Of a stretch of DNA of 64,000 nt, positions 1 through 64,000 are shown one piece after another (position 1 is the stretch's first letter; each line of letters begins with the position of its first letter). The notes beneath the pieces were generated by a model that saw only the letters and a program-made list of their open reading frames with translations, made no database searches and was not told where the DNA came from. This DNA is from a virus. The stretch lies in IMG/VR virus record IMGVR_UViG_3300043774_000134, positions 1 through 64,000 of that record. One strand, 5' to 3'. Made by a program: the position numbers and the translations under genes.

Positions 1-62
1 TCCATATAGTCGGCAATTTCACTTAGACCGTTTACCATGTCGATTGTTGTTGTATTTTCCAT
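1..62 (-). CDS. Partial unidentified CDS at the window edge
   Basis: An open frame begins with ATG at 62 on the minus strand (MENTTTIDMVNG...) and runs off the left end after about 20 codons. It follows the resolvase-like gene by 15 bp in the same orientation, so it is probably the next gene of the replication operon. No strong ribosome site is visible, only a weak AAGG. Too little is present to assign a function. Confidence 0.5.
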   Translation of the reverse strand, partial: MENTTTIDMVNGLSEIADYM

Positions 63-77
63 TATATCTAGTATACC

Positions 78-419
78 TTACTCTGAGCCTTCTGTGTAAT
101 TTAGGAAGGCTAATTCTTCAATCATTTGTTCTAGGATAGAAAACTCTACGACTGCCAAACGAGTCTTCTGTTCTCCATCACCAATCACAACTACAATAGC
201 AGGGTCAAGTTTGTTCTTGATTGCGTCTGTTGTTGCCTTAGCCCACACTTCTTTGTTAAGTGTAAAAGACTTTCCAACCTCTTTAAAGTCTACGCAGAAG
301 TTGTGCCATGTAGCATCACCCTTCTTTGTGTTACGACCAGAGTTCTTATGCTGAGTAGCACCAATACGCTTACTCTCATTCTTCTCGCTCAAAGTCTCTC
401 CTGTCTTTTCTAGTGTCAA
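78..419 (-). CDS. PD-(D/E)XK-type Holliday junction resolvase-like nuclease
   Basis: This 113-residue protein has the layout of small archaeal/phage Hjc-like resolvases. There is an N-terminal Glu (E12 or E15), a basic segment ending in KKGD (D35), then D44-x-K46 (VDFKE), then a helical region and a beta strand (IVVVIGDG). Those residues fit the metal-binding E...D...(D/E)xK set of the PD-(D/E)XK fold. Such enzymes resolve four-way junctions made during recombination-dependent replication, which suits its place just after RecA in the operon. The first 44 bp of the gene overlap the end of the 59-residue zinc-ribbon gene. The family call is by motif only; another nuclease of the same fold is possible. 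Confidence 0.5.
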   Translation of the reverse strand: MTLEKTGETLSEKNESKRIGATQHKNSGRNTKKGDATWHNFCVDFKEVGKSFTLNKEVWAKATTDAIKNKLDPAIVVVIGDGEQKTRLAVVEFSILEQMIEELAFLNYTEGSE

Positions 420-555
420 GATTAACTTCGTTTAGGTGTTTGTCTGGACACATCCAAGATAGCTTCTTTTGTCCTGGATAACTACGAATAGTCTTTGACT
501 CAAGCTTGCATGTGTGACATGGAAATATTCCTGGGTAAATGTTATACCTAGCCAT
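376..555 (-). CDS. Small zinc-ribbon protein downstream of RecA
   Basis: A 59-residue frame starts with ATG at 555, overlapping the last 8 bp of recA, and ends with TGA at 376 inside the start of the resolvase-like gene. It encodes CHTC at residues 13-16 and C36-P-D-K-H40. This is a plausible four-ligand zinc site, with a Lys/Arg-rich tail (RKDRRDFE). The tight overlaps on both sides suggest translational coupling with recA. The function is unknown. DNA binding in recombination is an inference from its position and basic character. Confidence 0.6.
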   Translation of the reverse strand: MARYNIYPGIFPCHTCKLESKTIRSYPGQKKLSWMCPDKHLNEVNLDTRKDRRDFEREE

Positions 556-1561
556 TTAACTGATCCTCAATAGACTTACGGAATTCATCATTCTCACGGA
601 CATAGTTAATGAATGCTTCTCTACCCTGCACCTTTTTGTCTTCAGACACAACGTACCAAGCACCTGTTCTCTCTACGATACCAGCAAGCTCTGCAGTGTC
701 TACGAGGTCACCAATAGCATCAACACCAACAAATGGACCACGGAAATAGAAGTCGTACTCACCAGACTGAAAACCTGGAGAAGTCTTAGAGAACTGAACT
801 TCCCATCGAACCTTGCGACCAATCTTTTCTTCAATCAGCTTATCTCCTACAGGAATCTTACCCTTGATAGCTTGATTGTCAGACTCAGAAGAGAACAGCT
901 TAATTACTGTAGACGAATAGAACTTTGTTGCCTGACCGCCTGTAGGCTGTTGTGAAGTGTACATGGCAGAGATGTTATTACGACTCTGACTAATAAGTAC
1001 AAACAAAGTAGGCTTTGGCTTATTGTTAGCATAGTTAATCATCTTCCATGCATTACTAAAGTCTCGTGATTCAGCACCAATCTGCTTAGTGTTCTCAAGA
1101 TCTTTTAGTTCATCGCTACCCTTTTCAAAATAGATAGCAGGAAGCAGTGATGTAATTGAATCAACTACAATGAGGTCTACACCTGCATTCATAAGTTTCG
1201 TACCTACGTCTACCATCTCGTTAATTGTACGAGCTTGTGAGTAGATAAGCTTTGATGTATCTACCCCCAAACGAGCAGCCCACCCCTTATCGTAGGACAT
1301 CTCAGCATCAATCCACGCACAGATCTTGCCCTCTTGCTGTGCAAGACCAATCATTTGAAGGCACATAGAAGACTTAGCAGAAGACTTGCTGCCCCAGATA
1401 AGCACCTGACGACCATATGGAAGCCCTCCACCAAGAGCACGATTAAGACCGTAACTTGCCGTAGGCTGTAGGACAGTCTCTGGTGTTTCATCTCCAATAA
1501 ATAGATTCTTACGAAGCTTAGGATCAAGCTTTGCGATAACATCTTCCATTGTCATTGCCAT
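548..1561 (-). CDS. recA: RecA-like recombinase
   Basis: This 337-residue RecA-family ATPase has a Walker A at residues 57-65 (GSKSSAKSS), the DAE motif with the catalytic Glu at 85-87, and a Walker B at about 129-135 (DLIVVDS). A DNA-binding L2-like region around SQSRNN follows. It would polymerise on single-stranded DNA and drive strand exchange for phage recombination and replication. Length is close to bacterial RecA, but the C-terminal domain is shorter. Its ATG shares a base with the TAA of the upstream MazG-like gene (TAATG), so translation is probably coupled. An internal ATG three codons in (MAMTMED) is an alternative start. Confidence 0.93.
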   Translation of the reverse strand: MAMTMEDVIAKLDPKLRKNLFIGDETPETVLQPTASYGLNRALGGGLPYGRQVLIWGSKSSAKSSMCLQMIGLAQQEGKICAWIDAEMSYDKGWAARLGVDTSKLIYSQARTINEMVDVGTKLMNAGVDLIVVDSITSLLPAIYFEKGSDELKDLENTKQIGAESRDFSNAWKMINYANNKPKPTLFVLISQSRNNISAMYTSQQPTGGQATKFYSSTVIKLFSSESDNQAIKGKIPVGDKLIEEKIGRKVRWEVQFSKTSPGFQSGEYDFYFRGPFVGVDAIGDLVDTAELAGIVERTGAWYVVSEDKKVQGREAFINYVRENDEFRKSIEDQLNG

Positions 1562-1878
1562 TAGAAACGTACTCCATTCTTTTCTGGACGAGTCTTATTA
1601 AACCCAGCCTTGTTTGCTAGTGCGTGATCAAGAGATACACGAGTGTAGCCATGCTCAACCAGACCAGCATATAGGTCCAGGGTGCGAATAAGAATATCTG
1701 CCATTTCATCTGACACAGCATGTTCACCCTTATCCTTACGAATAGCCTCCATTACCTCTACAGTCTCAGATACAATCATCATAAGCTGTTTGGTAATAAA
1801 GATATCGTCTACATCTTCAGGCCAAAAGCCCTTCTCCACAGCAGTCGTGTGAAGCTCGGTACAAAGATCATCAAACAT
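1561..1878 (-). CDS. MazG-like nucleotide pyrophosphohydrolase
   Basis: This 105-residue all-alpha protein carries the MazG/dUTPase-superfamily signature: E38xxE41 (SETVE) and, one helix later, E58xxD61 (DEMAD). These residues would bind the Mg2+ used to hydrolyse NTPs or dNTPs to monophosphates. Phage MazG-like proteins are proposed to adjust nucleotide or ppGpp pools during infection. It lies between dnaE and recA with an 8-bp overlap upstream and a 1-bp overlap downstream, so it is co-translated with the replisome. The substrate cannot be told from sequence. Confidence 0.8.
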   Translation of the reverse strand: MFDDLCTELHTTAVEKGFWPEDVDDIFITKQLMMIVSETVEVMEAIRKDKGEHAVSDEMADILIRTLDLYAGLVEHGYTRVSLDHALANKAGFNKTRPEKNGVRF

Positions 1879-4800
1879 TTACATCCTCCAATATTGTTGT
1901 TCCATCTTTAGTTTTGTTAAAGCTAAACTTGTATGCCTTGCCTTCTTCAATCTTCATGTATGCCTTTGCGTATTGCAATGGGAACACTGTGACTGGATGC
2001 AAGTCTCGTGCAGTATCTGCAAGAGTTAGGTATGCCATCTTCTTCCCAGCCTTTGTAATTCGTGACTTGAAAGATACAACATACATCTCGTCGTCTGTAT
2101 ATGGCAACTGCTTGTAATTCAAGAACTTAATCAGTGCTGATGCAGACCCCTTGGCTTCATCTACAGGTACAGCAGACAGTACACGATTATCACTAGCAAG
2201 AATGATATATGTACGCCCTGCTTCAATTGAAGAGTCTTCATCATCAAAGATACCTACAAGACCAGTCTTGTCTAGGATCTCTACACGGCTCCAGCCCTTG
2301 CCTCGCTTGATATTCTTGACCATACCCATGAGAATAAACGAACCCTTTTCCTCATAATCTTCTGCAGTGTCAATGAATGCATGAAAGTGTGTTGGCACTG
2401 ACATATTAAACTCTGGAAGGTTTAGATACTCATACAGATTCTCTCGAATCTCTTCCTGGTTAGCAGGATTATCATCAAAGGCAGTAGCACCAATAAGACG
2501 CATTGATGATAGAGCACGACTGTTTACTCCGTTACCCTTGCCAAACGTAAACTCTTCAACTTCCTTGTATGACTTGAATGGTCGAGCAGCAATGTACTTA
2601 GAAGCAATATTATCAGATACAAACTTGATAGCACTAAGTCCAAATCGAATACCCTTGCCCTCAATCTTGAAGTCAATGTCAGACTCATTAACATGAGGAA
2701 GACGTACAGGAATATTCATACGCTTTGCCTCAATGAGGTATTCGGTACGAGCATCCTTATCCTTCTCATTCTTAAGAAGAGCAAACATAAACTCAATTGG
2801 GTAGTGGTACTTTAGCCATGCAGTCCAGTAAGACAGCGTAGAGTAGGCTACAGCGTGGCTCTTGTTGAACGAATAACCAGCGTGTGCCTCAAAGTCATGC
2901 CACAGGTCACGAGCACCCTCTTCTCCAAGGTACTGGGAAGCACCCTGTACGAATTGGTCCTGGAACTGATCGAACTCCTTAGCATCCTTCTTCTTACCAA
3001 TAATCTTACGAACCTTATCAGCCTCTGCCATTGTCATACCGCCGAGGTTTGTACACGCAAGCATAACCTGCTCCTGATAAAGGATACAGCCATAGGTGTC
3101 AGACGTAAAGTCTTTCATAATCTTGTGCTTGAATCCAATAGCCTGACGACCTTGCTTACGAGCAATGTAGTCTTTACCAATAGTATTCATAGCACCTGGG
3201 CGAACAAGAGCATTAGATGCTGCAAGTTCATCAAAGTTTTTTACGCCCATCTTTACGATTAGGTTGGTATAGGGCGTAGCTTCACACTGGAACACACCCT
3301 TAGTGTATCCGTCTGATAGCATTTGATATACATTAGAGTCCTCCATAGGAATTTCTAATGGCTCAATCTGAATGCCGTGGCGTTCCTTGATAATCTTAAT
3401 AGTGTCGTCAAGCACACTCAGGGTCTTAAGACCAAGAGCATCAATCTTAATAAGACCAATACGCTCTGCCTCTGCCATATCAACAGCAACAACTGGAATA
3501 CGTTCCTTTGTTCCTGGTGAGGTACGAGTCTCCATTGGAGCATACTTGAAGATAGGCTCCTTTGCAGTAACAACACCAGCAGCGTGAATACCAGTACCAC
3601 GAATACGACCACGAAGTTGATCTCCATATTTCTCAATCTCTGGATATTTCTCACGGAACTCAGCAGTAGACTTTGAGTTGCAGTAGTCATCCCAAGTGTC
3701 AATAAGCTTCATAACCTTGTTAACTTCTGGAAGAGGAATGTGAAGTACACGAGCAATGTCTCGTACAACACCCTTGTCCTTAAACTGCAAGAAGGTAGCA
3801 ATAGACGCAACGTGACGGTATTGTTTAACTAGATACTCTTTTACTTCATCACGGCGAGAGTCTTGAATATCAGTATCGATATCTGGAAAGTCATTTCGTT
3901 CTGGGTTAATAAAACGGAAGAATAGAAGGCCATGAATAATTGGATCAATATCTGTGATGCCAAGAGCATAACACAATAGAGAACCAGCAGACGAGCCACG
4001 ACCTGGACCAACAATGATTCCCTCTTTCTTTGCCCAGTTAATCATATTACGAACCACCAAGAAGTATGGTGCAAACTTCTTATCTTTGATAATCTCAAGC
4101 TCTTCGTCTAGACGGTCAAGGTATTCCTGATTGCCGACTAGACCACGAGCAGTAAGCCCCTCCATAGCAAGAGTGCGAATCTCTCCATCAGGGTCACGGT
4201 ACTGTGCAGGAAGCAAGTCAATGTGGTCCTGAATATCATAGTCTTCAATCTTGTTTACAATTTCAAGAGTAGCATCATACATGTCTTCACGGTCAATCCC
4301 CTGAGCCTTCATGGCATTGTGCATCTCTTCATCTGAAAGCAGATGAATCTCAAACTTATTAAATGACATTTGACGGTCTGCACCATAAAGGTAGTCAAGT
4401 CGATCCATAAGGTTGTCGTACTCACGAGACTTCTCGTATGTAGCATCCTTCTCAGTTTTATTAGAGTATGAGTTAAGGATAAGCTTAAGCTCCTGGATTT
4501 CCTTCTGTGCAGGGTCAGAGTGGTGACAGTCAGGAGTGACCACAGGCTTAATACCAAACTCGTCTGCAAGGTCTAGAATAGTCTGATTGATCTCAGCAGG
4601 ATTATGAGGCATTACCTCAAGGTAGTAGTCGTCACCAAATGTATCCTTGCACCACTTGATGTGCTCCTTTGCGTATGCAAGTTCTCCAGCTTCAATAGCC
4701 TTTGCCAAGACACCACTAAGGCATCCAGAAGTAATAATAAGACCTTCTTTGTACTGCTCAAGAATTGTCCAGTCAATGCGTGGCTTCTTGTAAAAACCCT

Positions 4801-5146
4801 CAGTCCATGCAAGTTCGTTAAGCTTGTTAAGGTTCTCAAGCCCCTTGGCATTCTTAGCAAGGATAATAAGGTGGTTATAGTTAAGGTCTAGAGGATCATT
4901 CTTTTCTTTCTTGTCCTCGTGTAAAAGTCGGTCTTTTGTAATGTACCCCTCAATACCTAGAATAGGCTTGATACCTGCTTCTTTAGCAGCACGATACATT
5001 TCACGGTGTCCAGACAGCGAACCATGATCGGTAATAGCAATGGCTGGCATTCCTAGGGCGACGGCTCGGTCAACATATTCCTGTGGCGTAGCGATACCGT
5101 CGAATAGCGAGTAGTGGGTGTGAACGTGTAGTCCAGCGTAACTCAT
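1871..5146 (-). CDS. dnaE: DNA polymerase III alpha subunit (DnaE-like C-family polymerase)
   Basis: This 1091-residue replicative polymerase starts with a PHP domain: HVHTHYS near the start, ITDHGSLSG around residue 40, and later VMPHN and TPDCHH. The active-site palm contains PGRGSSAGS just before PDIDTD at residues 421-426, which gives the paired catalytic aspartates. An HhH region and a C-terminal OB-like part follow. Length matches bacterial DnaE (about 1100-1180). It would synthesise phage DNA with the phage helicase and primase encoded upstream in the operon. Phages that carry a DnaE-type enzyme instead of a family A or B polymerase are a minority, found mainly among large actinophages and some Bacillus phages. 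Confidence 0.95.
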   Translation of the reverse strand: MSYAGLHVHTHYSLFDGIATPQEYVDRAVALGMPAIAITDHGSLSGHREMYRAAKEAGIKPILGIEGYITKDRLLHEDKKEKNDPLDLNYNHLIILAKNAKGLENLNKLNELAWTEGFYKKPRIDWTILEQYKEGLIITSGCLSGVLAKAIEAGELAYAKEHIKWCKDTFGDDYYLEVMPHNPAEINQTILDLADEFGIKPVVTPDCHHSDPAQKEIQELKLILNSYSNKTEKDATYEKSREYDNLMDRLDYLYGADRQMSFNKFEIHLLSDEEMHNAMKAQGIDREDMYDATLEIVNKIEDYDIQDHIDLLPAQYRDPDGEIRTLAMEGLTARGLVGNQEYLDRLDEELEIIKDKKFAPYFLVVRNMINWAKKEGIIVGPGRGSSAGSLLCYALGITDIDPIIHGLLFFRFINPERNDFPDIDTDIQDSRRDEVKEYLVKQYRHVASIATFLQFKDKGVVRDIARVLHIPLPEVNKVMKLIDTWDDYCNSKSTAEFREKYPEIEKYGDQLRGRIRGTGIHAAGVVTAKEPIFKYAPMETRTSPGTKERIPVVAVDMAEAERIGLIKIDALGLKTLSVLDDTIKIIKERHGIQIEPLEIPMEDSNVYQMLSDGYTKGVFQCEATPYTNLIVKMGVKNFDELAASNALVRPGAMNTIGKDYIARKQGRQAIGFKHKIMKDFTSDTYGCILYQEQVMLACTNLGGMTMAEADKVRKIIGKKKDAKEFDQFQDQFVQGASQYLGEEGARDLWHDFEAHAGYSFNKSHAVAYSTLSYWTAWLKYHYPIEFMFALLKNEKDKDARTEYLIEAKRMNIPVRLPHVNESDIDFKIEGKGIRFGLSAIKFVSDNIASKYIAARPFKSYKEVEEFTFGKGNGVNSRALSSMRLIGATAFDDNPANQEEIRENLYEYLNLPEFNMSVPTHFHAFIDTAEDYEEKGSFILMGMVKNIKRGKGWSRVEILDKTGLVGIFDDEDSSIEAGRTYIILASDNRVLSAVPVDEAKGSASALIKFLNYKQLPYTDDEMYVVSFKSRITKAGKKMAYLTLADTARDLHPVTVFPLQYAKAYMKIEEGKAYKFSFNKTKDGTTILEDVNV

Positions 5147-5209
5147 TTAAAATCTCTCTGTAGAAGTTTATAGGGGGGCAGCCTGTATTCAAGCCACCCC
5201 CCAATTGTT

Positions 5210-5875
5210 TTACCAGTCGATGCTGGATGTGGATGATGCAGAAGAAGGAGTATCAAAGCCTAGGTAGAAGGCTTCCTGCTCTGCATATGGGATGTTCTTG
5301 AGTGCAGACTCAAGTGGGTATGGCTTAAAGTCTCCCCAGTTGAATGGTTCTGCATCTGGAGCAGAAGGAATGAGTGTGTAGCTTGTTTCAGTGCTAACAC
5401 CATTACGCTTTAGCTTCCAGGAGATGTTGGAAATACTTCCAGTCTCAAGAGCATACTCACGGATTGTGTTGAAAGCTGACTGCTTTCCAACACCCATTGA
5501 CCAGATGGCAATGTATGGGTCTTCCATACCGTCGTCAACAAGTACGTTGCAGTAGAAACGAAGGCGACCCTTCCAACCTGCATTGTTCTTGTAGTCCTTA
5601 CGGTACATTTCCTCAGCCCAGTCACGGCCCTCGGAATCCATTGTGTCTACAGCCTTACGCTTGTAGTCCTTTGGATTGGTGTGCTCCTTTACAACAAGAG
5701 CAAGACCACGGTCTGCATTGTAGTTAGCTGAATCTTCGTCAAGCTCTTCTACAAAACGGATCTTAACTGCCTGACCATCAGCAATCTTCAGCCAACGCAC
5801 TCGTGGTGAATCTTCGTCATACTTTGGCTTATCAAGCAGGGCATTGATATTCTTGAGTCCCTTTGTTACGCTCAT
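5210..5875 (-). CDS. Probable single-stranded DNA-binding protein
   Basis: This 221-residue protein lies between the primase and polymerase genes. Its middle part is rich in beta strands, basic and aromatic residues (WKGRLRFYCNVLVDDG and following). Its C-terminus is Ser-rich and ends in SSIDW, loosely like the flexible acidic/aromatic tail of SSBs. Position in the replisome operon and overall make-up support an SSB/gp32-like role, protecting template strand and recruiting partners. No diagnostic motif is visible, so the assignment rests largely on context. It has a clear leader: AGGAGA lies just upstream of its ATG. Confidence 0.5.
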   Translation of the reverse strand: MSVTKGLKNINALLDKPKYDEDSPRVRWLKIADGQAVKIRFVEELDEDSANYNADRGLALVVKEHTNPKDYKRKAVDTMDSEGRDWAEEMYRKDYKNNAGWKGRLRFYCNVLVDDGMEDPYIAIWSMGVGKQSAFNTIREYALETGSISNISWKLKRNGVSTETSYTLIPSAPDAEPFNWGDFKPYPLESALKNIPYAEQEAFYLGFDTPSSASSTSSIDW

Positions 5876-5907
5876 TTTATTTCTCCTTTTGTTTTCTATT
5901 GGGTATA

Positions 5908-6852
5908 TCAGTTTAGCATGGCATCGATAGATTTGTCAAACGACACATCGAGATGCTTGATAGCGTCGTCGTCCATGTCTCCGATGTCTTTATACTCTTT
6001 ATTTAGTTGTACTACAGTAACACGATTGCCAAGTCTTTCTACAAGCCTGTCTTTCATGTTACCGCCAGCTGCATCGTTATCAGCAATGACAATGATATCA
6101 TTAAAGTAACGCTGAAGCAAGTCTATTTGAAAATTAGAAACATTTGCACCGAGTGTTGCTACTGATGCAAAACCACATTGATCTAGTCTAATAGCATCAA
6201 ATGATGATTCAACTACATAAACTCTTGGTGCAGTCTTTACTCTGTGTAGGTTAAAAAGAACTTTTGATTTGGGCAGTCCTGGTGTGTTCTTGAACTCTTT
6301 ACCCTCCACAGAACGCCCCACAAAGCCTACCAGCATACCGTCAGGCGAATGAACTGGAATAGTGACCATATCCTGTCTATCAGAATATCCTAAAGAGAAA
6401 CGAATTACAGAGTCTTTTGAGATGCGACGACCTTGATAATATGTGACGGCTCTTGGAGACTCTAGTGCTATATTGTTTAATCGCTTAACAGTAAATTCAT
6501 CAAACTGTGTGTACAAAGGTTTCTGGATTAACTGACGATTAATGTCATTCTCAATTGTGCTTTCCTGCTCTTTACCCTTGATGTATCTAACTGACTCAAA
6601 GTATGTGCGACCAGATGTGTGCATAATCAGTTCAACAAGGTCACAAGCCTTGTGGCAAGAAAAGCAAAAGAAAATACCAGATCGCTTATCTACTTCTCCA
6701 GCAGGAGTGCGGTGATTCCCATGAAAAGGGCAAAATACAATAAAGTCAGAATCAACTTCGCCTTCAATGTTTACTCCACTGCCGACGAGAACTCGTTGGA
6801 CTTGCTCTTCTGTGTATAGACCATTCGTGTTTCGTCTACCCCAATTATCCAT
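5908..6852 (-). CDS. dnaG: DnaG-like primase
   Basis: This 314-residue protein has an N-terminal CHC2 zinc-binding motif (C41-P-F-H44 ... C63-x2-C66) followed by a TOPRIM core. The core has VVESSFDAIRL as the conserved Glu motif and IADNDAAG as the DxD motif. It would make RNA primers on the lagging strand. It is much shorter than bacterial DnaG and lacks the C-terminal helicase-interaction domain, as in several phage primases. The chosen ATG gives an 82-bp overlap with the upstream gene. The overlapping part encodes the helix that normally precedes the zinc site, so the overlap seems real. Confidence 0.92.
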   Translation of the reverse strand: MDNWGRRNTNGLYTEEQVQRVLVGSGVNIEGEVDSDFIVFCPFHGNHRTPAGEVDKRSGIFFCFSCHKACDLVELIMHTSGRTYFESVRYIKGKEQESTIENDINRQLIQKPLYTQFDEFTVKRLNNIALESPRAVTYYQGRRISKDSVIRFSLGYSDRQDMVTIPVHSPDGMLVGFVGRSVEGKEFKNTPGLPKSKVLFNLHRVKTAPRVYVVESSFDAIRLDQCGFASVATLGANVSNFQIDLLQRYFNDIIVIADNDAAGGNMKDRLVERLGNRVTVVQLNKEYKDIGDMDDDAIKHLDVSFDKSIDAMLN

Positions 6853-7097
6853 TCGCTTTTCTTCTTTCCCACATGTACGCCATACATTGATAATATAAAT
6901 TCAAAATACTCTTTTTCTTCATTGTAATAAATTGTAAAATCTGGATTAATATCTAGCCTAGGAACATATCCACTTAAACGCATTTCTATGATTAATAGCC
7001 TGGTGTACTCATTTCTGAGTCTACCTATTGCTGATTCATCCTTTATTGTGCCGTCTAATGTAAACCTTTTGAGTGGTTTGTGGTGGACATTTTCCAT
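6771..7097 (-). CDS. Hypothetical protein between helicase and primase
   Basis: This 108-residue protein of unknown function lies between the DnaB-like and primase genes. It starts with MENVHHKPLKRF and has alternating short helices and strands (FTIYYNEEKEYFEFILSMYG). Its last 82 bp are shared in another frame with the primase N-terminus. No cysteine pairs, Walker motif or membrane segment are present. Its fixed place in the replisome block suggests an accessory replication role, but nothing in the sequence shows it. Confidence 0.7.
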   Translation of the reverse strand: MENVHHKPLKRFTLDGTIKDESAIGRLRNEYTRLLIIEMRLSGYVPRLDINPDFTIYYNEEKEYFEFILSMYGVHVGKKKSEWIIGVDETRMVYTQKSKSNEFSSAVE

Positions 7098-7109
7098 AGT
7101 TTAATTATA

Positions 7110-8330
7110 CTAACCATCTTCATAATCCTTGTACTTATAGAATCCTTTGTCGAAATCAGCCTGTACTAGGAACTCTCCCATAAAGCCGTTACGGTTTTTA
7201 CGGAAGACACACTCAATGATATCAGAGTTTGTGCCTCGTCCGAGTGCCATTACCCAGTCAGCATCATAAGCAATCTGTCGTGACCACGAGGTTTGTCCAA
7301 GTGTTGGAACAGTGTCAAGCTTATTAACATCGTCTGGTGTAGCAGAAGAGATAGCAATAATTGGAATCTCGTCTGAGATAGCAAGAAGCTTTAGTTCACG
7401 AGACAAGTTCTTCATACGAACAACCTCAGACTCTGACTTTTGGTTTGGAGACATAAGCTGAAGGTAGTCCACAACAACAAGATCGGGACTGTATTGGTCA
7501 ATCTTTCCACGAATAACTGATGGCGTAACTTCTCCACCAGAATCATTAGAGATAATGTGAAACTCTGGACGACCCTCTACATTCTTCTTGTGCCACATCT
7601 TTAGCGTATCAATCTCTACATTACCTGCAGAAAGTTGGCGGTGTGACCACAGACCCTCGCCCATGATTGTAAAGACACGGTTACGAACCTCTGTCTCTGA
7701 CATCTCAAGGCTGATAATGAGTGGTGACTTGCCCTGCTTCCATGCTTGTACTGCAAAGTAAAGAGACAGCCAAGACTTACCAATACCTGGATATGCTAGG
7801 AATACTCCAAGCTGTCCTGGCATAATGCCAGCAGGTAGATAGTTATCAAACCCTGGAAGACCAGTCTTAATACCAATCTGACCAAGTTCGTTTTGCTTCT
7901 GAACATTCTCGTAGTAAGCAACTGCAGACTCAAGGTCGGTAACATCAACATCTCGAATAACAGCGGTATCTTTCTTAAGCTCAGAAGTCTTTGAGATCAG
8001 TCCCTCAAGAGCCTCTACGCCTCTACCACTCTGAACCTCTGTTGCTGCATTACGAAGAATGTCCTTAAGATTATCATTAAGATATTCTGCCTGTAGTTCA
8101 TCTAGGTGATGCTTGGTTGACCCAATACCCTGGACAGGCTCAAAATCACGAAACTTCTCTACAATCAGAGATGTTGGTGGCATTGCACTATTTTGCTCAA
8201 AGTAGTGGCGAATGAATTCCCAGATATCTCCATGTGTACGAAGGAGCTTGTCGGCATTTGCCTGTAGCATTACATGCATCTGCTTATCTTCTAATACAGC
8301 AGAGATAAGCTTTGACTCTGTGTTATTCAC
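7110..8330 (-). CDS. dnaB: DnaB-like replicative helicase
   Basis: This 406-residue helicase has a helical N-terminal domain, a linker, and a RecA-fold motor from about residue 150. The Walker A is AYPGIGKSW at about 178-186, the helix SLEMSETEV follows, the Walker B is VVVDYLQLM at about 286-294, and there is a late arginine-finger-like region. It would unwind the fork 5' to 3' as a hexamer and work with the phage primase. The gene overlaps the upstream 102-residue gene by 8 bp. Compared with bacterial DnaB (about 450) the N-terminal domain is somewhat reduced. Confidence 0.93.
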   Translation of the reverse strand: MNNTESKLISAVLEDKQMHVMLQANADKLLRTHGDIWEFIRHYFEQNSAMPPTSLIVEKFRDFEPVQGIGSTKHHLDELQAEYLNDNLKDILRNAATEVQSGRGVEALEGLISKTSELKKDTAVIRDVDVTDLESAVAYYENVQKQNELGQIGIKTGLPGFDNYLPAGIMPGQLGVFLAYPGIGKSWLSLYFAVQAWKQGKSPLIISLEMSETEVRNRVFTIMGEGLWSHRQLSAGNVEIDTLKMWHKKNVEGRPEFHIISNDSGGEVTPSVIRGKIDQYSPDLVVVDYLQLMSPNQKSESEVVRMKNLSRELKLLAISDEIPIIAISSATPDDVNKLDTVPTLGQTSWSRQIAYDADWVMALGRGTNSDIIECVFRKNRNGFMGEFLVQADFDKGFYKYKDYEDG

Positions 8331-8631
8331 TTAGCCACTCCTTTGCTTTCTGACGGCGTACTGCACGTTCCCTCTTATCTTGTTCTACTTGTAGTCTGGC
8401 ATCAACAAGCTTATCTGCGTAGTTAGCAAAGTACTTCCATGTAGGAGACTCTGCAACATCAAAATAGTAATCTAACAGATCGTAGCAGTGTGACATACCA
8501 TATGATTCAATGAGAGCATCTGCTGCCCATTGTTCGACATTAATATTGTACGATGGTCTTTCCTCATACCTTGCGGTATGCAGCTTAGAATAGCGACTGA
8601 GCAAAGCCATACGGTCTTTGCGTTCAGCCAT
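8323..8631 (-). CDS. Small helical protein upstream of the helicase (possible helicase loader)
   Basis: This 102-residue, almost wholly alpha-helical protein is rich in Tyr/Trp near the centre (CYDLLDYYFDV, PTWKYFANYA) and ends in a highly charged Lys/Arg/Glu helix. It overlaps the helicase gene by 8 bp. The aromatic centre vaguely recalls phage replisome-organiser or helicase-loader domains. I cannot name a family, and the loader role is inference from adjacency only. Confidence 0.65.
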   Translation of the reverse strand: MAERKDRMALLSRYSKLHTARYEERPSYNINVEQWAADALIESYGMSHCYDLLDYYFDVAESPTWKYFANYADKLVDARLQVEQDKRERAVRRQKAKEWLSE

Positions 8632-8837
8632 TACTCCTGGACTTCTTCCTTTGCATCGTTGATCTTAGCAATAAGCTTCTCTTCTACAAATCCGTAGACA
8701 CGCTCAAACGCCTGATCGATGTTCTCTCCATCACGGCGTGAATCAACAACGCCCAAATCAATTCGAAGAGACTGAAAATTACCAAGGTTAAGAGTATAAC
8801 CAAGAGTAACATTGATTTTAGTATTTTCATTTTCCAT
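8631..8837 (-). CDS. Hypothetical small protein (68 residues)
   Basis: The best start is the ATG at 8837, preceded by GAGAG; a GTG six codons upstream (8855) is an alternative. The protein begins MENENTKINV. It contains NFQSLRIDLGV and a GENIDQAFERV helix, a pattern common among small phage proteins of unknown role. Its stop is one base from the start of the next gene, so the two are translationally coupled in the replication operon. Confidence 0.65.
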   Translation of the reverse strand: MENENTKINVTLGYTLNLGNFQSLRIDLGVVDSRRDGENIDQAFERVYGFVEEKLIAKINDAKEEVQE

Positions 8838-8855
8838 TTGTTTCTCTCTTTCCAC

Positions 8856-9380
8856 TTATAGTGTTTCAGACCAAACAGGGATGAATTCCCCATCTGCAGT
8901 CCTCGTATATGTAAGGATACCATCTCCCATACGCCTTGTCAACTCCTGGCGTGTCGGAGTTATATTGTTATTGATAAGACCATCCTTACGAGGTCTTCCA
9001 ATGTTCTGTTTAGAAAGTATATCACGAATCTCGTGTACCTGTGTTTCTGAGTAGTAACATCTAATTTGCCACCCTCGGACTTTTCCAATTGATGAACCTG
9101 TTGGCTCTGGTATAAGTCCAGACTTCATTAGATCAGGAAGATACTTTTTATTTCTATTTACAAGTAGTGCTGTTTCAGCAACACTGTATGCTCGCTCTCG
9201 CTTACTTCTAAAGTCACCAAGAAGGCATGACTCTATTTGTCCTTTGTTAATGTTGTATACAGACATGATACCACTCGCACGACTAAGGTGGTGTACCCTT
9301 ACCAAGTCACCATTCATAAAATATACTTTTTTATTGCCTGGAATAATTGGAGAAGAGTTGTATTCTTCTAGTGGTATCAT
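8856..9380 (-). CDS. Helix-turn-helix DNA-binding protein
   Basis: This 174-residue protein has a MerR/excisionase-like winged HTH around residues 65-92 (YSVAETALLVNRNKKYLPDLMKSGLI) followed by the wing-like GWQIRCYY and a helix. A basic RPRKDG stretch near residue 130 resembles an AT-hook core. It is the first gene of the replication block and starts 6 bp after the last structural gene. It could regulate the replication genes or bind the origin; which of these is not visible. Confidence 0.75.
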   Translation of the reverse strand: MIPLEEYNSSPIIPGNKKVYFMNGDLVRVHHLSRASGIMSVYNINKGQIESCLLGDFRSKRERAYSVAETALLVNRNKKYLPDLMKSGLIPEPTGSSIGKVRGWQIRCYYSETQVHEIRDILSKQNIGRPRKDGLINNNITPTRQELTRRMGDGILTYTRTADGEFIPVWSETL

Positions 9381-9386
9381 AATTAC

Positions 9387-9833
9387 CTAAACTGGAATAC
9401 CAACAATTAAAAGATTAATACTAACAGATGATACACCAACAGTATTAAACTTTACAATACCTTCTACTGAGTTTGTTGTAATTCGTGTAAGAACAACAAC
9501 AATGTCCTTGCTGGCAGTTGTGGTTGATTGGTTAGTAATAATTGGGGTAGCTGTAACAATTGGAACATATGCAAAATCAGAAAAGTTATATGTAAACTTT
9601 TCTTCTGTACCACTAGTAGTAGTTGTGTTGTTTGTTACAGAAACGATACCGCCAGCAATTCGAGCATTAGAAGTTCTAACACTTTGCTGACCATTTGCTA
9701 CAGTATCAATTGTTGTATATTTTGTAACAGTTGGTGAAAGCTCATTTGATAGATTATTAATACCTTCAGCAAGCTGATAAATATATGACAGATCTAATGG
9801 TTGTCCACGATCTGGAAGGGGTACTTTAGCCAT
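9387..9833 (-). CDS. Virion-associated fibre-tip-like protein
   Basis: This 148-residue protein begins with a short conserved anchor (MAKVPLPDRGQPLDLSYIYQLAEGINNL). It ends in a beta-rich domain with alternating Thr/Val/Ile strands (IVVVLTRITTNSVEGIVKF, INLLIVGIPV), typical of trimeric tail-fibre tips. It is the most distal gene of the tail-fibre cluster. It is probably a minor virion protein contacting the host surface. The exact family is unknown. Confidence 0.6.
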   Translation of the reverse strand: MAKVPLPDRGQPLDLSYIYQLAEGINNLSNELSPTVTKYTTIDTVANGQQSVRTSNARIAGGIVSVTNNTTTTSGTEEKFTYNFSDFAYVPIVTATPIITNQSTTTASKDIVVVLTRITTNSVEGIVKFNTVGVSSVSINLLIVGIPV

Positions 9834-9884
9834 AGTTATAGTATATCAGATTGTGAGCTTATTAAAATCAAGTGGCAGATTAGG

Positions 9885-10592
9885 TTATGCTTTAATAATA
9901 TAGTTCATGGTGATGTATGGCTGAAGATTGTTATGAGCTTGTGAAGCATTTGTTGCAGTAGTGTTGACAGTTGTAATTCCAGTAGTAGCCGCAATGTTTG
10001 TTGCAGTATTGTTTTGGATTGCCGGTGTTTGTCCATCTGTGCGGATGTTTCGGTTACCAGTACCACCACCCCAAGATTCCGTAAACGCTCCACCCCCACC
10101 GCCAGTATTGTTTACGTTGGGGACGTAGTGGTCGTGGGCAGACTGAGTGTGGTTGTGGGGATTTTGGCTATGATTATGACCTGGATCAGTAATACCGTGA
10201 TTATGGGCAGGTAGGCCAGACTGAGCACCTGTGAGCACTACAGACTCTACACCGCCAGTTGAGCCAAGGGTAGCGAAAGTGCCAGTAGTATTTTGTCCAA
10301 CTGGTACTCGTGTTCTAAGGTCGGGAACATTAAAGGTTGTACCAGACGGCAATCCATAGGGAGAACTAGCTCCACCAAGAACCTCAAAGAGTGCTGGGTA
10401 GTCCGCTCTAAGTTTGCTTGATCCATCACAAATCAAATATCCCTCTGGAGCAGTCGCACCAGCAAATGCCATTGTTACACCAATTGGGACTCCAAGTCTT
10501 TTTTCACTAAGCCAAGCTCCAGTTGCTGCGTCATAGTAATAACCATTTGACTTTTGTCCGTCAGTTGGGCTACTAGGAAAATTGTATGCCAT
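9885..10592 (-). CDS. Tail-collar-domain fibre protein with His-rich metal-binding segment
   Basis: This 235-residue protein has an N-terminal anchor (MAYNFPSSPTDGQ, then NGYYYD) shared with the 12606-13115 gene. A phage tail-collar domain follows (FAGATAPEGYLICDGS ... FNVPDLRTRVPVGQ). After it comes a His-rich stretch with repeated HNH/HxH motifs (GHNHSQNPHNHTQSAHDHY). In T4-type fibre tips, comparable HxH motifs coordinate iron inside the trimer. The C-terminus (LQPYITMNYIIKA) is the usual collar-protein ending. It would form part of a receptor-binding fibre tip. Its last base overlaps the start of its neighbour. Confidence 0.85.
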   Translation of the reverse strand: MAYNFPSSPTDGQKSNGYYYDAATGAWLSEKRLGVPIGVTMAFAGATAPEGYLICDGSSKLRADYPALFEVLGGASSPYGLPSGTTFNVPDLRTRVPVGQNTTGTFATLGSTGGVESVVLTGAQSGLPAHNHGITDPGHNHSQNPHNHTQSAHDHYVPNVNNTGGGGGAFTESWGGGTGNRNIRTDGQTPAIQNNTATNIAATTGITTVNTTATNASQAHNNLQPYITMNYIIKA

Positions 10593-10918
10593 TACTCAGT
10601 CTCCGCAGGTTTAGGGTACTTTTCTTTTACTGCTAAACATGCTGCAATATAGTCGTCAACCTGTTGCTGATCACCTTTTACAATACCGTCCAGATAATCC
10701 GCCATTGGGGGGTACTCTGGTGCACGGAGTCGTGTGTATTCAAGTGCATCGTAATCAGCCTGTATCCGAGCTACCTCTTCAAGAAGAGCTTCTTCCGTAG
10801 GCTTTTCAATATCTTCACTAAGCCACTCAAGACCAGAGTAGTCTTCACCAGTAAGTACCCACTGTGAACCTGGGGCAAGTGTTTGAATTGCGTCTGGAAT
10901 TCCAAATATTCTATTCAT
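10592..10918 (-). CDS. Small tail-fibre-associated protein (XkdW-like)
   Basis: This 108-residue acidic protein has a C-terminal half (APEYPPMADYLDGIVKG ... VDDYIAACLAVKEKYPKP) resembling the XkdW-type small proteins that sit beside tail-fibre genes. It overlaps the collar-fibre gene by one base, so the two are co-translated. It is probably an assembly factor or small virion component, inferred from position and the conserved C-terminal pattern. Confidence 0.6.
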   Translation of the reverse strand: MNRIFGIPDAIQTLAPGSQWVLTGEDYSGLEWLSEDIEKPTEEALLEEVARIQADYDALEYTRLRAPEYPPMADYLDGIVKGDQQQVDDYIAACLAVKEKYPKPAETE

Positions 10919-10967
10919 ATTTTAATTATACACTATCCAATTCTAATTATTCTATTCATCATTTTCC

Positions 10968-11549
10968 TTACTGGGCTATTTCCCAAATTGTACCTGTTGA
11001 AACCATGTTTTCATAAGCGTCCTGCCCAGCAAAAGATACCGTTCTATTTAGGTAAAGCGTGGCGGAAACAGCGTCAGAAGCCCTAGGCGCTGGTGCATAA
11101 GTTTGCGGCTCGGTAGACCCAGAGATACATGAGTATTGCAGAAAAATGTTGCTAGGAGTGGAGGAGTCGTTGTTGTCATAGTCCATTGAAGCAAACCCAG
11201 ACCATCTAGCGTTTCCTGCCTCGGAGTTATAGCCAGTCTCATTAGTGGTCGTAATTAAAGCCCCGTTTCTATGAATAAGGAAAACGGTATTATTGGCTAC
11301 TTCAATATTCATCATCCACTGCATAATTAGCCTACTATTTGCAAATTTTGGTGTAATACTGAGGTTTAATTGAGTAATAGTTACCCCATTACCAGAGTTA
11401 GCAGAAGAAATTGTTGTCCTAGCGTCGCTTCTAACTGTCTGCACCTGAACCACTGAACCAGGGTAGTAAAATTGTCCTGTTGCACTGGCAGTTGCAACCG
11501 TATTTCCGCTGGTGTTTTGCCAACGGTCAAATCTCATTGTTGATGTCAT
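10968..11549 (-). CDS. Tail-fibre module protein (beta-sandwich, paralogue of 12028-12609)
   Basis: This 193-residue structural protein contains a module also found in the gene at 12028-12609. PGSVVQVQTVRSDART is followed by a strand ending SITPKFANSRLIMQ, then VFLIHRNGALI, and it ends in a strand plus VWEIAQ-like motif (GTIWEIAQ). Phage and cyanophage tail fibres use such beta-sandwich modules. It is probably a receptor-facing fibre protein. No enzymatic residues are evident. Confidence 0.6.
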   Translation of the reverse strand: MTSTMRFDRWQNTSGNTVATASATGQFYYPGSVVQVQTVRSDARTTISSANSGNGVTITQLNLSITPKFANSRLIMQWMMNIEVANNTVFLIHRNGALITTTNETGYNSEAGNARWSGFASMDYDNNDSSTPSNIFLQYSCISGSTEPQTYAPAPRASDAVSATLYLNRTVSFAGQDAYENMVSTGTIWEIAQ

Positions 11550-11551
11550 AA

Positions 11552-12031
11552 TTATCCTATCAAAAATCCTGAAAAACCGTTGTGGGCGTTGGGACCGCTT
11601 GCGTAAAGCGAAGTTCCTGTGGCATTAATAACTTTCATTTGGTCTGAAGCAGCAAGTTGAAGAGTTACAGAGCCGTGGTTTCCGTTGTAAAGACCAGTAC
11701 TGGTTCCGTAAGGGTTTATTCCTACGTCAATATTGTTTTTTTGCAGTCTAAGCTCAAAGGTTCCGCCGTTGTTGTTCATTCCAAAAAAAGAAAAAAAGTA
11801 AACTCCAGCAATTGGGGCTGTAAAAATGCCAGTGCCAGCGTTGTAAGCACTGCCTATATTTGATATTACGGTATTCCAAATAATTGTAGTTGGTCCACTC
11901 GTAATGTTTCCAGCATCTCGCCTAGCTGAAAAAGCTATTGGATTTATTAAAGATACTGTTCCAGAAGCTGTAATTGAAAAAGCGTCTGCTCCAGCAGTGT
12001 TTGCAATGTTGTTTACTCTTAGCTCACTCAC
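11552..12031 (-). CDS. C1q/TNF-like fibre-tip protein
   Basis: This 159-residue protein has the bacterial/phage C1q-like jelly-roll pattern. FSARRDAG is followed by NIGSAYNAGTGIFTAPIAGVYFFSF, then ELRLQKNNID, VTLQLAASDQMKV and the ending FSGFLIG. Trimeric C1q heads bind ligands, and in phages they occur at fibre tips. The N-terminal 30 residues (MSELRVNNIANTAG) match the usual short anchor of such fibre genes. It overlaps the next gene's end by 4 bp. Confidence 0.7.
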   Translation of the reverse strand: MSELRVNNIANTAGADAFSITASGTVSLINPIAFSARRDAGNITSGPTTIIWNTVISNIGSAYNAGTGIFTAPIAGVYFFSFFGMNNNGGTFELRLQKNNIDVGINPYGTSTGLYNGNHGSVTLQLAASDQMKVINATGTSLYASGPNAHNGFSGFLIG

Positions 12032-12609
12032 TGTGCTACCTCCATTAACATAAGTCCAGAAGTACCAAGCTCATGAGTTGTCGCTTGGTTCGCCCAGCCT
12101 ACTGTTCTATTTGTAAAAATAGTTCCAGCACCACTGGCTAGATATGTAACTCTATAGGTTAGTGCTGAAGTAGAGTTTGGGGAATCAGAAAGAAAAAAGT
12201 TCATTGCTTCTGGCGTACTGTTTGCGTCATCTGCGGTGTAGCTAAGTGTTCCAATTGATATTCCGCTAATAATTGTTGCACCAGGATCGGGCTGTCTTCC
12301 AATCTGAGTACCGTTTCTACTAACGCCAAAAACAGAATCCCAAAGAAGTCCTTGTCCTGTTACTTCCCCAAACCATCTTGCCTGAATAATTATTTTACTA
12401 GTATTTCTTTTGGGTGTAATGGTGGCTACCAAACCTGAAATATCTAAGATTGTATTAGCAGCAACGCCTTGTGAAGTTCTTGTTACGTTGTCTACATTGA
12501 CAACTTGTATAATTGAACCTGGAGCATAAAGTGTGTGTCCAGAAGGCACAGTAATTGTATTGTTGTTAACCGCTAGTCCTTTTAGTTCGCCAACAGTAAG
12601 TTCACTCAT
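12028..12609 (-). CDS. Tail-fibre module protein (paralogue of 10968-11549)
   Basis: The ATG at 12609 is chosen because GGAG lies 6 bp upstream; an ATG at 12621 is in frame but poorly placed. The 193-residue product begins MSELTVGELKG. It carries the same module as the 10968 gene (APGSIIQVVNVDNVTRTSQG ... ATITPKRNTSKIIIQ ... FGVSRNGTQI), ending LMLMEVAQ. It is probably a beta-sandwich fibre protein. The paralogy with its near neighbour points to duplication within the fibre cluster. Confidence 0.6.
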   Translation of the reverse strand: MSELTVGELKGLAVNNNTITVPSGHTLYAPGSIIQVVNVDNVTRTSQGVAANTILDISGLVATITPKRNTSKIIIQARWFGEVTGQGLLWDSVFGVSRNGTQIGRQPDPGATIISGISIGTLSYTADDANSTPEAMNFFLSDSPNSTSALTYRVTYLASGAGTIFTNRTVGWANQATTHELGTSGLMLMEVAQ

Positions 12610-13115
12610 ACTATACTCCAAGAAGATCCAGCTGGAATTGTTACAACTACCCCAGAGGAAATCGTAATAGGTCCAGCACTCATTCCATTATACCCTACTG
12701 GGATGCTATAGTTTGCAGAAATAGTTTGTGCGTTCATTTTAATAACATCAGTATCTTTACTAGCTACCCAGTTAGCCGTGGCAGAATCAAAAACTAAAGC
12801 ATTTCCAGTAGCAACTCCAGTTGCATTTACATCTGAAAGGTCTTCTAAGTTGCCTAGTGGATCTAACTCCTGAACGGCTGATGCAAGAATTTCAACCCAC
12901 TGAGAAGAAGTGCCATCATCGTAATACACAAAAGTAAATCCTGTATCAGAGTCATACCACAAATCTCCTGGAAACGGATTTTCGGGGGCACTGTCTGAAG
13001 TTGACATACTTGCAATAATAGAAGAATCAATAAGCCAAACATCTTTAGTAGAATCATAGGTATATCCATTATATACCTGCCCATTTGTGGGGCTATCAGG
13101 AAAGTCAAGTGCCAT
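12606..13115 (-). CDS. Tail-fibre protein with shared N-terminal anchor
   Basis: This 169-residue protein starts with MALDFPDSPTNGQ and NGYTYD, the same anchor pattern as the collar-domain fibre at 9885. A segment follows (PGDLWYDSDTGFTFVYYDDGTSSQWVE) that is closely repeated in the fibre at 13184-14599. Its C-terminus (ITISSGVVVTIPAGSSWSIV) looks like a trimer-forming beta end. It is probably a tail-fibre subunit attached through the common anchor. Confidence 0.65.
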   Translation of the reverse strand: MALDFPDSPTNGQVYNGYTYDSTKDVWLIDSSIIASMSTSDSAPENPFPGDLWYDSDTGFTFVYYDDGTSSQWVEILASAVQELDPLGNLEDLSDVNATGVATGNALVFDSATANWVASKDTDVIKMNAQTISANYSIPVGYNGMSAGPITISSGVVVTIPAGSSWSIV

Positions 13116-13129
13116 AATATTATTATACC

Positions 13130-13174
13130 TTAAAGTTGTTTGCTGTTTGGGCTATTGGGAAAGTCAAGTGCCAT
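13130..13174 (-). pseudogene. Remnant copy of a tail-fibre gene start
   Basis: A 14-codon frame (MALDFPNSPNSKQL, then TAA) repeats the first residues of the gene that starts at 13115. About 25 bp are nearly identical (plus-strand 13150-13174 versus 13091-13114). It is too short to be a working gene. It looks like the surviving 5' end of a duplicated or deleted fibre gene with the same anchor. Confidence 0.5.
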
Positions 13175-13183
13175 GTCTATATC

Positions 13184-14599
13184 CTACAGTTCCGCACTAA
13201 ATCCAAGGAATGCTCCTGCGGTGTTAGCGGCTTCTAAAATAATTCCTTGACCCTGTGTATTAGCACCAACGTTTACAAGTATTGTTGCATGTGTTGATGT
13301 TGAGCGAGCAGTATCAAGTGTGGGTACAGCTGTGGCTGCAGTAGAGACAACTGCCATGACACGATAGTTGGCTGCCGTTCCAGTAGTCTCGGCTGATGTA
13401 GGAGCAATCCTCATAGGTACTGGGTATTGCATAAATGCAAGTGCACCAGTGCTGGAGTATAAAAATCCTGAACCAAAATCTCCAAACGCTGTCTCTGCAT
13501 TTTTACGGTAGTAATACCTCTGACACGCAGCCAACTCTGCTTGAATGCTTGGAGCATTACGGCGGAATGGAGTGGCTATTGAGCCAGCTTCAAGTTGTAC
13601 GCCCCAAAGGTCGATAGTATGGGCTAATGCATCAATAGTTCTAATAACTCTTACCTCAAGGAATGAGTTAGTTCCAATAGTTTTACCAGCAATAGAAGGA
13701 ACCGAAAACGTTGCGGTGTATCTAGCCCATGATGTAGTCAGGGCATGAGTCACTGGGGGTGTTGCCACCGCTGTCGAACCACCAGTACCAAAGTTTTGTT
13801 CAATAATAACCACATTATTAACAGCAGCATCGGCTTTTGCCCAATATGAAAGCGTTACTGTTCCCCCTGCAAAAGTTCTAACATCCTCGATTCGCTGCTG
13901 TACTACTTGGAAGCTACCGCCAGCACTAACAGCATGTCTAAGAAAGAATTGGCCCTCGTATCCTGCAACTGGTGCTGCTCCTGGCGTAAATGCCTGTCTG
14001 GAAAGTGTTGCAGTCTTATCAGTAGCTTGAACCCACCTGTCTGCTGTATAAGCTGCTGCTTGGCTAAAACTTGTGCCTCGTTGCCAAATATCAAACGCAC
14101 CATTGATGATGTAGTTATAACTCTGTTGCGCGTATGCCTCAATAGCCGTCAACCGACCATTTTGAGTAGTGTTCACACCTTCAACAGCCGTCAACCTACT
14201 GTCTTGAGTAGTGTTCAGTGTCTCAACGTCGGTGGTTCGAGATTCAAGGGACCCCACTCGGGTACGAAGATCTGTTCCACCTGATAGTCCAGAAACTGTT
14301 TGTACCCACTGAGAAGATGTTCCATCTTCATAATATATAAAAATATCACCAGTTTCAGAATCAAACCATAAATCTCCATCACCTGGATCTAAAGGCTTTG
14401 TTTCTGATATTGATATTCCTCCACCGCCACCACCACCTGTGGCATATAACAAAGTATTCCAAGGAGTTGTTCCATCCCCATATTTAATTTTACCAGTATC
14501 AATTTCAAATCCAGGTTCGGCTTGTCGCAATACCTCGTTTCTTAGCGTCCAGTCTGCAGCTAATCCACGACGAAGCTGAAGTCTTGTAATGTTTGTCAT
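13184..14599 (-). CDS. Tail fibre with tropism-determinant N-domain, coiled coil and lectin-like domain
   Basis: This is a 471-residue fibre. The N-terminus (LQLRRGLAADWTLRN ... AEPGFEIDTGKIKYGDGTTPWNTL) is the common fibre-attachment domain. A poly-Gly hinge and the DLWFDSETG/YYEDGTSSQWVQ segment follow. A coiled coil around residues 105-155 has repeated RLTAVE/RLTAIE units. A jelly-roll lectin-like domain (NGAFDIWQRGTSF, ADRW ... VQLEAG) precedes AACQRYYYR and a beta-rich end. Such proteins bind surface glycans. It shares 4 bp with the next gene. High confidence in the class; receptor unknown. Confidence 0.85.
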   Translation of the reverse strand: MTNITRLQLRRGLAADWTLRNEVLRQAEPGFEIDTGKIKYGDGTTPWNTLLYATGGGGGGGISISETKPLDPGDGDLWFDSETGDIFIYYEDGTSSQWVQTVSGLSGGTDLRTRVGSLESRTTDVETLNTTQDSRLTAVEGVNTTQNGRLTAIEAYAQQSYNYIINGAFDIWQRGTSFSQAAAYTADRWVQATDKTATLSRQAFTPGAAPVAGYEGQFFLRHAVSAGGSFQVVQQRIEDVRTFAGGTVTLSYWAKADAAVNNVVIIEQNFGTGGSTAVATPPVTHALTTSWARYTATFSVPSIAGKTIGTNSFLEVRVIRTIDALAHTIDLWGVQLEAGSIATPFRRNAPSIQAELAACQRYYYRKNAETAFGDFGSGFLYSSTGALAFMQYPVPMRIAPTSAETTGTAANYRVMAVVSTAATAVPTLDTARSTSTHATILVNVGANTQGQGIILEAANTAGAFLGFSAEL

Positions 14600-15078
14600 A
14601 TTGTCGTGCCTCCGTCAATAGAAATTTCAAAAACATCTTTTCTGTATGGGCTTACTAGTGTATATACTGGTGACCAAATTGAATACTGTTTTTTATCACC
14701 AGAAACAATTCTATATCTACAAGCATATATACTAAGATATGTACTATAGGATGTGCCAGTTACAGTTGTTAATGAAACATTTGTAGCTGGATCAGAGTTA
14801 TAGAAAAAAGAAAAAGTATATACGTTTGTTTCTCTATCTATAGATATGTCAGTAACTAGATGTGAACCATTAAAAATTGAATCAATACCCTCGACTGACA
14901 CGTATTGTCCTACAGTAAATCCATGACTGGTTGATGTTGTTAGCGTACCAACGTTGTTTACCATTTGTTTTTTTGTAACTACAAAACTATTTAACTTATT
15001 TATATTATTTACAACTATTGGATCTGGAAGATTTCTTGCAAGGTATATCGTTTTTTGTAGTCCACTAAGAACTGCCAT
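14596..15078 (-). CDS. Minor tail / baseplate-associated protein
   Basis: This 160-residue protein contains a phage structural beta-module (HGFTVGQYVSVEGIDSIFNGSHLVTDI) that is frequent in tail-tip proteins, followed by YTFSFFY and a C-terminal FEISIDGGTTI. It lies between the fibre gene and a 400-residue tail protein with 2-4 bp gaps or overlaps, so it belongs to the tail-tip operon. A linker between hub and fibre is plausible. No enzymatic motif. Confidence 0.6.
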   Translation of the reverse strand: MAVLSGLQKTIYLARNLPDPIVVNNINKLNSFVVTKKQMVNNVGTLTTSTSHGFTVGQYVSVEGIDSIFNGSHLVTDISIDRETNVYTFSFFYNSDPATNVSLTTVTGTSYSTYLSIYACRYRIVSGDKKQYSIWSPVYTLVSPYRKDVFEISIDGGTTI

Positions 15079-15080
15079 AG

Positions 15081-16283
15081 CTAAACCACATCCAGACCAA
15101 ATCTAAATTCTACAAGGTTTGAAGTATTGGCATTTTTTACAATTGGCAAGTTTGTAGAGTTTGAATTTTTTACAATAGTGTATCCAGTCATTCCATAAAT
15201 TGGATTTGTTGCTGTTACATTTTCTATTCTAAAAGCATCTAGGGCAACGTAATACTGATCAGAGAGAACATCGTCACCACCATCATCAACAAAAACTGAT
15301 GCATAGATTTTTGCAACCGTGGCATTGCCCCAACTAAATAAGGCACTACTTGTTAGCTCTGAAAGTTTTTTAGTAATAACCTTATATCTATTTTGAATTG
15401 TGTCTGCAGAAATCAAAACATTAAATCTAATTTTGTTTGTTGAGCTTGACGTATCATCTGACGAAAGTTCAAAAATTAATTTTACTTTGCTAAACGAGTC
15501 TATTTCTAGACTATCTTTTCCAATAATTGAAAATGCTAACTTAAGTTCGTCTTCTGGTGAATTTTGACTTAAATCAATACTTGTTCCAGTTAGATGAACA
15601 TGGCTTCCATAATAACCGCTTGCATCTGTTGACTTAACCTCTAAAGTTTCTTCTGTTTCTCCTTCAATATAAGAAAGGTCACTAGGCAAAAGAATAACTC
15701 TATTCAAGTATCTTCCTGGCTCTTGCATATTAAGTCTAATGCTATCTTCAAATATAGAGTTATTTGAATTTGTTCTAAATGGAACTGTGGTTCCTTCTAG
15801 CTTAATTGCTCCATCATCACTTTCTCCATATAGTGGCACTGTATATGTCTGTAGTCCAGAGATTGAATTTTCAGTGTGGTACTCCCATTTTTCAGTATCA
15901 CCAAAATCATAAATCATTCTACTATCTTTGTTTGCTGCTACAGGATTTGTTTTAGCTGGGAACAGCCCTAGTTCTGTAATTCTGTAAGTTTGTTCACTAG
16001 GAAGTTCTGCTGTAAAAACAATTTTAGAGACTTCTTCATATTCTAGTGTAGTAGGATTATAAACAAGATCAGTAACGTATCCTCTTGATGTAACCTGTGT
16101 TCTAAACATTTCCATATCAAGAGATTGCTTGTTTGCAAAATCATTATCAATAGCATAATCTGCAAGATCATCAGTATTTGCCAAAGCTTCTGGTCCACAT
16201 CCAAACGCAATGTATGATGCATATGCTGGTGCTTGACCAATCATAAATTTTGCAATAATGTCTTTACCTTTATTTGTAATCAT
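15081..16283 (-). CDS. Minor tail protein
   Basis: This 400-residue protein begins MITNKGKDIIAKFMIGQAPAYASYIAFGCG, a pattern seen in minor tail proteins that carry short beta repeats. The body is rich in Ser/Thr/Asp and beta strands, with no membrane segment or catalytic motif. It is the third gene downstream of the large hub protein, so it probably belongs to the tip complex. Function beyond virion structure is unknown. Confidence 0.65.
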   Translation of the reverse strand: MITNKGKDIIAKFMIGQAPAYASYIAFGCGPEALANTDDLADYAIDNDFANKQSLDMEMFRTQVTSRGYVTDLVYNPTTLEYEEVSKIVFTAELPSEQTYRITELGLFPAKTNPVAANKDSRMIYDFGDTEKWEYHTENSISGLQTYTVPLYGESDDGAIKLEGTTVPFRTNSNNSIFEDSIRLNMQEPGRYLNRVILLPSDLSYIEGETEETLEVKSTDASGYYGSHVHLTGTSIDLSQNSPEDELKLAFSIIGKDSLEIDSFSKVKLIFELSSDDTSSSTNKIRFNVLISADTIQNRYKVITKKLSELTSSALFSWGNATVAKIYASVFVDDGGDDVLSDQYYVALDAFRIENVTATNPIYGMTGYTIVKNSNSTNLPIVKNANTSNLVEFRFGLDVV

Positions 16284-16291
16284 AGTTATCC

Positions 16292-16783
16292 TTAATAAAT
16301 TATATCACCTAGAGTGTTGCCAGCAGAGAGAACTTCAATCTCAACTTGTTCGCTTTTTGCCATATTAATAACATTGACTACAAGATTTTGATATAACCCT
16401 GATTCATCTGTTTCCATATATAAAATTTCTTGATTTGGACCAGTTCCAGTTTCTGGAGTTTTTTCGTCAAGCCTAATAGCAAAATTATCAAAATATGCTC
16501 CAGCAGTATCTGGCAAAGAAAAAATATTTTTAGGACCGTATCCAATGCTTAAAGATGTTAAATTTTTAATTGGAGTATAAACAATATTTTGACCATTCAC
16601 AATATCATTTCTAGAAACATTTAAAATTTCTTGACCACCAATATTTTCAAACAAAAGATCAGTCATGTACTCGACTGGAATGTTGTCGTTATTAAAAACA
16701 ATTAAGTCTGGGGTAGCTGGCTTAACACCTTTAGACGTAGTATACTCTACTGGCGTTGGCGTATTTGGTGTTGAATTTACCAT
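16292..16783 (-). CDS. Minor tail protein
   Basis: This 163-residue protein has a Pro/Thr-rich N-terminus (NSTPNTPTPVEYTTS) and beta-rich remainder ending AGNTLGDIIY. It overlaps the hub gene by one base. That tight coupling and the composition point to a tail-tip component. I do not recognise a family. Confidence 0.6.
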   Translation of the reverse strand: MVNSTPNTPTPVEYTTSKGVKPATPDLIVFNNDNIPVEYMTDLLFENIGGQEILNVSRNDIVNGQNIVYTPIKNLTSLSIGYGPKNIFSLPDTAGAYFDNFAIRLDEKTPETGTGPNQEILYMETDESGLYQNLVVNVINMAKSEQVEIEVLSAGNTLGDIIY

Positions 16784-19700
16784 TATTTAACCTCACTTAA
16801 GTATACATCCATAGACGGTCCGTTCACATCTTTTTGATATTGAATGCTGTAAACCACAAACCTTGAACCCTGTAGGGCTACCTCATCAAGACCTGTGGAA
16901 TTTTTGTAATTAAACTCTACAACGTCTCCTAGTTGAATAGTTGGAGTAGCAAAAAGTTTAACGCCCACAGATCTTCTAGGCTTCATAACCTTGTTGACCA
17001 TCCATTTCATTAAGCTTTCAGCATCATCATATGACTGAATGTATGGTGCTTGCAAAGAAAATTGTTTTTTGCCATGTGTAATCCTACTAGTTTTAATGTC
17101 AAAATAATCTTCTTTAGCTTTTAGTGGTGAATAAACTCCAAAGTCTGTTGAAAATTCTACATTAGAAAGATCTGATAGTTTTGAGAAGTATTCATCTACT
17201 GTTAGTTCATTTACAGACTGTTGTGTAAACGTTACCCCCTGAATTCTCAAATAATTTCCACTAGATGAGTCCAAGTTAAGGGCGGTATCTGTAGCATTAA
17301 AAATCAAGAACTCTGCACCATAAGAACCAGCAACAAATCCAGAAGTAGTGTATGTTTTAATTTTATTAAATGTGGGAGACAGCTGAGCATATAGTGCAGG
17401 GTATGCCTTATCATATCTTACATTAAAATATGCAGCTTCCCTCATGATTGTTCCAAACTCTTCAAAATACATCTTGTACTTGGGAGGCTCGTTGCTACTA
17501 ATACCCGACAAATATGTGGACTGAATCATCCCACTCATTGCATATTTTTGAAATGCAGTATTGGCATTAAGCTCTTCATTTCCAAAAGCACTGTTTGAAA
17601 TATTTCCAATTGAAGCAACTGTGTTTTGACTGTAGTTATTGGTTAAAGCATATACATTTTCAAACATTACCCTGGAAGAGTCACGTACAAAAAGTGCTAT
17701 ATTATTAGTAATTGGTAGCGGATCTTCGTCATCCACACTAGCTACCAGGGTTCCATTAACGTAAAGAAAAAATCTTAGCTTAGACCCAACTTTTTCATAT
17801 TCTACGGACATGTCGTACACTGTTGGGTTTGCTTCTGCAGTCATTCTGTATTGACCAGTAAACTGACCGTCGTCAACAATAATGTTTCCTGTGCCTCCCC
17901 ATAGCTTTATAGGAATTGCTTTTTCTGTGTCTGATGTTGCGTCTGCATTTCTTTTTACTTTATAAAAAACCATATTGTTTACAGCAAGATTTGAATAATT
18001 ATTTAAGTTGGTAGAAGAAAGGGCGGCAAGTTCAAAAAAGTATCCGTTGTTGTTATCAGTATTAACCATAACTCCCATTCCACCAGAGCCACCAGAAATT
18101 GTTGTTGGCTGATCTGATGTGGTTGGGGTAGCCGTGTAATAAGTTTTTGCACCATTTGCACTTTGACCACGAACTTCGTTGTTATTAATTTTTCCAATTA
18201 TTCGCATTCTAGTGCCAAAATGAATAAACCTGTCTTCTAATGTTTTAAACACATATGTTACAAAACCTGGTGTTTCATCGTCAGAAGATGTCGCTGATCC
18301 ATTCATAATAAATGCTGAAGATTGCATTGTTCCAGTTTGTGTGCTAAGAAGTCTATTAACAGTTCCCTCTTCAACATATACATTTGTTAAAAAGTTTTTG
18401 ATAATTCCGTTACGTGTTGTTGTTTTTGCCCTAGATTGATTAGTATCAATACCTGCGTTTCCAGGTACAGTTGCAACTTGCTCAAGTATTCTAATTTCGT
18501 TCACCAGTGTTTGTTGTGTTGCAGGATCTATTACATTTGCAACAAAATTTGTTGTTGCTGGTGGATCAATAATAAGTGTGTTAGAGTCTGACAAAACTGA
18601 TATAACCTTTGTATTTTCAGCAAGAACTCCATTACCTGCAATTTTTTCAACATAGTATCCAGCAGAAATTTTTGATACATCCCTTAAAACTAACCTAGAC
18701 TTTGCTTCATCGTTAGTAAAACTTGTTAGCAAAGAGTGTGTTCCGCTTTGTGTGTTACCTACATTTACCAACGTGTTTGTTTTTTGTGATGAATACAGTG
18801 TGTGAGTTCCACTTTCGGAAAGTCCTAATGTAGAAATTGCTGTTCCATTTTCTGTTGCTGATATAGAAAAAGTATTAGTGCTTGACTCAACTACAAAATA
18901 TTCTACTCCAGAAGAAATAGAAGAGGGAAGTGCTCCTGAAGTTGTAAATCTAATTTTTTTACCATTTGTTAATCCATGACTATTAAATGTAACTACTGCC
19001 TTGTTAGCAATAGAGATTGTGGCACTTCCAATTAATCCAGTATAAACATTAAAATAGTTATTGTTAAAGCCAGTTTGAGATACGTAATAAAGTGACCCAG
19101 CAGTTATTCCAGACGGAAGTGTTCCAGTTGTTGTAAATTTAACCAAATCTTTAGGATTAAATCTGTGAGAGCTACAAGAAATCTTTACTGGATCTTTTAA
19201 AACATGTAGCGTATGCGTTCCAGATTGAGTTCCTGTTGTTTCAATCTGAGTGCCGCCAGGAATTGATTTAATAGTAAAGTTATCAACATCTACAATTGTA
19301 TCTACTGCATAAAAAATATTAGCCTGAATACCAGTCAGAAAAGATCCAGTTGTTGTAAAAAACACTTTTTGATTTTGAACAAGGCCATGACCTGTTTTTG
19401 TAATTTTTGCTGGAGTGCTTACTGGACTTGATAAATTAATAGTTGCAGTAGAAGTAGAAGTTTTTATTGCAATTAAGGTAGAGTGGAAGCCAGACTGAAG
19501 ATTTATATTTGTTGGACTAATGTTTATGTCTGTTCCGCCTACAGTTTCAGCAATTGTAAAACTGTTGTCATCAATAACTGATTTTACATAATAAGGATAA
19601 TTTGTTGTTAGTCCTACTGGAAGAGATCCAGTTGTATAAAAATAAACCAAATCGTTTACTGCAAATCCATGTAGCCTAGAAGAAACTATAAGCTTTGAAC

Positions 19701-22551
19701 CGTCTGTAGCAAAGGACGTACTTAAACTTATTGGAGAGGCCTCTTGAATTGTTGCTGTTCCTCTATTTACAACATCTGTATAAATATCAGAATATCTGTC
19801 GTCTACATTTTGATTAAACAAATACTTAACGTCCATGTTAACTCCACGCAGATTTTCATCACTGGACCAGTAAGAGTTTAAACCTGCATAATGATAAACA
19901 GGACTCATTGTCCCATCTGCATTTTGTTGTCCAGTATTAAATTGCATACGACCATGCTTTGCCACTGCTCCAGTTTTTAATTGTGAGCTAACAATGTTTC
20001 CAGAACTATCTAAAATATTTTCATAACTAGGTTCTGAGTAAATTCTTACAAGTCCAGTTGCATACATTTTTCCATTAAACTTAACCTTTGAAAAATAACG
20101 CTGATACTCTTGAACATTTGAAATCCAAACATTGCTGCCATCTGCATTTTCTAATTCTGTAGAGCTTAATCCAGAAACACTAAATTGAACGGCATCATAT
20201 CTAATGATCTCTCCGTTAGCATAAAAGTATCCTTTATATCTTGGCAGAAGATACACTCCCTCACCAAAATCTATAATATTGTTTACAACAATGTTGTTTT
20301 TTACTTCTGGTAATTCATCTGACAAATCAGTGTTAAGAGGAATTGCAGAAAGCATATATGCAGATTGCTGTCCAAGCTCTTCGTTTATTGAAGTTAGGTT
20401 TTCTGATGGAGCAACTTCCCAAAGCAGTGCAGGTTTATAAATCCATGTCTTATCTCTATCAATTAAGCTGGCTTGTTTAATTGAACTATATGATCTTTGA
20501 ATTGACTTGCTTGTATAGTTAATTACTCCATCGTTATAAATGTTATTAATACTTGATGATAGTTCTTGAATATTAGCCAATTGTTTTTTACCAGTTTGAG
20601 CAAGAGCCGTAGGATTTGAATATTCATTTTCTAATACCCCCGAGTCAATAGCGTCTTGGGAGCCGTATAAATACAGATCTGTCGGTCTTTCGTCAATAGA
20701 CGGCATCATATAATTTTTACTCATAACAATAAAGTTGTTGTATTCATCAAAGAACATTGCGTATTGTGTTGAGACAGCAAGATTTGATAAAACTTGTGCT
20801 ACTGTAACATCTGGCTCTACTGTAAAGTGTGGAATTATTGGCTCATCCTCATTTTCTGTACGCTTAAATGCATAATTTGAAAAGCCAATTCCATCTAAAA
20901 GTAATGAAATTGCATAACTAAGAGAGGCATTTTGAATAAATACTCTTGGAGCAGTCATTGACTCAAAGTAAGAAAACAAGTCTCTCATTTGTAGTGTAAC
21001 TTTTCTATCTGTATTTGAAATTTGTGGAAAGCCTTCAGTGTACAAAGTTTTTAACGGAATGTAATAGTCAATGTAATAGTCAAAGTTTAGACTATTTGCT
21101 TTTACTTGAGCGATTATTTCATATAGCTTTATTTGTATGTTTTGACTATTATACCCCTGAACAATGCTTTCAGTATTTTCGTCAAAGAAAGCCTGGTCAT
21201 AGTCAAACAGCTCTAACTGCCCATTTGAGGCTAGCAATTGACCTACTGGCATCCCACTGACCCCTAAATCTGAAGCACTTTTAGTGAGTGAAAAAGATGT
21301 AACCTTTTCAGATAAATTAACAGTAAGTCTTGGAGACAATTCAATTAGATCAAATGTTGAATCAAATACGTTCATTGTTTCTACAACAATTCTTAAACCT
21401 TCAACATATTCAAATTCTCTATAAATTTCATCTCCAGTTAGTGGATTACTATATGACGAAGGAGACGTTAAGTCTGTTACAAAATTTGTAAGACTGTCAA
21501 CAGTTTCTTCTTCAACTACCCATCCATATTGAGCTGAAAAAGTTTGATAGACCCCTTCATACGAAATGTGATATGTTCCTATTGGATCCTCTGAATTAGA
21601 AACAAAATAAGCTATTCCATCTTGCACTTCATTTGCTGGTGGTAAAAAGTTTTCTGATATATAATCTCCAGCATAAGTAAAAAGTTGTCGATAATCTTCA
21701 GGAATAATTAATCCATATGATAATTCAACATAACCATCAATACCAACGATGGGGTTTCCATTTCTACGTCTTGATCCAGCATTAAAAGAAGCCATGTCAA
21801 TCCAGTTATCATTAACTAGTTGCTGAACCTTCCAATTAATTGGCGTAGTTTTATTTATGTCACCAAAAAATGGATCTTGATATACACCCTTTGAATTTGA
21901 GTATTCTCCTAAGTCAATATCTCCGACATTTGTTTGCATTTTAATAACAACCCTGTTTGCTGGTACAGGATTTTTGTATACAATAAACGGAGCAGCGTCG
22001 TGAATTACATTTTCTCCTGAGAGTATGTGATTTGCAACACCAAGCTCTACACCATCTTCACTTCTATAAGATGTCCAATATTTAAATTGATCATTTTTAT
22101 CAGACATGTAGTATCTAGGTCTTCTAGACATTTCGATGTTAGTGTAATGAGAATACTTATTGTCAAAAAATCTTAGTTTGTTAATGCCAGAACGTGGACG
22201 AAATCTTCCAAAACAATCTTCTAAAGAATATAAAAGTTTTTCTTTTTCTTTATAAGACAAAAAAGCAACTGGAAGATCTGAGTTGTCAAACCCTCCGTCT
22301 ACGACAATATCAGAATCTGTTGCACCAGTATAAAACTTAGGCCCAACACCATCTACATAATCATTAAGACTAAAAGTAGAAGAAATATTTTGATAAGGAC
22401 TTCCTACTGGATTTTCTGGACGGTAACGGTAATTTCCAATTTGCTTAATGTTAGAAGCAATGTTCATATTCCATTCAGCAATTACTGCAGTTTGAGATTT
22501 AACAACTGATGAAGTTGCTAGGTGATTGCTTAAATCTTCATCTACAAACAT
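16783..22551 (-). CDS. Very large tail hub / receptor-facing protein
   Basis: This 1922-residue protein lies two genes after the tape measure, where siphophages keep hub and tail-tip proteins. The N-terminal third has hub-like beta domains (ITFSLTKSASDLGVSG, VAQVLSNLAVSTQYAMFFDEYNNF). Residues about 940-1260 hold four tandem repeats of H(G/R)(F/L)...D.V.F.TTG.LP.GI...YYV...(F)TI, each about 80 residues. A LamG-like jelly roll follows around 1430-1570 (RFFLYVNGTLVASVDDEDPLP). The C-terminus (IQLGDVVEFNYKN ... RFVVYSIQYQKD) again looks like a hub domain. It probably joins tail tube to fibres and contacts the cell surface. Confidence 0.8.
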   Translation of the reverse strand: MFVDEDLSNHLATSSVVKSQTAVIAEWNMNIASNIKQIGNYRYRPENPVGSPYQNISSTFSLNDYVDGVGPKFYTGATDSDIVVDGGFDNSDLPVAFLSYKEKEKLLYSLEDCFGRFRPRSGINKLRFFDNKYSHYTNIEMSRRPRYYMSDKNDQFKYWTSYRSEDGVELGVANHILSGENVIHDAAPFIVYKNPVPANRVVIKMQTNVGDIDLGEYSNSKGVYQDPFFGDINKTTPINWKVQQLVNDNWIDMASFNAGSRRRNGNPIVGIDGYVELSYGLIIPEDYRQLFTYAGDYISENFLPPANEVQDGIAYFVSNSEDPIGTYHISYEGVYQTFSAQYGWVVEEETVDSLTNFVTDLTSPSSYSNPLTGDEIYREFEYVEGLRIVVETMNVFDSTFDLIELSPRLTVNLSEKVTSFSLTKSASDLGVSGMPVGQLLASNGQLELFDYDQAFFDENTESIVQGYNSQNIQIKLYEIIAQVKANSLNFDYYIDYYIPLKTLYTEGFPQISNTDRKVTLQMRDLFSYFESMTAPRVFIQNASLSYAISLLLDGIGFSNYAFKRTENEDEPIIPHFTVEPDVTVAQVLSNLAVSTQYAMFFDEYNNFIVMSKNYMMPSIDERPTDLYLYGSQDAIDSGVLENEYSNPTALAQTGKKQLANIQELSSSINNIYNDGVINYTSKSIQRSYSSIKQASLIDRDKTWIYKPALLWEVAPSENLTSINEELGQQSAYMLSAIPLNTDLSDELPEVKNNIVVNNIIDFGEGVYLLPRYKGYFYANGEIIRYDAVQFSVSGLSSTELENADGSNVWISNVQEYQRYFSKVKFNGKMYATGLVRIYSEPSYENILDSSGNIVSSQLKTGAVAKHGRMQFNTGQQNADGTMSPVYHYAGLNSYWSSDENLRGVNMDVKYLFNQNVDDRYSDIYTDVVNRGTATIQEASPISLSTSFATDGSKLIVSSRLHGFAVNDLVYFYTTGSLPVGLTTNYPYYVKSVIDDNSFTIAETVGGTDINISPTNINLQSGFHSTLIAIKTSTSTATINLSSPVSTPAKITKTGHGLVQNQKVFFTTTGSFLTGIQANIFYAVDTIVDVDNFTIKSIPGGTQIETTGTQSGTHTLHVLKDPVKISCSSHRFNPKDLVKFTTTGTLPSGITAGSLYYVSQTGFNNNYFNVYTGLIGSATISIANKAVVTFNSHGLTNGKKIRFTTSGALPSSISSGVEYFVVESSTNTFSISATENGTAISTLGLSESGTHTLYSSQKTNTLVNVGNTQSGTHSLLTSFTNDEAKSRLVLRDVSKISAGYYVEKIAGNGVLAENTKVISVLSDSNTLIIDPPATTNFVANVIDPATQQTLVNEIRILEQVATVPGNAGIDTNQSRAKTTTRNGIIKNFLTNVYVEEGTVNRLLSTQTGTMQSSAFIMNGSATSSDDETPGFVTYVFKTLEDRFIHFGTRMRIIGKINNNEVRGQSANGAKTYYTATPTTSDQPTTISGGSGGMGVMVNTDNNNGYFFELAALSSTNLNNYSNLAVNNMVFYKVKRNADATSDTEKAIPIKLWGGTGNIIVDDGQFTGQYRMTAEANPTVYDMSVEYEKVGSKLRFFLYVNGTLVASVDDEDPLPITNNIALFVRDSSRVMFENVYALTNNYSQNTVASIGNISNSAFGNEELNANTAFQKYAMSGMIQSTYLSGISSNEPPKYKMYFEEFGTIMREAAYFNVRYDKAYPALYAQLSPTFNKIKTYTTSGFVAGSYGAEFLIFNATDTALNLDSSSGNYLRIQGVTFTQQSVNELTVDEYFSKLSDLSNVEFSTDFGVYSPLKAKEDYFDIKTSRITHGKKQFSLQAPYIQSYDDAESLMKWMVNKVMKPRRSVGVKLFATPTIQLGDVVEFNYKNSTGLDEVALQGSRFVVYSIQYQKDVNGPSMDVYLSEVK

Positions 22552-23228
22552 TATACCTCTTCCAAACTAAGAGAAATGTTCCAAAAATCATGAGTGTTGT
22601 TTCCTCTTTTTATAATTGAATAGTTAAAGTCTGAAAAGAATACTTCAACAACTTGATTATATTTTACTAAATTACGATACCCTTCCTGATTTTTTCCAAA
22701 ATTAGAATACTTGTCGTAAGCAAGAAACACAAAAAATGATCCAGTGTACTTTTCATACCAGTCTAAAAGCTCAACCCCTCCAGCTCCTCCATCTGTAGTG
22801 TAAAGAAAGTTGGTTTTTGTAACTAAGTCTTGTGTATATGTTGTGTCTGGACTTCCAGACTCATTAAAGCCAGGACCTGCGTCTGATGATCTAGAGGGAA
22901 GCATGTCCCATTTAGTTGAAAACTGTAGCTTATCTGCAATATGGTAAGAACGCATACGCCCATTAATCATACGTTCTCGTCTTTCGATACGCTGTTCTCT
23001 AATGTCTAAGGGTCCACGATTATCGTCTGAAAGAATCAAAAACTCATACCCATATTCTGCATAATCAGCATTGTAAATGTCAGAGCCTATTTCAGCACCT
23101 AGTGGAATGTAGTAACTTTCATTAGTTTCTGAATCAACTTCGATAGTTCCACTATTATTAGCAAAAAGCATTGCTTGTGGACGACCATACTTTTTTCTAC
23201 CATTCATGTAGGCTATACTATTGGGCAT
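22551..23228 (-). CDS. Distal-tail-like protein
   Basis: This 225-residue protein follows the tape measure with a 10-bp overlap and precedes the hub gene with a 1-bp overlap, the classical position of the distal tail protein. It contains an Arg/Glu-rich helix (REQRIERRERMINGRM) and ends in a strand pair (HDFWNISLSLEEV) common in tail-tip proteins. It probably caps the tail tube and recruits the hub. The call is mainly positional. Confidence 0.65.
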   Translation of the reverse strand: MPNSIAYMNGRKKYGRPQAMLFANNSGTIEVDSETNESYYIPLGAEIGSDIYNADYAEYGYEFLILSDDNRGPLDIREQRIERRERMINGRMRSYHIADKLQFSTKWDMLPSRSSDAGPGFNESGSPDTTYTQDLVTKTNFLYTTDGGAGGVELLDWYEKYTGSFFVFLAYDKYSNFGKNQEGYRNLVKYNQVVEVFFSDFNYSIIKRGNNTHDFWNISLSLEEV

Positions 23229-26200
23229 AATTAAATCGGTTTCCTCTTACTCTTTGCTGGTCTATTTGCTTAATTTGATCAAGTACCGTATTTGCAATTT
23301 CTCTTGGGTTTGCATTAGTACTTGCATTAACGCTAATACTATAATTATACACTGAGTCAGAATTATTATTTGTGTTTTTGTCGTACCCTCGGTTAAGCTC
23401 TGCTAGTCTACCTACACCAATTTTATCTACGGCAGATTTTTGCATAACGAATTCTCCTGCTGAAAGCATTGCAGGAATTGTGTCCGTTCCCTTTGCAAAC
23501 ATTTTTGCCATTCCTCCCAGAGCCATATATGACATCTTTCCACCTTTACTCATATATGCAACTTTTCCACCCTTACCGTAATATTTAACATCATACAGTT
23601 TACGCCAAGTTTGTGGACCAACAACACCATCTATGCCAATTCCTTGATTTGTCTGAAAATTAATAACGGCTTGTCTTGTTTTTGGTCCAAAAATTCCATC
23701 TACTTCAAGACCTGCTCCACCAGTATTAAGAGCAGACTGAAGTTTTTTAACTGTGTCTCCTCTAGAACCAGAAGAAAGAAGTCCTGGGTAAGAGTATTCT
23801 GCTCTGGCAGGAGCTGAAGGTGCAGGAGTAGGTGCAGGGGTAGGCATAGAACCTATTGTAGGCACTACACCAGTAGCCAAAGCTGTTCCTAATGTAGTTG
23901 CAATAGTCAGAGCTTCTCGCATTGCATCTTGGAATTCTTTTGTTTTTGTATTAGCAAGCTCAAGACTTGTGTTAATTGCGTCCCACTCTTCTCTTGTTTT
24001 GCCAAGAACTGTAAGGGCATCAATCTGGTCTTGTTGCATTCTTTCAAGAAGTTCCATTTGGCGTTGAGCTGGCTCAATTCGTTTTTCTTCAATTTCAAGA
24101 ATTTGCTGTTTAAGGTCACGAATTTTTTCTTCAATTTCTTCTCTTGTTAGTCCAGATTCTCCCTTTAGTGCATCAATTTGTGATTTCCTTGATGCGTCAA
24201 GCATTGATTTTTGATCTGCAATTGATCCAGCAGATGCCTGTGCTCGCATATCTTGTGCTGCTTTTGCTGCCCCTGCAATATCACCTCTAGAAAGAGCGTC
24301 TGCAAGTCCAAGTTGTGATTTTTGCTGAGCAATAATTTTATCATTAATCTTAGCAACTTCATCAAGAGCTTTTACTTTTTCATCGTAAGCTTTATTAATT
24401 TCAAATTCTTTATTAGAAATTCTTTCAAGGTCTGCGTCTAGATCGTCAAGCCCACCAGCTCTATTTTGAATATCTGCTATTGCTCTTTGTCCAGCTTCAA
24501 CAATATCTTCAAATGGACTTCTTTGAATATCAAAATTAATCTTAATAGCATTTTCCTGTGCAGAGAATGCCTCAGCTGCATTACTCATTCCCTTTTTCCA
24601 AATTTCTTGTAGTCCAGGAATTGTGACTCTATTAATGTTAAACTCGTAAGTACCTGCGTTTTGTGCGTCAAGCAATGCCTGTCTAAGAGCTTCTGGGTCA
24701 AGGGTAGGTGTCATATACAGCCTAGCTGCATCAGGATTTTCAAGAAGGAATCTCTTTTGAATATCTGTTAGCGATGAGTCTGCTGCTAGTCTAGTTGCAA
24801 GAGCATTCTTTTCTTTGGTTTCCATTGCTGTGCTAGCAACTTTTTGTGCTGCTGCTAGGTCTTTTGTTGCCTTTTCAGCTTCTCTAGTTTTGGCGGTAAG
24901 CTCAGCAATCTGTGCAGTAGTAGCACCATGAGCAATAAGAGCTGCATCTTCAGCATTGCTAGCAATTGCATATGCATCTGCAAGGCTTAGCCCAGCTGCT
25001 ACAAGTTTTCTAACTGCACTTGTTTGATCATTAATTGCTGTAATACGTTTTTGTTGGTCTGCAATTACTTCTGCAATTGTTCGTGGAGCTTTTTCTGATC
25101 CTCCACCGCCGCCGCCTCCACCATCTCCAGTGCCAGTATCAACTGGGAATGAATTAGCTGCTGACTGGGCAGATTCAACGTTTGATCTTGCAAGAGACTC
25201 TGAGTATTCTTGAAGTGCTGTGGACTGATTATAGTTCTTCAAAAAGGCAGCTTTTCCTCCATGTGCTGACGCATACCAATCTTTTAGTTTGGCTGCATCT
25301 GCTGGATTACTTAAATCTAGTGTATCTTTTACAGTTAATAGTGCTGTGGTATAAACTTTTTGATCGCTTGGAGAAAGGCCATTAAAGTATTCAGTTGCCT
25401 CTTTAGACAGTTCTAGTCCATATGTACTAATAAGAATCTCGGCAGTAATTGGGCCATTTGCAAAAAGATCTTCAAGTTTTTCAAAATCTGCTTTTATCTC
25501 ATTTAGTCTATTTAGGTCTACCGTTCCATCATCATTGACAGCAAAGTTTACTACAGCATCTACAGCCTCTTGACCACCAGCTGCATAAATATCTTTATAC
25601 ATTTTGTATAGTTCTGGATCTCCTCCAGCATCGGCATTAAGTGTTAGTTCAAAGTCTTGTCTTAGTGCTCCATCTTCAATCTGTGATGCCATTTGAACCA
25701 TCATTGCACCATCAGCATTACCAATTTCTCCAACAATATCTAGAATAAACTGATTGTGTTTAGCAGCTTCGGCTTCATCTGCCCCTTCTAAAAGCTTTAG
25801 GAATGTTTCTGGAGGAATATCTCCTTGAGCTAAGACTGCTTTTACCTGATACTCTCTTAGCTGAGCCTCAGCACCGCCTCTTTCACTTCCAACAATTCTA
25901 TCTCTAGCTCTTTTTGCTTGTTCAAGCATAACAGGATCATCAGCATATCTAGTTTCAATTTGAGTATCCATCGCTTTACCCATTTCACCCATAGCAATAG
26001 AGTCTTGACCGACTACCTGTCCTTTTCTTGGTCCAGACTGAATTACTGTTCCAAGAGCTTTTTGGTATGGATCTGAAATAGCAGTTCTTGTATCTCTTTG
26101 ATCTTGAAGCAATTTTTCTCTTGAGGCTTGATACTCAGTTGTCAATCCAGTAGTGTCTTCACCATTTGCAGTAGCATTTCTTAATCTCTTTTCATACTCA

Positions 26201-29200
26201 GTATCAAGAGAGTCTAGTAGTTGTGTCTGCTGTTCAAGAGTTTGTACCCCCATAGAAACTACAAGACCTGAAACTTCAGAAATTCTTGCCCAGTTTAGAC
26301 CTGCTGCTGGAAGAGTGTCTGTTAGTGATTTAATTTGATTTTGAATATTTGCAGATGACTCTGAGCTAATTTCTGCAAGAACCTCAAGCTTTGAGTCTGC
26401 AAGAAGTTTTCCATCTGGACCAAACACATCATCAATTCTTGCATTAATGCTAAGCGCAAGGCTTGGATCTCCAAGTTTTTCTCCAAGAGCCATAACAATA
26501 CTTTGAGCTGTTTCTTGATCTATTGCACCAGTAGCAACAGCTGTTGTCATTTGCTGATAAATTTGTTCTTGAATAGTTGACATGTCAACATTTTTAAGAT
26601 TATTGGCAATTGAATCTACCATAGCGGTTCCTTGTTCAGAGGCTACGAATTGCTTTCCAATTTCCTCATCTTCTACACCTTGAATACTTGAACGACCAAT
26701 AAAGTCTTGTCTTTCTTTATCTTTAATTTGACTATCGCTAACTTGACCGCTGAATTTTGCAAACTCTTCCATAGCAGCTTTTCCAGCACCTAGAGAATTT
26801 CCAAAAGCTATAGCCTTATCTCTTGCTTCATTCATAGATTGATTTATAGCCATTGCAGCTCCTGCTACAGCAATAAGTCCACCAACAACTAATCCAGCAG
26901 GACCAGGAATCATAGTCATGGCAGAAGCAGCACCCATTAGTGGTCCAGCAATCGCCCCCATAGCGTCTCCTGCAGGTCCTCCAACCATTGAGCCAGCCAT
27001 CATTGCTGCACTCATACCCATGCCAGCCATGCCTCCGCCTCTTTGGCCCATGCCCCTTATGCCAGAAGAGATTCTAGAACGAAGACTTCTCTTTTGTGTT
27101 GTTGCAGCCTCTTGTTCTACAGCTGCTGCTGCTCTAGCTTCTGCATTTGCTCTTCGTGTTTCAACGCCTTTTCTTGCAGACTCTCTACGTTTTGCTGTTG
27201 CTGCTTCTCTTTCTGCAATATCTGCCTCTATTTCAGCAGCACGAATTTGTCTTCTTTGTGCAGCAAGAAGTTGTTTCTTGCGTTCTTCATTAGCTTTTGT
27301 ATATGCACCTTTTTGTGCTGGTGTCATAGAAGCACGAGCCTCAGCTTCAGAAATTCTTCTAGATGCTGTGGCTGAATTCCTTGTTTGACTTCCTCCAGCA
27401 AGCTCTCTCTTTGCTTGCTCTCTCATTACTGGTACTAGCTCAGAAGGAAGGTTGGCATTAATTCTTCTCTTAGAAGACCCTGCTCTAAATTCTCTAGGAG
27501 TTGACTGTGCTGTAGTTAGTGCTTGTTGTAGTTTAGGATCTGCTGTTTTAATAGCTGCGGCATAAAGTTTTTCAAGTGATGTAGCAGCTTTACCAGCATT
27601 TTGTGCCATATATTTATCTGCGTCTGCTTGTTTATCAAACATTACAGTGCCCTTACTTACACTTGAAATAAGTCCTTGCAATTTTTGATCGAATGCTTTG
27701 GTTGAGGCTGCAAGCTGCTCAATATTTCCTCCACCAAGCTTAATACTTTGATTCCATTTATCAATTCCAGCATCTTTATATGCAGACAAAACTCCAGATT
27801 GTGACGCTCCGCCTACCGCAAGCTGTCTGTTGATTGATGAATTAAAGTTTGACATTCCAAGACCACTCTTAATAGATACAGTTTTATTTTCTTTAATCAT
27901 TCTATCAAGAGCATCAATTTGTGTTTGTCCAAGACCAACGGTTCCATATTTCTTTTTATACTCTGATGCCGACATCTCGACACCACTACCAATATGAGCA
28001 AAGTCTCCAGACGCTTGTCTTTTTTCAGCTCTCTGTTGTGTTAGTCCAAGTTTTTCATCTAAGCTGCCTACAAGATTCTTGGCATTTTTTGAACCAGAAT
28101 TTTTCCAAGTCATTAAAGAAGTATTCATTTTATCAATAAATTCAGAAATTGATCCTCCACTTTGAGCAGTTGCAACAGCTCTTGACATAACCTGTCTTGC
28201 TGCAGTGACAGAAACATTTGCCTTAATAAGCTGTGACTTTATTTCATCGGCTTCGGCACTATACCCTATTCCTCCAAGCTTTTTAAAGTTTGCTTGAAAA
28301 CCAAGCTTATTTTTAGCTGGCTGCCCTTTGTCATTTACGTAACGCTCTCCAATAGTTCCGCCATTAACAAATCCTTGAATGTTACCAGAAATAAGACCTG
28401 AAACCATTCCAGGATATTTTTTAACTGTGCTTGCTGAAAGAATTGCTTCACCATTAGAAGCCATAATTGGAACGGAATCTGAGGTAGGGCCTCCAGGACC
28501 ACTAATAATACCACCAGTAGCCATCTTCTTACCCTTGACACCTCTTCCTACTCCAGCAAGTCCAACCCTAGCAGAAGCAGCTGCTGCTCTTTCATATGCC
28601 GCTGTAAGATTGTTAACTGCTCCAGCTTCAGATGTAAACGTTTGAATAAGTCTATTGTGTGATTGATCAAGAGATGCAGCAACTGCAGCAGCCTCTAGCT
28701 GTTGCTGAGTCATATAATCTAGTTGTCCACCAAGTGTTTGAGAACTTCTTCCTACACCCAAGAATGTTTTACCTACAAATGCAAAAAACTTAATAAGGTT
28801 AGCTACACCGTTAGCAACAAGACCAAAGCTCATAAGCAGAATTGGTGCAATACCGCCAAGGGCAGCTGCAAGGACAACAACAAAATTCTTAGCACCTGCA
28901 TCCATTTTATTAAATTCGTCTAATATTTTTGTTCCAAATTCAATAATTGGGGTTACAGCTTTAAGGAATGCCTCTCCTAGTGGTGCTAGTGCTGCCTGAA
29001 ATTGCTCAACAGCAGCCTGAAACTTAAACATTGGAGAGTCAGAAATCTTTTCCATTTCTCGTTGTGACAAAATTGAAAGCTCCAAAGCTGATTTTGCTGT
29101 TAGCTCAAGAACACGACTAGCCTGTGATCCTTCTTTTGTAACGTTTTGGAATAGAGTAGACATACGAGCAAACTGGAACTTACCAAATAGCTGTTCAATT

Positions 29201-30510
29201 GCCTGTGCTCTGTTTGTTGGATCTAAGCTGTTTAAGGCATAACTTAGATCAAGGATCATCTGCTTTACATTGCCCTTGTTACCGTCTACAATTCCTTGAA
29301 GATTAATTCCAAACTTACCAAGCATTTCGGTTGCTGCGGTGGTTGGGTTGATCATAGAGGCAAGACCAGACTTTAGTGCGTTAGCACCTTCAGAAGCATT
29401 GATGCCACCTTCGCGCATTGCTGTTAGGAAGAATGCAAGGTCTTGAACATTACCACCAAGTTGCTGAACAACTGGAGCAGCTGTTGGAATGGCTTCTGTT
29501 AAGTCTTCAATAGATGTGACGGTTTGGTTCTCAACTCCGTTAAGAAAGTTAATTTCTTTGGCAAGGTTTTTTGTTGCAATACCAAAAGCATTTGTAAGAG
29601 AGGTCGTTGTTTCAAGTGCTTGTTGCTGATCTACCCCACCAAGAACTGAAAGTCTTGATGCTTCATTAACTTGAGCCATTAGGTCAGCACCTTGCTTACC
29701 CATAGCAGCAGCATCTGCTGCAAGAGCCATTGTCTTATCAACAGCAAGTCCGTACTTAGTAAACTCTGTAGCCAGAGTCTTAATCTGTTGAACCATCTGA
29801 TCTGCTTCTGATGTTGGTGTAAACGTATCACCATAAACACGCTTGAACCTAATCGACTGTTCTTCAAGCTTCATAAATTCTCTAGCAGCAGCAGCACCAG
29901 CAATTCCAAGCGGAATAGAGAAACCGACCATAAGCTGGCGACCAGCCCACTGAGTATTTTTACCAAAGTTTAGAAGATTTGTAGAGCCTTGCTTTACCAT
30001 TTGGTTTAGGATCTGCATTTTTTGTGAAGCAATAGCAGTCTTTGTTCCAAGATCATTCATATCAAGAACTTGTGGTCTAATGGCAATGGCCTTCATTGCG
30101 CCAGATGCGTCACGACCAACTTGAATGTATTGAGTTTGAAGCGTCTTTACTCTTTCACGAGCAACTTTTTCAATTGTATTAAATTCTTTAGTAAATATAG
30201 TGCTAAAGGTTTTAAATGATCCAGCGGAATATCTAAAATACTCTCGCATTGAAAGCTTGTTTTTTTCAAGACTTGAGGTAAAGGATTCGGTTGTTGAAGA
30301 AACCCTTTTCATTGAAGCAGTAAACTGCCCTGTGGCATTAACAGAGTTCATTAACCCCTGTTGAAGTTGTGCAGATGTTGCAGCAGCAGCTGCACCACCC
30401 TTTGCCATTGAGGTATGGAAGGCTGATAGTTCCGACTGGAGTCTCCTGATAGATGCAAGAGCACTCGAAGTGTCAATATTTACATTAATATTGGATTCAA
30501 CATCAGCCAT
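23218..30510 (-). CDS. Tape measure protein with peptidoglycan-binding domain
   Basis: This 2430-residue tape measure begins with a helical region and a TP901-type core (LMVGFSIPLGIAGAAAAREF). Hydrophobic stretches occur near residues 540-583 and 1185-1220, and Ala/Glu/Arg coiled coils fill much of the rest. Residues about 2240-2307 form a peptidoglycan-binding domain (SRGDTVKKLQSALN ... VDGIFGPKTRQAVINFQ). At about 1.5 Angstrom per residue the length predicts a tail near 0.35 micrometre. It would set tail length and be ejected into the envelope; the wall-binding domain fits that. It follows the tail assembly chaperones, as is usual. Confidence 0.95.
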   Translation of the reverse strand: MADVESNINVNIDTSSALASIRRLQSELSAFHTSMAKGGAAAAATSAQLQQGLMNSVNATGQFTASMKRVSSTTESFTSSLEKNKLSMREYFRYSAGSFKTFSTIFTKEFNTIEKVARERVKTLQTQYIQVGRDASGAMKAIAIRPQVLDMNDLGTKTAIASQKMQILNQMVKQGSTNLLNFGKNTQWAGRQLMVGFSIPLGIAGAAAAREFMKLEEQSIRFKRVYGDTFTPTSEADQMVQQIKTLATEFTKYGLAVDKTMALAADAAAMGKQGADLMAQVNEASRLSVLGGVDQQQALETTTSLTNAFGIATKNLAKEINFLNGVENQTVTSIEDLTEAIPTAAPVVQQLGGNVQDLAFFLTAMREGGINASEGANALKSGLASMINPTTAATEMLGKFGINLQGIVDGNKGNVKQMILDLSYALNSLDPTNRAQAIEQLFGKFQFARMSTLFQNVTKEGSQASRVLELTAKSALELSILSQREMEKISDSPMFKFQAAVEQFQAALAPLGEAFLKAVTPIIEFGTKILDEFNKMDAGAKNFVVVLAAALGGIAPILLMSFGLVANGVANLIKFFAFVGKTFLGVGRSSQTLGGQLDYMTQQQLEAAAVAASLDQSHNRLIQTFTSEAGAVNNLTAAYERAAAASARVGLAGVGRGVKGKKMATGGIISGPGGPTSDSVPIMASNGEAILSASTVKKYPGMVSGLISGNIQGFVNGGTIGERYVNDKGQPAKNKLGFQANFKKLGGIGYSAEADEIKSQLIKANVSVTAARQVMSRAVATAQSGGSISEFIDKMNTSLMTWKNSGSKNAKNLVGSLDEKLGLTQQRAEKRQASGDFAHIGSGVEMSASEYKKKYGTVGLGQTQIDALDRMIKENKTVSIKSGLGMSNFNSSINRQLAVGGASQSGVLSAYKDAGIDKWNQSIKLGGGNIEQLAASTKAFDQKLQGLISSVSKGTVMFDKQADADKYMAQNAGKAATSLEKLYAAAIKTADPKLQQALTTAQSTPREFRAGSSKRRINANLPSELVPVMREQAKRELAGGSQTRNSATASRRISEAEARASMTPAQKGAYTKANEERKKQLLAAQRRQIRAAEIEADIAEREAATAKRRESARKGVETRRANAEARAAAAVEQEAATTQKRSLRSRISSGIRGMGQRGGGMAGMGMSAAMMAGSMVGGPAGDAMGAIAGPLMGAASAMTMIPGPAGLVVGGLIAVAGAAMAINQSMNEARDKAIAFGNSLGAGKAAMEEFAKFSGQVSDSQIKDKERQDFIGRSSIQGVEDEEIGKQFVASEQGTAMVDSIANNLKNVDMSTIQEQIYQQMTTAVATGAIDQETAQSIVMALGEKLGDPSLALSINARIDDVFGPDGKLLADSKLEVLAEISSESSANIQNQIKSLTDTLPAAGLNWARISEVSGLVVSMGVQTLEQQTQLLDSLDTEYEKRLRNATANGEDTTGLTTEYQASREKLLQDQRDTRTAISDPYQKALGTVIQSGPRKGQVVGQDSIAMGEMGKAMDTQIETRYADDPVMLEQAKRARDRIVGSERGGAEAQLREYQVKAVLAQGDIPPETFLKLLEGADEAEAAKHNQFILDIVGEIGNADGAMMVQMASQIEDGALRQDFELTLNADAGGDPELYKMYKDIYAAGGQEAVDAVVNFAVNDDGTVDLNRLNEIKADFEKLEDLFANGPITAEILISTYGLELSKEATEYFNGLSPSDQKVYTTALLTVKDTLDLSNPADAAKLKDWYASAHGGKAAFLKNYNQSTALQEYSESLARSNVESAQSAANSFPVDTGTGDGGGGGGGGSEKAPRTIAEVIADQQKRITAINDQTSAVRKLVAAGLSLADAYAIASNAEDAALIAHGATTAQIAELTAKTREAEKATKDLAAAQKVASTAMETKEKNALATRLAADSSLTDIQKRFLLENPDAARLYMTPTLDPEALRQALLDAQNAGTYEFNINRVTIPGLQEIWKKGMSNAAEAFSAQENAIKINFDIQRSPFEDIVEAGQRAIADIQNRAGGLDDLDADLERISNKEFEINKAYDEKVKALDEVAKINDKIIAQQKSQLGLADALSRGDIAGAAKAAQDMRAQASAGSIADQKSMLDASRKSQIDALKGESGLTREEIEEKIRDLKQQILEIEEKRIEPAQRQMELLERMQQDQIDALTVLGKTREEWDAINTSLELANTKTKEFQDAMREALTIATTLGTALATGVVPTIGSMPTPAPTPAPSAPARAEYSYPGLLSSGSRGDTVKKLQSALNTGGAGLEVDGIFGPKTRQAVINFQTNQGIGIDGVVGPQTWRKLYDVKYYGKGGKVAYMSKGGKMSYMALGGMAKMFAKGTDTIPAMLSAGEFVMQKSAVDKIGVGRLAELNRGYDKNTNNNSDSVYNYSISVNASTNANPREIANTVLDQIKQIDQQRVRGNRFNYAQ

Positions 30511-30528
30511 CCAGTAGCACCTCTAATC

Positions 30529-30840
30529 TTAACCTATAAGGTTTGTATCTGACAGCTTAACGCCAGAAGCCTCTTCCACAATCTTATAGACTGTAGGTAA
30601 GTCAAGGTTATCCTCCAAAGCTTTTAGGTCATCTGCAATTTCAGGCTTGTACTGCTTCATAGCGATTTGTACGCATTCCATAAGAATACTCATTGATTTG
30701 TCGTTATCATCAGCCACCTCGGCAATCGCCTGGAACTTCTTCATAAATGGACGAAGTAGCGAAATCTTTAGGGGTCGCACACTAATTGTTTGTCCGTCGA
30801 TAAGCGTAATAGTCTTATCTTCATTTACAGTTGTAGACAT
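30529..30840 (-). CDS. Tail assembly chaperone, short form (gpG-like)
   Basis: This 103-residue protein lies immediately before the tape measure. It matches the N-terminal half of the next upstream gene (30879-31556): DG..ISVRPLKISLLRPFM..F, then CVQIAMKQYKPEI, then VYKIVEEASG. In most siphophages, two chaperone forms come from one gene by programmed frameshift. Here the short form is a separate gene. It would bind tape measure and tail-tube protein during assembly. RBS: AGGAGG precedes its ATG. Confidence 0.75.
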   Translation of the reverse strand: MSTTVNEDKTITLIDGQTISVRPLKISLLRPFMKKFQAIAEVADDNDKSMSILMECVQIAMKQYKPEIADDLKALEDNLDLPTVYKIVEEASGVKLSDTNLIG

Positions 30841-30878
30841 TAATCCTCCTTGTTTGTCTTAATCAATTGTATCATATA

Positions 30879-31556
30879 CTAATCCCATTTTTCATAGGAC
30901 AATCCTTGACCAATTCCAAATCCTGCCATATTTGCAGCCACTCCTTGCAAAGCAAGAATATCCTTTGGATCACTAGTTGCTCCACCACTAAACACTTTTG
31001 TTTTTAGTTTTTGCCATGCATCTGGCTCACCAGCTTGTTCATCAAGATTTACTCCCTGGATTGCAGCAAGAAACTTTTTTTCTTGATAATCTAATTCTCT
31101 TTTTGAACTTAAAGTAATTGTTATTTCTGGCAAAGATAAAGAACTTTCTAAGTCATTATAATCTTTCCAATTACCAAGCAAAAACAACTCTCCTTCAATT
31201 TTTGCCAAATCAAACTCTGACCAGCTTGAACCTTTTTCTGCTTGTTCTTTTACAGGTTCTTCAGAGTCTACGTTAAGCCTAATGTTTGCTGCAAACTCAA
31301 TAACTTTATAGATCATAGACATGTCGCAAACATCTTCTACTAATTCTTTAGTTGATATTTCTGGTCTAAACTGTTTCATACATATTGCTACACATGCTGA
31401 AAGTCTTTCAATTGCCTCTTCATCGTCCCTTGCCATTTTTACGTTTTCAAACTCAAGCATAAACTCTCTTAAAAATTTAATTTTAAGAGGAGATATTGTT
31501 AAAGTATGCCCATCAAGAAGTTCTACTTCGCAAGTTTCATATATTTTTGTAGCCAT
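30879..31556 (-). CDS. Tail assembly chaperone, long form (gpGT-like)
   Basis: This 225-residue protein has an N-domain (DGHTLTISPLKIKFLREFMLEFE ... CVAICMKQFRPEI ... IYKVIEFAANI) like the 103-residue gene downstream. An acidic linker follows (about 100-115), then a C-domain (LFLLGNWKDYNDLESSLSLPE ... GGATSDPKDILALQGVAANMAGFGIG) typical of the frameshift extension of tail chaperones. In this genome the G and T parts are joined in frame, with no frameshift needed. It starts just after the major-tail terminator. Confidence 0.75.
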   Translation of the reverse strand: MATKIYETCEVELLDGHTLTISPLKIKFLREFMLEFENVKMARDDEEAIERLSACVAICMKQFRPEISTKELVEDVCDMSMIYKVIEFAANIRLNVDSEEPVKEQAEKGSSWSEFDLAKIEGELFLLGNWKDYNDLESSLSLPEITITLSSKRELDYQEKKFLAAIQGVNLDEQAGEPDAWQKLKTKVFSGGATSDPKDILALQGVAANMAGFGIGQGLSYEKWD

Positions 31557-31570
31557 TGTTTAAGTATAGC

Positions 31571-31599
31571 AAAAAGAAAGGCCCAGGTTTCCCTGGGCC
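31571..31599 (-). terminator. Intrinsic terminator after the major tail gene
   Basis: An 8-bp perfect GC-rich stem (GGCCCAGG/CCTGGGCC, plus-strand 31580-31599, 4-nt loop) is followed on the minus strand by CTTTCTTTTT. It sits between the major tail gene and the chaperones. It would reduce read-through, so that tail tube protein is made in excess over chaperones. Confidence 0.85.
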
Positions 31600-31615
31600 A
31601 ATCTAACATGTTTAA

Positions 31616-32299
31616 TTATGAACGTGGTGTTGAATCTGCAGTGTATGTGCGGTCAACAATCTTACCGTATACTCCTGCGTCATTTGGTAGAAGACGGAAT
31701 GATACTTCGAACATTGTTGCCTCTTCACGCTTTGCTGCAACTGTAACGCTTTCAATTGAAAGAGCACGGTATGCAACGTAGATACGCTCAATCTGCTCTG
31801 TTGGAGCACAGTTACCTGTACCTGGACCAACAGCAACAAGACCTCGCTCGATTGGACATTCACCGAGTTCTCCTGCCTTTAGGACAAGAGTCTTCTCGGA
31901 TCCAATTCCATTTGTAGTCATAGTTCCAAGATCAGCCTCAGCTGCTGCAGTTGCAAGAAGAAGGTTCTCTAGAGTTGCTTCTGCAAAAGAAGTTCTCATG
32001 TTTACTCTCATGCCCTGCTTGTAAAGCTTTGCTGTATCAAGAATCTGATCTACAGTAACCTCACCAAAGTCAGGCTCGAACATTAGCTCAAGACCGTTTG
32101 ATGTGTAACCTACGTTACGGAAACCCTCTGTTCCAACGTTGTTATTTTCTGCTGTTGCACCAATTGACAAAGCTGAAACATAAGAGTTAGCTGCGATTGC
32201 TGTAGGTAGTGCTGCATCTGTTAGGATTCCCTCTTCAAATGTAAAGAGAGAAGCTGCACCAACAATAATGTTGTTGCTTGTTCCTTTTGAATATGCCAT
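31616..32299 (-). CDS. Major tail tube protein
   Basis: This 227-residue protein begins MAYSKGTSNNIIVGAASLF and is rich in beta strands, Ala, Thr and Gly. It contains LELMFEPDFGEVTVDQ, resembling HK97-type tail tube monomers. It lies just upstream of the chaperones and tape measure and has its own intrinsic terminator directly behind it. That fits the most abundant tail protein. Its RBS (AGGTG, plus-strand CACCT at 32308) is strong. Confidence 0.85.
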   Translation of the reverse strand: MAYSKGTSNNIIVGAASLFTFEEGILTDAALPTAIAANSYVSALSIGATAENNNVGTEGFRNVGYTSNGLELMFEPDFGEVTVDQILDTAKLYKQGMRVNMRTSFAEATLENLLLATAAAEADLGTMTTNGIGSEKTLVLKAGELGECPIERGLVAVGPGTGNCAPTEQIERIYVAYRALSIESVTVAAKREEATMFEVSFRLLPNDAGVYGKIVDRTYTADSTPRS

Positions 32300-32362
32300 A
32301 TTTTTTCACCTCATTTTTCTGTAAAATTTGGGGCGTTTCCTCATTTAAAGTTTATCATTCAT

Positions 32363-32908
32363 TTATGAATAATCTTTTGTGTGATAACAATAGTCAATAA
32401 TTATTTTATTTCCAGCATAAGTTCTAGCTGTTCCAAAATCAATAATATCTCTTGTTTCTTGCAGCTGAAAAACTTTTAGGTAGTGAAAGTATACTGGCTT
32501 AAACTCTCTTTGCAAAGACCCAGAACCAAAAGGCACTACGCCATTAACAACCTTCTTTTGTAGCCATTCGTTTATTTCTTGTCCTGACTCATCTCCACGG
32601 TCTAGAAGATCTGCAACAATTTGGGTAGTTTCAATAAGTGCTTCTGGATCACTATTAGTCTTATAGAAGTAATAGATAACTTGTTCTCTTTTAATGTGTG
32701 GAAATGGCCCTGGACGCATTTTAAGCATTCTGTCATATACCGCAAAAACATCGCTTGATGCTTCTGGAAATCCCTCTGTCAACGCACTGATGTCTGTTGG
32801 CAGTGTGGGAAAAAATCTCATTGCTCCAGAAAATCTTTCTGGTATTCTATCTGTAACCTTTTCTGCTAAGTATTCATTAATAAATACTGGTGGATATGAA
32901 ATAGCCAT
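32363..32908 (-). CDS. Tail terminator / completion-like protein
   Basis: This 181-residue protein lies directly before the major tail gene, the usual place of the tail terminator. It has MAISYPPVFINEYLAEKV and a mixed alpha/beta body (REQVIYYFYKTNSDPEALIETTQIVADLLDRG), compatible with the gpU-like fold. It overlaps the upstream neck gene by one base. Function is inferred from position. Confidence 0.6.
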   Translation of the reverse strand: MAISYPPVFINEYLAEKVTDRIPERFSGAMRFFPTLPTDISALTEGFPEASSDVFAVYDRMLKMRPGPFPHIKREQVIYYFYKTNSDPEALIETTQIVADLLDRGDESGQEINEWLQKKVVNGVVPFGSGSLQREFKPVYFHYLKVFQLQETRDIIDFGTARTYAGNKIIIDYCYHTKDYS

Positions 32909-33585
32909 TATTTAATTCCTCCTGAAATCCACTTAATTCCCATTCTTGTTCCAAGTGTTCTTCCTCCAGATTTTGCTGAACGAAATCCATCATTAAACTC
33001 TGAAGCAACTTCAAAATGTTTTCTTAGTCCAGTTACATCGAGCAATGCTTGTGAAATATACTGTGTAAAAAATTGTGTAAAAGCATTTTTTAATCCACCT
33101 TCAGCATTTGCCCCTCCTGGATTTTCTACAGTTACAGGTCTTTTTGTAAACACTGTTTTTCCATCAACATCAAAAGCTAATGCCTGAGCCTTAACTGGAG
33201 TAATTGTTACTGGAACACCATACTCCATAATTCTTGCTTTATCATAAAATGGTGTGGTTGATCCATTTTTAACAGAGCTAGACTGACTTAGTGTAAAGCC
33301 AAAAGTCAATCCTCTACCAGTTGATGTATATACAATATCGAACAGTCTTGCATCTGAGCTTCCATTTTGATACCACTCATAAACATGACTAAGAGATTCT
33401 GGATCTACTCTTGCACTTGAGTCAATAAACTCTTCAAGAATTTTTTTAACGCTTACACCAACAAGTTTCATTAATTGTGGCTTTCCTGCCCTTGTTCCAT
33501 CTAAAAAACCAAGCATATATTCTGTAACACTCTTCATGTCTTTTGTAAATTGAGCATCATCAAAAGATGGGGTAATTGTTGTCAT
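32908..33585 (-). CDS. Neck / tail-joining protein (HK97 gp10-like)
   Basis: This 225-residue protein sits between the head-tail stopper and tail terminator genes, overlapping both by 1-4 bp. It has a helical N-terminus and a C-terminal half with FTKRPVTVENPGGANAEGGL and RTLGTRMGIKWISGGIK, as in HK97 gp10-like minor tail/neck proteins. Assignment is by gene order and general pattern. Confidence 0.6.
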   Translation of the reverse strand: MTTITPSFDDAQFTKDMKSVTEYMLGFLDGTRAGKPQLMKLVGVSVKKILEEFIDSSARVDPESLSHVYEWYQNGSSDARLFDIVYTSTGRGLTFGFTLSQSSSVKNGSTTPFYDKARIMEYGVPVTITPVKAQALAFDVDGKTVFTKRPVTVENPGGANAEGGLKNAFTQFFTQYISQALLDVTGLRKHFEVASEFNDGFRSAKSGGRTLGTRMGIKWISGGIK

Positions 33586-34034
33586 ACATCTACCCCCTGG
33601 TTTTCAGATCTTCTAATTAAAACCTTGTAGTATTCTACTTTTCCAAAAGCACCGACTATTGGATCATTTGTTGCAATCTCAAAAATAGTTGATTTTCCTG
33701 ATCTTGGGCCACTTGTTTCAATATAAATTGGATTACCTCTATTGTCACGGATATTTGTAATAATGATATTAGTTATAGAATTTGCTGCAGCTAAGCTAGA
33801 AATACGAATATCGTTTTTTGTCCTGCCAATAAGAATATTGTCTAATGTTATATGAACATTGGGCTTCACTTCTTCCTTAGTCTTTGAGCTGAGTGATGCA
33901 AATGAACAAGCTATTGTAGCGTCAAGCATCCACTGTTTGGCTACGTTTCCGTAAGGTCCCTGCTCTACTATTGGATAATAGATATCTGCAAGTAGTGGAT
34001 AAAATACATTAGTGGTTTCACAAACAATTTGCAT
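33582..34034 (-). CDS. Head-tail stopper-like protein
   Basis: This 150-residue beta-rich protein follows the connector gene and precedes the gp10-like gene, with 1-bp and 4-bp overlaps. It contains KEEVKPNVHITLDNILIGRTKNDIRI, consistent with the small-barrel head closure proteins. In that position it would close the portal channel after packaging and dock the tail. No diagnostic residues are seen. Confidence 0.55.
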   Translation of the reverse strand: MQIVCETTNVFYPLLADIYYPIVEQGPYGNVAKQWMLDATIACSFASLSSKTKEEVKPNVHITLDNILIGRTKNDIRISSLAAANSITNIIITNIRDNRGNPIYIETSGPRSGKSTIFEIATNDPIVGAFGKVEYYKVLIRRSENQGVDV

Positions 34035-34978
34035 TATAGTATTCCTGGTTTAACTAGATTACCCTTATAGTTGCTAAGGATTTTATCTACTATAATATTA
34101 CCAGTACCCTCCAAAAATTGTGGGGCAAACTTAACATCAAACTGATCTGTACTATACTGTGTAATAAAGCGTTTCCAGTAATCATTGTTTCCACATTTAA
34201 TGTCTTCAATCAGATATTTAATTGCAAGCTCAACATCTGGTGGAACTGCTTTGTATCCAGCATCAACAATAAGGGTGTAATCGTATCCTTTTGGAAATGC
34301 CACTCCATGTCCACTTCTTCCATATAGTCCAAGATCTCCCATTCCAATTGGAAGACGTGTTGGATTGTATTCAAGCCTGTTAAACTCTGATGCTGGGTTT
34401 GTTAGCTCAGTAGTTGGATATCTGTAAACACTTGAATTGTCTAGTGTTACTGCGTATTGATGTTCCCAATCTGTTTTGGTGTCATAATCAAAAACAAGAA
34501 TATTGTTTTCATAAACTTTTAATACACGATTTGTGTCGTGCCACAATGGGAAGTAGTCTGTTCCTTGACCAACTTGCTGAATAATAAGTTTGTGGTTATA
34601 AAAACCTCCAGCAACACCCAGATAGGCATCGATAATGCTTCTTGCTATAATCTCTAGCTCTTTGTATTCTGCAACTTCTGATGCAGTTGTTCCTAAAACA
34701 TTTGGATCTACATATGGCCTATAAACTGTTAGATTTGAATCTATTACAATTTCACCATCTATATCTTCTTCATATACACGAAAAACAAAGTCTCTGTCAA
34801 ACTGAGCCTTTGATCTTGGAAGAATATATTCAATTTTAGAGTTTCCGTCTGATGTTACATTAGATGTTTCAAATGAGTGATCAACCAAGTCCTCCACATA
34901 AATTGTATAATCTGCGTTCGCTTCTGGAACATCCCATGTAGTTGTAATGGGATATGGTGGCACTCTTAAAATTTCCAT
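34034..34978 (-). CDS. Head-tail connector / adaptor protein
   Basis: This 314-residue protein is the first gene after the major capsid protein. It has a beta-rich N-terminal half and, near residues 105-130, the helix pattern of head-tail adaptors (LEIIARSIIDAYLGVAGGFY). Later parts repeat short strands and a C-terminal helical part. It is longer than minimal gp6-type adaptors, suggesting an extra N-terminal domain. It would form a ring under the portal. Confidence 0.65.
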   Translation of the reverse strand: MEILRVPPYPITTTWDVPEANADYTIYVEDLVDHSFETSNVTSDGNSKIEYILPRSKAQFDRDFVFRVYEEDIDGEIVIDSNLTVYRPYVDPNVLGTTASEVAEYKELEIIARSIIDAYLGVAGGFYNHKLIIQQVGQGTDYFPLWHDTNRVLKVYENNILVFDYDTKTDWEHQYAVTLDNSSVYRYPTTELTNPASEFNRLEYNPTRLPIGMGDLGLYGRSGHGVAFPKGYDYTLIVDAGYKAVPPDVELAIKYLIEDIKCGNNDYWKRFITQYSTDQFDVKFAPQFLEGTGNIIVDKILSNYKGNLVKPGIL

Positions 34979-35011
34979 AAAATGATCAAACTCCTTAATT
35001 AATTATACAAC

Positions 35012-35049
35012 ACAAATAAAGAAGGGGCGAGGACTATTGTCCTCACCCC
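35012..35049 (-). terminator. Intrinsic terminator after the capsid gene
   Basis: An 11-bp stem with one mismatch (35024-35034 with 35039-35049, loop TATT) is followed on the minus strand by TTCTTTATTTG. It lies directly behind the major capsid gene and would limit transcription into the connector genes. Confidence 0.85.
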
Positions 35050-35065
35050 CTCAATATTGTTCTAA

Positions 35066-36175
35066 TTAGGAAGCAGATGGCTTAGTTGCGTAAGCAACAG
35101 CATCCTGCTCTTCCCAGTTGATACCAAAGCGTACGAATACTGTGTACTCAATGGTGTCCTTCTTGGGAACATAGAAGCGGTTGACAGTAATGTCACGCTG
35201 GAAGCCCCAGATACGGTTCTGTGGGAATGTAAGGTCTACATAATCCGCAGGGTAGTAAGGAACCTCAAGCACTGGAATACCGAGAACGCGAGTCTGACGA
35301 GCACCGCCAACTGTCTGGTCAATACCACCAAGGTATGAACCACGAGCAGCCTCAGTTGAACCAATTGAATCCCAAACTGTACCGTTGTTCTTTACAATGT
35401 TTGCAAAGGTATCGGTTCCAGCATAGAACTTGAGTCCAGTCTGAAGAGCACGGTAACGACGAGGCATAGCTAGAACTAGCTTCTGCATGTCTTCTACCGT
35501 CCAGTTAGCATCGTTCTGAGCAACAGCAGCTTCGTGGGCAAATCCATCGGTTTCTACACGATTGACAAAACCTTCCATAATGTTAAGGAAGGCATCGCCA
35601 CCTGAACCAATACCATTAATGGCAAGGTCCTCGATGTCGTTACCGAATGCTGTAGTCATAAGACGTACTAGGTGATCCTCAAGAGCACCACCTTCAATAT
35701 TGTCTTCTAGAGCTTCAGCTGAGACTTCCCAGTCTAGACGTAGCTTCTTTGTTGTAAGTTCAACCTTACTAAAGGTTGCACCTGCGTTAGTGAATGATGG
35801 ATCGCCCTGATTAGCAGCACGAACCACACGCTCTCCAACGTTTACCTTCTCTAGTTCCATAGTGTTGGCTCGCATAGTTACGCGACGACCATCGTTAGCG
35901 AGGGTTGTTGCATCCCAAATGTAGTCGATAAAACGACGAGCTTGCTCGGGACGTAGGATACCAGCACCTTCGTAGAGGGGGTTTGCGGTGGATGAAGGGT
36001 TAACAGCGTTAGGACCTGTTGTTAGACCATACTCTGCTTCTCCTGGTACATTGTTACCAACAAAAGCAAAAGCAGGATCTGCTACACCACCGATACCACC
36101 TGCAGCAAACTGACCGTCTGAGTTAGGAAACGTTCCGCCTGTTCCAGGGATATTTTTAATGATTTCTTCTGACAT
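35066..36175 (-). CDS. Major capsid protein
   Basis: This 369-residue capsid subunit is of the HK97-fold type. A flexible Gly/Ala-rich N-terminus is followed by RRFIDYIWDATTLANDGRRVTM, a strand/helix region with KLRLDWEVSAEALEDNIEGG, and a C-terminal VFVRFGINWEEQDAVAY. It is flanked by the protease/scaffold gene upstream and a terminator downstream. The ATG at 36175 is chosen because GGAGGTG stands 7 bp before it; an upstream TTG would add five residues but lies within that ribosome site. Confidence 0.93.
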   Translation of the reverse strand: MSEEIIKNIPGTGGTFPNSDGQFAAGGIGGVADPAFAFVGNNVPGEAEYGLTTGPNAVNPSSTANPLYEGAGILRPEQARRFIDYIWDATTLANDGRRVTMRANTMELEKVNVGERVVRAANQGDPSFTNAGATFSKVELTTKKLRLDWEVSAEALEDNIEGGALEDHLVRLMTTAFGNDIEDLAINGIGSGGDAFLNIMEGFVNRVETDGFAHEAAVAQNDANWTVEDMQKLVLAMPRRYRALQTGLKFYAGTDTFANIVKNNGTVWDSIGSTEAARGSYLGGIDQTVGGARQTRVLGIPVLEVPYYPADYVDLTFPQNRIWGFQRDITVNRFYVPKKDTIEYTVFVRFGINWEEQDAVAYATKPSAS

Positions 36176-36205
36176 ATTTTTCACCTCCAAGTGATTTTTT
36201 GTTTT

Positions 36206-37495
36206 TTATTTCAGTAGATCGGCATTGTTGAGGAAACGTCCGCCCCATACTGATTTTTCAACCATTGCTGGTTCCTGTACGATCTCGCCTAGATCGCCAG
36301 ACTTGCGGAAAGCTGTATCTGCTTCTACTGCATCGATACGCTTGCCAAGATTGTTGAAATCGCTTTCTGCGTCAGTGAGAACCTCATTGACATGTCCAAG
36401 TGATTTCTTTAGTGCAGCAACTTCATCGCTAAGTGACTTAACCATTGTTGCCATATCGCTAAAGGCTGATGTAAGAGTATTTTTCATGTCAGTAATTGTT
36501 TCCACAATTTCCTCGTCTGACTTTGAAACTGGCTTCATATCCTCTTCAGCATCTTCCTGCTCGTCGTCGTCTGATTCCTCATCCTCTGACCCAGGCTTCG
36601 CTGGTACAACATCATTAGCTGCCTTTTCTACTTCAGCCTCTACGACCTCTGTAGTCTCTTCGACAACCTCTTCAATTGCGGCATCTGCCTCTGGAGCGAT
36701 TTCGACTTCTTCAACATTTGTTGTTTCATCTGTCATATTATCCTCCTTGTTAATCTCAGTATTCTTAATGCCCTTAGCACTATTAACCAAGAATTTAATC
36801 ATGTCTACCTTGTCAGAATCTGACTTTTCGACAAACCCAATGTTTTGCATTGGAATTCCGCTTGTTGGACTTACTTCTGATTCATTTTCTGAAACCATAA
36901 CTAGACCAGACTGCTTGTCCCAAAATACATTTTCAATTTCAAGGTCTGTGACCTCTCCCTTTACTATTGTATCTCCAGCTTGATTCTTTTCAATTGAAAT
37001 AACATTGGCAAACTGATTAGCAGGATTGTCAACAAGTGAAAGCTCAACAAGGTCGTAGTCTTTAATAATACGAATTGCTGCATCTATCTTCTCGTCATAC
37101 CCATCGTCCCACTTATTCATCTTTCCACCAATGGAGAAACCTGAAAGTGTACCGTCAAGAACCTTCTCCCAAGTATCCTGAGCACCCTTTGAAACATATG
37201 CAGAAACAAATACTCCGTTATAGAACTTCTTTGTCTCTGGATCAAAGTACTTATCTTCCTTAAAGTTGACCATCTTACCTACCGCCATTGGTTGGTGCAT
37301 TTCACGAATGTTTCCACGGAACTTGGCAAATGCTTTTAGTGATGCATCTGTAGTAACAACATCTGACTGCTTGTCAATGTTATCGAGGGTGGCAAAACCA
37401 GAGACAATACGTCTCTCCTGATCAACTTTACTGAACGGCATTGAGAGGCGAACGTTGTCGCCCTCAGATTCCCAGTGTGCTTTTTGAATAGTCAT
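36206..37495 (-). CDS. Prohead protease fused to scaffold-like domain
   Basis: This 429-residue protein has an N-terminal HK97-type prohead protease domain. RIVSGFATLDNIDKQSDVV is followed by REMHQPM with the likely catalytic His67, then GTLSGFSIGG with the likely Ser118, then LVELSLVDNPANQ. Residues about 245-320 are very acidic (EEVEIAPEAD, EESDDDEQEDAEED). The end forms a coiled coil (SLSDEVAALKKSLGHVNEVL), like a scaffolding delta domain. It would scaffold the procapsid and then cleave itself and capsid N-termini. The fusion replaces separate genes. Confidence 0.85.
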   Translation of the reverse strand: MTIQKAHWESEGDNVRLSMPFSKVDQERRIVSGFATLDNIDKQSDVVTTDASLKAFAKFRGNIREMHQPMAVGKMVNFKEDKYFDPETKKFYNGVFVSAYVSKGAQDTWEKVLDGTLSGFSIGGKMNKWDDGYDEKIDAAIRIIKDYDLVELSLVDNPANQFANVISIEKNQAGDTIVKGEVTDLEIENVFWDKQSGLVMVSENESEVSPTSGIPMQNIGFVEKSDSDKVDMIKFLVNSAKGIKNTEINKEDNMTDETTNVEEVEIAPEADAAIEEVVEETTEVVEAEVEKAANDVVPAKPGSEDEESDDDEQEDAEEDMKPVSKSDEEIVETITDMKNTLTSAFSDMATMVKSLSDEVAALKKSLGHVNEVLTDAESDFNNLGKRIDAVEADTAFRKSGDLGEIVQEPAMVEKSVWGGRFLNNADLLK

Positions 37496-37558
37496 ACTAA
37501 TCTAATTATATTCCCTTTTTGATAAAAGTTACTATTTTGTTATATTATACATCATTTT

Positions 37559-39163
37559 TTAATTTGATGCTCTACCTTCACCTTTTGGATTTCGTCCAGA
37601 GGTGGTAGCAGTATTATCAGCCTGTTCTTGTTGACGCTGAGCATCACGAGTTCTGTTTTGCTGATTGTTGGCATTAGAATCTGTTGCCTGTCTAGCAGTT
37701 GGGGTAATCATCTTGTCACTATCTTTACGCTGTGGCAAGTTCAGTGCGTCACGAGCCTCATTGGGAGCCATGATCTGATTCTTTACATAGTTTGTAAGAA
37801 TCTGTGACTGTGCAAGTTCATCAGTAAGCGTAAGCTCATTAAATTTAAACTCAAGAACATCTGTTTTTTCACGAATGATTTTATTAAGAATCTTTTCAAG
37901 ATTACGCTGTGCAGGTCTTGCAACTTGTTCCTTAAATGTACGGTCTTGTGCAAGTGCTGCAGCAATGTTTGCAGCTTCTCCACCACCAAGCTTTGAAAGT
38001 GGAACCTGGTGTGCAATCAAAATGTCGTCACGAACCTGTTGGCGGTATTGGTGGAAAGATCCTTCCTGAACACCTGCCTCAATTGGCTCCATTCTAAACT
38101 CTACCTTATTCATGTCAGAGTCGCCTGGAAGTGGAATATAAAGAGTTCTGTGGTTTTGACTCTTAAGCCCAGTCTGAAGGAACCTGAATAGCTTGTCTTC
38201 AGCTTCCTGTGATAGCTGAGCACCCTTTAGAGTTACAATGTAACGAGGCACTGCTTTATTCTGAAAGTAGTCTACATTGTATTGTGAAGCGAATCCGTCA
38301 CCAATCAAAGAGGGCATTGCAGAAATAATATCTGGCACACCATAGAAAGTATTTAGTGGAGAGTAATCTTTAATGTGAATAATCTCATTAGGTCGTGGGT
38401 CTTGCGTAACTGGGTTCTTGTTAGATGCCCCAAAATTACGGAAGTACACAACTTTGTTAGCAATGATCTGAACAAAGCCATCGTGAAGACGACGAACGCG
38501 AACGGTAGTAGCAGGAATATGCCCAATGTAACCAATCTGACCATTTGTAGTACGACCTACCTCAATGTAGCCGTTACCTGTTGCCTGAACATCTGTATAA
38601 ACTTTTTCCATTGTTGTGGTAAAGCTATCGTCTGAATTAAGACTTTCCATCCAGTCACGAAGCTCAATTTTTGCTCGCTCAATACGACTACGAGCACGAC
38701 TTACCTTTGATGCATCTTCCTCTATTTCAAGACGCATAAGAGTTCTGTCTGAAATTATAAAATCATAACCAAGACCAACAATATTTTCTACCTTCGCATC
38801 AATAGCTGCGTGATTTGCAAAAGAAGTGTCGTAGTATCCAGCAAGCTGATAAACATCGTATGGAGGAGTAATAATGTCAAAGATACCGTATGCATTGCGA
38901 TAAACAGCACCAGGATTTAGCTTCTTTGATTTAGCATCCTCACGACCAGAGTCAATAGCACTTGCAGAATCCATATAGGCTTCGGACATTGCTGTTTTTT
39001 CTATACGAGACTCACGACGCTTAAAGTTTGGATCAATGCCCACATAGTTTTTAATTTCATCCCAAGACTTTGTAAAAGGATCATTGTTTACAGCAACATC
39101 CTGATCAAGATATGAGTCATCTCTAATTGGAATTGCAATTTTAGTTAAATCATTCATCGCCAT
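37559..39163 (-). CDS. Portal protein
   Basis: This portal is 534 residues from the ATG at 39163; an ATG two codons later is equally possible. GGAG lies 4-10 bp upstream and the frame opens further upstream without a good start. It has typical portal features: a helical N-terminal clip/wing region (IDAKVENIVGLGYDF), NEIIHIKDYSPLNTFYGVPDIISAMPSLIGD, HQVPLSKLGGGEAANIAAALAQDRTF, and a Gln/Asn-rich tail. It would form the 12-mer DNA channel. The large terminase, normally next to it, is not found anywhere in this window. Confidence 0.92.
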   Translation of the reverse strand: MAMNDLTKIAIPIRDDSYLDQDVAVNNDPFTKSWDEIKNYVGIDPNFKRRESRIEKTAMSEAYMDSASAIDSGREDAKSKKLNPGAVYRNAYGIFDIITPPYDVYQLAGYYDTSFANHAAIDAKVENIVGLGYDFIISDRTLMRLEIEEDASKVSRARSRIERAKIELRDWMESLNSDDSFTTTMEKVYTDVQATGNGYIEVGRTTNGQIGYIGHIPATTVRVRRLHDGFVQIIANKVVYFRNFGASNKNPVTQDPRPNEIIHIKDYSPLNTFYGVPDIISAMPSLIGDGFASQYNVDYFQNKAVPRYIVTLKGAQLSQEAEDKLFRFLQTGLKSQNHRTLYIPLPGDSDMNKVEFRMEPIEAGVQEGSFHQYRQQVRDDILIAHQVPLSKLGGGEAANIAAALAQDRTFKEQVARPAQRNLEKILNKIIREKTDVLEFKFNELTLTDELAQSQILTNYVKNQIMAPNEARDALNLPQRKDSDKMITPTARQATDSNANNQQNRTRDAQRQQEQADNTATTSGRNPKGEGRASN

Positions 39164-39518
39164 ACATCTCCAAGGTCTTCTTGGCAGCAATAACTGCACC
39201 AAGGTCATTCATAGATGGGATTAGTCCCTGTGACATGCGATCCCTTTGTTCTGAGTGTTCTTCGTCTGAAATTCGTCCAGTACCTTCGAAGAACACCGCC
39301 TCTCCATCTGGCTCACCATAATATGCAGCTGCTTTTTTAAGCTCTTCAATCTTAGACTGATCTCCACGCATTGCTGGAATATTTAAAACATTGTTATCGC
39401 CATCGGTAAAGAACTTACCGTTTGACTTCTTCCAAACGTAAATACCTGCATTTGTGAGGTTGTCACCAACAAATTGGATCTTAGTCTTACCAATTTGGCC
39501 CTTCATAATCTTATCCAT
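39150..39518 (-). CDS. Hypothetical protein next to portal
   Basis: The 122-residue product starts at ATG 39518 (MDKIMKGQIGKTKIQFVG); a GTG two codons upstream is possible. It contains GIYVWKKSNGKFFTDGDNNVLNIPAM and a C-terminal helix (LGAVIAAKKTLEMYGDE) whose coding end overlaps the portal start. It is probably a small head-related protein, judged only by the overlap. No recognised family. Confidence 0.55.
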   Translation of the reverse strand: MDKIMKGQIGKTKIQFVGDNLTNAGIYVWKKSNGKFFTDGDNNVLNIPAMRGDQSKIEELKKAAAYYGEPDGEAVFFEGTGRISDEEHSEQRDRMSQGLIPSMNDLGAVIAAKKTLEMYGDE

Positions 39519-39536
39519 GAACACTAGTATACCATA

Positions 39537-42500
39537 TTAAGCAGGAGTAACAATATTTTCTTGCCACGTTACGTTGTCAAAGAATGTGTACTGGTACTTG
39601 TTTAACCTAAATACGCTATCTGTGTCTGCAACAATTCTATCTGTCCCAGTATATTTTTTGTATACTGATTCACCGTCAACTGTTGGAAGACTTCTTTCGT
39701 TAGAAAACAGTACAGTTTTCCATGAGTATGGCGTTGTTGCTAAAATTGGTGGGGTATTAGATGGATCTGTACCAGTCTTCCAATACCCCCAATGTGCCTG
39801 ATTGCCGTCTACAGAATTAACAGCAAACCATTTACGATAAGTTGATCTAGCATTTGATTCCAACAAAGACGACTGATACTGAAGAATGTTATCTACAGAA
39901 ATTTCACCAGTTAGATTTAAAGCACCAGTATAGTTGTCAAATATAAGAGGTGTTCCAAAAACCAAGCCTAAGATTGTCCAAGAATCAATGTTAATTACTG
40001 GCGTCTTAACAATTTTTCCATTAACATAAAACACAATATTAGAATCAAGTAATCCAGTATTTGAGTCAACCGCATAGACTCTTGCTCTTTTTCTGTTTGC
40101 TGTGTCTGGAACCATATAGAATCTTGTATTTAATTCTGAGTTTTCAATTTGAAAAACTTCTGTAATTTCTTCTGGAAAAAGATTATCTTTATATCTTAAA
40201 GCCATTTGTAGTCCAGAAAGTCTGTAAAAGCTTGAGGCATTTTGATTAATAGGAACTCTAATGCCATGCTCTTCACCTTGACCAACAGTATCTCTAAGCC
40301 TAACTCCACTGCTTCCAGTTAAATAAAAATATGGAGAGCTTCCTTTATAAATGGTATAAGGGTTTCTATGCTTGTAATCTGTAAAATCTGTTGATCTTGT
40401 ATATGGGTAAATATCTGTTCCGTACTTAGTTCCAATTGCTGTTGGAATAAACGAGTTTAATGCTTGTGATGAAAGCTGTAAAGATTGAATTTTAATTGGG
40501 TTTTCTACAATTCCAGCAGCCAACACTTCTAAGTGAACAACAAGTGCTAGATCTTTAAAGTCTATGTCTCTTGGTGGGTAAATAATCATATCATTAGTAA
40601 TTCCGTATTTCTCAAATTCCCAATTTTCTCCTGGCTCAATCACGCCACTAATTGGTGGCAAAAATGTATTTTCATCAGTGAACTGCTTAACACTAGTATT
40701 AGCATTTTCTGTAAGTCTTTGAAAGGATACGTGAGTTTTAATTATTGAATCCGTAGTGTCGTATCCATTAAAAGTAAAGATGTTTAGTTCTGGATAAGAA
40801 ATATTAAACTGAATAAAATCAAGATCAAAAACTTTTTCATTAAGTTTTGAAGTTACATATTTTCCAAAATAAGCAAGTGGAACATAATCTTGCCAATATC
40901 CATTTGTTGCTACATCTAAAGTAAATGTGTCGATAAACTTTTTTGGAACCAATGTATAACTTGCAATATGCTCAGTTGTTTCAACAGGATCATAACTATC
41001 TGCAATAATTGCCATACCTGTTAATTCTCCAGTTATGTTAAACAAACTTTCAATTTTTTCTAAATTTCTGGCTGTGCAAAAACCTACACGATAAATTTTT
41101 CCAGAAAATGTATTACTTAAAGAACCCTTTCCACCAACATAAACTTTTAGTTTTTGTCTTAATCCAAAAAAGGATAAGGCTTCTGTCCCATTTGCCTTAC
41201 AAAAATTATCAATATTTAAGCCAGCAACAAAAATGTCTCCTGGGGTATATGTTTGTGATGGAGATGCGTTGTCATAAATTTTAATAATTGGTGTGTTTGG
41301 TGAACCAGTAGAGTCAAAAGTTTGAAGAGTGTAAACAATGTCAGATCCCTCAATTGTTATTTCAAAATAATCAAAGTTAAGTGTGTTTTCAACATAAAAT
41401 AATGTCTGTTTTGAAGAGTCTTCTGTATTGCTTTCAAAAAGTCCGTAAAAACATTTAGTGTCTTGAATTAAAGAATTAATAGATGAAAACTCAATGTACC
41501 CATTAGTATTATCCCATAAACTGTTTGGTCTTAAAGTAATAAAGGAGTCCTCATCTTCTGGCTGAATTGCAGACAAGTCTTTGTAAAAATCATTTATTGT
41601 TTTATTGCTAAATGTAATTTGCGGTAAAGAATAGTCTGGCAAGTTAATTGATGTATTGTCAATTTTTAAGTTTTCTGAAATTCCTTGTTGCCATTTTCCA
41701 ATATCTGGATAAAAATAGTTTTTAGAATAGTTTGCCATTGGATAGTCAATAGCTACTGCTGTTCCAAGATTAAAGTTACCAATATTTTCAAAAGCATCTA
41801 GACCTTGACCATAAATCCATCTACGTTTTTGTACAATTGCTGGAACTAGATATGGATATATCCCAACACAATCAAGCTCTATTAATGGGACGTCTTCGTA
41901 TGCATAAAAAGCAAGCCAGTCTTGATCTTTTGTTGTTTCTTCTGATGTGTCGTATTTTGGGGGGTAGTCAATAGTTGATGCAATAAATGTCATTGAAATA
42001 ACTTCTTCACCATTAAGCATTAAGCTTGCTGATGTACTACTCAACTTAATGCTAATAAGCATTGGTCTATCCCATTCACCAATATAATAAGAACTTGTAT
42101 TTGTTCCTACTTTTAATACTAAGAATGAGTCATTTACATAGAGTCCATCAGATGATGAAACTGGTCCCACTATTCTTCTTGGAACTGTAGCTGAACTTTG
42201 TATCTTTACCCAAAATTCTAGTGTTGCGTCTGAATATTGTCCGCTATCGTTCATAAATCCAAAACCAGGTAAAACCAAAGATGGATAGTTTTCTCCAGTA
42301 ATTTCATCAATATTAGGAATAATTCTTGTGCTGTTACTAGCACCATAAACTAGTGGCAAACCAGCATTAGAGGCACACATAAGTCCTTTGTTTGACAAAT
42401 AGTATCCAAGAGTATCTTGCAAGCCATAAGGCTTTGTAGTAGCCCCTGTTCCTATTGGAGTTATGCTATCTGGAAGCTCTATAGTGTTTACTCCTAAAGA

Positions 42501-43091
42501 AGATACGTTAAACTGTTCTGACCATTGAGAAACATCTAGTCCATTAATAAAGAATGAATAAACACTACCTGCGGCTGGATAGGTAAGTTTAAGGTATGCC
42601 TGTAAATTTGAAAAAGAATCAGGAATATCAAAAGATTCTGATATAAAAGCCCATTTCTGAATTTCATCAATAGTTACAGTTTTATAAACTAGTTGTTGAA
42701 CACTTTCTTCATCGAGATAAGAATATCCAATGTCCACCGTTGCTTGCTGATCCCCAGCATATAAATATGTAGAAACTACAAACGACTCTAAGTCTACATT
42801 AAAGTCTGAATAGTTTGCAAAAGCTGGACTTAAGACTGTAGTAGAGTCTCCAATGCTTACAGTTCCTACTAAAATTTTATTGACTACTGATTCTAATTGT
42901 GCCTCTGGCGAAGACTCGGAATATACTGATGGAGTTCCATTTGTAACTGTCCACCCATTTCCTGTAGAAATAGTTCTTTCATTTTCTGGCACAAAAGAAA
43001 CATGCGTTACGTTTTCGTCAAGTGCCCATAAAACTACTGGCTGCTCTGCAAAAACTTTATCTGCATATGAATTTGAAGTTACTATAGACAC
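39537..43091 (-). CDS. Large LamG-like tail/virion protein
   Basis: This 1184-residue protein begins MSIVTSNSYADKVFAEQPVVLWALDE, a common start of large beta-rich phage virion proteins. At about residues 270-370 there is a LamG/concanavalin-like fold (YSDATLEFWVKI ... LISIKLSSTSASLMLNGEEVI), and further jelly-roll modules occur later. LamG domains bind glycans. It lies between the lysis genes and the portal, far from the other tail genes, which is unusual for an adhesin. It could be a head decoration/fibre or a tail protein. Confidence 0.7.
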   Translation of the reverse strand: MSIVTSNSYADKVFAEQPVVLWALDENVTHVSFVPENERTISTGNGWTVTNGTPSVYSESSPEAQLESVVNKILVGTVSIGDSTTVLSPAFANYSDFNVDLESFVVSTYLYAGDQQATVDIGYSYLDEESVQQLVYKTVTIDEIQKWAFISESFDIPDSFSNLQAYLKLTYPAAGSVYSFFINGLDVSQWSEQFNVSSLGVNTIELPDSITPIGTGATTKPYGLQDTLGYYLSNKGLMCASNAGLPLVYGASNSTRIIPNIDEITGENYPSLVLPGFGFMNDSGQYSDATLEFWVKIQSSATVPRRIVGPVSSSDGLYVNDSFLVLKVGTNTSSYYIGEWDRPMLISIKLSSTSASLMLNGEEVISMTFIASTIDYPPKYDTSEETTKDQDWLAFYAYEDVPLIELDCVGIYPYLVPAIVQKRRWIYGQGLDAFENIGNFNLGTAVAIDYPMANYSKNYFYPDIGKWQQGISENLKIDNTSINLPDYSLPQITFSNKTINDFYKDLSAIQPEDEDSFITLRPNSLWDNTNGYIEFSSINSLIQDTKCFYGLFESNTEDSSKQTLFYVENTLNFDYFEITIEGSDIVYTLQTFDSTGSPNTPIIKIYDNASPSQTYTPGDIFVAGLNIDNFCKANGTEALSFFGLRQKLKVYVGGKGSLSNTFSGKIYRVGFCTARNLEKIESLFNITGELTGMAIIADSYDPVETTEHIASYTLVPKKFIDTFTLDVATNGYWQDYVPLAYFGKYVTSKLNEKVFDLDFIQFNISYPELNIFTFNGYDTTDSIIKTHVSFQRLTENANTSVKQFTDENTFLPPISGVIEPGENWEFEKYGITNDMIIYPPRDIDFKDLALVVHLEVLAAGIVENPIKIQSLQLSSQALNSFIPTAIGTKYGTDIYPYTRSTDFTDYKHRNPYTIYKGSSPYFYLTGSSGVRLRDTVGQGEEHGIRVPINQNASSFYRLSGLQMALRYKDNLFPEEITEVFQIENSELNTRFYMVPDTANRKRARVYAVDSNTGLLDSNIVFYVNGKIVKTPVINIDSWTILGLVFGTPLIFDNYTGALNLTGEISVDNILQYQSSLLESNARSTYRKWFAVNSVDGNQAHWGYWKTGTDPSNTPPILATTPYSWKTVLFSNERSLPTVDGESVYKKYTGTDRIVADTDSVFRLNKYQYTFFDNVTWQENIVTPA

Positions 43092-43135
43092 GTATTCACC
43101 TTAGTTAATTTTATCATATTTTAACTTATACTATT

Positions 43136-43167
43136 ACAAAAAGAATACCCCCAGATTTCTCCAGGGG
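43136..43167 (-). terminator. Intrinsic terminator behind the endolysin gene
   Basis: A stem-loop on the minus strand (plus-strand 43148-43167) has eight pairs, two of them G-U, closed by a GAAA tetraloop. It is followed by ATTCTTTTTG. It would end or attenuate transcription of the lysis genes before the 1184-residue virion gene. Confidence 0.8.
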
Positions 43168-43184
43168 CAGTCTTAAGTTTTTAT

Positions 43185-44468
43185 CTACTTAGCAGTTTTA
43201 GGTGCATTGGCAATAGCAAGTGTAGTAAACGGAACAGCAAGGTTTCCTACAACTGCACTAGCAACTATGACCCAGATTGGAGCCTGAACTCCAGCAGCCA
43301 TAATTCCTACGCCAATGTTGCTAACGATTAGTGCTGCAAGGCCATAGAGTGCATAAGCAAGCTTACGCCCCTTTGCATTTGGAATAAGAATTCCAAGAGC
43401 ATCAGCTCCTGCATGTGTTGCTTCTGTTGGAAGCGGCTTTACGTTTGGCATTGGTTTTGTCTCCTTATTTGGTTTTACCACAGGCTTAGTAACAGGTTTT
43501 GTTACTGGCTCAGTTGGTTTTGTAACTGGTTTTGCTGGCTCTGGTGTGACAGTTGGCTTTTCAATTGGTTTCTCAACTGGCTTGTCAACTGGCTTTTCAA
43601 TTGGTTTTGAATCAGGGACAACAGGTTTTACAGCTGGTTTAGTAAACTGACCAGCGTTAAGACGATTTTGCATTGCAGTAATAGTTGCAGGACCAAATGA
43701 TCCATCGGCAGTTACTCCAAGATATGTCTGAAGAGCCTTTGTAGTTGCAGGTCCCCACGAACCATCTTGAGCAGTACCCAAGAAAGCCTGAAGAGCCTTT
43801 GTGCTAGCAGGTCCAAACGAACCATCATCAGCAACTCCAAGAGCACGTTGAAGTGCCTTTTTTGTTGAAGGACCAAATGATCCGTCAGCAGAAAGACCAC
43901 TAGCAGGGCCAGCATTTAGCACAGCCAGTGTTTTAGGACCCACAATACCGTCAACAACTAGTCCGTTTTTAGACTGAAAATCTTTGATAGCAGCTAGTGT
44001 CTTAGGACCAACAACTCCATCTGCAACCAACCCATATCCAAACTTGTTAAGAAGATTTTGAATATTAAGTGAGTTTGAGTTATTCCCAGAACCACCATTA
44101 ACATAGTCAAGAGGGTCTACTCTACGACCACTAGGATCAATAAGATGCCAGTGGATATGAGGTCCAGTTGATTGTCCTGTCGAACCCGAGTATCCAATAA
44201 TTTGACCCTGCTTGTAGTTTCCTTCAGGAACAAATCCGCCGTCACGCAAATGCAAGTATTCGTCAATAAATCCGTTGCCGTGATGGAAACGAATGTAATT
44301 GCCGTAACCATTAGTCATTGGTCGATTTTCTAGACGACCATCTGTGGGGGCAGGAATTGGTGTGTTACTTCGTACAGCATAGTCAATTCCTCCACGCGAA
44401 CCCCTAGCGATATGATCATTCCAATCATCGCTTATGGGGTACTGAGAAAGTGTGTTAATATAAGTCAT
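43185..44468 (-). CDS. Endolysin: M23-like domain, wall-binding repeats and C-terminal holin-like membrane segment
   Basis: This 427-residue protein starts with an M23/LytM-like domain (residues 15-120). GGIDYA has the Asp ligand D29, followed by H73 and HIH at 104-106, but the usual first His of HxxxD is Arg25. Residues about 140-275 hold repeated DG.(F/V)GP.T..A.Q units of peptidoglycan-binding type. A Lys-Pro linker (about 280-345) follows, then two membrane helices (about 371-393 and 398-421) ending in a Lys tail. The last 62 residues resemble actinophage holins. It would cut cell-wall peptides and may itself sit in the membrane. Terminator directly downstream. Confidence 0.8.
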   Translation of the reverse strand: MTYINTLSQYPISDDWNDHIARGSRGGIDYAVRSNTPIPAPTDGRLENRPMTNGYGNYIRFHHGNGFIDEYLHLRDGGFVPEGNYKQGQIIGYSGSTGQSTGPHIHWHLIDPSGRRVDPLDYVNGGSGNNSNSLNIQNLLNKFGYGLVADGVVGPKTLAAIKDFQSKNGLVVDGIVGPKTLAVLNAGPASGLSADGSFGPSTKKALQRALGVADDGSFGPASTKALQAFLGTAQDGSWGPATTKALQTYLGVTADGSFGPATITAMQNRLNAGQFTKPAVKPVVPDSKPIEKPVDKPVEKPIEKPTVTPEPAKPVTKPTEPVTKPVTKPVVKPNKETKPMPNVKPLPTEATHAGADALGILIPNAKGRKLAYALYGLAALIVSNIGVGIMAAGVQAPIWVIVASAVVGNLAVPFTTLAIANAPKTAK

Positions 44469-44498
44469 TTTTCCTCCTCTTATAGTTTACCACATTTA

Positions 44499-45074
44499 TT
44501 AAGATGCGTATTTAGCCATTAAAGGTTCAGGATTTACTTGAACATCCATGTCTTGTATTTCAAAGTGAAGGTGTGGTCCAGTTGACCTACCAGTATTTCC
44601 TACAAGTCCAATTACTTGTCCTTGTGTTACTTTAGTACCCACAGAGATTCCGTATTGTTCGAATGATCCAGCAATTAAATGTGCGTAAAGAGTTGAGTAC
44701 TGATATCCATCATAAATCTTAACCATATATCCATAATTGTCAGTTCCATATTCTACCTTTGTTACAACTCCATCTGTAGCTGCACGAACTTCTGCACCAT
44801 GACCAGGAAAAATATCCATTCCCATGTGCATACTATTAGTGTCTGGCCTCCACACACCAAAACCTTCGCCAATCCTAGAATGCTCAACAGGCCAAATAAA
44901 GTTTGGTGTATAAATTGCTGGTCCACGAGTCGCATCCTGAATGTAGCCACTTGCAGTTAAAGTTTGAACATGTTCAACTCTTTCGCTAGCTGTTACTGAA
45001 GGGCCACAATAACTAGGCCCTGGAACACATAATGTAGAAGCAATTAAAACATTAGAAAAAATAAAATTTAAAAT
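44499..45074 (-). CDS. Secreted M23 metallopeptidase, probably starting at ATT
   Basis: The M23 domain carries HMGMD (HxxxD) and HLHFE (HxH), a complete zinc set. The only standard start in frame (GTG 44855) would cut off the domain's own FIWPVEHSRIGEGFG beginning. The frame stays open upstream to a perfect AGGAGGT site. The only start there with normal spacing is ATT at 45074, giving 191 residues with an N-terminal hydrophobic signal (FIFSNVLIASTLCV). It would be a second cell-wall hydrolase beside the endolysin, exported or virion-borne. The start is inferred. Confidence 0.7.
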   Translation of the reverse strand: MLNFIFSNVLIASTLCVPGPSYCGPSVTASERVEHVQTLTASGYIQDATRGPAIYTPNFIWPVEHSRIGEGFGVWRPDTNSMHMGMDIFPGHGAEVRAATDGVVTKVEYGTDNYGYMVKIYDGYQYSTLYAHLIAGSFEQYGISVGTKVTQGQVIGLVGNTGRSTGPHLHFEIQDMDVQVNPEPLMAKYAS

Positions 45075-45122
45075 TTTCTTACCTCCTAAAAATAACGGTA
45101 AGTTTTTATTATAGCGTAATTA

Positions 45123-46715
45123 TTATGTTAAGTCTACCCAAGCTGTACCATTCCAACGTTTAGCATTAGAAAGATCCCAATATTTAACAGTTTGGCTTAG
45201 TGGAGGAGCACCCTCAACACCGTAACGTTTTGCTGTTTCTGTTGGCTGGTATGTATTTGGGCTTGTTTCTCCAGCACCCCGATATCTACGTCCTCCAGCG
45301 GAAACAAACATTGCAGTTGTTCCATCTGAGGAAGGAGAAAAGTTAGCGGTATATGAAAGATTTGTATCTGGATAATAGGTAATTGCTCCAGCTGAATTGT
45401 TTATAATAGAGTTTTTTGCATACACTCTAAATTTATACCAAAGAGCTGCTGGAAGAAGAACAAACGTGTATTCTTGATTTGCTCCATTTAGTGTCATTAA
45501 TTGTGGGGTAGACCAAGCACTATAAGTACCGCCAGAAGTTGTGGCAGATTGATACTGAACATAATAGCCAGATATTGCTTTTCCATAATTTAAAGAGTCG
45601 CTAGAGACAATTACTGTAACGTTTCTTCCAACCTTAAATGGCGGATTTGCTCCAAATGTTGGCGGTGACGGTGCACCTGGTGTTTGCACAATAGATGATT
45701 GTGACGACACTGTTCCTGTGCCAATTGCATTTTTTGCTTCTAACCTATAAGTATAATTTACACCAATAGTTCCAGAAGTATCTGTAAAAGATGTTCCAGT
45801 CGCTGTTGTACTTAGTGTTGTTAAAATATTACCACTTGAGTCACACCTATAAACATTGTATGCGGTTATTGAAGAGCCACCATTATAAGGAGCAGTCCAA
45901 GAAATATTTATATTTTGCGAATTTGTGTTGCTTGCAGATACAGTTGGTTGTCCAACTTGACTTGGAATACCAGCAATTGTTGTACTAGATTCTCCACTGT
46001 ATCCCCAGTTAACATTATAGTTGTTAGCTACTCTTGTATAGACAGTGTACTGACTTGTTGGTGTAACACTTATAGATGCTGTACGAGATGGTGTTCGGTT
46101 TGGATAAGTTCCTGTAGCAGACATATCAATATAGCTTGCAGACCCCAACCAGCTTGATGTCGTATTATCATAAGTTCTATATTGATAAAGTTGTGGGGCA
46201 AAACTTCCATTAGATGCTGGTATTTGTGCTGTAATGCCAATAGTTCCTGGTGAAGATCTTGTCAATGCAGGTACAGCAGGTGTTGATGGTGCAGTAAATG
46301 TTGTAAGTGTTATTGACGATCCTGGAGTTGCAGACGCACTCCCAACTGGAGTATCAACTGTTACAAATTGAGCATTACCATTAACAGATCCACCAGCACC
46401 AGTGTTTGAATTATGACCTATATCAAATGAGCCACTTCTTACTGGTCCTGGGAATGCTGGTCCAGTAATTACACCGCTACCAAAATCGTAGTTACCACTC
46501 CACGTTCCTCTTCTTGTACCAGCCACATCAATAAAATGTGTGTTTCCAGTAGTAAAAGAATAGCCACCTGTAGAACCGTTGTTGTCATAAACCTGTGTTG
46601 ACCAAGAAATTACAGATTTATTATTTGCTGGATCATCAGTATTCGTTATAGAAATATTTACGGCGGCTCTGGCAGAGCCATCACTGGTAGCTGCTGCTGC
46701 ACTAATAGTAGCCAT
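45123..46715 (-). CDS. Fibronectin-type-III-containing fibre protein
   Basis: This 530-residue protein has a beta-rich N-terminus and FN3-type repeats. The clearest (about residues 255-345) contains NINISWTAPYNGGSSITAYNVYR and TYRLEAKNAIGTG, and another lies after PPTFGANPP. The C-terminus (RYGVEGAPPLSQTV, KYWDLSNAKRWNGTAWVDL) matches the usual end of minor tail proteins. It probably forms a flexible stalk in a receptor-binding fibre. The start is the ATG at 46715, six bases from the previous stop. Confidence 0.8.
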   Translation of the reverse strand: MATISAAAATSDGSARAAVNISITNTDDPANNKSVISWSTQVYDNNGSTGGYSFTTGNTHFIDVAGTRRGTWSGNYDFGSGVITGPAFPGPVRSGSFDIGHNSNTGAGGSVNGNAQFVTVDTPVGSASATPGSSITLTTFTAPSTPAVPALTRSSPGTIGITAQIPASNGSFAPQLYQYRTYDNTTSSWLGSASYIDMSATGTYPNRTPSRTASISVTPTSQYTVYTRVANNYNVNWGYSGESSTTIAGIPSQVGQPTVSASNTNSQNINISWTAPYNGGSSITAYNVYRCDSSGNILTTLSTTATGTSFTDTSGTIGVNYTYRLEAKNAIGTGTVSSQSSIVQTPGAPSPPTFGANPPFKVGRNVTVIVSSDSLNYGKAISGYYVQYQSATTSGGTYSAWSTPQLMTLNGANQEYTFVLLPAALWYKFRVYAKNSIINNSAGAITYYPDTNLSYTANFSPSSDGTTAMFVSAGGRRYRGAGETSPNTYQPTETAKRYGVEGAPPLSQTVKYWDLSNAKRWNGTAWVDLT

Positions 46716-46720
46716 TTACA

Positions 46721-47479
46721 TCACCAGAACCAAAGGTCACCAGCCTGTGGAGTATATCCAGAGTTATTTGTACTATTAGGCTCTAACTCTTGAACAAATA
46801 TACGAGTTCCTGAAACGACACCGCTAGTATTATAAATTGTTGGTTTAACATTTAACTGTGACTGTACGGTTGAGCCTGATGCAGTAGTTATACCAACAAG
46901 AGTTGCAAGCTCAGTTGAAGAAACGGTACTGTTAGCAATTTTTTGACCACTGTCTACAATTACTGCTCTATTTGCAGTAAGAGATGCAGAAACAATTGAT
47001 GAAGCAGATCCTGTAATTTGATCAGTAGAAGTTTGCCAGCTACTCCAAGATCCACTAAAATAGACTCTCCAATACTTAATAGTGTTTGTTGAACTAATAT
47101 ACATGTGATAAGTTTGATAAATTACTGCACCTTCAGTCAACACTTCTAACATTCCAGCATACTGTGTTCCACCAAAAGTAGGGTAATTAGATGTTCCAGT
47201 TCTTGCACCTGAATTTGTTGGTTGGTGGTAATAGCCAGTTAAGGTATATGGAGAATTATTTAAGTTTGCATTTGCAGTAATTGCAATTGGTTTAGAAATT
47301 TTTATTGTGTTTAAAGCATTTAAGTGTCCAGCAACTGAGTCTTCTGGAAGTGGTGAAGGGTTGCTTGTGTCTGAACCAAAGTGGTAAATGCGTAAAGCTG
47401 CTTGAATATCAGCATTGTCTCCTAGTTCTGGAATTTTTGCTTGATATGGCGCACCGCCATCTCCAATATTTGTAACCAT
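46721..47479 (-). CDS. Tail-spike-like protein with pyocin-knob domain
   Basis: This 252-residue protein includes a knob-domain pattern found in pyocin and phage fibres: NNSPYTLTGYYHQP, then QYAGMLEVLTEGAVIYQTYHM, then KYWRVYFSGSWSSWQ. Its N-terminus (MVTNIGDGGAPYQAKIPEL) is a short anchor, and the C-terminus (SGYTPQAGDLWFW) is typical for structural proteins of this cluster. Probably receptor binding. Confidence 0.75.
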   Translation of the reverse strand: MVTNIGDGGAPYQAKIPELGDNADIQAALRIYHFGSDTSNPSPLPEDSVAGHLNALNTIKISKPIAITANANLNNSPYTLTGYYHQPTNSGARTGTSNYPTFGGTQYAGMLEVLTEGAVIYQTYHMYISSTNTIKYWRVYFSGSWSSWQTSTDQITGSASSIVSASLTANRAVIVDSGQKIANSTVSSTELATLVGITTASGSTVQSQLNVKPTIYNTSGVVSGTRIFVQELEPNSTNNSGYTPQAGDLWFW

Positions 47480-47495
47480 ATAATCACCTAATTAA

Positions 47496-48083
47496 TTATA
47501 TCACGTTAATCGATACGTTTACGTTTGCTTGTCCAGATAGTGCTGACCAAACTCCAGTTCCAGGATTGATCTGAGCTGCAGTTACTGTAATTGGAAGAAC
47601 ATATGCACTATCCTCATTTATTGTATATTGTCCAACAACAAAAGACGAAGCAATCGGAGCATTAGTTTGACCCTGTACATCAATATGTACATTTAGTTTA
47701 CTGGTAAGAGTTTGTTGCAATAGTGGTGCTGTTGTATTTGAAACTACAACGCTAAGCACTGTTTGACCTGAAGTAAATGTGGCAGTTTCATTAGTATTGT
47801 AAGTATTTGGAATGATCTTAAAAATTTTTACCCAAGTACCGTTTTGATATTGGTAAACATACAAATACTCTGAGTCGGTAGTTTTTAAATTAATGTACCA
47901 ATCTAGATTTTGCAAAGTTTCAACAAATGTAACACCAGAGTCTTCTGGTTTTCCAGATCCATAAAGAATTAGTCCACCACGTACGCCCTGTGTTCCTAAA
48001 TCAGTATTTACCTGAATGGAGTCTGCTCCACCACTAACAATAAAAGAGTCTGTGTTTACTAAGACTGTTTGTTGAGTTGCCAT
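47496..48083 (-). CDS. Virion protein, paralogue of the next gene
   Basis: This 195-residue beta-rich protein shares a fold pattern with its neighbour at 48092-48895: QGVRGGLILYGSGKPE, DWYINLKTTDSEYLYVYQYQNG.W, KIFKIIPNTY, and a final strand (NVSINVI). The two are tandem paralogues. It lies in the baseplate/fibre block, so it is likely a decoration or fibre-attachment protein. Family unknown. Confidence 0.6.
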   Translation of the reverse strand: MATQQTVLVNTDSFIVSGGADSIQVNTDLGTQGVRGGLILYGSGKPEDSGVTFVETLQNLDWYINLKTTDSEYLYVYQYQNGTWVKIFKIIPNTYNTNETATFTSGQTVLSVVVSNTTAPLLQQTLTSKLNVHIDVQGQTNAPIASSFVVGQYTINEDSAYVLPITVTAAQINPGTGVWSALSGQANVNVSINVI

Positions 48084-48091
48084 AACATTAA

Positions 48092-48895
48092 TTATATCAT
48101 GTTCAAGCTTATATGTGTAGCAATGTGTCCTGAAGTTGTAAGAGGAATAAAGCCAGATATTGGATTAGCCTCTACTGCCGTAATTGTTAAAGGAAAAGAA
48201 TATGTTTTGTTTTCTCCAACAATAGACGAGGTTGGTGATGCACTAAATTCAAAAGATGTAACAACTGGATATTGGTTTTCAATATCTAAAGAAATGTTGA
48301 TCTTGACCCCCTCTTCCCAATTAGATAGTATTGAAGTAGGAAGGGATGTTAATTTAAAAAATTGATTTTTATCTTTTTGAAATGCGTAGTCTCCAACACT
48401 TTTTCCAGTAAGGGCAAGCATGGCGGCTTGATTGTTTACAAATGATGCTGATGCTGGAATGTCTTTTAATGCTACTCCCGACTCGTCTACACCATATTGC
48501 TGTTCAGCGATAAAAGTTTTTGATGACACTACATATGTATGTGATGTTGCACCGCTAGTAAAAGTTAGTTTATTACTTCCATCAAGAGTTGAGTGATAAA
48601 TATTTGGAACAAGCCTAAACATTTTTACCCACTCAAACCCCTCTGAACTAGGTCGATAATTGTATGCCATCATATATTCATCATCATCTGTTTTTAAATT
48701 AATACACCAATCATAAAGTTGTGGTTCGACAAAGTTTTGATCAGATCCAACAAATACAGACTGATTGTATGGTTTTCCAGGATTTGGAAAAATATAGCTT
48801 CCACGAGCACCTTCTAATCCAGGATCAACCTTAACTGTTATAGCAGCTGGACCACTTATGTCTAGACTAAGAGCTGAAACATTGATATCAGGCAT
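48092..48895 (-). CDS. Virion protein, longer paralogue of the gene downstream
   Basis: This 267-residue protein is parallel to the 195-residue neighbour: EGARGSYIFPNPGKPY, DWCINLKTDDDEYMMAYNY, VKMFRLVPNIYHS, and an ending HISLNMI. It has about 70 additional residues in the middle (LTGKSVGDYAFQKDKNQFFKL). The ARG/GKP element resembles a collagen-like junction seen in fibre proteins. Probably a duplicated fibre or baseplate subunit. Confidence 0.6.
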   Translation of the reverse strand: MPDINVSALSLDISGPAAITVKVDPGLEGARGSYIFPNPGKPYNQSVFVGSDQNFVEPQLYDWCINLKTDDDEYMMAYNYRPSSEGFEWVKMFRLVPNIYHSTLDGSNKLTFTSGATSHTYVVSSKTFIAEQQYGVDESGVALKDIPASASFVNNQAAMLALTGKSVGDYAFQKDKNQFFKLTSLPTSILSNWEEGVKINISLDIENQYPVVTSFEFSASPTSSIVGENKTYSFPLTITAVEANPISGFIPLTTSGHIATHISLNMI

Positions 48896-48907
48896 ATTTT
48901 ATTTATC

Positions 48908-49624
48908 CTATGATCCCAATGTTGACCCAATAGCATATCCGTTTCCTTCGTTTGCAATATCTACAGTTCCTTCTCCAGCAGCATTTATTGCAACAACAGC
49001 AAGATAATACGCTGTATCTGGAGTTAGTCCTTCAAATGTATAAGTTGTTGCTGGTGCACTAATAGTTATTGGCGTACCCAAGCTAAGTGGATTAACAGTT
49101 GCGTAAAGCTTGTAAGAAGATACTTGATATACGGATGAAGGGGCTGTCCAGTTTATTGTAATAGATGTGTAGTCTTCATCTGAAACAGTAACATCCTCAA
49201 CATATGGAGGAACAGAAAGAATTGAGTCTACGTTTACCTGCTCTGTTACAAAAATTTCTCCAGTAAGAAGTGTATAGACATAGTTATATGGTGAAGATGT
49301 TTTACCAATTTCAACATCATAGTAATATGTAGTACCTGCGACTAAACCAACTGGGGAGTTTGATCCTGTAGGATTTGTGGTTGATACAAGGCTTGGCTGA
49401 ATAGCACAAAGAATATATTCGTTATTAATAATGCTGGCATAACCGTTGTATTCTAGTTTTCCACTAACGCCTACAGTTCCACCCTTTTCATTAGAAATTT
49501 TAAACTTACAAGATGTATAAGAAGATAGGTCAAAAGCATTACCTGCTGCATCTTTGGGGTAAATCGTAAATTCAAAGGTATCACCCTTGTAGTAACTAAT
49601 GTTATAGGTTCCTGGAAATGCCAT
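48908..49624 (-). CDS. BppU-like baseplate domain with FN3 module
   Basis: This 238-residue protein has an N-terminal domain (ISYYKGDTFEFTIYPKDAAGN.FDLSSYT) like the upper baseplate protein (BppU) N-domain, including the strand YYYDVEIG.....YTLLTGEI. After a linker comes an FN3 domain (about 140-235: SITINWTAPSS, TYTFEGLTPDTAYYLAVVAINAAGEG). It would attach to the tip complex and present further fibres. Confidence 0.75.
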   Translation of the reverse strand: MAFPGTYNISYYKGDTFEFTIYPKDAAGNAFDLSSYTSCKFKISNEKGGTVGVSGKLEYNGYASIINNEYILCAIQPSLVSTTNPTGSNSPVGLVAGTTYYYDVEIGKTSSPYNYVYTLLTGEIFVTEQVNVDSILSVPPYVEDVTVSDEDYTSITINWTAPSSVYQVSSYKLYATVNPLSLGTPITISAPATTYTFEGLTPDTAYYLAVVAINAAGEGTVDIANEGNGYAIGSTLGS

Positions 49625-49643
49625 AGCTTTATTATATCATGAT

Positions 49644-50039
49644 TTAAAGACTGTTTATTGTCACATCTGAAATTACCTGAATAATTCCAATAGCAGGTGT
49701 CCAAACAACATCATCACTTGTTCTAATTGCTTGTAGATCAAAACTTAGTTCTGCTGATATTGACTGATTGTTTTCTGTTCCCCATGTTTCTGTAATATTG
49801 GCATCTGCTGTCACAGTAACTGATCCATTATTTACAGAAATATCTAAAGAATCTGAAGAATCTGTTTTTGAATTAAATGCTGTTGCAGAAAATGTCCAAT
49901 CAGAAAGATCTAAAAATGTTGTTTCATCATTTTCAAGAAACTGAAACTCAAGTGACGAGGTATCTCCACGAACAACACGCCACTTAACCTGTGCTGGATC
50001 TGCACCAATAAACTCGTCAGGACAACAAGCATTAGTCAT
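49644..50039 (-). CDS. BppU-like small baseplate protein
   Basis: This 131-residue protein includes the same upper-baseplate-type pattern as its neighbour (KWRVVRGDTSSLEFQFLENDETTFLDLSDWTFSA). Its N-terminus is unusual (MTNACCPDEF). It shares one base with the 791-residue gene upstream. Probably a fibre-attachment subunit. Two adjacent genes with related BppU-type domains suggest duplication. Confidence 0.6.
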   Translation of the reverse strand: MTNACCPDEFIGADPAQVKWRVVRGDTSSLEFQFLENDETTFLDLSDWTFSATAFNSKTDSSDSLDISVNNGSVTVTADANITETWGTENNQSISAELSFDLQAIRTSDDVVWTPAIGIIQVISDVTINSL

Positions 50040-52414
50040 TACACACCATCCAGAGCTATGTAATCACCAGAAATGTGGAAGTTATCTTCCGCGTTCAGGG
50101 TTACAGGCTGAGTTGATGTGAAAGGTACGTTGTACGCAGAGTTCCCACTTGCATCAATACTCTTCAATACCACTCTAGATTCACCAGCTGCAACGTGTCC
50201 AAACATTGGATAGTCACGACCAGTAGAAATGTCGTGGTAGCAGCCAGCTGCGAACTGGTAGTTGTACTTGGAAGGGAAAGGAAGGTCTACGTAGTATTGT
50301 CCAGTTCCAAAGTTAGTGATGTTGTCCATATCAACGTCAATTCTGAAGTGAACCATTGGACCAGTCTTTACATAAGAACCAGTAAACAGCGGAGCACCAG
50401 TAAAGGTTGGCTGAGTACCCAGCGTTCCACCAACGACGGTAAACGAAGTGTCTCCACCTAAGTCTCCAATAGTTGCAATCTGATTTTCTGGTTGGTTGTT
50501 TCCTAAGAATTCTCCACCTTCATTACCGCCTTGAATAATAACATCTTGATCTGAAGAAACGTATAAATCATTCTCATAGTTAGCAACACTTTGAACCAGT
50601 AGACCACCCATTCCTGGGCCATATAGGTATCCATCTGAGTTAAACTCCCAGAAATTATCATAGGTTGGTTCATTGGTGAATGTGTAGGTATCTCCTGTTA
50701 CAAAGCTTAGTCCAGTTGCTGTAACAGTTGCTAGACCTTCAGTTGGGCTGTTAAGTGTAACTGCGGCTATTTCAAAATCGGTACTCTCAACATTAACTTT
50801 GTATCCAACCTCAATATTTACTGGCATAGAAGTTATAAACTCTGCGTTGCTTGTTTCATTTAAGTTTTGATAGCTATTTTCAATTCTTGTTGGTCTTGTA
50901 CGAATTGAAACTTCTCTGGCACTATCAGAAACATAGACATGGTTTCTTTCTCCACCAATAATAACTTTTGCAATTGACTCATCTATTTCACCACCAGCAC
51001 GAATGTGGATGTGGTTTGGGTCAGTTGGGTCAATAACAAGGTACTGATCATTGGCGTATAGGTCTGCGTCTGGAACCAATTCCATAGTACCAGCACCAAG
51101 TCCATCGCCAGAAGCTGTACCAGCACCAATAATCTGTACGCCATCAAATGTAATGTCTCCAAGACCTGTTGCTGCTGTAACGTCTGCAATAGTTGCAACT
51201 CTGTTGGTTGCATCAGGAGTAAGCTCTGCGTCTCCCCAGCCAATGTAGACGTTTCCATCTCCATCGCTGCCAGGAAACAGTGTTATGTCTCTAGCAGAAC
51301 GAAGTGATAGATCGTCCTGTGGAGTTGCAATGCGAGCAGTGTTAGTTGAAGTTCTTGTAAAGGTAATGAAGTCATCGCCGTCACCGTCCTTGATGGCTAC
51401 TGGGAGAACAAGGTCTGTGTCTGATGTAGTTCCAGAGTTTCCTGTGTCTAACTCTGCTCCGTAGTTGTCGTCGCCATCGTTAACATTTATTGACATGTAG
51501 GTCATGTAGGTTTTTGTGGTGTCAGAGTCTTGGTCTGCTGCAAAACCAATTCGGTAAGGACCAGCAGGTAGAGCTTCATTGATACTTAATGACTCAATAA
51601 CCTCTTGGGAACCCTGTGCAGTGTAAGAAACGGTTACCTTGTTAGTAGAGGCTGTTGGGTCATATGCAAATCTAACTCTGTAAAGTCCACTCTCTGGAAT
51701 ACTAACGTCTCCAGCTGCGGAAGTGGTGCGACCAAAAAGTTTTAGGTCTAAGCAATCAAACTGAGCAGCGATTCTTGATGAGTTTGTCGCATAATCCCAC
51801 TCTGGGTTATCGCCATCTGAATAAACACATACACCAATATTGTTGCACTCGGTGTTGGCATCAAAGATAAACTCAACAACTACAGAGCTGTCCTCTGGAA
51901 TAGTAAAGTCTGTAAAGACTGGGTAGGAAGTAGCTCCATCTGATTCGTCTGCATTCTGAAACCAAAGGCCGTTAGAGTTCCAACCAAAGTGTGTGTTTAG
52001 GTCTGGAAGATGGGTTGTTCCCTCTCCCCAGGTAAGGAAGTATGCAGCAGGACGAATGTTTCCAGTGGTTTGAATAGTTCCATCTGGGAACTCTAGTCTT
52101 CCGTCAGGACGGAATGTCCACTCGTAACTAAAACCTTCGTTATCGTCGTTACTTGAAATTCTTACTTCATCTTTTGCAGAGATAGCTACATCATCTCCAT
52201 ATGCACGAATAAACACATCATCTGCTGCCTCGATATTGATGTCGCAGTCTGAACCTACAGAATCTTCATCACGAAGAGTACGAATAGTCATGTCGTGGTC
52301 TGTGATAGTCATAAAGCTGCCGTCACCACCGTCATCAATGAACTCGAAGTCAGCGATATCGCCGTTTCCAGCTCCTGCTGGACCAGGGAAGGGTACAATT
52401 TTAATAACAGCCAT
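50039..52414 (-). CDS. Large fibre/baseplate decoration protein
   Basis: This 791-residue protein is the first gene after the strong minus-strand promoter. It starts with a short collagen-like piece (PFPGPAGAGNGD). A strand-rich segment with repeated short Asp-rich units (DINIEAADDVFIRAYGDD) follows, then LEFPDGTIQTTG as in other fibre N-domains, then beta-sandwich modules. The end (YYVDLPFPSKYNYQFAAGCYHDISTGR) resembles bacteriophage fibre tips. Receptor binding is likely; no enzyme motif seen. Confidence 0.7.
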   Translation of the reverse strand: MAVIKIVPFPGPAGAGNGDIADFEFIDDGGDGSFMTITDHDMTIRTLRDEDSVGSDCDINIEAADDVFIRAYGDDVAISAKDEVRISSNDDNEGFSYEWTFRPDGRLEFPDGTIQTTGNIRPAAYFLTWGEGTTHLPDLNTHFGWNSNGLWFQNADESDGATSYPVFTDFTIPEDSSVVVEFIFDANTECNNIGVCVYSDGDNPEWDYATNSSRIAAQFDCLDLKLFGRTTSAAGDVSIPESGLYRVRFAYDPTASTNKVTVSYTAQGSQEVIESLSINEALPAGPYRIGFAADQDSDTTKTYMTYMSINVNDGDDNYGAELDTGNSGTTSDTDLVLPVAIKDGDGDDFITFTRTSTNTARIATPQDDLSLRSARDITLFPGSDGDGNVYIGWGDAELTPDATNRVATIADVTAATGLGDITFDGVQIIGAGTASGDGLGAGTMELVPDADLYANDQYLVIDPTDPNHIHIRAGGEIDESIAKVIIGGERNHVYVSDSAREVSIRTRPTRIENSYQNLNETSNAEFITSMPVNIEVGYKVNVESTDFEIAAVTLNSPTEGLATVTATGLSFVTGDTYTFTNEPTYDNFWEFNSDGYLYGPGMGGLLVQSVANYENDLYVSSDQDVIIQGGNEGGEFLGNNQPENQIATIGDLGGDTSFTVVGGTLGTQPTFTGAPLFTGSYVKTGPMVHFRIDVDMDNITNFGTGQYYVDLPFPSKYNYQFAAGCYHDISTGRDYPMFGHVAAGESRVVLKSIDASGNSAYNVPFTSTQPVTLNAEDNFHISGDYIALDGV

Positions 52415-52440
52415 AGTACTTCTAGTATATCATTTATTAT

Positions 52441-52500
52441 AAAATAAAAAGACTAGTAACCAAGGAAGTGGGTGTGAGAGAGAGAAACCCTGGTTACTAG
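52441..52500 (-). terminator. Long hairpin plus U-tract at the head of the late leader
   Basis: Thirteen-base arms (52453-52465 and 52488-52500, one mismatch) surround a 22-nt loop rich in AG repeats. On the minus strand the stem is followed by TCTTTTTATTTTA. It can serve as terminator of the 52649-52951 gene. It also falls at about +3 to +50 of the transcript from the promoter at 52509-52537, so it may act as a leader attenuator. Confidence 0.7.
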
Positions 52501-52508
52501 CCATATCA

Positions 52509-52537
52509 ATTATAACATATTGGTAACGTTATCAAAC
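52509..52537 (-). promoter_or_regulatory. Strong minus-strand promoter of the structural genes
   Basis: The minus strand reads GTTTGA, 17 bp, then TATAAT (52514 down to 52509) preceded by TGT, a good extended -10. The predicted start is a G at about 52502, directly before the leader hairpin. The next gene is the 791-residue fibre gene at 52414. Confidence 0.6.
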
Positions 52538-52543
52538 CGTTAT
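52528..52543 (+). promoter_or_regulatory. GTTAT-N6-GTTAT repeat pair over the late promoter
   Basis: Two GTTAT units start at 52528 and 52539, 11 bp apart, as in the right-arm sites. They overlap the -35 region of the minus-strand promoter, so a protein bound here would affect late transcription. Confidence 0.55.
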
Positions 52544-52648
52544 AAAATATTTGGGGTATTGGTATCAAGAACGATGATTTTGTGTGTATAATTGTAATAA
52601 TTGGGAAGAGAATAATATTAGGCTAGCTGAGATAGAGAATAATAAATA

Positions 52649-52951
52649 CTAGTTAGATAGCTTCTCAATAACAATCTTCAGCACATCGTCAACCTTGCCT
52701 TCAAGCTTGTCAAGTCTTTTTTCAAACCTTTCATCGTCTTCATGTTGCTTGTTTGCAATTTCTATTTGTTTTGCTTCTAACCGAGTAACTTGATCTTTTA
52801 TAGATGATCCTCCATTTGGTCTTAGCTCATGTCTAATATCTTGCATACCTTCTTTTACATGGTATCTTACAAAAAATCTAACTGCAGCCAAAATAGCTGT
52901 TAGGATACCCAAAATACCTAAAATAACAGGGACCCATTCATACCAAAGCAT
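52649..52951 (-). CDS. Membrane-anchored coiled-coil protein (holin-like, XhlA type)
   Basis: This 100-residue protein has one membrane helix near the N-terminus (WVPVILGILGILTAILAAVRFFV), then HELRPNGGSSIKDQV, then a charged coiled coil (RLEAKQIEIANKQ ... RFEKRLDKLEGKVDDVLKI). This one-helix-plus-coil layout is typical of small membrane proteins in actinophage lysis modules and resembles XhlA. It is the first minus-strand gene of the divergence point. A TATAAT (52966 to 52961) stands only 15 bp from the ATG with no ribosome site, so the message may be nearly leaderless. Confidence 0.65.
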   Translation of the reverse strand: MLWYEWVPVILGILGILTAILAAVRFFVRYHVKEGMQDIRHELRPNGGSSIKDQVTRLEAKQIEIANKQHEDDERFEKRLDKLEGKVDDVLKIVIEKLSN

Positions 52952-52960
52952 AATAATATA

Positions 52961-52966
52961 ATTATA
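52961..52966 (-). promoter_or_regulatory. Candidate -10 of the membrane-protein gene
   Basis: TATAAT on the minus strand, first base at 52966, 15 bp from the ATG at 52951. No convincing -35 is seen. Confidence 0.4.
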
Positions 52967-52982
52967 TCGTATGTTTTATAAG

Positions 52983-53003
52983 TTATCCACACCCTGTTGA
53001 TAA
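52983..53003. promoter_or_regulatory. DnaA-box pair
   Basis: TTATCCACA (52983-52991), a perfect consensus DnaA box, is followed after 3 bp by TGTTGATAA (52995-53003), an inverted box with one change. Confidence 0.6.
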
Positions 53004-53172
53004 CATATAACTAATTAAGCTCGCTTTTAGTCGGCGGTAAATTTCGGCGCCGAGAAGTACCCCATATACCTGTCCAAACAAGATGAAACATCCAAATGGA
53101 CAAATAAATATGATATCGAAGTATCGGAAAATAACAATATATCCCCCATATCGGAATATCCAGATATTGTGC

Positions 53173-53265
53173 TATCCTTATATCGACCCCAGTCATGCCA
53201 CAGGTTCGGAAACCAGCATAAACCCCAAATAGGATTGCTCTCTAGTAATAGGGAGCTTTCTTATT
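53173..53265 (+). ncRNA. Possible short untranslated RNA ending in an intrinsic terminator
   Basis: An extended -10 (TGCTATCCT, -10 at 53173-53178) predicts a start near 53185. A perfect-loop hairpin (53236-53255, 8 pairs, GTAA tetraloop) followed by TTTCTTATTT would end the RNA near 53265. No coding frame is evident. The terminator is clear; the RNA is conjectural, since no good -35 is present. Confidence 0.3.
53236..53265 (+). terminator. Plus-strand intrinsic terminator in the divergence region
   Basis: Stem GCTCTCTA/TAGGGAGC (one T-G pair) with GTAA loop, then TTTCTTATTT. No plus-strand gene stands before it in the window, so it either ends a small RNA or insulates the plus-strand genes. 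Confidence 0.7.
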
Positions 53266-53342
53266 TGATCAATAGAAGTAACACTAATGAGTGATTGATC
53301 AAGACAGCCTTTGGCTGTTATGTACCCTCGAAAATTAAGCTA

Positions 53343-53351
53343 TGTTATAAT
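53343..53351 (+). promoter_or_regulatory. Extended -10 promoter of a leaderless gene
   Basis: TGTTATAAT with -10 at 53346-53351. The ATG at 53358 lies 12 bp from the first base of the -10, so transcription should begin at the start codon. Confidence 0.6.
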
Positions 53352-53357
53352 TGAGAT

Positions 53358-53576
53358 ATGGAAAATAAAGAAAATGAACCAGAAGATGTTAAATTCCTTG
53401 ATCTATTTAATCCAAACTCACCAAGATCAAATGAGGATGAAATTAAAGCTAGACTTGATATTTGTAACCAATGTCCTTACTTAGGAAAGAAACTAAAGCG
53501 TTGTGGTCTATGTGGTTGTTTTATGTCATTGAAGACTACTTTGTTAGAAGCTAAATGTCCTATTGACAAATGGTAA
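53358..53576 (+). CDS. Small four-cysteine zinc protein, leaderless
   Basis: This 72-residue protein has an acidic N-terminal half and a C-terminal zinc-ribbon: CNQCPYLG ... CGLCGCFM ... CPIDKW. The ATG is at the predicted transcription start and there is no ribosome site. The cysteine pattern (CxxC x12 CxxCxC) resembles small phage proteins of unknown function sometimes linked to modification or transcription. It is the first plus-strand gene. Confidence 0.75.
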   Translation: MENKENEPEDVKFLDLFNPNSPRSNEDEIKARLDICNQCPYLGKKLKRCGLCGCFMSLKTTLLEAKCPIDKW

Positions 53577-53583
53577 GCATCTT

Positions 53584-53592
53584 TGCTATAAT
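53584..53592 (+). promoter_or_regulatory. Extended -10 promoter of a leaderless gene
   Basis: TGCTATAAT with -10 at 53587-53592. The next ATG (53599) is again exactly 12 bp from the first base of the -10. Confidence 0.6.
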
Positions 53593-53598
53593 AGATCT

Positions 53599-53730
53599 AT
53601 GTGTAATGGAAATTGCTCTTGTGATACCCCCGAAGTTTTAAAATATGATCTATCAGAAGATTGCTTATGCATCTTTGATGGAAACCCAGACTTTTGTATT
53701 TGTATTGACATAAGTGAACCCACAGCGTAA
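53599..53730 (+). CDS. Cys-rich micro-protein, leaderless
   Basis: A 43-residue frame (MCNGNCSCDTPEV...) contains seven cysteines, two of the clusters as CLC and CIC, and is acidic. Too short for a family call. Its existence is supported by the promoter at the fixed leaderless distance and by the GGAG ribosome site of the next gene right after its stop. It could bind a metal ion. Confidence 0.6.
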   Translation: MCNGNCSCDTPEVLKYDLSEDCLCIFDGNPDFCICIDISEPTA

Positions 53731-53740
53731 GGAGAGAAAC

Positions 53741-53914
53741 GTGGATAAACCAAAAGATAAACTTTATCAGGATAAGACCTGGCTTGCTACTGAGCTTGAA
53801 ACTAAATCTACCCGAAAAATTGCTAAAGAGCAAAGGGTTAGCTATAAGCTTATTAATGTATGGGCTTTGAACTATGGACTCATTGAGCGATCAGAAGAAA
53901 CAATCCTTGCATGA
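53741..53914 (+). CDS. Small HTH DNA-binding protein (GTG start)
   Basis: The 57-residue product starts at GTG 53741, preceded by GGAGAG 4 bp away; upstream in-frame ATG 53714 lies inside the previous gene and has no ribosome site. It contains a homeodomain-like HTH (STRKIAKEQRVSYKLINVWALNYGLI). It could be a regulator of the divergent region. Its stop overlaps the next ATG (ATGA). Confidence 0.7.
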   Translation: MDKPKDKLYQDKTWLATELETKSTRKIAKEQRVSYKLINVWALNYGLIERSEETILA

Positions 53915-54024
53915 GGGATAAATTGTCTACCCTGCAAAAAATTCTAATATCTATAGCAGGACTTGGCACTATTGTGTTGTGCAATCTTGTTGTGATCTTT
54001 ATTGCAAAAGCATTTGGTGCTTAA
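53911..54024 (+). CDS. Small single-helix membrane protein
   Basis: A 37-residue frame (MRDKLSTLQK...) has one long hydrophobic helix (ILISIAGLGTIVLCNLVVIFIA). Its ATG overlaps the TGA of the HTH gene, so translation is coupled. Function unknown; it could affect membrane or other phages' entry. Confidence 0.55.
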   Translation: MRDKLSTLQKILISIAGLGTIVLCNLVVIFIAKAFGA

Positions 54025-54193
54025 TCTGAAAAATTTTGTATTTTCCAATTTGAAGATTTTCTGAATAATTTTTAGAGATGTACGATACATGCCTCACAGA
54101 AATAAATCAACAAAAATATAGTGAGCACACTGAAAGTGACTATACGCACCCAAAACTTTCTCAAACTATTTTTTGACTTATCGGCGTGTCGCA

Positions 54194-54222
54194 TTGCTAA
54201 TGTCAGTGGTTACTGATTAGAT
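54194..54222 (+). promoter_or_regulatory. Promoter, TGTCAGTGG class
   Basis: TTGCTA, 17-bp spacer beginning ATGTCAGTGG, then TTAGAT. Confidence 0.6.
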
Positions 54223-54270
54223 ATAGATATAGAAAGAAACCAAGCAAAACCTAAAAGAATGGAAAACAAA

Positions 54271-54390
54271 ATGTTCGGAATCACAAAGTCAGAAGGCTAC
54301 TACTGGGTACGCGTTGGACAGAGCACTACTAAGGTTGGTCACAAGACTTTCCGTTCAGCACTTGCTCACCTTATCACTGGCATTGCCTAA
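54271..54390 (+). CDS. Hypothetical 39-residue protein
   Basis: It starts MFGITKSEGYYWVRVG and ends in a helix (FRSALAHLITGIA). The leader AGAATGGAAAACAAA also precedes two later genes (54818, 54965), so the ATG inside it (54259, in frame) is probably part of the ribosome region. A start at 54259 would add MENK. Basic and small; function unknown. Confidence 0.55.
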   Translation: MFGITKSEGYYWVRVGQSTTKVGHKTFRSALAHLITGIA

Positions 54391-54419
54391 GTTTCACTGT
54401 CATAGGCTAACGATAAACT
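54391..54419 (+). promoter_or_regulatory. Promoter, related class
   Basis: GTTTCA, 17-bp spacer with TGTCATAGG, then TAAACT. It abuts the stop codon of the previous gene. Confidence 0.55.
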
Positions 54420-54443
54420 AAAGACATAAAGAAAGGATAACTA

Positions 54444-54587
54444 ATGTATATAGTAGAAGTAATCAAGAAGGGAATCGGAGTCATTGAGACTTTCGGTTCA
54501 CGCTCTAGGGCAGAAGCAGAAGCACAGAAGAATGTGTATGCTCTCATGTATCCTGAGTGTGTAGTAATGATGGAGTGGAGTAACTAA
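54444..54587 (+). CDS. Hypothetical 47-residue protein
   Basis: ATG follows GAAAGGATAACTA, the common leader of this arm. The product (MYIVEVIKKGIGVIETF...) has a small beta-hairpin-like N-terminus, an Ala/Glu-rich helix (RAEAEAQKNVYALM) and ends MMEWSN. No family recognised. Confidence 0.65.
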   Translation: MYIVEVIKKGIGVIETFGSRSRAEAEAQKNVYALMYPECVVMMEWSN

Positions 54588-54627
54588 GGGTAGGGGATCC
54601 CCTCCCTATACCCCCAACATATGGGCC

Positions 54628-54679
54628 TGTGTATAACTTATCCACAATTTGGCGCCGCCCTGTGTATAACTTGTCCACA
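54628..54679. promoter_or_regulatory. Cluster of four DnaA-box-like sites
   Basis: TGTGTATAA (54628), TTATCCACA (54638), TGTGTATAA (54661) and TTGTCCACA (54671) form two inverted pairs around a GGCGCC at 54651. Both the general and the high-GC actinobacterial forms of the box are present. Confidence 0.65.
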
Positions 54680-54749
54680 GGTTACGCATACGTCTAAGAT
54701 CCCTCGAAAAAAATCTTTTATTTATTTTTGCGTTTGTCGGCGTGTCGCG

Positions 54750-54778
54750 TAGGTAATGTCGTAGGTGTGTGATTAGAT
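54750..54778 (+). promoter_or_regulatory. Promoter, related class
   Basis: TAGGTA, 17-bp spacer with TGTCGTAGG, then TTAGAT; 3 bp after a CGGCGTGTCG copy. Confidence 0.5.
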
Positions 54779-54817
54779 ATAGATATAGAAACAAACACAG
54801 AAAGAATGGAAAACAAA

Positions 54818-54904
54818 ATGGAAATCGTAATCGTAATCATGTGGTCGCTTGCTCTCGCACCATTCGCATACATTGCTGTATCGTACTGGTGGAGTGGTCG
54901 CTAG
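54818..54904 (+). CDS. Membrane micro-protein (28 residues)
   Basis: This is an almost entirely hydrophobic single helix (MEIVIVIMWSLALAPFAYIAV) ending in SYWWSGR. The leader AGAATGGAAAACAAA matches that of 54271. The ATG 12 bp upstream is in frame (MENK-). Small membrane peptides of this kind are common in phage early regions; role unknown. Confidence 0.5.
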   Translation: MEIVIVIMWSLALAPFAYIAVSYWWSGR

Positions 54905-54932
54905 TTTCACTGTCAGACCCTACTGCTATACT
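54904..54932 (+). promoter_or_regulatory. Promoter, related class
   Basis: GTTTCA, 17-bp spacer with TGTCAGACC, then TATACT with TGC before it. Confidence 0.6.
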
Positions 54933-54964
54933 CTAACTAACAAACAAAAAGAATGGATAACAAA

Positions 54965-55090
54965 ATGTCAGAAGAAACTCGAATGCTAACAAGCCTTATC
55001 ATTGGTGGAGGTCTTTGTGCCTTCGTCTTCATCGGTATCATCGCAATGGCTATTGCGGCTACCTACTACGGAAAGAAAGAGGGTAAGTAA
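54965..55090 (+). CDS. Small membrane protein (41 residues)
   Basis: MSEETRML is followed by a long membrane helix (LIIGGGLCAFVFIGIIAMAIAA) and a positively charged tail (YYGKKEGK), which predicts the tail inside the cell. It uses the AGAATGGATAACAAA leader, with an in-frame ATG 12 bp upstream. The downstream gene begins one base after its stop. Confidence 0.6.
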   Translation: MSEETRMLTSLIIGGGLCAFVFIGIIAMAIAATYYGKKEGK

Positions 55091-55091
55091 T

Positions 55092-55238
55092 ATGACTACC
55101 ACTACTAAGACTTGCTACCTATGCTATACCCCTGGTATGCCTGATGTACCTGCTGTAGAGTATTCGCCCTATGGCTACCCTGCCTGTGCTAGCCACTATG
55201 CTAGTGACTTTGATGAGTTTGCTAGCGATTATTCGTAA
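55092..55238 (+). CDS. Small zinc-ribbon-like protein (48 residues)
   Basis: The ATG at 55092 follows GAGGG of the preceding gene's end. The product has CYLC near the N-terminus and CASH later, giving a possible CxxC...CxxH metal site, and an acidic Tyr/Asp tail. Frame upstream of this ATG lies inside the membrane-protein gene and is not used. Confidence 0.6.
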   Translation: MTTTTKTCYLCYTPGMPDVPAVEYSPYGYPACASHYASDFDEFASDYS

Positions 55239-55282
55239 TCACGGCGTGTCGCCTTGACATTCCCCCGATTTTGGGCGCCGCC

Positions 55283-55303
55283 TGTGGATAACTTTGTGGA
55301 TAA
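55283..55303. promoter_or_regulatory. Direct pair of DnaA-box-like sites
   Basis: TGTGGATAA at 55283-55291 and 55295-55303 are two exact reverse-orientation boxes 12 bp apart, right after GGCGCC (55274). Confidence 0.6.
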
Positions 55304-55307
55304 CTCT

Positions 55308-55323
55308 GTTACGGAACCGTTAT
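55308..55323 (+). promoter_or_regulatory. GTTAC-N6-GTTAT operator-like pair
   Basis: Units begin at 55308 and 55319 (11 bp); 69 bp from the -10 at 55377. Confidence 0.5.
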
Positions 55324-55353
55324 AAAATCTTCCCGATTGGTGGAAAAAGTAGG

Positions 55354-55382
55354 GGTCAAATGTCAGTGGGTCGTGTTAGTCT
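55354..55382 (+). promoter_or_regulatory. Promoter, TGTCAGTGG class
   Basis: Poor -35 (GGTCAA), 17-bp spacer with TGTCAGTGG and TGT, then TAGTCT. Confidence 0.55.
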
Positions 55383-55408
55383 GTTTACAGATAGAAAGGA
55401 AAAAGCAA

Positions 55409-55519
55409 ATGGGATTTATGAAAATCATCACCGCTGAAGGTGTACAAGACATTGAGACTATGACGGTTGAGCAATTGCTCGGTCTTCAGGTCGCCCTAAT
55501 GGCAGAAAAAGATAAATAA
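55409..55519 (+). CDS. Hypothetical 36-residue protein
   Basis: The ATG is preceded by GAAAGGAAAAAGCAA. MGFMKIITAEG is followed by a short amphipathic helix (TVEQLLGLQVALMAEKDK). The frame is open upstream, but only this ATG has the ribosome site. No family recognised. Confidence 0.55.
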   Translation: MGFMKIITAEGVQDIETMTVEQLLGLQVALMAEKDK

Positions 55520-55547
55520 CTTTTTTTCGCAAACACGGCGTGTCGTC

Positions 55548-55576
55548 TTGACAAATCGTAGAATGTGTGATTAGAT
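55548..55576 (+). promoter_or_regulatory. Consensus-like promoter
   Basis: Perfect TTGACA, 17 bp, TTAGAT; 2 bp after a CGGCGTGTCG copy. It drives the leader with micro-ORFs and the 54-residue gene. Confidence 0.65.
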
Positions 55577-55601
55577 AGTAATATAAATAAACAGAGAGAG
55601 A

Positions 55602-55661
55602 ATGAGCCTCAGAGAATGAGCCTTAGCAAATAATCCCGATAGGGTGAGCCTAAGCAAATAA
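55602..55661 (+). other. Three tandem leader micro-ORFs
   Basis: ATG 55602 (MSLRE), ATG 55616 (MSLSK) and GTG 55644 (MSLSK) each have five codons before a stop; the first and second overlap (ATGA). The Leu codons differ (CTC, CTT, CTA) while the peptide stays similar. They lie in the leader of the gene at 55705, and AG/CT-rich ends of the leader could pair. Confidence 0.4.
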
Positions 55662-55704
55662 GTCTCAGAGCAAATAAGTCTCTCTCACTAAGAAAGGTAA
55701 ACTA

Positions 55705-55869
55705 ATGGAATATGTAAACAAGACTCCCCTAATGGATGAGGTATTGGAAGCCGTTATGGCTAAGTATGGCTACGAGACTAAGTCTCAGGCATACCCCTTC
55801 GTAATCGGTATGGCTACCGAATGTATCTCAGTCGAATCGTTTAGCCGTATGCTAGACGCACTAAAGTAA
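55705..55869 (+). CDS. Hypothetical 54-residue protein
   Basis: The ATG follows AAGAAAGGTAAACTA. The product is helical (MDEVLEAVMAKYGY, FSRMLDALK) with a single Cys. Its long leader with micro-ORFs sets it apart from the neighbours and suggests post-transcriptional control. Function unknown. Confidence 0.6.
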   Translation: MEYVNKTPLMDEVLEAVMAKYGYETKSQAYPFVIGMATECISVESFSRMLDALK

Positions 55870-55886
55870 AGAAAGGAAAACTCAAA

Positions 55887-56024
55887 ATGAAAATTTGTGA
55901 AGTTTGTGAAAAGTCTGTAGAGACTGTGTTCGTGTCCGCTTATGGCGAATGGCTTATCTGTAAGCCTTGCCTTATCTCTGAGCGTTTCGCAATTATGCGT
56001 AGCGAGGGTGAGTTTGCTAGTTAG
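55887..56024 (+). CDS. Small zinc-ribbon protein, paralogue group
   Basis: The 45-residue product has CEVC at residues 4-7 and CKPC at 25-28, a full four-Cys zinc ribbon. It resembles the genes at 56498 and 58035 (M..CE(I/V)C ... C..C). The leader is GAAAGGAAAACTCAAA. It could bind protein or nucleic acid; target unknown. Confidence 0.65.
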   Translation: MKICEVCEKSVETVFVSAYGEWLICKPCLISERFAIMRSEGEFAS

Positions 56025-56112
56025 CAGACTACCCCCAGGGATCCCCGACATATACCAATTTTAGAATACACGGCGTGTCGGTTTGCGTATTCCCAAAAAA
56101 TCGGCGCCCCCC

Positions 56113-56131
56113 TGTGGATAACTTATCAACA
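56113..56131. promoter_or_regulatory. Inverted DnaA-box-like pair
   Basis: TGTGGATAA (56113) and TTATCAACA (56123) follow GGCGCC at 56103. Confidence 0.5.
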
Positions 56132-56189
56132 GTTTACGTTGGACTACAAAAATGCCTCAAACTTTTTTCAGACTTATCGGCGTGTCGTG

Positions 56190-56218
56190 GTTTCATTGTC
56201 GGTGGGTCGTGCTAGGCT
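56190..56218 (+). promoter_or_regulatory. Promoter, TGTCGGTGG class
   Basis: GTTTCA, 17-bp spacer with TGTCGGTGG, TGC, TAGGCT. Confidence 0.65.
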
Positions 56219-56240
56219 GAGGGTAACGAAAGGAAAACTA

Positions 56241-56447
56241 ATGGAAACTAGAACACAAAAGGCTAAGGGCTTCGTCGGTAAGACTGTCCGCTTCACTAGC
56301 AAGCCTCGCCCATTCGGTCCAGCCTACACCTATGAGGGTCTGGTCGTAAAGGTAAAGGGTCTGAACGCTGACGGCTCAGAGATTCACTTTGAGGACGGTC
56401 GAAAGACTTTCTACAACTGGGGAGTGTCCGCCGAGATTCTCTCTTAG
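56241..56447 (+). CDS. Basic SH3-like hypothetical protein
   Basis: The 68-residue product starts at the ATG behind CGAAAGGAAAACTA; frame upstream is untranslated leader. METRTQKAKGFVGKTVRF is followed by short strands (YEGLVVKVKGLNADGSEIHFEDGRKTFYNW), the order of a small beta barrel such as SH3 or KOW. It is basic, so nucleic-acid binding is possible. Confidence 0.65.
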   Translation: METRTQKAKGFVGKTVRFTSKPRPFGPAYTYEGLVVKVKGLNADGSEIHFEDGRKTFYNWGVSAEILS

Positions 56448-56471
56448 AGTGTCGGTGGCTACCCCTATACT
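56443..56471 (+). promoter_or_regulatory. Promoter, TGTCGGTGG class
   Basis: CTTAGA overlapping the previous stop codon, 17-bp spacer with TGTCGGTGG, then TATACT. No TG before the -10. Confidence 0.65.
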
Positions 56472-56497
56472 GTAATCATAACGAAAGGAAAACTAAA

Positions 56498-56668
56498 ATG
56501 GAATGTGAAATCTGTGACTACCGTCAGGCACTTGAGGTGCTTCAGTATGACACCGAAATTGCTGAGTTGGAGTTTGTGGCTGTGTGCCAGAACTGCCACG
56601 ACGCTATCGTGTGCGATAAGTTGGAAACTCAATTCGCTATCGTTGATATCTTCCCGATTGCAGACTAG
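56498..56668 (+). CDS. Small zinc-ribbon protein, paralogue group
   Basis: The 56-residue product has CEIC (residues 3-6) and CQNC (30-33), a longer middle part, and an acidic end IVDIFPIAD. The end resembles INIFPDG of the 58035 gene, supporting common descent. Leader: CGAAAGGAAAACTAAA. Confidence 0.65.
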   Translation: MECEICDYRQALEVLQYDTEIAELEFVAVCQNCHDAIVCDKLETQFAIVDIFPIAD

Positions 56669-56676
56669 GAGAAAAA

Positions 56677-56808
56677 ATGGAACGCTCACCGCTTTATTAT
56701 TTTGTCCGTGGCGTGTGTCGGTTTATTGTTCAAATCGGCATAGCCATAGGCGTATTGTTTTCTGCCTATTGGTTCATTCTTCTGTTTTGGGCAACCTTCT
56801 ACCCCTAG
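56677..56808 (+). CDS. Small membrane protein (43 residues)
   Basis: The ATG is 8 bp after the stop of the zinc-ribbon gene, with AGGAGA before it. One or two hydrophobic stretches (FIVQIGIAIGVLFSAYWFILLFW) form the protein, after a short basic beginning. Co-transcribed with the upstream zinc-ribbon gene. Function unknown. Confidence 0.6.
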   Translation: MERSPLYYFVRGVCRFIVQIGIAIGVLFSAYWFILLFWATFYP

Positions 56809-56873
56809 GAAAATGGATCGACCCTATCGGCGTGTCGGCTTGACAAATGTCGGTGGGGGCGGCGCCGCCCACC

Positions 56874-56889
56874 GTTACCTATTTGTTAT
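56874..56889 (+). promoter_or_regulatory. GTTAC-N6-GTTAT operator-like pair
   Basis: Units at 56874 and 56885; 59 bp before the -10 at 56933. Confidence 0.65.
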
Positions 56890-56909
56890 TAAGGAATACG
56901 AAAAAAATG

Positions 56910-56938
56910 CCTCAAATGTCAGAGTGGTGTGGTAGGGT
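56910..56938 (+). promoter_or_regulatory. Promoter of leaderless endonuclease gene
   Basis: CCTCAA, 17-bp spacer with TGTCAGAGTGG, then TAGGGT; ATG 12 bp from the first -10 base. Confidence 0.6.
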
Positions 56939-56944
56939 TTAGGT

Positions 56945-57304
56945 ATGAAGAAATGCTCGAAGTGCGAACAGACCCTCGCTCACTCCTCGTTCTCTCCCTC
57001 CTCTGGTGGGAAGTATCTGCGACCTGAGTGTCGTGACTGTGGTCGCAAGTTGGCTAATGAGCGTCGTGCTTTGCGTAAAGAGTATGGCTACCCCGAATCA
57101 GGACACACCTGCCCTATCTGTCTAAAGTCAGAAGATGAACTCAAGGGGACAGGTGGCAACGCTTCCATTTGGGTAGTAGACCACGACCACGGTACAGGTG
57201 CATTCCGTGGACACATCTGCCACAACTGCAACCGTGGCTTGGGTGTGTTCCAAGATGACCTAGACCGTATCGCTAGGGCAATGGAATATTTGCAAAACGC
57301 CTAG
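56945..57304 (+). CDS. Endonuclease VII-type (HNH/beta-beta-alpha) nuclease
   Basis: This 119-residue protein has DHDH at 79-82 ([24 protein letters not shown]), the core of the recombination endonuclease VII family. A zinc site comes from C56/C59 and C92/C95. Two more Cys pairs (C4/C7 and C29/C32) form an N-terminal ribbon. It would cleave branched DNA or act as a freestanding HNH nuclease. No ribosome site is present; the ATG is at the predicted +1. A second junction-type nuclease is the resolvase at 78-419. Confidence 0.88.
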
Positions 57305-57344
57305 CCAGGACTTGACAGTTCGCTAGGGATCGGCGCCCCCCTTC

Positions 57345-57360
57345 GTTACCAAAACGTTAT
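57345..57360 (+). promoter_or_regulatory. GTTAC-N6-GTTAT operator-like pair
   Basis: Units at 57345 and 57356; 59 bp before the -10 at 57404. Confidence 0.65.
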
Positions 57361-57380
57361 TAAGTAAGTTACGAAAAACC

Positions 57381-57409
57381 TTGTAAATGTCGGAGGCTCG
57401 TGTTAGTCT
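57381..57409 (+). promoter_or_regulatory. Promoter, TGTCGGAGG variant
   Basis: TTGTAA, 17-bp spacer with TGTCGGAGG and TGT, then TAGTCT. Confidence 0.65.
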
Positions 57410-57433
57410 TGTATTACAACGAAAGGATAACTA

Positions 57434-57655
57434 ATGATTTTTGAGCCTGTCTTCGGTGAAGACTTTGAGATTGTCGCCTACCTTGACGACCTCGGCAACG
57501 AGTGGACTGTTGAGGAAACCCAGGACTACTGGAATGTTTCTGGCAACTCGCTTGAGTCGCAAGACTATGAGCCTGACGAGTCTTGGTGGGATGCCGACGC
57601 TATTGCCTCTGCTGGCTGGGGAACCGACGAGGACTACGGATACTACGGAGAGTAG
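57434..57655 (+). CDS. Extremely acidic protein without Lys, Arg or His
   Basis: The 73-residue product has 21 Asp/Glu and no basic residue at all. It has several Trp/Tyr (SWWDAD, DYGYYGE), and the net charge near -21 is in the range of DNA-mimic proteins. Such proteins can block host restriction, nucleoid or repair enzymes; this is inference from composition. The leader is CGAAAGGATAACTA. No known family visible. Confidence 0.75.
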   Translation: MIFEPVFGEDFEIVAYLDDLGNEWTVEETQDYWNVSGNSLESQDYEPDESWWDADAIASAGWGTDEDYGYYGE

Positions 57656-57667
57656 GCGAGGGCGCCG

Positions 57668-57696
57668 ATCTCGCTGTCGGTGGCTCATGTTATAGT
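57668..57696 (+). promoter_or_regulatory. Promoter of a leaderless gene
   Basis: ATCTCG, 17-bp spacer with TGTCGGTGG and TGT, then TATAGT; GGCGCC begins 30 bp before the -10; ATG 12 bp from the -10 start. Confidence 0.65.
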
Positions 57697-57702
57697 CATT
57701 AT

Positions 57703-57924
57703 ATGAACGAATACGAAACCCTTGAAATCCTGTCCGAATACGAAGCAAAGGCTAACTATGATGCCTTACTAGACGAGTGCTACCCTATCGTGTCTATTGG
57801 TTACTCAGAGTTTTATCCCTCAACGGTACTCAAAGAGTGTGACCCAATCGCATATCGCTGTGGCTTTGCTGACTATGTAGACTCATTAGCAGAAGAGGGA
57901 ACTATGGTCGAGGGCTACTGCTAG
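57703..57924 (+). CDS. Acidic hypothetical protein, leaderless
   Basis: 73 residues from the ATG at 57703 (MNEYETLEILSEYEAKANY...). The open frame continues upstream, but that part is the promoter and the GGCGCC element. The protein is rich in Glu, Asp, Tyr and holds four Cys spread through the chain. It looks alpha-helical. No family recognised. Confidence 0.65.
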   Translation: MNEYETLEILSEYEAKANYDALLDECYPIVSIGYSEFYPSTVLKECDPIAYRCGFADYVDSLAEEGTMVEGYC

Positions 57925-57945
57925 GGGGGGCGGCGCCGCCGCTTC

Positions 57946-57961
57946 GTTACCATTTTGTTAT
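57946..57961 (+). promoter_or_regulatory. GTTAC-N6-GTTAT operator-like pair
   Basis: Units at 57946 and 57957; 59 bp before the -10 at 58005. Confidence 0.65.
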
Positions 57962-57981
57962 ACGAAACGCCCTCTAAATGC

Positions 57982-58010
57982 CCTAGAATGTCGGTGGTCA
58001 CTGCTACACT
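57982..58010 (+). promoter_or_regulatory. Promoter, TGTCGGTGG class
   Basis: CCTAGA, 17-bp spacer with TGTCGGTGG and TGC, then TACACT. Confidence 0.65.
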
Positions 58011-58034
58011 GTTTATATAACGAAAGGAAAACTA

Positions 58035-58181
58035 ATGCCAGAATGTGAAGTATGCCAGCACCGTGATTCGGTCTACATGGTAGATGTTGACTATGGTCGC
58101 ATTATTCTTGTTTGTGCTACCTGTATCAACATCTTCCCCGATGGAGTAATCGTGGCTGAGGCAGATACCCGACTCATTTGA
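58035..58181 (+). CDS. Small zinc-ribbon protein, paralogue group
   Basis: The 48-residue product has CEVC (4-7) and CATC (27-30) and the ending INIFPDGVIVAEAD. It is the closest relative of the 56498 protein. Leader: CGAAAGGAAAACTA. The promoter of the next gene overlaps its stop codon. Confidence 0.65.
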   Translation: MPECEVCQHRDSVYMVDVDYGRIILVCATCINIFPDGVIVAEADTRLI

Positions 58182-58204
58182 GTGTCAGTGGTCACTGCTA
58201 AAAT
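58176..58204 (+). promoter_or_regulatory. Promoter, TGTCAGTGG class
   Basis: ATTTGA (containing the stop codon of the previous gene), 17-bp spacer with TGTCAGTGG and TGC, then TAAAAT. Confidence 0.65.
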
Positions 58205-58227
58205 AGAAACATAACGAAAGGAAAACT

Positions 58228-58398
58228 ATGGAATACAAATATGTAACTGTATCAGTCTCACTGCTTGAGAACTTGGTGCGACTGAATCGTGAAGACCAGG
58301 CACGATGCAAAGAAATGGGTCTTCGTGAAATGGAACAATGGCACGAGGGTCGTGCTATGGCTTTTGAGTTTATTCTCTCTGAGTTTGCAAACAACTAA
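58228..58398 (+). CDS. Hypothetical helical protein (56 residues)
   Basis: MEYKYVTVSVSLLENL begins with a strand, then charged helices (RLNREDQARCKEMG, REMEQWHEGRAMAFEFILSEF). Leader CGAAAGGAAAACT. A coiled-coil-like partner-binding role is possible; none is shown. Followed by a second gene without a new promoter. Confidence 0.65.
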   Translation: MEYKYVTVSVSLLENLVRLNREDQARCKEMGLREMEQWHEGRAMAFEFILSEFANN

Positions 58399-58416
58399 CG
58401 AAAGGCAAGAACTAAA

Positions 58417-58599
58417 ATGATGACACGCAAAGACTATGTATTTACCGCTGATGTAATCAACGATATGTATCACTTTTCACACGCTACCGATAAAGAAATT
58501 GAGAATATGTCAATCGCTTTTGCTGATTACTTTAGCAATGACAATGAGCGTTTTGACCGTAAGATTTTCTTCAACGCTTGCTACCGAGAGAAGGACTAA
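58417..58599 (+). CDS. Hypothetical 60-residue protein
   Basis: MMTRKDYVFTADVINDMYHF... is a mixed, aromatic-rich protein with an acidic middle (DKEIENMSIAFADYFSNDNERFD). The ribosome site is CGAAAGGCAAGAACTAAA. It is in the same transcript as the gene before it, and its stop directly precedes the next ATG. Confidence 0.7.
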   Translation: MMTRKDYVFTADVINDMYHFSHATDKEIENMSIAFADYFSNDNERFDRKIFFNACYREKD

Positions 58600-58728
58600 A
58601 TGAGTATGCTCCCATTGTTCGCATTTATGTTTGGGGTCATTGTGTTTGACACGGTAGTGATTCTCTACCTGTATGCCAAATACAAGAATGCTAAGTATGA
58701 GGCATATCTAAACCGACCACCCTTCTAG
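58600..58728 (+). CDS. Small membrane protein (42 residues)
   Basis: The ATG directly follows the TAA of the preceding gene (coupled translation). One membrane helix (LFAFMFGVIVFDTVVILYLY) is followed by a Lys/Tyr-rich tail (AKYKNAKYEAYLNRPPF), predicted inside the cell. Function unknown. Confidence 0.6.
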   Translation: MSMLPLFAFMFGVIVFDTVVILYLYAKYKNAKYEAYLNRPPF

Positions 58729-58749
58729 GAGGGGGCGGCGCCCCGATCC

Positions 58750-58765
58750 GTTATCGGAATGTTAT
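58750..58765 (+). promoter_or_regulatory. GTTAT-N6-GTTAT operator-like pair
   Basis: Units at 58750 and 58761; 59 bp before the -10 at 58809. Confidence 0.65.
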
Positions 58766-58785
58766 TAAGTATCTTACGAAAAATG

Positions 58786-58814
58786 CCGTGAATGTCAGTG
58801 GTCAATGCTAAGAT
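58786..58814 (+). promoter_or_regulatory. Promoter of a leaderless gene
   Basis: CCGTGA, 17-bp spacer with TGTCAGTGG and TGC, then TAAGAT; ATG at 58821, 12 bp from the -10 start. Confidence 0.65.
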
Positions 58815-58820
58815 TGAGTT

Positions 58821-58982
58821 ATGAAGAAGAAACCAGCACCCAAGAAGATTCAGAACACCGCATACATTATTGCTATGCGAGGTCTGCGTAGTTCCAATGC
58901 GGCTACTACGCACGACAATCGACCTAATCGTCAGAGGACTCGTTCAGCAGTCAAGCAGGTTGCTATTCGGGAGTATGCCTGA
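58821..58982 (+). CDS. Very basic small protein, leaderless
   Basis: The 53-residue product starts MKKKPAPKKIQN and has NRPNRQRTRSAVKQ, about a third Lys/Arg. This suggests nucleic-acid or ribosome binding. There is no ribosome site; the ATG is at the predicted +1. The tRNA-Asp gene starts 14 bp after its stop, so both may lie on one transcript. Confidence 0.65.
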   Translation: MKKKPAPKKIQNTAYIIAMRGLRSSNAATTHDNRPNRQRTRSAVKQVAIREYA

Positions 58983-58996
58983 TAGAATAGGATAAT

Positions 58997-59070
58997 GGCT
59001 CTGTAGCTCAGTTGGTTAGAGCACTACCCTGTCACGGTAGGGGTCGCCAGTTCAAGTCTGGTCAGAGTCG
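58997..59070 (+). tRNA. tRNA-Asp (anticodon GTC)
   Basis: All four stems form: acceptor GGCTCTG/CAGAGTC (one G-T pair), D arm GCTC/GAGC, anticodon stem CTACC/GGTAG with CTGTCAC loop, T arm GCCAG/CTGGT (last pair G-T) with TTCAAGT. Discriminator G; CCA is not encoded. Confidence 0.93.
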
Positions 59071-59168
59071 CAAATCGAACAAAGGAGTTACTATGTAACA
59101 GAGTAAACCAGCCACACTTACCGAAACCTAGGTGTAAAAAAGTAGGGGTGTGGTGTAGTAAATGTTAT
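59071..59168 (+). other. Spacer between tRNAs
   Basis: No gene seen. CCACAC (about 59110) and GTGTGG (about 59149) can pair across a 32-base loop and may aid processing or termination. Confidence 0.3.
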
Positions 59169-59243
59169 TCCCCTTTAGCTCAACGGCAGAGCAACGAGCT
59201 GTTAACTCGTAGGTTCTTGGTTCGAATCCAAGAGGGGGAGCCA
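59169..59243 (+). tRNA. tRNA-Asn (anticodon GTT)
   Basis: Acceptor TCCCCTT/AGGGGGA, D arm GCTC/GAGC, anticodon stem ACGAG/CTCGT with CTGTTAA loop, T arm CTTGG/CCAAG with TTCGAAT. Discriminator G followed by encoded CCA (59241-59243), unlike the tRNA-Asp. Confidence 0.93.
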
Positions 59244-59259
59244 GGATCCAAGGGCGCCG

Positions 59260-59288
59260 ACCTCACTGTCAGTGGTAGGTGTTACGAT
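59260..59288 (+). promoter_or_regulatory. Promoter, TGTCAGTGG class
   Basis: ACCTCA, 17-bp spacer with TGTCAGTGG and TGT, then TACGAT; GGCGCC begins 30 bp before the -10. Confidence 0.65.
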
Positions 59289-59314
59289 AGTATTACTTAG
59301 GAAAGGAAAAAATC

Positions 59315-59494
59315 ATGGCTTATGTATCTGAGTATGGTAACTATGGTGGTGAGGGAGTAATTGTATTCCCAGACTATCAACTTACCCCCGAACAATGGGA
59401 TGAGTTAGATGTTCTGCCAGACAACGACAAAATGTCGTATGTTAAGGGTATACTAGATGAAAACGAACTAGGATATATGGAGTTTAACGACTAA
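59315..59494 (+). CDS. Hypothetical acidic protein (59 residues)
   Basis: The ATG follows GAAAGGAAAAAATC. The product (MAYVSEYGNYGGEGVIVF...) has an N-terminal strand, then LTPEQWDELDVLPDNDKMSYVKGIL and an acidic end, resembling small helix-hairpin phage proteins. Start of a four- or five-gene set joined by overlaps. Function unknown. Confidence 0.7.
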   Translation: MAYVSEYGNYGGEGVIVFPDYQLTPEQWDELDVLPDNDKMSYVKGILDENELGYMEFND

Positions 59495-59505
59495 TGGGAG
59501 AAGCA

Positions 59506-59685
59506 ATGAAGCGTGAATCATACATTCCACCTAAAGGAATGACACAAAAAGAGTTCCTAACTATAGTTGCAAATGACCTAGTAGATATGGTAGTCTTGAA
59601 ACAGGTAGACTTTACCTATGTGCCAAGTGTTCGTGACTTTATTATCAAACATTCTAAATCCCGCCACAGAAAGGTAGCAAAGTGA
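59506..59685 (+). CDS. Hypothetical basic protein (59 residues)
   Basis: ATG 59506 is chosen because GGGAG lies 5 bp upstream; an in-frame ATG at 59494 overlapping the previous stop is possible (63 residues). The protein has IPPKGMTQKEFLTIVANDLVDMVV and ends KHSKSRHRKVAK. The basic tail hints at nucleic-acid contact. Unknown family. Confidence 0.65.
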   Translation: MKRESYIPPKGMTQKEFLTIVANDLVDMVVLKQVDFTYVPSVRDFIIKHSKSRHRKVAK

Positions 59686-59825
59686 AAAGCAATCCATTTG
59701 AGGGAGACGAGCAGGGTATGGAAATTATGGATGCCCTTGACGAATACTATAAGAATCCCCAAGACTACACATTCCGTGACCTTGAGGAAATCTTCCAAGA
59801 CCGTGACCCATTCGAGTTTCTCTAA
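59682..59825 (+). CDS. Hypothetical acidic protein (GTG start)
   Basis: The GTG at 59682 overlaps the stop of the preceding gene (GTGA) and follows AGAAAGG. The 47-residue product (KSNPFEGDEQGMEIMDAL...) is helical and acidic (FRDLEEIFQDRDPFEFL). Coupled translation supports it. Function unknown. Confidence 0.6.
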   Translation: MKSNPFEGDEQGMEIMDALDEYYKNPQDYTFRDLEEIFQDRDPFEFL

Positions 59826-59833
59826 GGAGCAAA

Positions 59834-60046
59834 ATGAAAAAGTATGATATCACTGCTACTGTCAAGCTGTATGACTTTTGTATGCCTGACGACTTTGACC
59901 CTGAGAACAATGACGGTGGAGACATCCTAGTCGCCCTTGATATGTATGTAGATGAAAAGACATATCAAACAGGATGGCGAACATTCGAAGAGACTATGAA
60001 GGTGTCTGGCGATTGGGTTAGTGCTACCTATAAGGTAGTCGAGTAG
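59834..60046 (+). CDS. Hypothetical beta-rich protein (70 residues)
   Basis: The ATG is preceded by AAGGAGC. The protein alternates strands (YDITATVKLYDF, ILVALDMYV, WVSATYKVVE) and has an acidic loop (DDFDPENNDGGD). Its stop overlaps the GTG of the next gene. No family recognised. Confidence 0.7.
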   Translation: MKKYDITATVKLYDFCMPDDFDPENNDGGDILVALDMYVDEKTYQTGWRTFEETMKVSGDWVSATYKVVE

Positions 60047-60171
60047 TGGAGTTTTTCCTACTACTCGTGATATCGGTATTGTTGATAGGAGTTATTTTGT
60101 TAATCATCTCTCCCCTGATTTTTACCGTGCTGTTTATCATTGAGAGTGTTTTGCAGAGACGAAGACACTAG
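60046..60171 (+). CDS. Small membrane protein (GTG start)
   Basis: The GTG overlaps the TAG of the preceding gene (TAGTG). The 41-residue product is a long hydrophobic segment, perhaps two helices (EFFLLLVISVLLIGVILLII, IFTVLFIIESVL), ending QRRRH. The basic end predicts a cytoplasmic C-terminus. Confidence 0.55.
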   Translation: MEFFLLLVISVLLIGVILLIISPLIFTVLFIIESVLQRRRH

Positions 60172-60186
60172 GAAAGATCGGCGCCG

Positions 60187-60215
60187 CTTTCACTGTCAGT
60201 GGGTACTGATACAGT
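60187..60215 (+). promoter_or_regulatory. Promoter, TGTCAGTGG class
   Basis: CTTTCA, 17-bp spacer with TGTCAGTGG and TGA, then TACAGT; GGCGCC begins 30 bp before the -10. Confidence 0.65.
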
Positions 60216-60238
60216 TGTATTACAACGAAAGGGAAAAA

Positions 60239-60367
60239 ATGCCGAACATGAAACTCACACCAACTAGGGCTGGACTTATTTTTGAGTGTGTAGACTGTGG
60301 CTCAAAGTTTGAGGCACTTGGCACAGAGGCAGACGAACACGAATGTATGACCGTCTTCTCATTCTAA
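60239..60367 (+). CDS. Small zinc-finger-like protein (42 residues)
   Basis: The ATG is behind ACGAAAGGGAAAAA. The protein contains CVDC and, 15 residues later, HEC, a possible CxxC...H-x-C zinc site (ECVDCGSKFEALG ... EADEHEC). The in-frame sequence upstream is leader and promoter. Target unknown. Confidence 0.65.
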   Translation: MPNMKLTPTRAGLIFECVDCGSKFEALGTEADEHECMTVFSF

Positions 60368-60389
60368 TGTCGGTGGCTACTGCTAAACT
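60361..60389 (+). promoter_or_regulatory. Promoter, TGTCGGTGG class
   Basis: ATTCTA overlapping the previous stop, 17-bp spacer with TGTCGGTGG and TGC, then TAAACT. Confidence 0.65.
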
Positions 60390-60413
60390 GAAACCCTACG
60401 AAAGGAAAAACTA

Positions 60414-60890
60414 ATGGGCTTGGATATGTATCTTGAGGTTCGTCGCACACTTCGTACCTACACTTGGGATGACCAGTTTGAGAAAATTGACAACCAGTTT
60501 GGGCAGTCTCTTGTTGCTCTTGCTGGTATGGAACACTTGGCTGGTCAAGAAAACTCTAGCGTCAGCATTGAGGTCAATGCAATCTATTGGCGTAAGGTAA
60601 ACTCTGTTCACCAGTGGTTTGTTGATAACATCGGTGGTGGTGTAGACGAGTGTCAGCGTATGTATGTCAAACGCAAAGACCTAGAGGACTTGCGTGACTT
60701 GGTGAAGGACACTCTCATTCACCGCAACAAGGCTAGCGTTACTCTGCCAACGCAGGGTGGATTCTTCTTTGGCTCAACCGAGTATGACGAATACTATTGG
60801 GGAGATTTGGAATACACGGCTAAGGAGTTAGACCGTGTGCTTGCCAACGCTAAGGAAAGCGATGACTTCTTCTATCAGGCTTCCTGGTAG
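60414..60890 (+). CDS. Conserved phage protein of unknown function
   Basis: This 158-residue protein starts MGLDMYLEVRR. It continues with NAIYWRKVNSVHQWFVDNI, then LEDLRDLVKDTL, and the strongly patterned TQGGFFFGSTEYDEYYWGDLEYTAKELDRVL. I recognise this pattern from many phage and plasmid hypothetical proteins, but no function is known to me. Leader CGAAAGGAAAAACTA. Single-gene transcript ending before a UUCG-capped hairpin. Confidence 0.8.
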   Translation: MGLDMYLEVRRTLRTYTWDDQFEKIDNQFGQSLVALAGMEHLAGQENSSVSIEVNAIYWRKVNSVHQWFVDNIGGGVDECQRMYVKRKDLEDLRDLVKDTLIHRNKASVTLPTQGGFFFGSTEYDEYYWGDLEYTAKELDRVLANAKESDDFFYQASW

Positions 60891-60920
60891 CAAGACGAGG
60901 GGTGCGACTCGATAACGCAT

Positions 60921-60940
60921 GACCCTTCGGGGTCGGCGCC
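60921..60940 (+). terminator. UUCG-capped hairpin next to GGCGCC
   Basis: GACCC-TTCG-GGGTC (60921-60934), a very stable tetraloop hairpin, joins directly to GGCGCC at 60935. There is no U-tract. It lies right after the 158-residue gene, so termination is likely. Confidence 0.55.
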
Positions 60941-60945
60941 GATCC

Positions 60946-60961
60946 GTAACCTAATTGTTAC
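60946..60961 (+). promoter_or_regulatory. GTAAC-N6-GTTAC operator-like pair
   Basis: Units at 60946 and 60957, here a true dyad; 59 bp before the -10 at 61005. Confidence 0.65.
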
Positions 60962-60981
60962 TTACGATATGTCTATTAAGA

Positions 60982-61010
60982 CTCTCACTGTCGGTGGCTG
61001 GTGTTATAGT
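60982..61010 (+). promoter_or_regulatory. Promoter of a leaderless gene
   Basis: CTCTCA, 17-bp spacer with TGTCGGTGG and TGT, then TATAGT; ATG at 61017, 12 bp from the -10 start. Confidence 0.65.
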
Positions 61011-61016
61011 AAAGGT

Positions 61017-61739
61017 ATGACAAAGTTGATTCGTAGCAAAGACCGTAAAGTAACCAACGCTGTAACGCCTAACGGCAAGCAAGCCAGTATCGCTAACACT
61101 TTTGGTTTGCCTAGCGGAACGGCATTCTCATGTCCAGGTGCTACTAGCGTATGCGAAACTATCTGCTACGCTGGCAAGTTGGAAAAAGTCTTCAAGGGTG
61201 TGCGTATCAACCTCGAACACAACTGGGCATTAGTCAAAGACGCAGACTACCTAACCATGTATAACCTTATCCACGAAATGATTAGCGACTTTGTTTCTGA
61301 TTGCGAGCGTCGTGGTGCAGAGAAACTATTCCGCATTCACTGGGACGGTGACTTCTTCAACGAAGACTACACTATCGCATGGCGTGATGTGATTTGTGAC
61401 TTTCAGGATGTGCAATTCTGGGCATACACACGAAGCGACTTTGCTGTGCCTATCCTGATTGACATTCCTAATCTTGGTTTCTACTTCTCAACCGATAGTG
61501 CTAACAAAGAATTGGCTATCAGTCTCAAAGAGACTCACGGTATCAAGTTGGCTTACCTTGCTCAGACATTCGCTATTGGTAAGGCTGACATTCTTGAGAT
61601 TACTGGTGAGAGTGCTATCCCATGCCCCGAAAATAACAAGAAACTGCCAATGATTAGCGAAAAGGGTAGTGCCTGTGTTACCTGTGGGCAATGTATCTTC
61701 CAACGCAATGACATTCTGTTTTCTGCTACCAAAAAGTAG
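61017..61739 (+). CDS. Cys-rich protein resembling phage GP88 family, leaderless
   Basis: 240 residues from ATG 61017; an ATG at 60969 in frame lies inside the promoter. Cysteines form two sets: C39-x6-C46-x3-C50 (SCPGATSVCETICYAG) and C203 with C220-x2-C223-x2-C226. The middle has RIHWDGDFFNEDY and FWAYTRSDF. The order resembles the mycobacteriophage gene product 88 family as I recall it, whose function is unknown. An iron-sulfur or zinc site is likely. It is the largest protein of the right arm. Confidence 0.7.
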   Translation: MTKLIRSKDRKVTNAVTPNGKQASIANTFGLPSGTAFSCPGATSVCETICYAGKLEKVFKGVRINLEHNWALVKDADYLTMYNLIHEMISDFVSDCERRGAEKLFRIHWDGDFFNEDYTIAWRDVICDFQDVQFWAYTRSDFAVPILIDIPNLGFYFSTDSANKELAISLKETHGIKLAYLAQTFAIGKADILEITGESAIPCPENNKKLPMISEKGSACVTCGQCIFQRNDILFSATKK

Positions 61740-61773
61740 CGGAGGGCGGCGCCCCCCCGATCCAAATCCCTAT

Positions 61774-61789
61774 GTTACGATTAGGTAAC
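61774..61789 (+). promoter_or_regulatory. GTTAC-N6-GTAAC operator-like pair
   Basis: Units at 61774 and 61785; 65 bp before the -10 at 61839. Confidence 0.6.
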
Positions 61790-61815
61790 AAAAGGCTGAA
61801 AAGTGCCATTTGGAC

Positions 61816-61844
61816 TTGCTATTGTCGGTGGTTACTGTCATACT
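61816..61844 (+). promoter_or_regulatory. Promoter, CATACT subclass
   Basis: TTGCTA, 17-bp spacer with TGTCGGTGG and TGT, then CATACT. Confidence 0.65.
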
Positions 61845-61909
61845 TGATATATCAGCAAGACCGCTGGTAAATAAGTTGGCTGGCTCGCCAACAGAAAATG
61901 AGGAAGCAA

Positions 61910-62050
61910 ATGAATATCGGAGAAACCTTCACCACGCAGAAGTCGGGTGTGACTGGCACGATTGCCGAAGTAATCAAGAACGCAAGCGGTTCAGTTCGTG
62001 TTCTGCTCACCCTGCCTAACGGCGACAGCCGTTGGACTACCGTCAAGTAG
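61910..62050 (+). CDS. Hypothetical beta-rich protein (46 residues)
   Basis: The ATG follows GAGGAAGCAA. The product (MNIGETFTTQKSGVTGTIAEV...) is made of short strands with NGDSRWTTVK at the end, like a mini beta barrel. The leader (about 60 nt) is longer than usual for this arm. Function unknown. Confidence 0.6.
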   Translation: MNIGETFTTQKSGVTGTIAEVIKNASGSVRVLLTLPNGDSRWTTVK

Positions 62051-62122
62051 TCTAACCCATTGTGCTGGGCATCACCCTAAACTGCCCACTCCAAATCAAA
62101 AGCCAAATGAAAGGAAAACATA

Positions 62123-62572
62123 ATGGCTCGTTCACTCTCTGTGAAGATTCCCACCGCAACGCTTATTGCTGATGTCGAGGCTACGATTGCTAAGATTGAG
62201 GAAGATGTTGCTAACTACCCTGCCCTGACCGAGAAGTATCGTGCGGACTCTAAGGCTTACAACGACAAGATTGTCCAACTGACGATTGACGCTATCAAGA
62301 AGAAGTCTGACCTTATCGGAACTGACTACGGCTCGCCTATTCGTGTGACCTCTGGCTACCGAGGCAACTCCGTTCAGATTGAGGTAGACGGTGACGCTCT
62401 TGGATTCCCACAGAAGCCTGACGCACCCTCTAACCCTAATGACCGCACCTACTATGGTCGTGACTACACGACTAAGTTGGACTTGCTGAAGAAGAACCTC
62501 AAGGTTCTCAATATGACCAACCAAGAGGAAGTCAATGCCTCCACCTACAATACGGTAATGGAACTCCTCTAA
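62123..62572 (+). CDS. Hypothetical protein with coiled-coil N-half
   Basis: This 149-residue protein has helices rich in Ala/Glu/Lys (DVEATIAKIEEDVANYPALTEKY, DKIVQLTIDAIKKK), a strand-rich middle (IRVTSGYRGNSVQIEVDGD) and a final helix pair. Leader AAAGGAAAACATA. A strong intrinsic terminator lies 40 bp downstream. No family recognised. Confidence 0.75.
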   Translation: MARSLSVKIPTATLIADVEATIAKIEEDVANYPALTEKYRADSKAYNDKIVQLTIDAIKKKSDLIGTDYGSPIRVTSGYRGNSVQIEVDGDALGFPQKPDAPSNPNDRTYYGRDYTTKLDLLKKNLKVLNMTNQEEVNASTYNTVMELL

Positions 62573-62611
62573 TGGAAAATGACCTGAGTATGTCTAAGTA
62601 AACTGCTCAAG

Positions 62612-62665
62612 CCCCCTATGTGAAGCGTCTGGATAGATTGCTGGTAAACATAGGGGGTTTCCTTT
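62612..62665 (+). terminator. Strong intrinsic terminator
   Basis: A 10-bp perfect stem CCCCCTATGT/ACATAGGGGG (62612-62621, 62648-62657) is followed by TTTCCTTTT. It ends the transcript of the 61910 and 62123 genes. Confidence 0.85.
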
Positions 62666-62697
62666 TGGGCGAGGGCGGCGCCCCGATCAGTCGCCAT

Positions 62698-62713
62698 GTA
62701 ACAAACAGGTTAC
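62698..62713 (+). promoter_or_regulatory. GTAAC-N6-GTTAC operator-like pair
   Basis: Units at 62698 and 62709; a third GTTAC at 62717; 65 bp before the -10 at 62763. Confidence 0.6.
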
Positions 62714-62739
62714 GATGTTACGAAAACAACCCCTAGAGG

Positions 62740-62768
62740 TTGTAAATGTCAGTGGTTGCTGTCATACT
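62740..62768 (+). promoter_or_regulatory. Promoter of a leaderless gene, CATACT subclass
   Basis: TTGTAA, 17-bp spacer with TGTCAGTGG and TGT, then CATACT; ATG at 62775, 12 bp from the -10 start. Confidence 0.65.
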
Positions 62769-62774
62769 TAGGAT

Positions 62775-62999
62775 ATGGAAAAGAAAATGGGAACATACTT
62801 CATCGTTAGCGGTGAGTCGTATTATGTGCGAGCCAATTCTGAGGAAGAGGCTGAGGCTGTTTGGAATGTCGGCATGGGATACCTTGACGCTTCTAACTAC
62901 CCAGAATTTGATATTGAAGAAGACCCCTTCGAGCGTATCGAATATGGAGAGGCATACACCACGGTTGAGTCTATCGTAGACTTCAGTGTCAGTGGCTAG
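62775..62999 (+). CDS. Acidic hypothetical protein, leaderless
   Basis: This 74-residue protein begins MEKKMGTYFIVSGESYYVRA and then has an Glu/Ala-rich helix (NSEEEAEAVWNVGMGYL) and an acidic remainder (EFDIEEDPFERIEYGE). The strand-helix-strand order with a conserved start recalls small phage proteins that modify host enzymes, but no function can be named. Promoter of the next gene overlaps its end. Confidence 0.7.
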   Translation: MEKKMGTYFIVSGESYYVRANSEEEAEAVWNVGMGYLDASNYPEFDIEEDPFERIEYGEAYTTVESIVDFSVSG

Positions 63000-63008
63000 T
63001 GTTAGACT
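62980..63008 (+). promoter_or_regulatory. Promoter, TGTCAGTGG class
   Basis: ACTTCA, 17-bp spacer with TGTCAGTGG and TGT, then TAGACT; lies across the last codons of the previous gene. Confidence 0.65.
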
Positions 63009-63033
63009 TAGAATAACAACGAAAGGGAAAAGA

Positions 63034-63291
63034 ATGATTGACAAGGCTTTTGGACTACAAGAGGCAGTGCGTAACGCTGTCTACTCAGATGGTGTGCGAC
63101 TGTCGGCACTAAACATTCTTCACGGTCACCAGATGATGAACGAGGAAGAAATGCAAAAGGCACTAATGGAACTTGTCTCAGAATTGGCAAGTGTGTCGTC
63201 CTTCTTCACAGTACAGGTTTTGCTGTCGGAGGATGAACAGAACGAATTGGCAGACACGATTGATATGCTTCAGGGAATGGGGAACAACTAA
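63034..63291 (+). CDS. Hypothetical helical protein (85 residues)
   Basis: ATG 63034 is behind CGAAAGGGAAAAGA; the in-frame ATG at 62986 lies in the promoter. The product is fully helical (QEAVRNAVYSDGVRLSALNIL, MQKALMELVSELASV) and acidic at the end. Its stop overlaps the next gene's ATG (TAATG). Function unknown. Confidence 0.7.
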   Translation: MIDKAFGLQEAVRNAVYSDGVRLSALNILHGHQMMNEEEMQKALMELVSELASVSSFFTVQVLLSEDEQNELADTIDMLQGMGNN

Positions 63292-63764
63292 TGATGGACT
63301 TTGAGAACATAAACATTGAGATGAAAGACCTGCCACCTGTACCTAGTGATGGCGACCTTGGTATCGAGACGGCTCTGGCTAATCGTGTCAACGACCTGAC
63401 TAAGGAACTTGAGGTAGTCAAGGCTAGCAATGACGACTGGCGTGAGCGTTTCGGCAAAGAGCAAAACAAGATTTATGAGATTCGTAACAACCTTGGGGAA
63501 CTTCTCAAGACACAGATTGAGCACGAACTAATCACCAACACTGGTGCTAAAGAGATTGCTGAACTGGTCGGTATCGAACTGACCAAGACGGTTACCGTCA
63601 CTGGCTCGGTATCATTCCAAGGAACCATTGAGATTAGTATCTTCGATGACACTGATGAACTTAGTCAGTATGACATTGAGGTAGACCTGAACGTTAGCCA
63701 CGACTACGACTCTCTGAACAACTTCGACTATGATGTAGAGTCTATGGAGTTTGAGGAAGAGTAG
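63291..63764 (+). CDS. Hypothetical coiled-coil/beta protein (157 residues)
   Basis: The N-terminal half is a coiled coil (ALANRVNDLTKELEVVKAS, GKEQNKIYEIRNNLGELL). The C-terminal half is beta-rich and very acidic (VTVTGSVSFQGTIEISIFDD ... NFDYDVESMEFEEE). It begins MMDF, so the second ATG is also possible. Coupled to the preceding gene. No family recognised. Confidence 0.75.
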   Translation: MMDFENINIEMKDLPPVPSDGDLGIETALANRVNDLTKELEVVKASNDDWRERFGKEQNKIYEIRNNLGELLKTQIEHELITNTGAKEIAELVGIELTKTVTVTGSVSFQGTIEISIFDDTDELSQYDIEVDLNVSHDYDSLNNFDYDVESMEFEEE

Positions 63765-63775
63765 GCCATTAAAGC

Positions 63776-63818
63776 TAGGGTGGGACCTTGTTAATTCCTT
63801 TCTTAGCTCCCATCCTAT
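63776..63818 (+). terminator. Possible terminator hairpin
   Basis: AGGGTGGGA near 63776 pairs with TCCCATCCT near 63809 (one mismatch) over a loop of about 22 bases. There is no U-run directly behind it, so it is less sure than the others. Confidence 0.4.
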
Positions 63819-63885
63819 AGACCTGGGCATGTCTTTAAAAGGCCCTTTCTCATACCCTGCGAGGGCGGCGCCCCGATCTGCGAAT

Positions 63886-63901
63886 GTAACGTTTTAATTA
63901 C
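63886..63901 (+). promoter_or_regulatory. GTAAC-N6-ATTAC operator-like pair
   Basis: Units at 63886 and 63897; 65 bp before the -10 at 63951. Confidence 0.5.
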
Positions 63902-63927
63902 GATGATTAAGAAAATGTCCCCAAAGC

Positions 63928-63956
63928 TTGTAATTGTCGGTGGTCTGTGTCATACT
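63928..63956 (+). promoter_or_regulatory. Promoter, CATACT subclass
   Basis: TTGTAA, 17-bp spacer with TGTCGGTGG and TGT, then CATACT. Confidence 0.65.
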
Positions 63957-63992
63957 TAGATAAGTAAACAAACCGCTAACGAAAGGCACGAT

Positions 63993-64000
63993 ATGTCACA
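63993..64000 (+). CDS. Start of a CDS cut by the window end
   Basis: ATGTCACA follows the usual leader (ACGAAAGGCACGAT) and the promoter at 63928-63956. Only Met-Ser and part of a third codon are visible. Confidence 0.5.

Follow-up and report, generated by a model that had tools for sequence, protein, structure and literature searches.

DnaA is known above all for initiating replication of the chromosome; among phages, to our knowledge, its exploitation is documented mainly for lambda. Like the phage described here, titration loci such as datA, a single chromosomal locus whose function depends on IHF, have multiple DnaA boxes outside oriC. DnaA is in addition an autoregulator and an activator of lambda transcription (PMC8203912, PMC3985674). 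At bacterial dnaA promoters, TTATCCACA sites lie near the promoter (PMC8203912), and at lambda pR/pO-oriLambda, host DnaA binds near the promoters and affects both transcription and replication (PMC3985674, PMC8203912), although the boxes beside the lambda origin are few and the phage has its own O/P initiators. Bacterial oriC combines consensus boxes with a basal unwinding system, the unwinding element being the DnaA-trio (PMC6669920, PMC8287927).

The virus studied here differs from each of these. A lambda-like role of host DnaA is predicted for it, but it has several exact box pairs at successive early promoters and one overlapping the leftward promoter. With bacterial dnaA promoters it shares a tandem pair spaced by 3 nt, but its pairs are many, may also be inverted or 21-22 bp apart, and stand ahead of unrelated genes. 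With oriC it shares consensus boxes and, in its relatives, a compact AT-rich array; however, the phage boxes are scattered over genes, lack a DnaA-trio and are not accompanied by dnaA or dnaN. The distantly related Stanwilliamsviridae (Wakanda, BillNye, Blueeyedbeauty and Samisti12) also carry clustered TTATCCACA boxes, but these are concentrated in one gap and no dispersed promoter pairs were seen. Searches of the open-licence literature turned up no account of arrays like these for this family of phages.

The window, that is, the whole stretch of DNA analysed, comprises bases 1-64000 of a linear fragment of 66,558 bp. Its left arm is transcribed leftwards and its right arm rightwards, diverging at ∼52.95 kb, next to the box clusters as the earlier note had described. 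Besides the replication proteins listed below, the left arm encodes tail proteins, a capsid protein, a portal and an M23 endolysin. The right arm holds numerous very small genes, two tRNAs (the only Rfam matches), a GP88 protein, a DUF932 protein and a protein that reads as HNH endonuclease-like.

548-1561, left arm: RecA
1871..5146, minus strand: DnaE-like polymerase
5210-5875, left arm: SSB
5908-6852, left arm: DnaG-like primase
7110-8330, left arm: DnaB-like helicase
35066..36190, minus strand: major capsid protein (MCP), the query used for finding relatives
63993-65015, right arm: DUF932 protein, running past the window end

No nucleotide similarity to known phages was found. In IMG/VR, 77 relatives of the capsid protein were found, several of them within records of 90-96 kb, and the closest cultured relatives are Streptomyces phages of the Stanwilliamsviridae (MCP ∼43%, DnaE ∼54–56% and DUF932 ∼52–54% identical). 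An actinobacterial host is likely, because the sole capsid relative among GTDB genomes, 63% identical, lies on one contig of an Actinomycetota metagenome-assembled genome (MAG); this contig is possibly misbinned. In the family of that MAG, 15 of 61 genomes contain a single copy of the tandem pair TTATCCACA-N3-TTATCCACA, with no match to a reversed control, and the pair lies directly upstream of dnaA in all 12 genomes fetched. The phage pairs with a 12-bp period are the same unit.

All ten of the DnaA-box nonamers that had been noted in four clusters at 52983-56131 were recovered at the stated places, as follows.

52983..53003: convergent pair TTATCCACA-ccc-TGTTGATAA, which overlaps the leftward promoter at its -35; boxes TTATCCACA at 52983 (plus strand) and TTATCAACA at 52995 (minus strand)
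54628..54646: divergent pair TGTGTATAA-c-TTATCCACA; boxes TTATACACA at 54628 (minus strand) and TTATCCACA at 54638 (plus strand)
54661..54679: divergent pair TGTGTATAA-c-TTGTCCACA; boxes TTATACACA at 54661 (minus strand) and TTGTCCACA at 54671 (plus strand)
55283..55303, minus strand: tandem pair of 12-bp period; boxes TTATCCACA at 55283 and 55295 (both minus strand), with the promoter element at 55361, 57 nt downstream
56113..56131: divergent pair TGTGGATAA-c-TTATCAACA; boxes TTATCCACA at 56113 (minus strand) and TTATCAACA at 56123 (plus strand), with the promoter element at 56197, 65 nt downstream

The 55283/55295 pair is a direct repeat; the other four pairs are inverted, in keeping with the earlier description of them as mostly so. 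Measured against simulated sequence of matched trinucleotide composition, TTRTCCACA occurs six times in the right arm where 0.29 copies are expected (maximum of 2 in 300 simulations), and is absent from the left 52.9 kb, where 1.3 are expected. When up to one mismatch is allowed, the enrichment over the whole window is merely mild (29 versus 20), and the signal therefore lies in the exact nonamers and their clustering.

GGCGCC had been noted beside the clusters. It is indeed present there, but it is not specific to the boxes: all 15 copies in the window lie from 53046 rightwards and mark most right-arm intergenic regions, with or without boxes. We rejected it as part of a DnaA element, since box-free intergenic regions carry it and other phages use different GC-rich words in its place, and also as a strong terminator, folding being mostly no better than that of shuffled sequences (z below -2 in one of five stretches).

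The boxes sit among predicted promoter elements and other repeated words.

52961..52989, minus strand: putative leftward promoter, with -35 TGGATA (52989-52984, within the box), a 17-bp spacer and -10 TATAAT (52966-52961)
54182..56837, plus strand: seven copies of CGGCGTGTCG, several just upstream of a promoter spacer element
54201..63960, plus strand: repeated promoter units TGTCRGTGG-N4-TGnTANNNT ahead of small right-arm genes
55308..55323, plus strand: direct repeat GTTAC-N6-GTTAT, MtrA/GlnR-like, adjoining the tandem DnaA pair
56874..56889, plus strand: direct repeat GTTAC-N6-GTTAT, 27 nt upstream of a TGTC promoter element
57345, 57946, 58750 and, as GTAAC-N6-GTTAC, 60946: further repeats at the 27-nt spacing to TGTC

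Exact TGTCRGTGG occurs 18 times in the whole record, once outside the window. A typical right-arm unit consists, in order, of GGCGCC, a DnaA pair and/or GTTAC-N6-GTTAT, TGTCRGTGG-N4-TGnTANNNT and a ribosome site. Across 11 records, 17 box groups lie 23–91 nt upstream of a predicted promoter element, with a weak helical phasing relative to it (p about 0.02–0.04, in a test chosen after seeing the data); for about half of all box groups, no such element is recognised within 200 nt. At the leftward promoter, the overlap of box and -35 is found in the studied record (G000), G001 and G004/L091 and, in variant form, in G003, while in G011, G014 and G015 boxes lie close upstream; the leftward promoters of G002, G006, G008 and G010 have no box.

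The box pairs are a trait of the phage lineage and not of a single record. In the early arms, which were taken to begin with the 52649 ORF and to extend as far as DUF932 or the end of the record, there are 52 copies of TTATCCACA where 0.76 would be expected, and it is found in all 11 records, which are not independent of one another. It ranks there among the most over-represented nonamers, the other leading independent words being CGGCGTGTCG, TGTCRGTGG, the Shine-Dalgarno-like AACGAAAGG and, in two genomes, a GGCGCC group. The boxes are mostly paired, with starts 10 (divergent), 12 or 21–22 bp apart, and the pairs are intergenic, often directly 3' of a stop codon; G001 and G003 have counterparts of the 55283/55295 pair ahead of the same small gene. 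Because the boxes are kept while the flanking words vary from phage to phage, their behaviour is that expected of binding sites, not of mobile-repeat copies. Together with several cultured Stanwilliamsviridae, this lineage contradicts the earlier generalisation that phages with their own DnaE, DnaB and DnaG rarely show DnaA boxes.

A second set of sites accompanies the boxes. GTTAY-N6-GTTAY occurs 44 times in the early arms where 0.80 are expected, and the distance from the end of a looser form of the repeat to TGTC (n = 42) is 27 nt in 15 cases, 33 nt in ten, 37–38 nt in four and 44 nt in four, in contrast to the variable distance between box and promoter. By our count, this fixed spacing would place the repeat near -63, the position of a class I activator. 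The repeat has the GTNAC-N6-GTNAC form expected of MtrA/GlnR-type boxes and agrees with the published MtrA motif (PMC6265350), which suggests a second host regulator of the MtrA/GlnR type, MtrA and GlnR sites being indistinguishable here. Searches of 12 records, several of them fragmentary, revealed neither an OmpR-type regulator domain (PF00486) nor the DNA-binding domain of DnaA (DnaA_C, PF08299; controls positive), so the readers of both the repeats and the boxes are likely to be host proteins. The repeats were rejected as a general oriC component of the candidate host (4 versus 1.6 expected over 12 regions).

Host DnaA is well supported as the reader of the boxes by their exact consensus, their conservation in 11 of 11 records, the lack of a phage DnaA domain and the tandem pair shared with the candidate-host dnaA, and it is highly probable that the clusters are host-DnaA sites. 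What they do is less certain. We tentatively favour promoter control by host DnaA, with titration as its consequence, a reading that falls somewhat short of probable. Host DnaA would bind the pairs at the leftward -35 and ∼50–90 bp upstream of the rightward early promoter elements, and would there set the activity of the leftward and early promoters, in the way that bacteria control dnaA itself. With the multiplication of phage DNA, the boxes on each copy would drain DnaA, altering phage transcription and restraining host initiation; titration of host DnaA was the alternative that the earlier note had offered. Binding, the direction of the promoter effect and titration are steps that we infer. 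Persistence despite differing flanks, the register of the intergenic pairs, the -35 overlaps, the groups upstream of promoter elements, the identity with the dnaA-upstream pair and the precedents of autoregulation and lambda all argue for promoter control. Against it stand the variable box-promoter distances, the box groups remote from any element, the four box-free leftward promoters, the weak post hoc phasing in non-independent relatives and a host assignment based on a single MAG contig. An actinophage lineage that keeps exact box pairs at promoters while flanks and many genes change would offer a natural setting for testing whether DnaA acts as a transcription factor in Actinobacteria and whether its titration is exploited by phages.

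Rather unlikely, in our estimation, is that the boxes have no promoter role and act purely in titration, the phage copies withdrawing host DnaA, stopping host replication and freeing the replication machinery. Many scattered consensus boxes per genome at variable distances from promoters are consistent with this, as are dense arrays on other phage contigs, with 22 boxes in 2 kb in G019 and seven in 83 bp in G018. Titration, however, would not need placement at promoters, yet several phages have boxes across the leftward -35, and boxes also adjoin GTTAC repeats; moreover, the phage supplies its own DnaE, DnaB, DnaG, SSB and RecA.

The earlier note had proposed a replication origin beside the strand switch, in which host DnaA would load helicase at the clusters of a dispersed, oriC-like region. 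The comparisons made here do not support this for 53–56 kb, and we consider it unlikely. In favour of an origin, the boxes are kept in the early arm of all 11 records, and an AT-rich stretch adjoins 52983. The cumulative GC skew reaches or approaches its minimum around the divergence in the studied record and several relatives, but does not discriminate, because it follows the direction of transcription. Against an origin, the pairs are scattered over ∼3.1 kb between genes at successive promoters, with no compact gene-free array. None of 268 phage boxes, those of cultured relatives included, is followed by a DnaA-trio, whereas in the dnaA-dnaN region of the candidate host family a box is followed by a trio 6–22 nt later in 11 of 11 usable sequences. 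The paired boxes more probably serve the virus in reading or sequestering DnaA than in starting replication at 53–56 kb.

A more origin-like arrangement is found elsewhere in the relatives. Six of them have a separate compact box array 3–6 kb to the right of DUF932, AT-rich (28–39% GC) and close to where transcription converges, in which the word CAGTMASAT is conserved ahead of the box; the studied record stops short of the corresponding position. Because some of the arrays can be overlaid with short ORFs, they are not established as gene-free. In cultured Wakanda, BillNye, Blueeyedbeauty and Samisti12, the clustered boxes occupy a gap of ∼1.3–1.5 kb that has at most a few annotated genes (two short ones in BillNye) and in Samisti12 adjoins DUF932; two boxes keep a spacing of 255–256 bp in three genera. 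The array beyond DUF932, or the gap of the cultured phages, is the better origin candidate, though also without a trio, and the clusters in cultured Streptomyces phages open the origin question to laboratory test now.

It is also conceivable, though improbable, that the boxes act as a copy-number sensor: DnaA bound on entry would hold the leftward promoter and modulate the early ones, until multiplication of the boxes exhausted DnaA, switching transcription and simultaneously blocking host initiation. A lytic phage would then be reading a host master regulator as a clock, and the MtrA/GlnR-type sites would give it another input from the host. Finally, that a phage-encoded protein reads a DnaA-like nonamer is very unlikely: other arm motifs (CGGCGTGTCG, TGTCRGTGG) have no assigned reader and most small right-arm genes lack recognised domains, but the boxes match the DnaA consensus exactly, share the pair spacing found upstream of the candidate-host dnaA and are conserved across phages with different early genes and no DnaA_C domain.

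The rightward-read early arm of the studied phage carries about 20 copies of a predicted promoter unit of unusual type, some with CGGCGTGTCG immediately upstream; the same word occurs 10 times within a 15-kb stretch of another viral record, G018. Between the repeated promoter element and GTTAC-N6-GTTAY direct repeats the spacing is constant. Across 11 phages 44 such repeats were found, where 0.8 were expected, and their sequence resembles the MtrA/GlnR boxes of actinobacteria. GGCGCC is present in most right-arm intergenic regions, and likewise in those of record G001, its slot being occupied by different GC-rich words in other phages.

54201-63960, promoter unit TGTCRGTGG-N4-TGnTANNNT (predicted)
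56874, 57345, 57946, 58750, 60946, GTTAC-N6-GTTAY repeats, right-arm examples
37528, GTTAC-N6-GTTAY repeat upstream of the capsid-protease gene
52512/52528, GTTAC-N6-GTTAY repeats upstream of the leftward gene 50039-52414
53046-63872, intergenic GGCGCC

The early arms also contain five CGAAC-N4-GTTCG sites (0.2 expected), which are similar to LexA/SOS boxes and lie in three relatives, most of them near pairs of DnaA boxes.

G006:42495, G006:43246, G011:88537, G010:49446, G010:50331, CGAAC-N4-GTTCG

In four cultured Stanwilliamsviridae, gaps with few or no genes hold clustered DnaA boxes and are candidate origins of these phages. In three genera, TTTACC-N4/5-CGTTAC comes after a DnaA box of the gap.

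Wakanda 118767-120140
BillNye 119170-120507
Blueeyedbeauty 123069-124575
Samisti12 122611-123947

Very dense DnaA-box arrays were seen in three viral contigs that may be unrelated to the studied phage.

G019:18900-20900, 22 consensus-like boxes in 2 kb
G018:36825-36939, 7 boxes in 83 bp
G021:51990-52138, dense array

Finally, a scan of the viral_contigs collection with tandem TTATCCACA-N3-TTATCCACA matched at least 120 viral contigs, and thus DnaA pairs in phages extend beyond the studied lineage.
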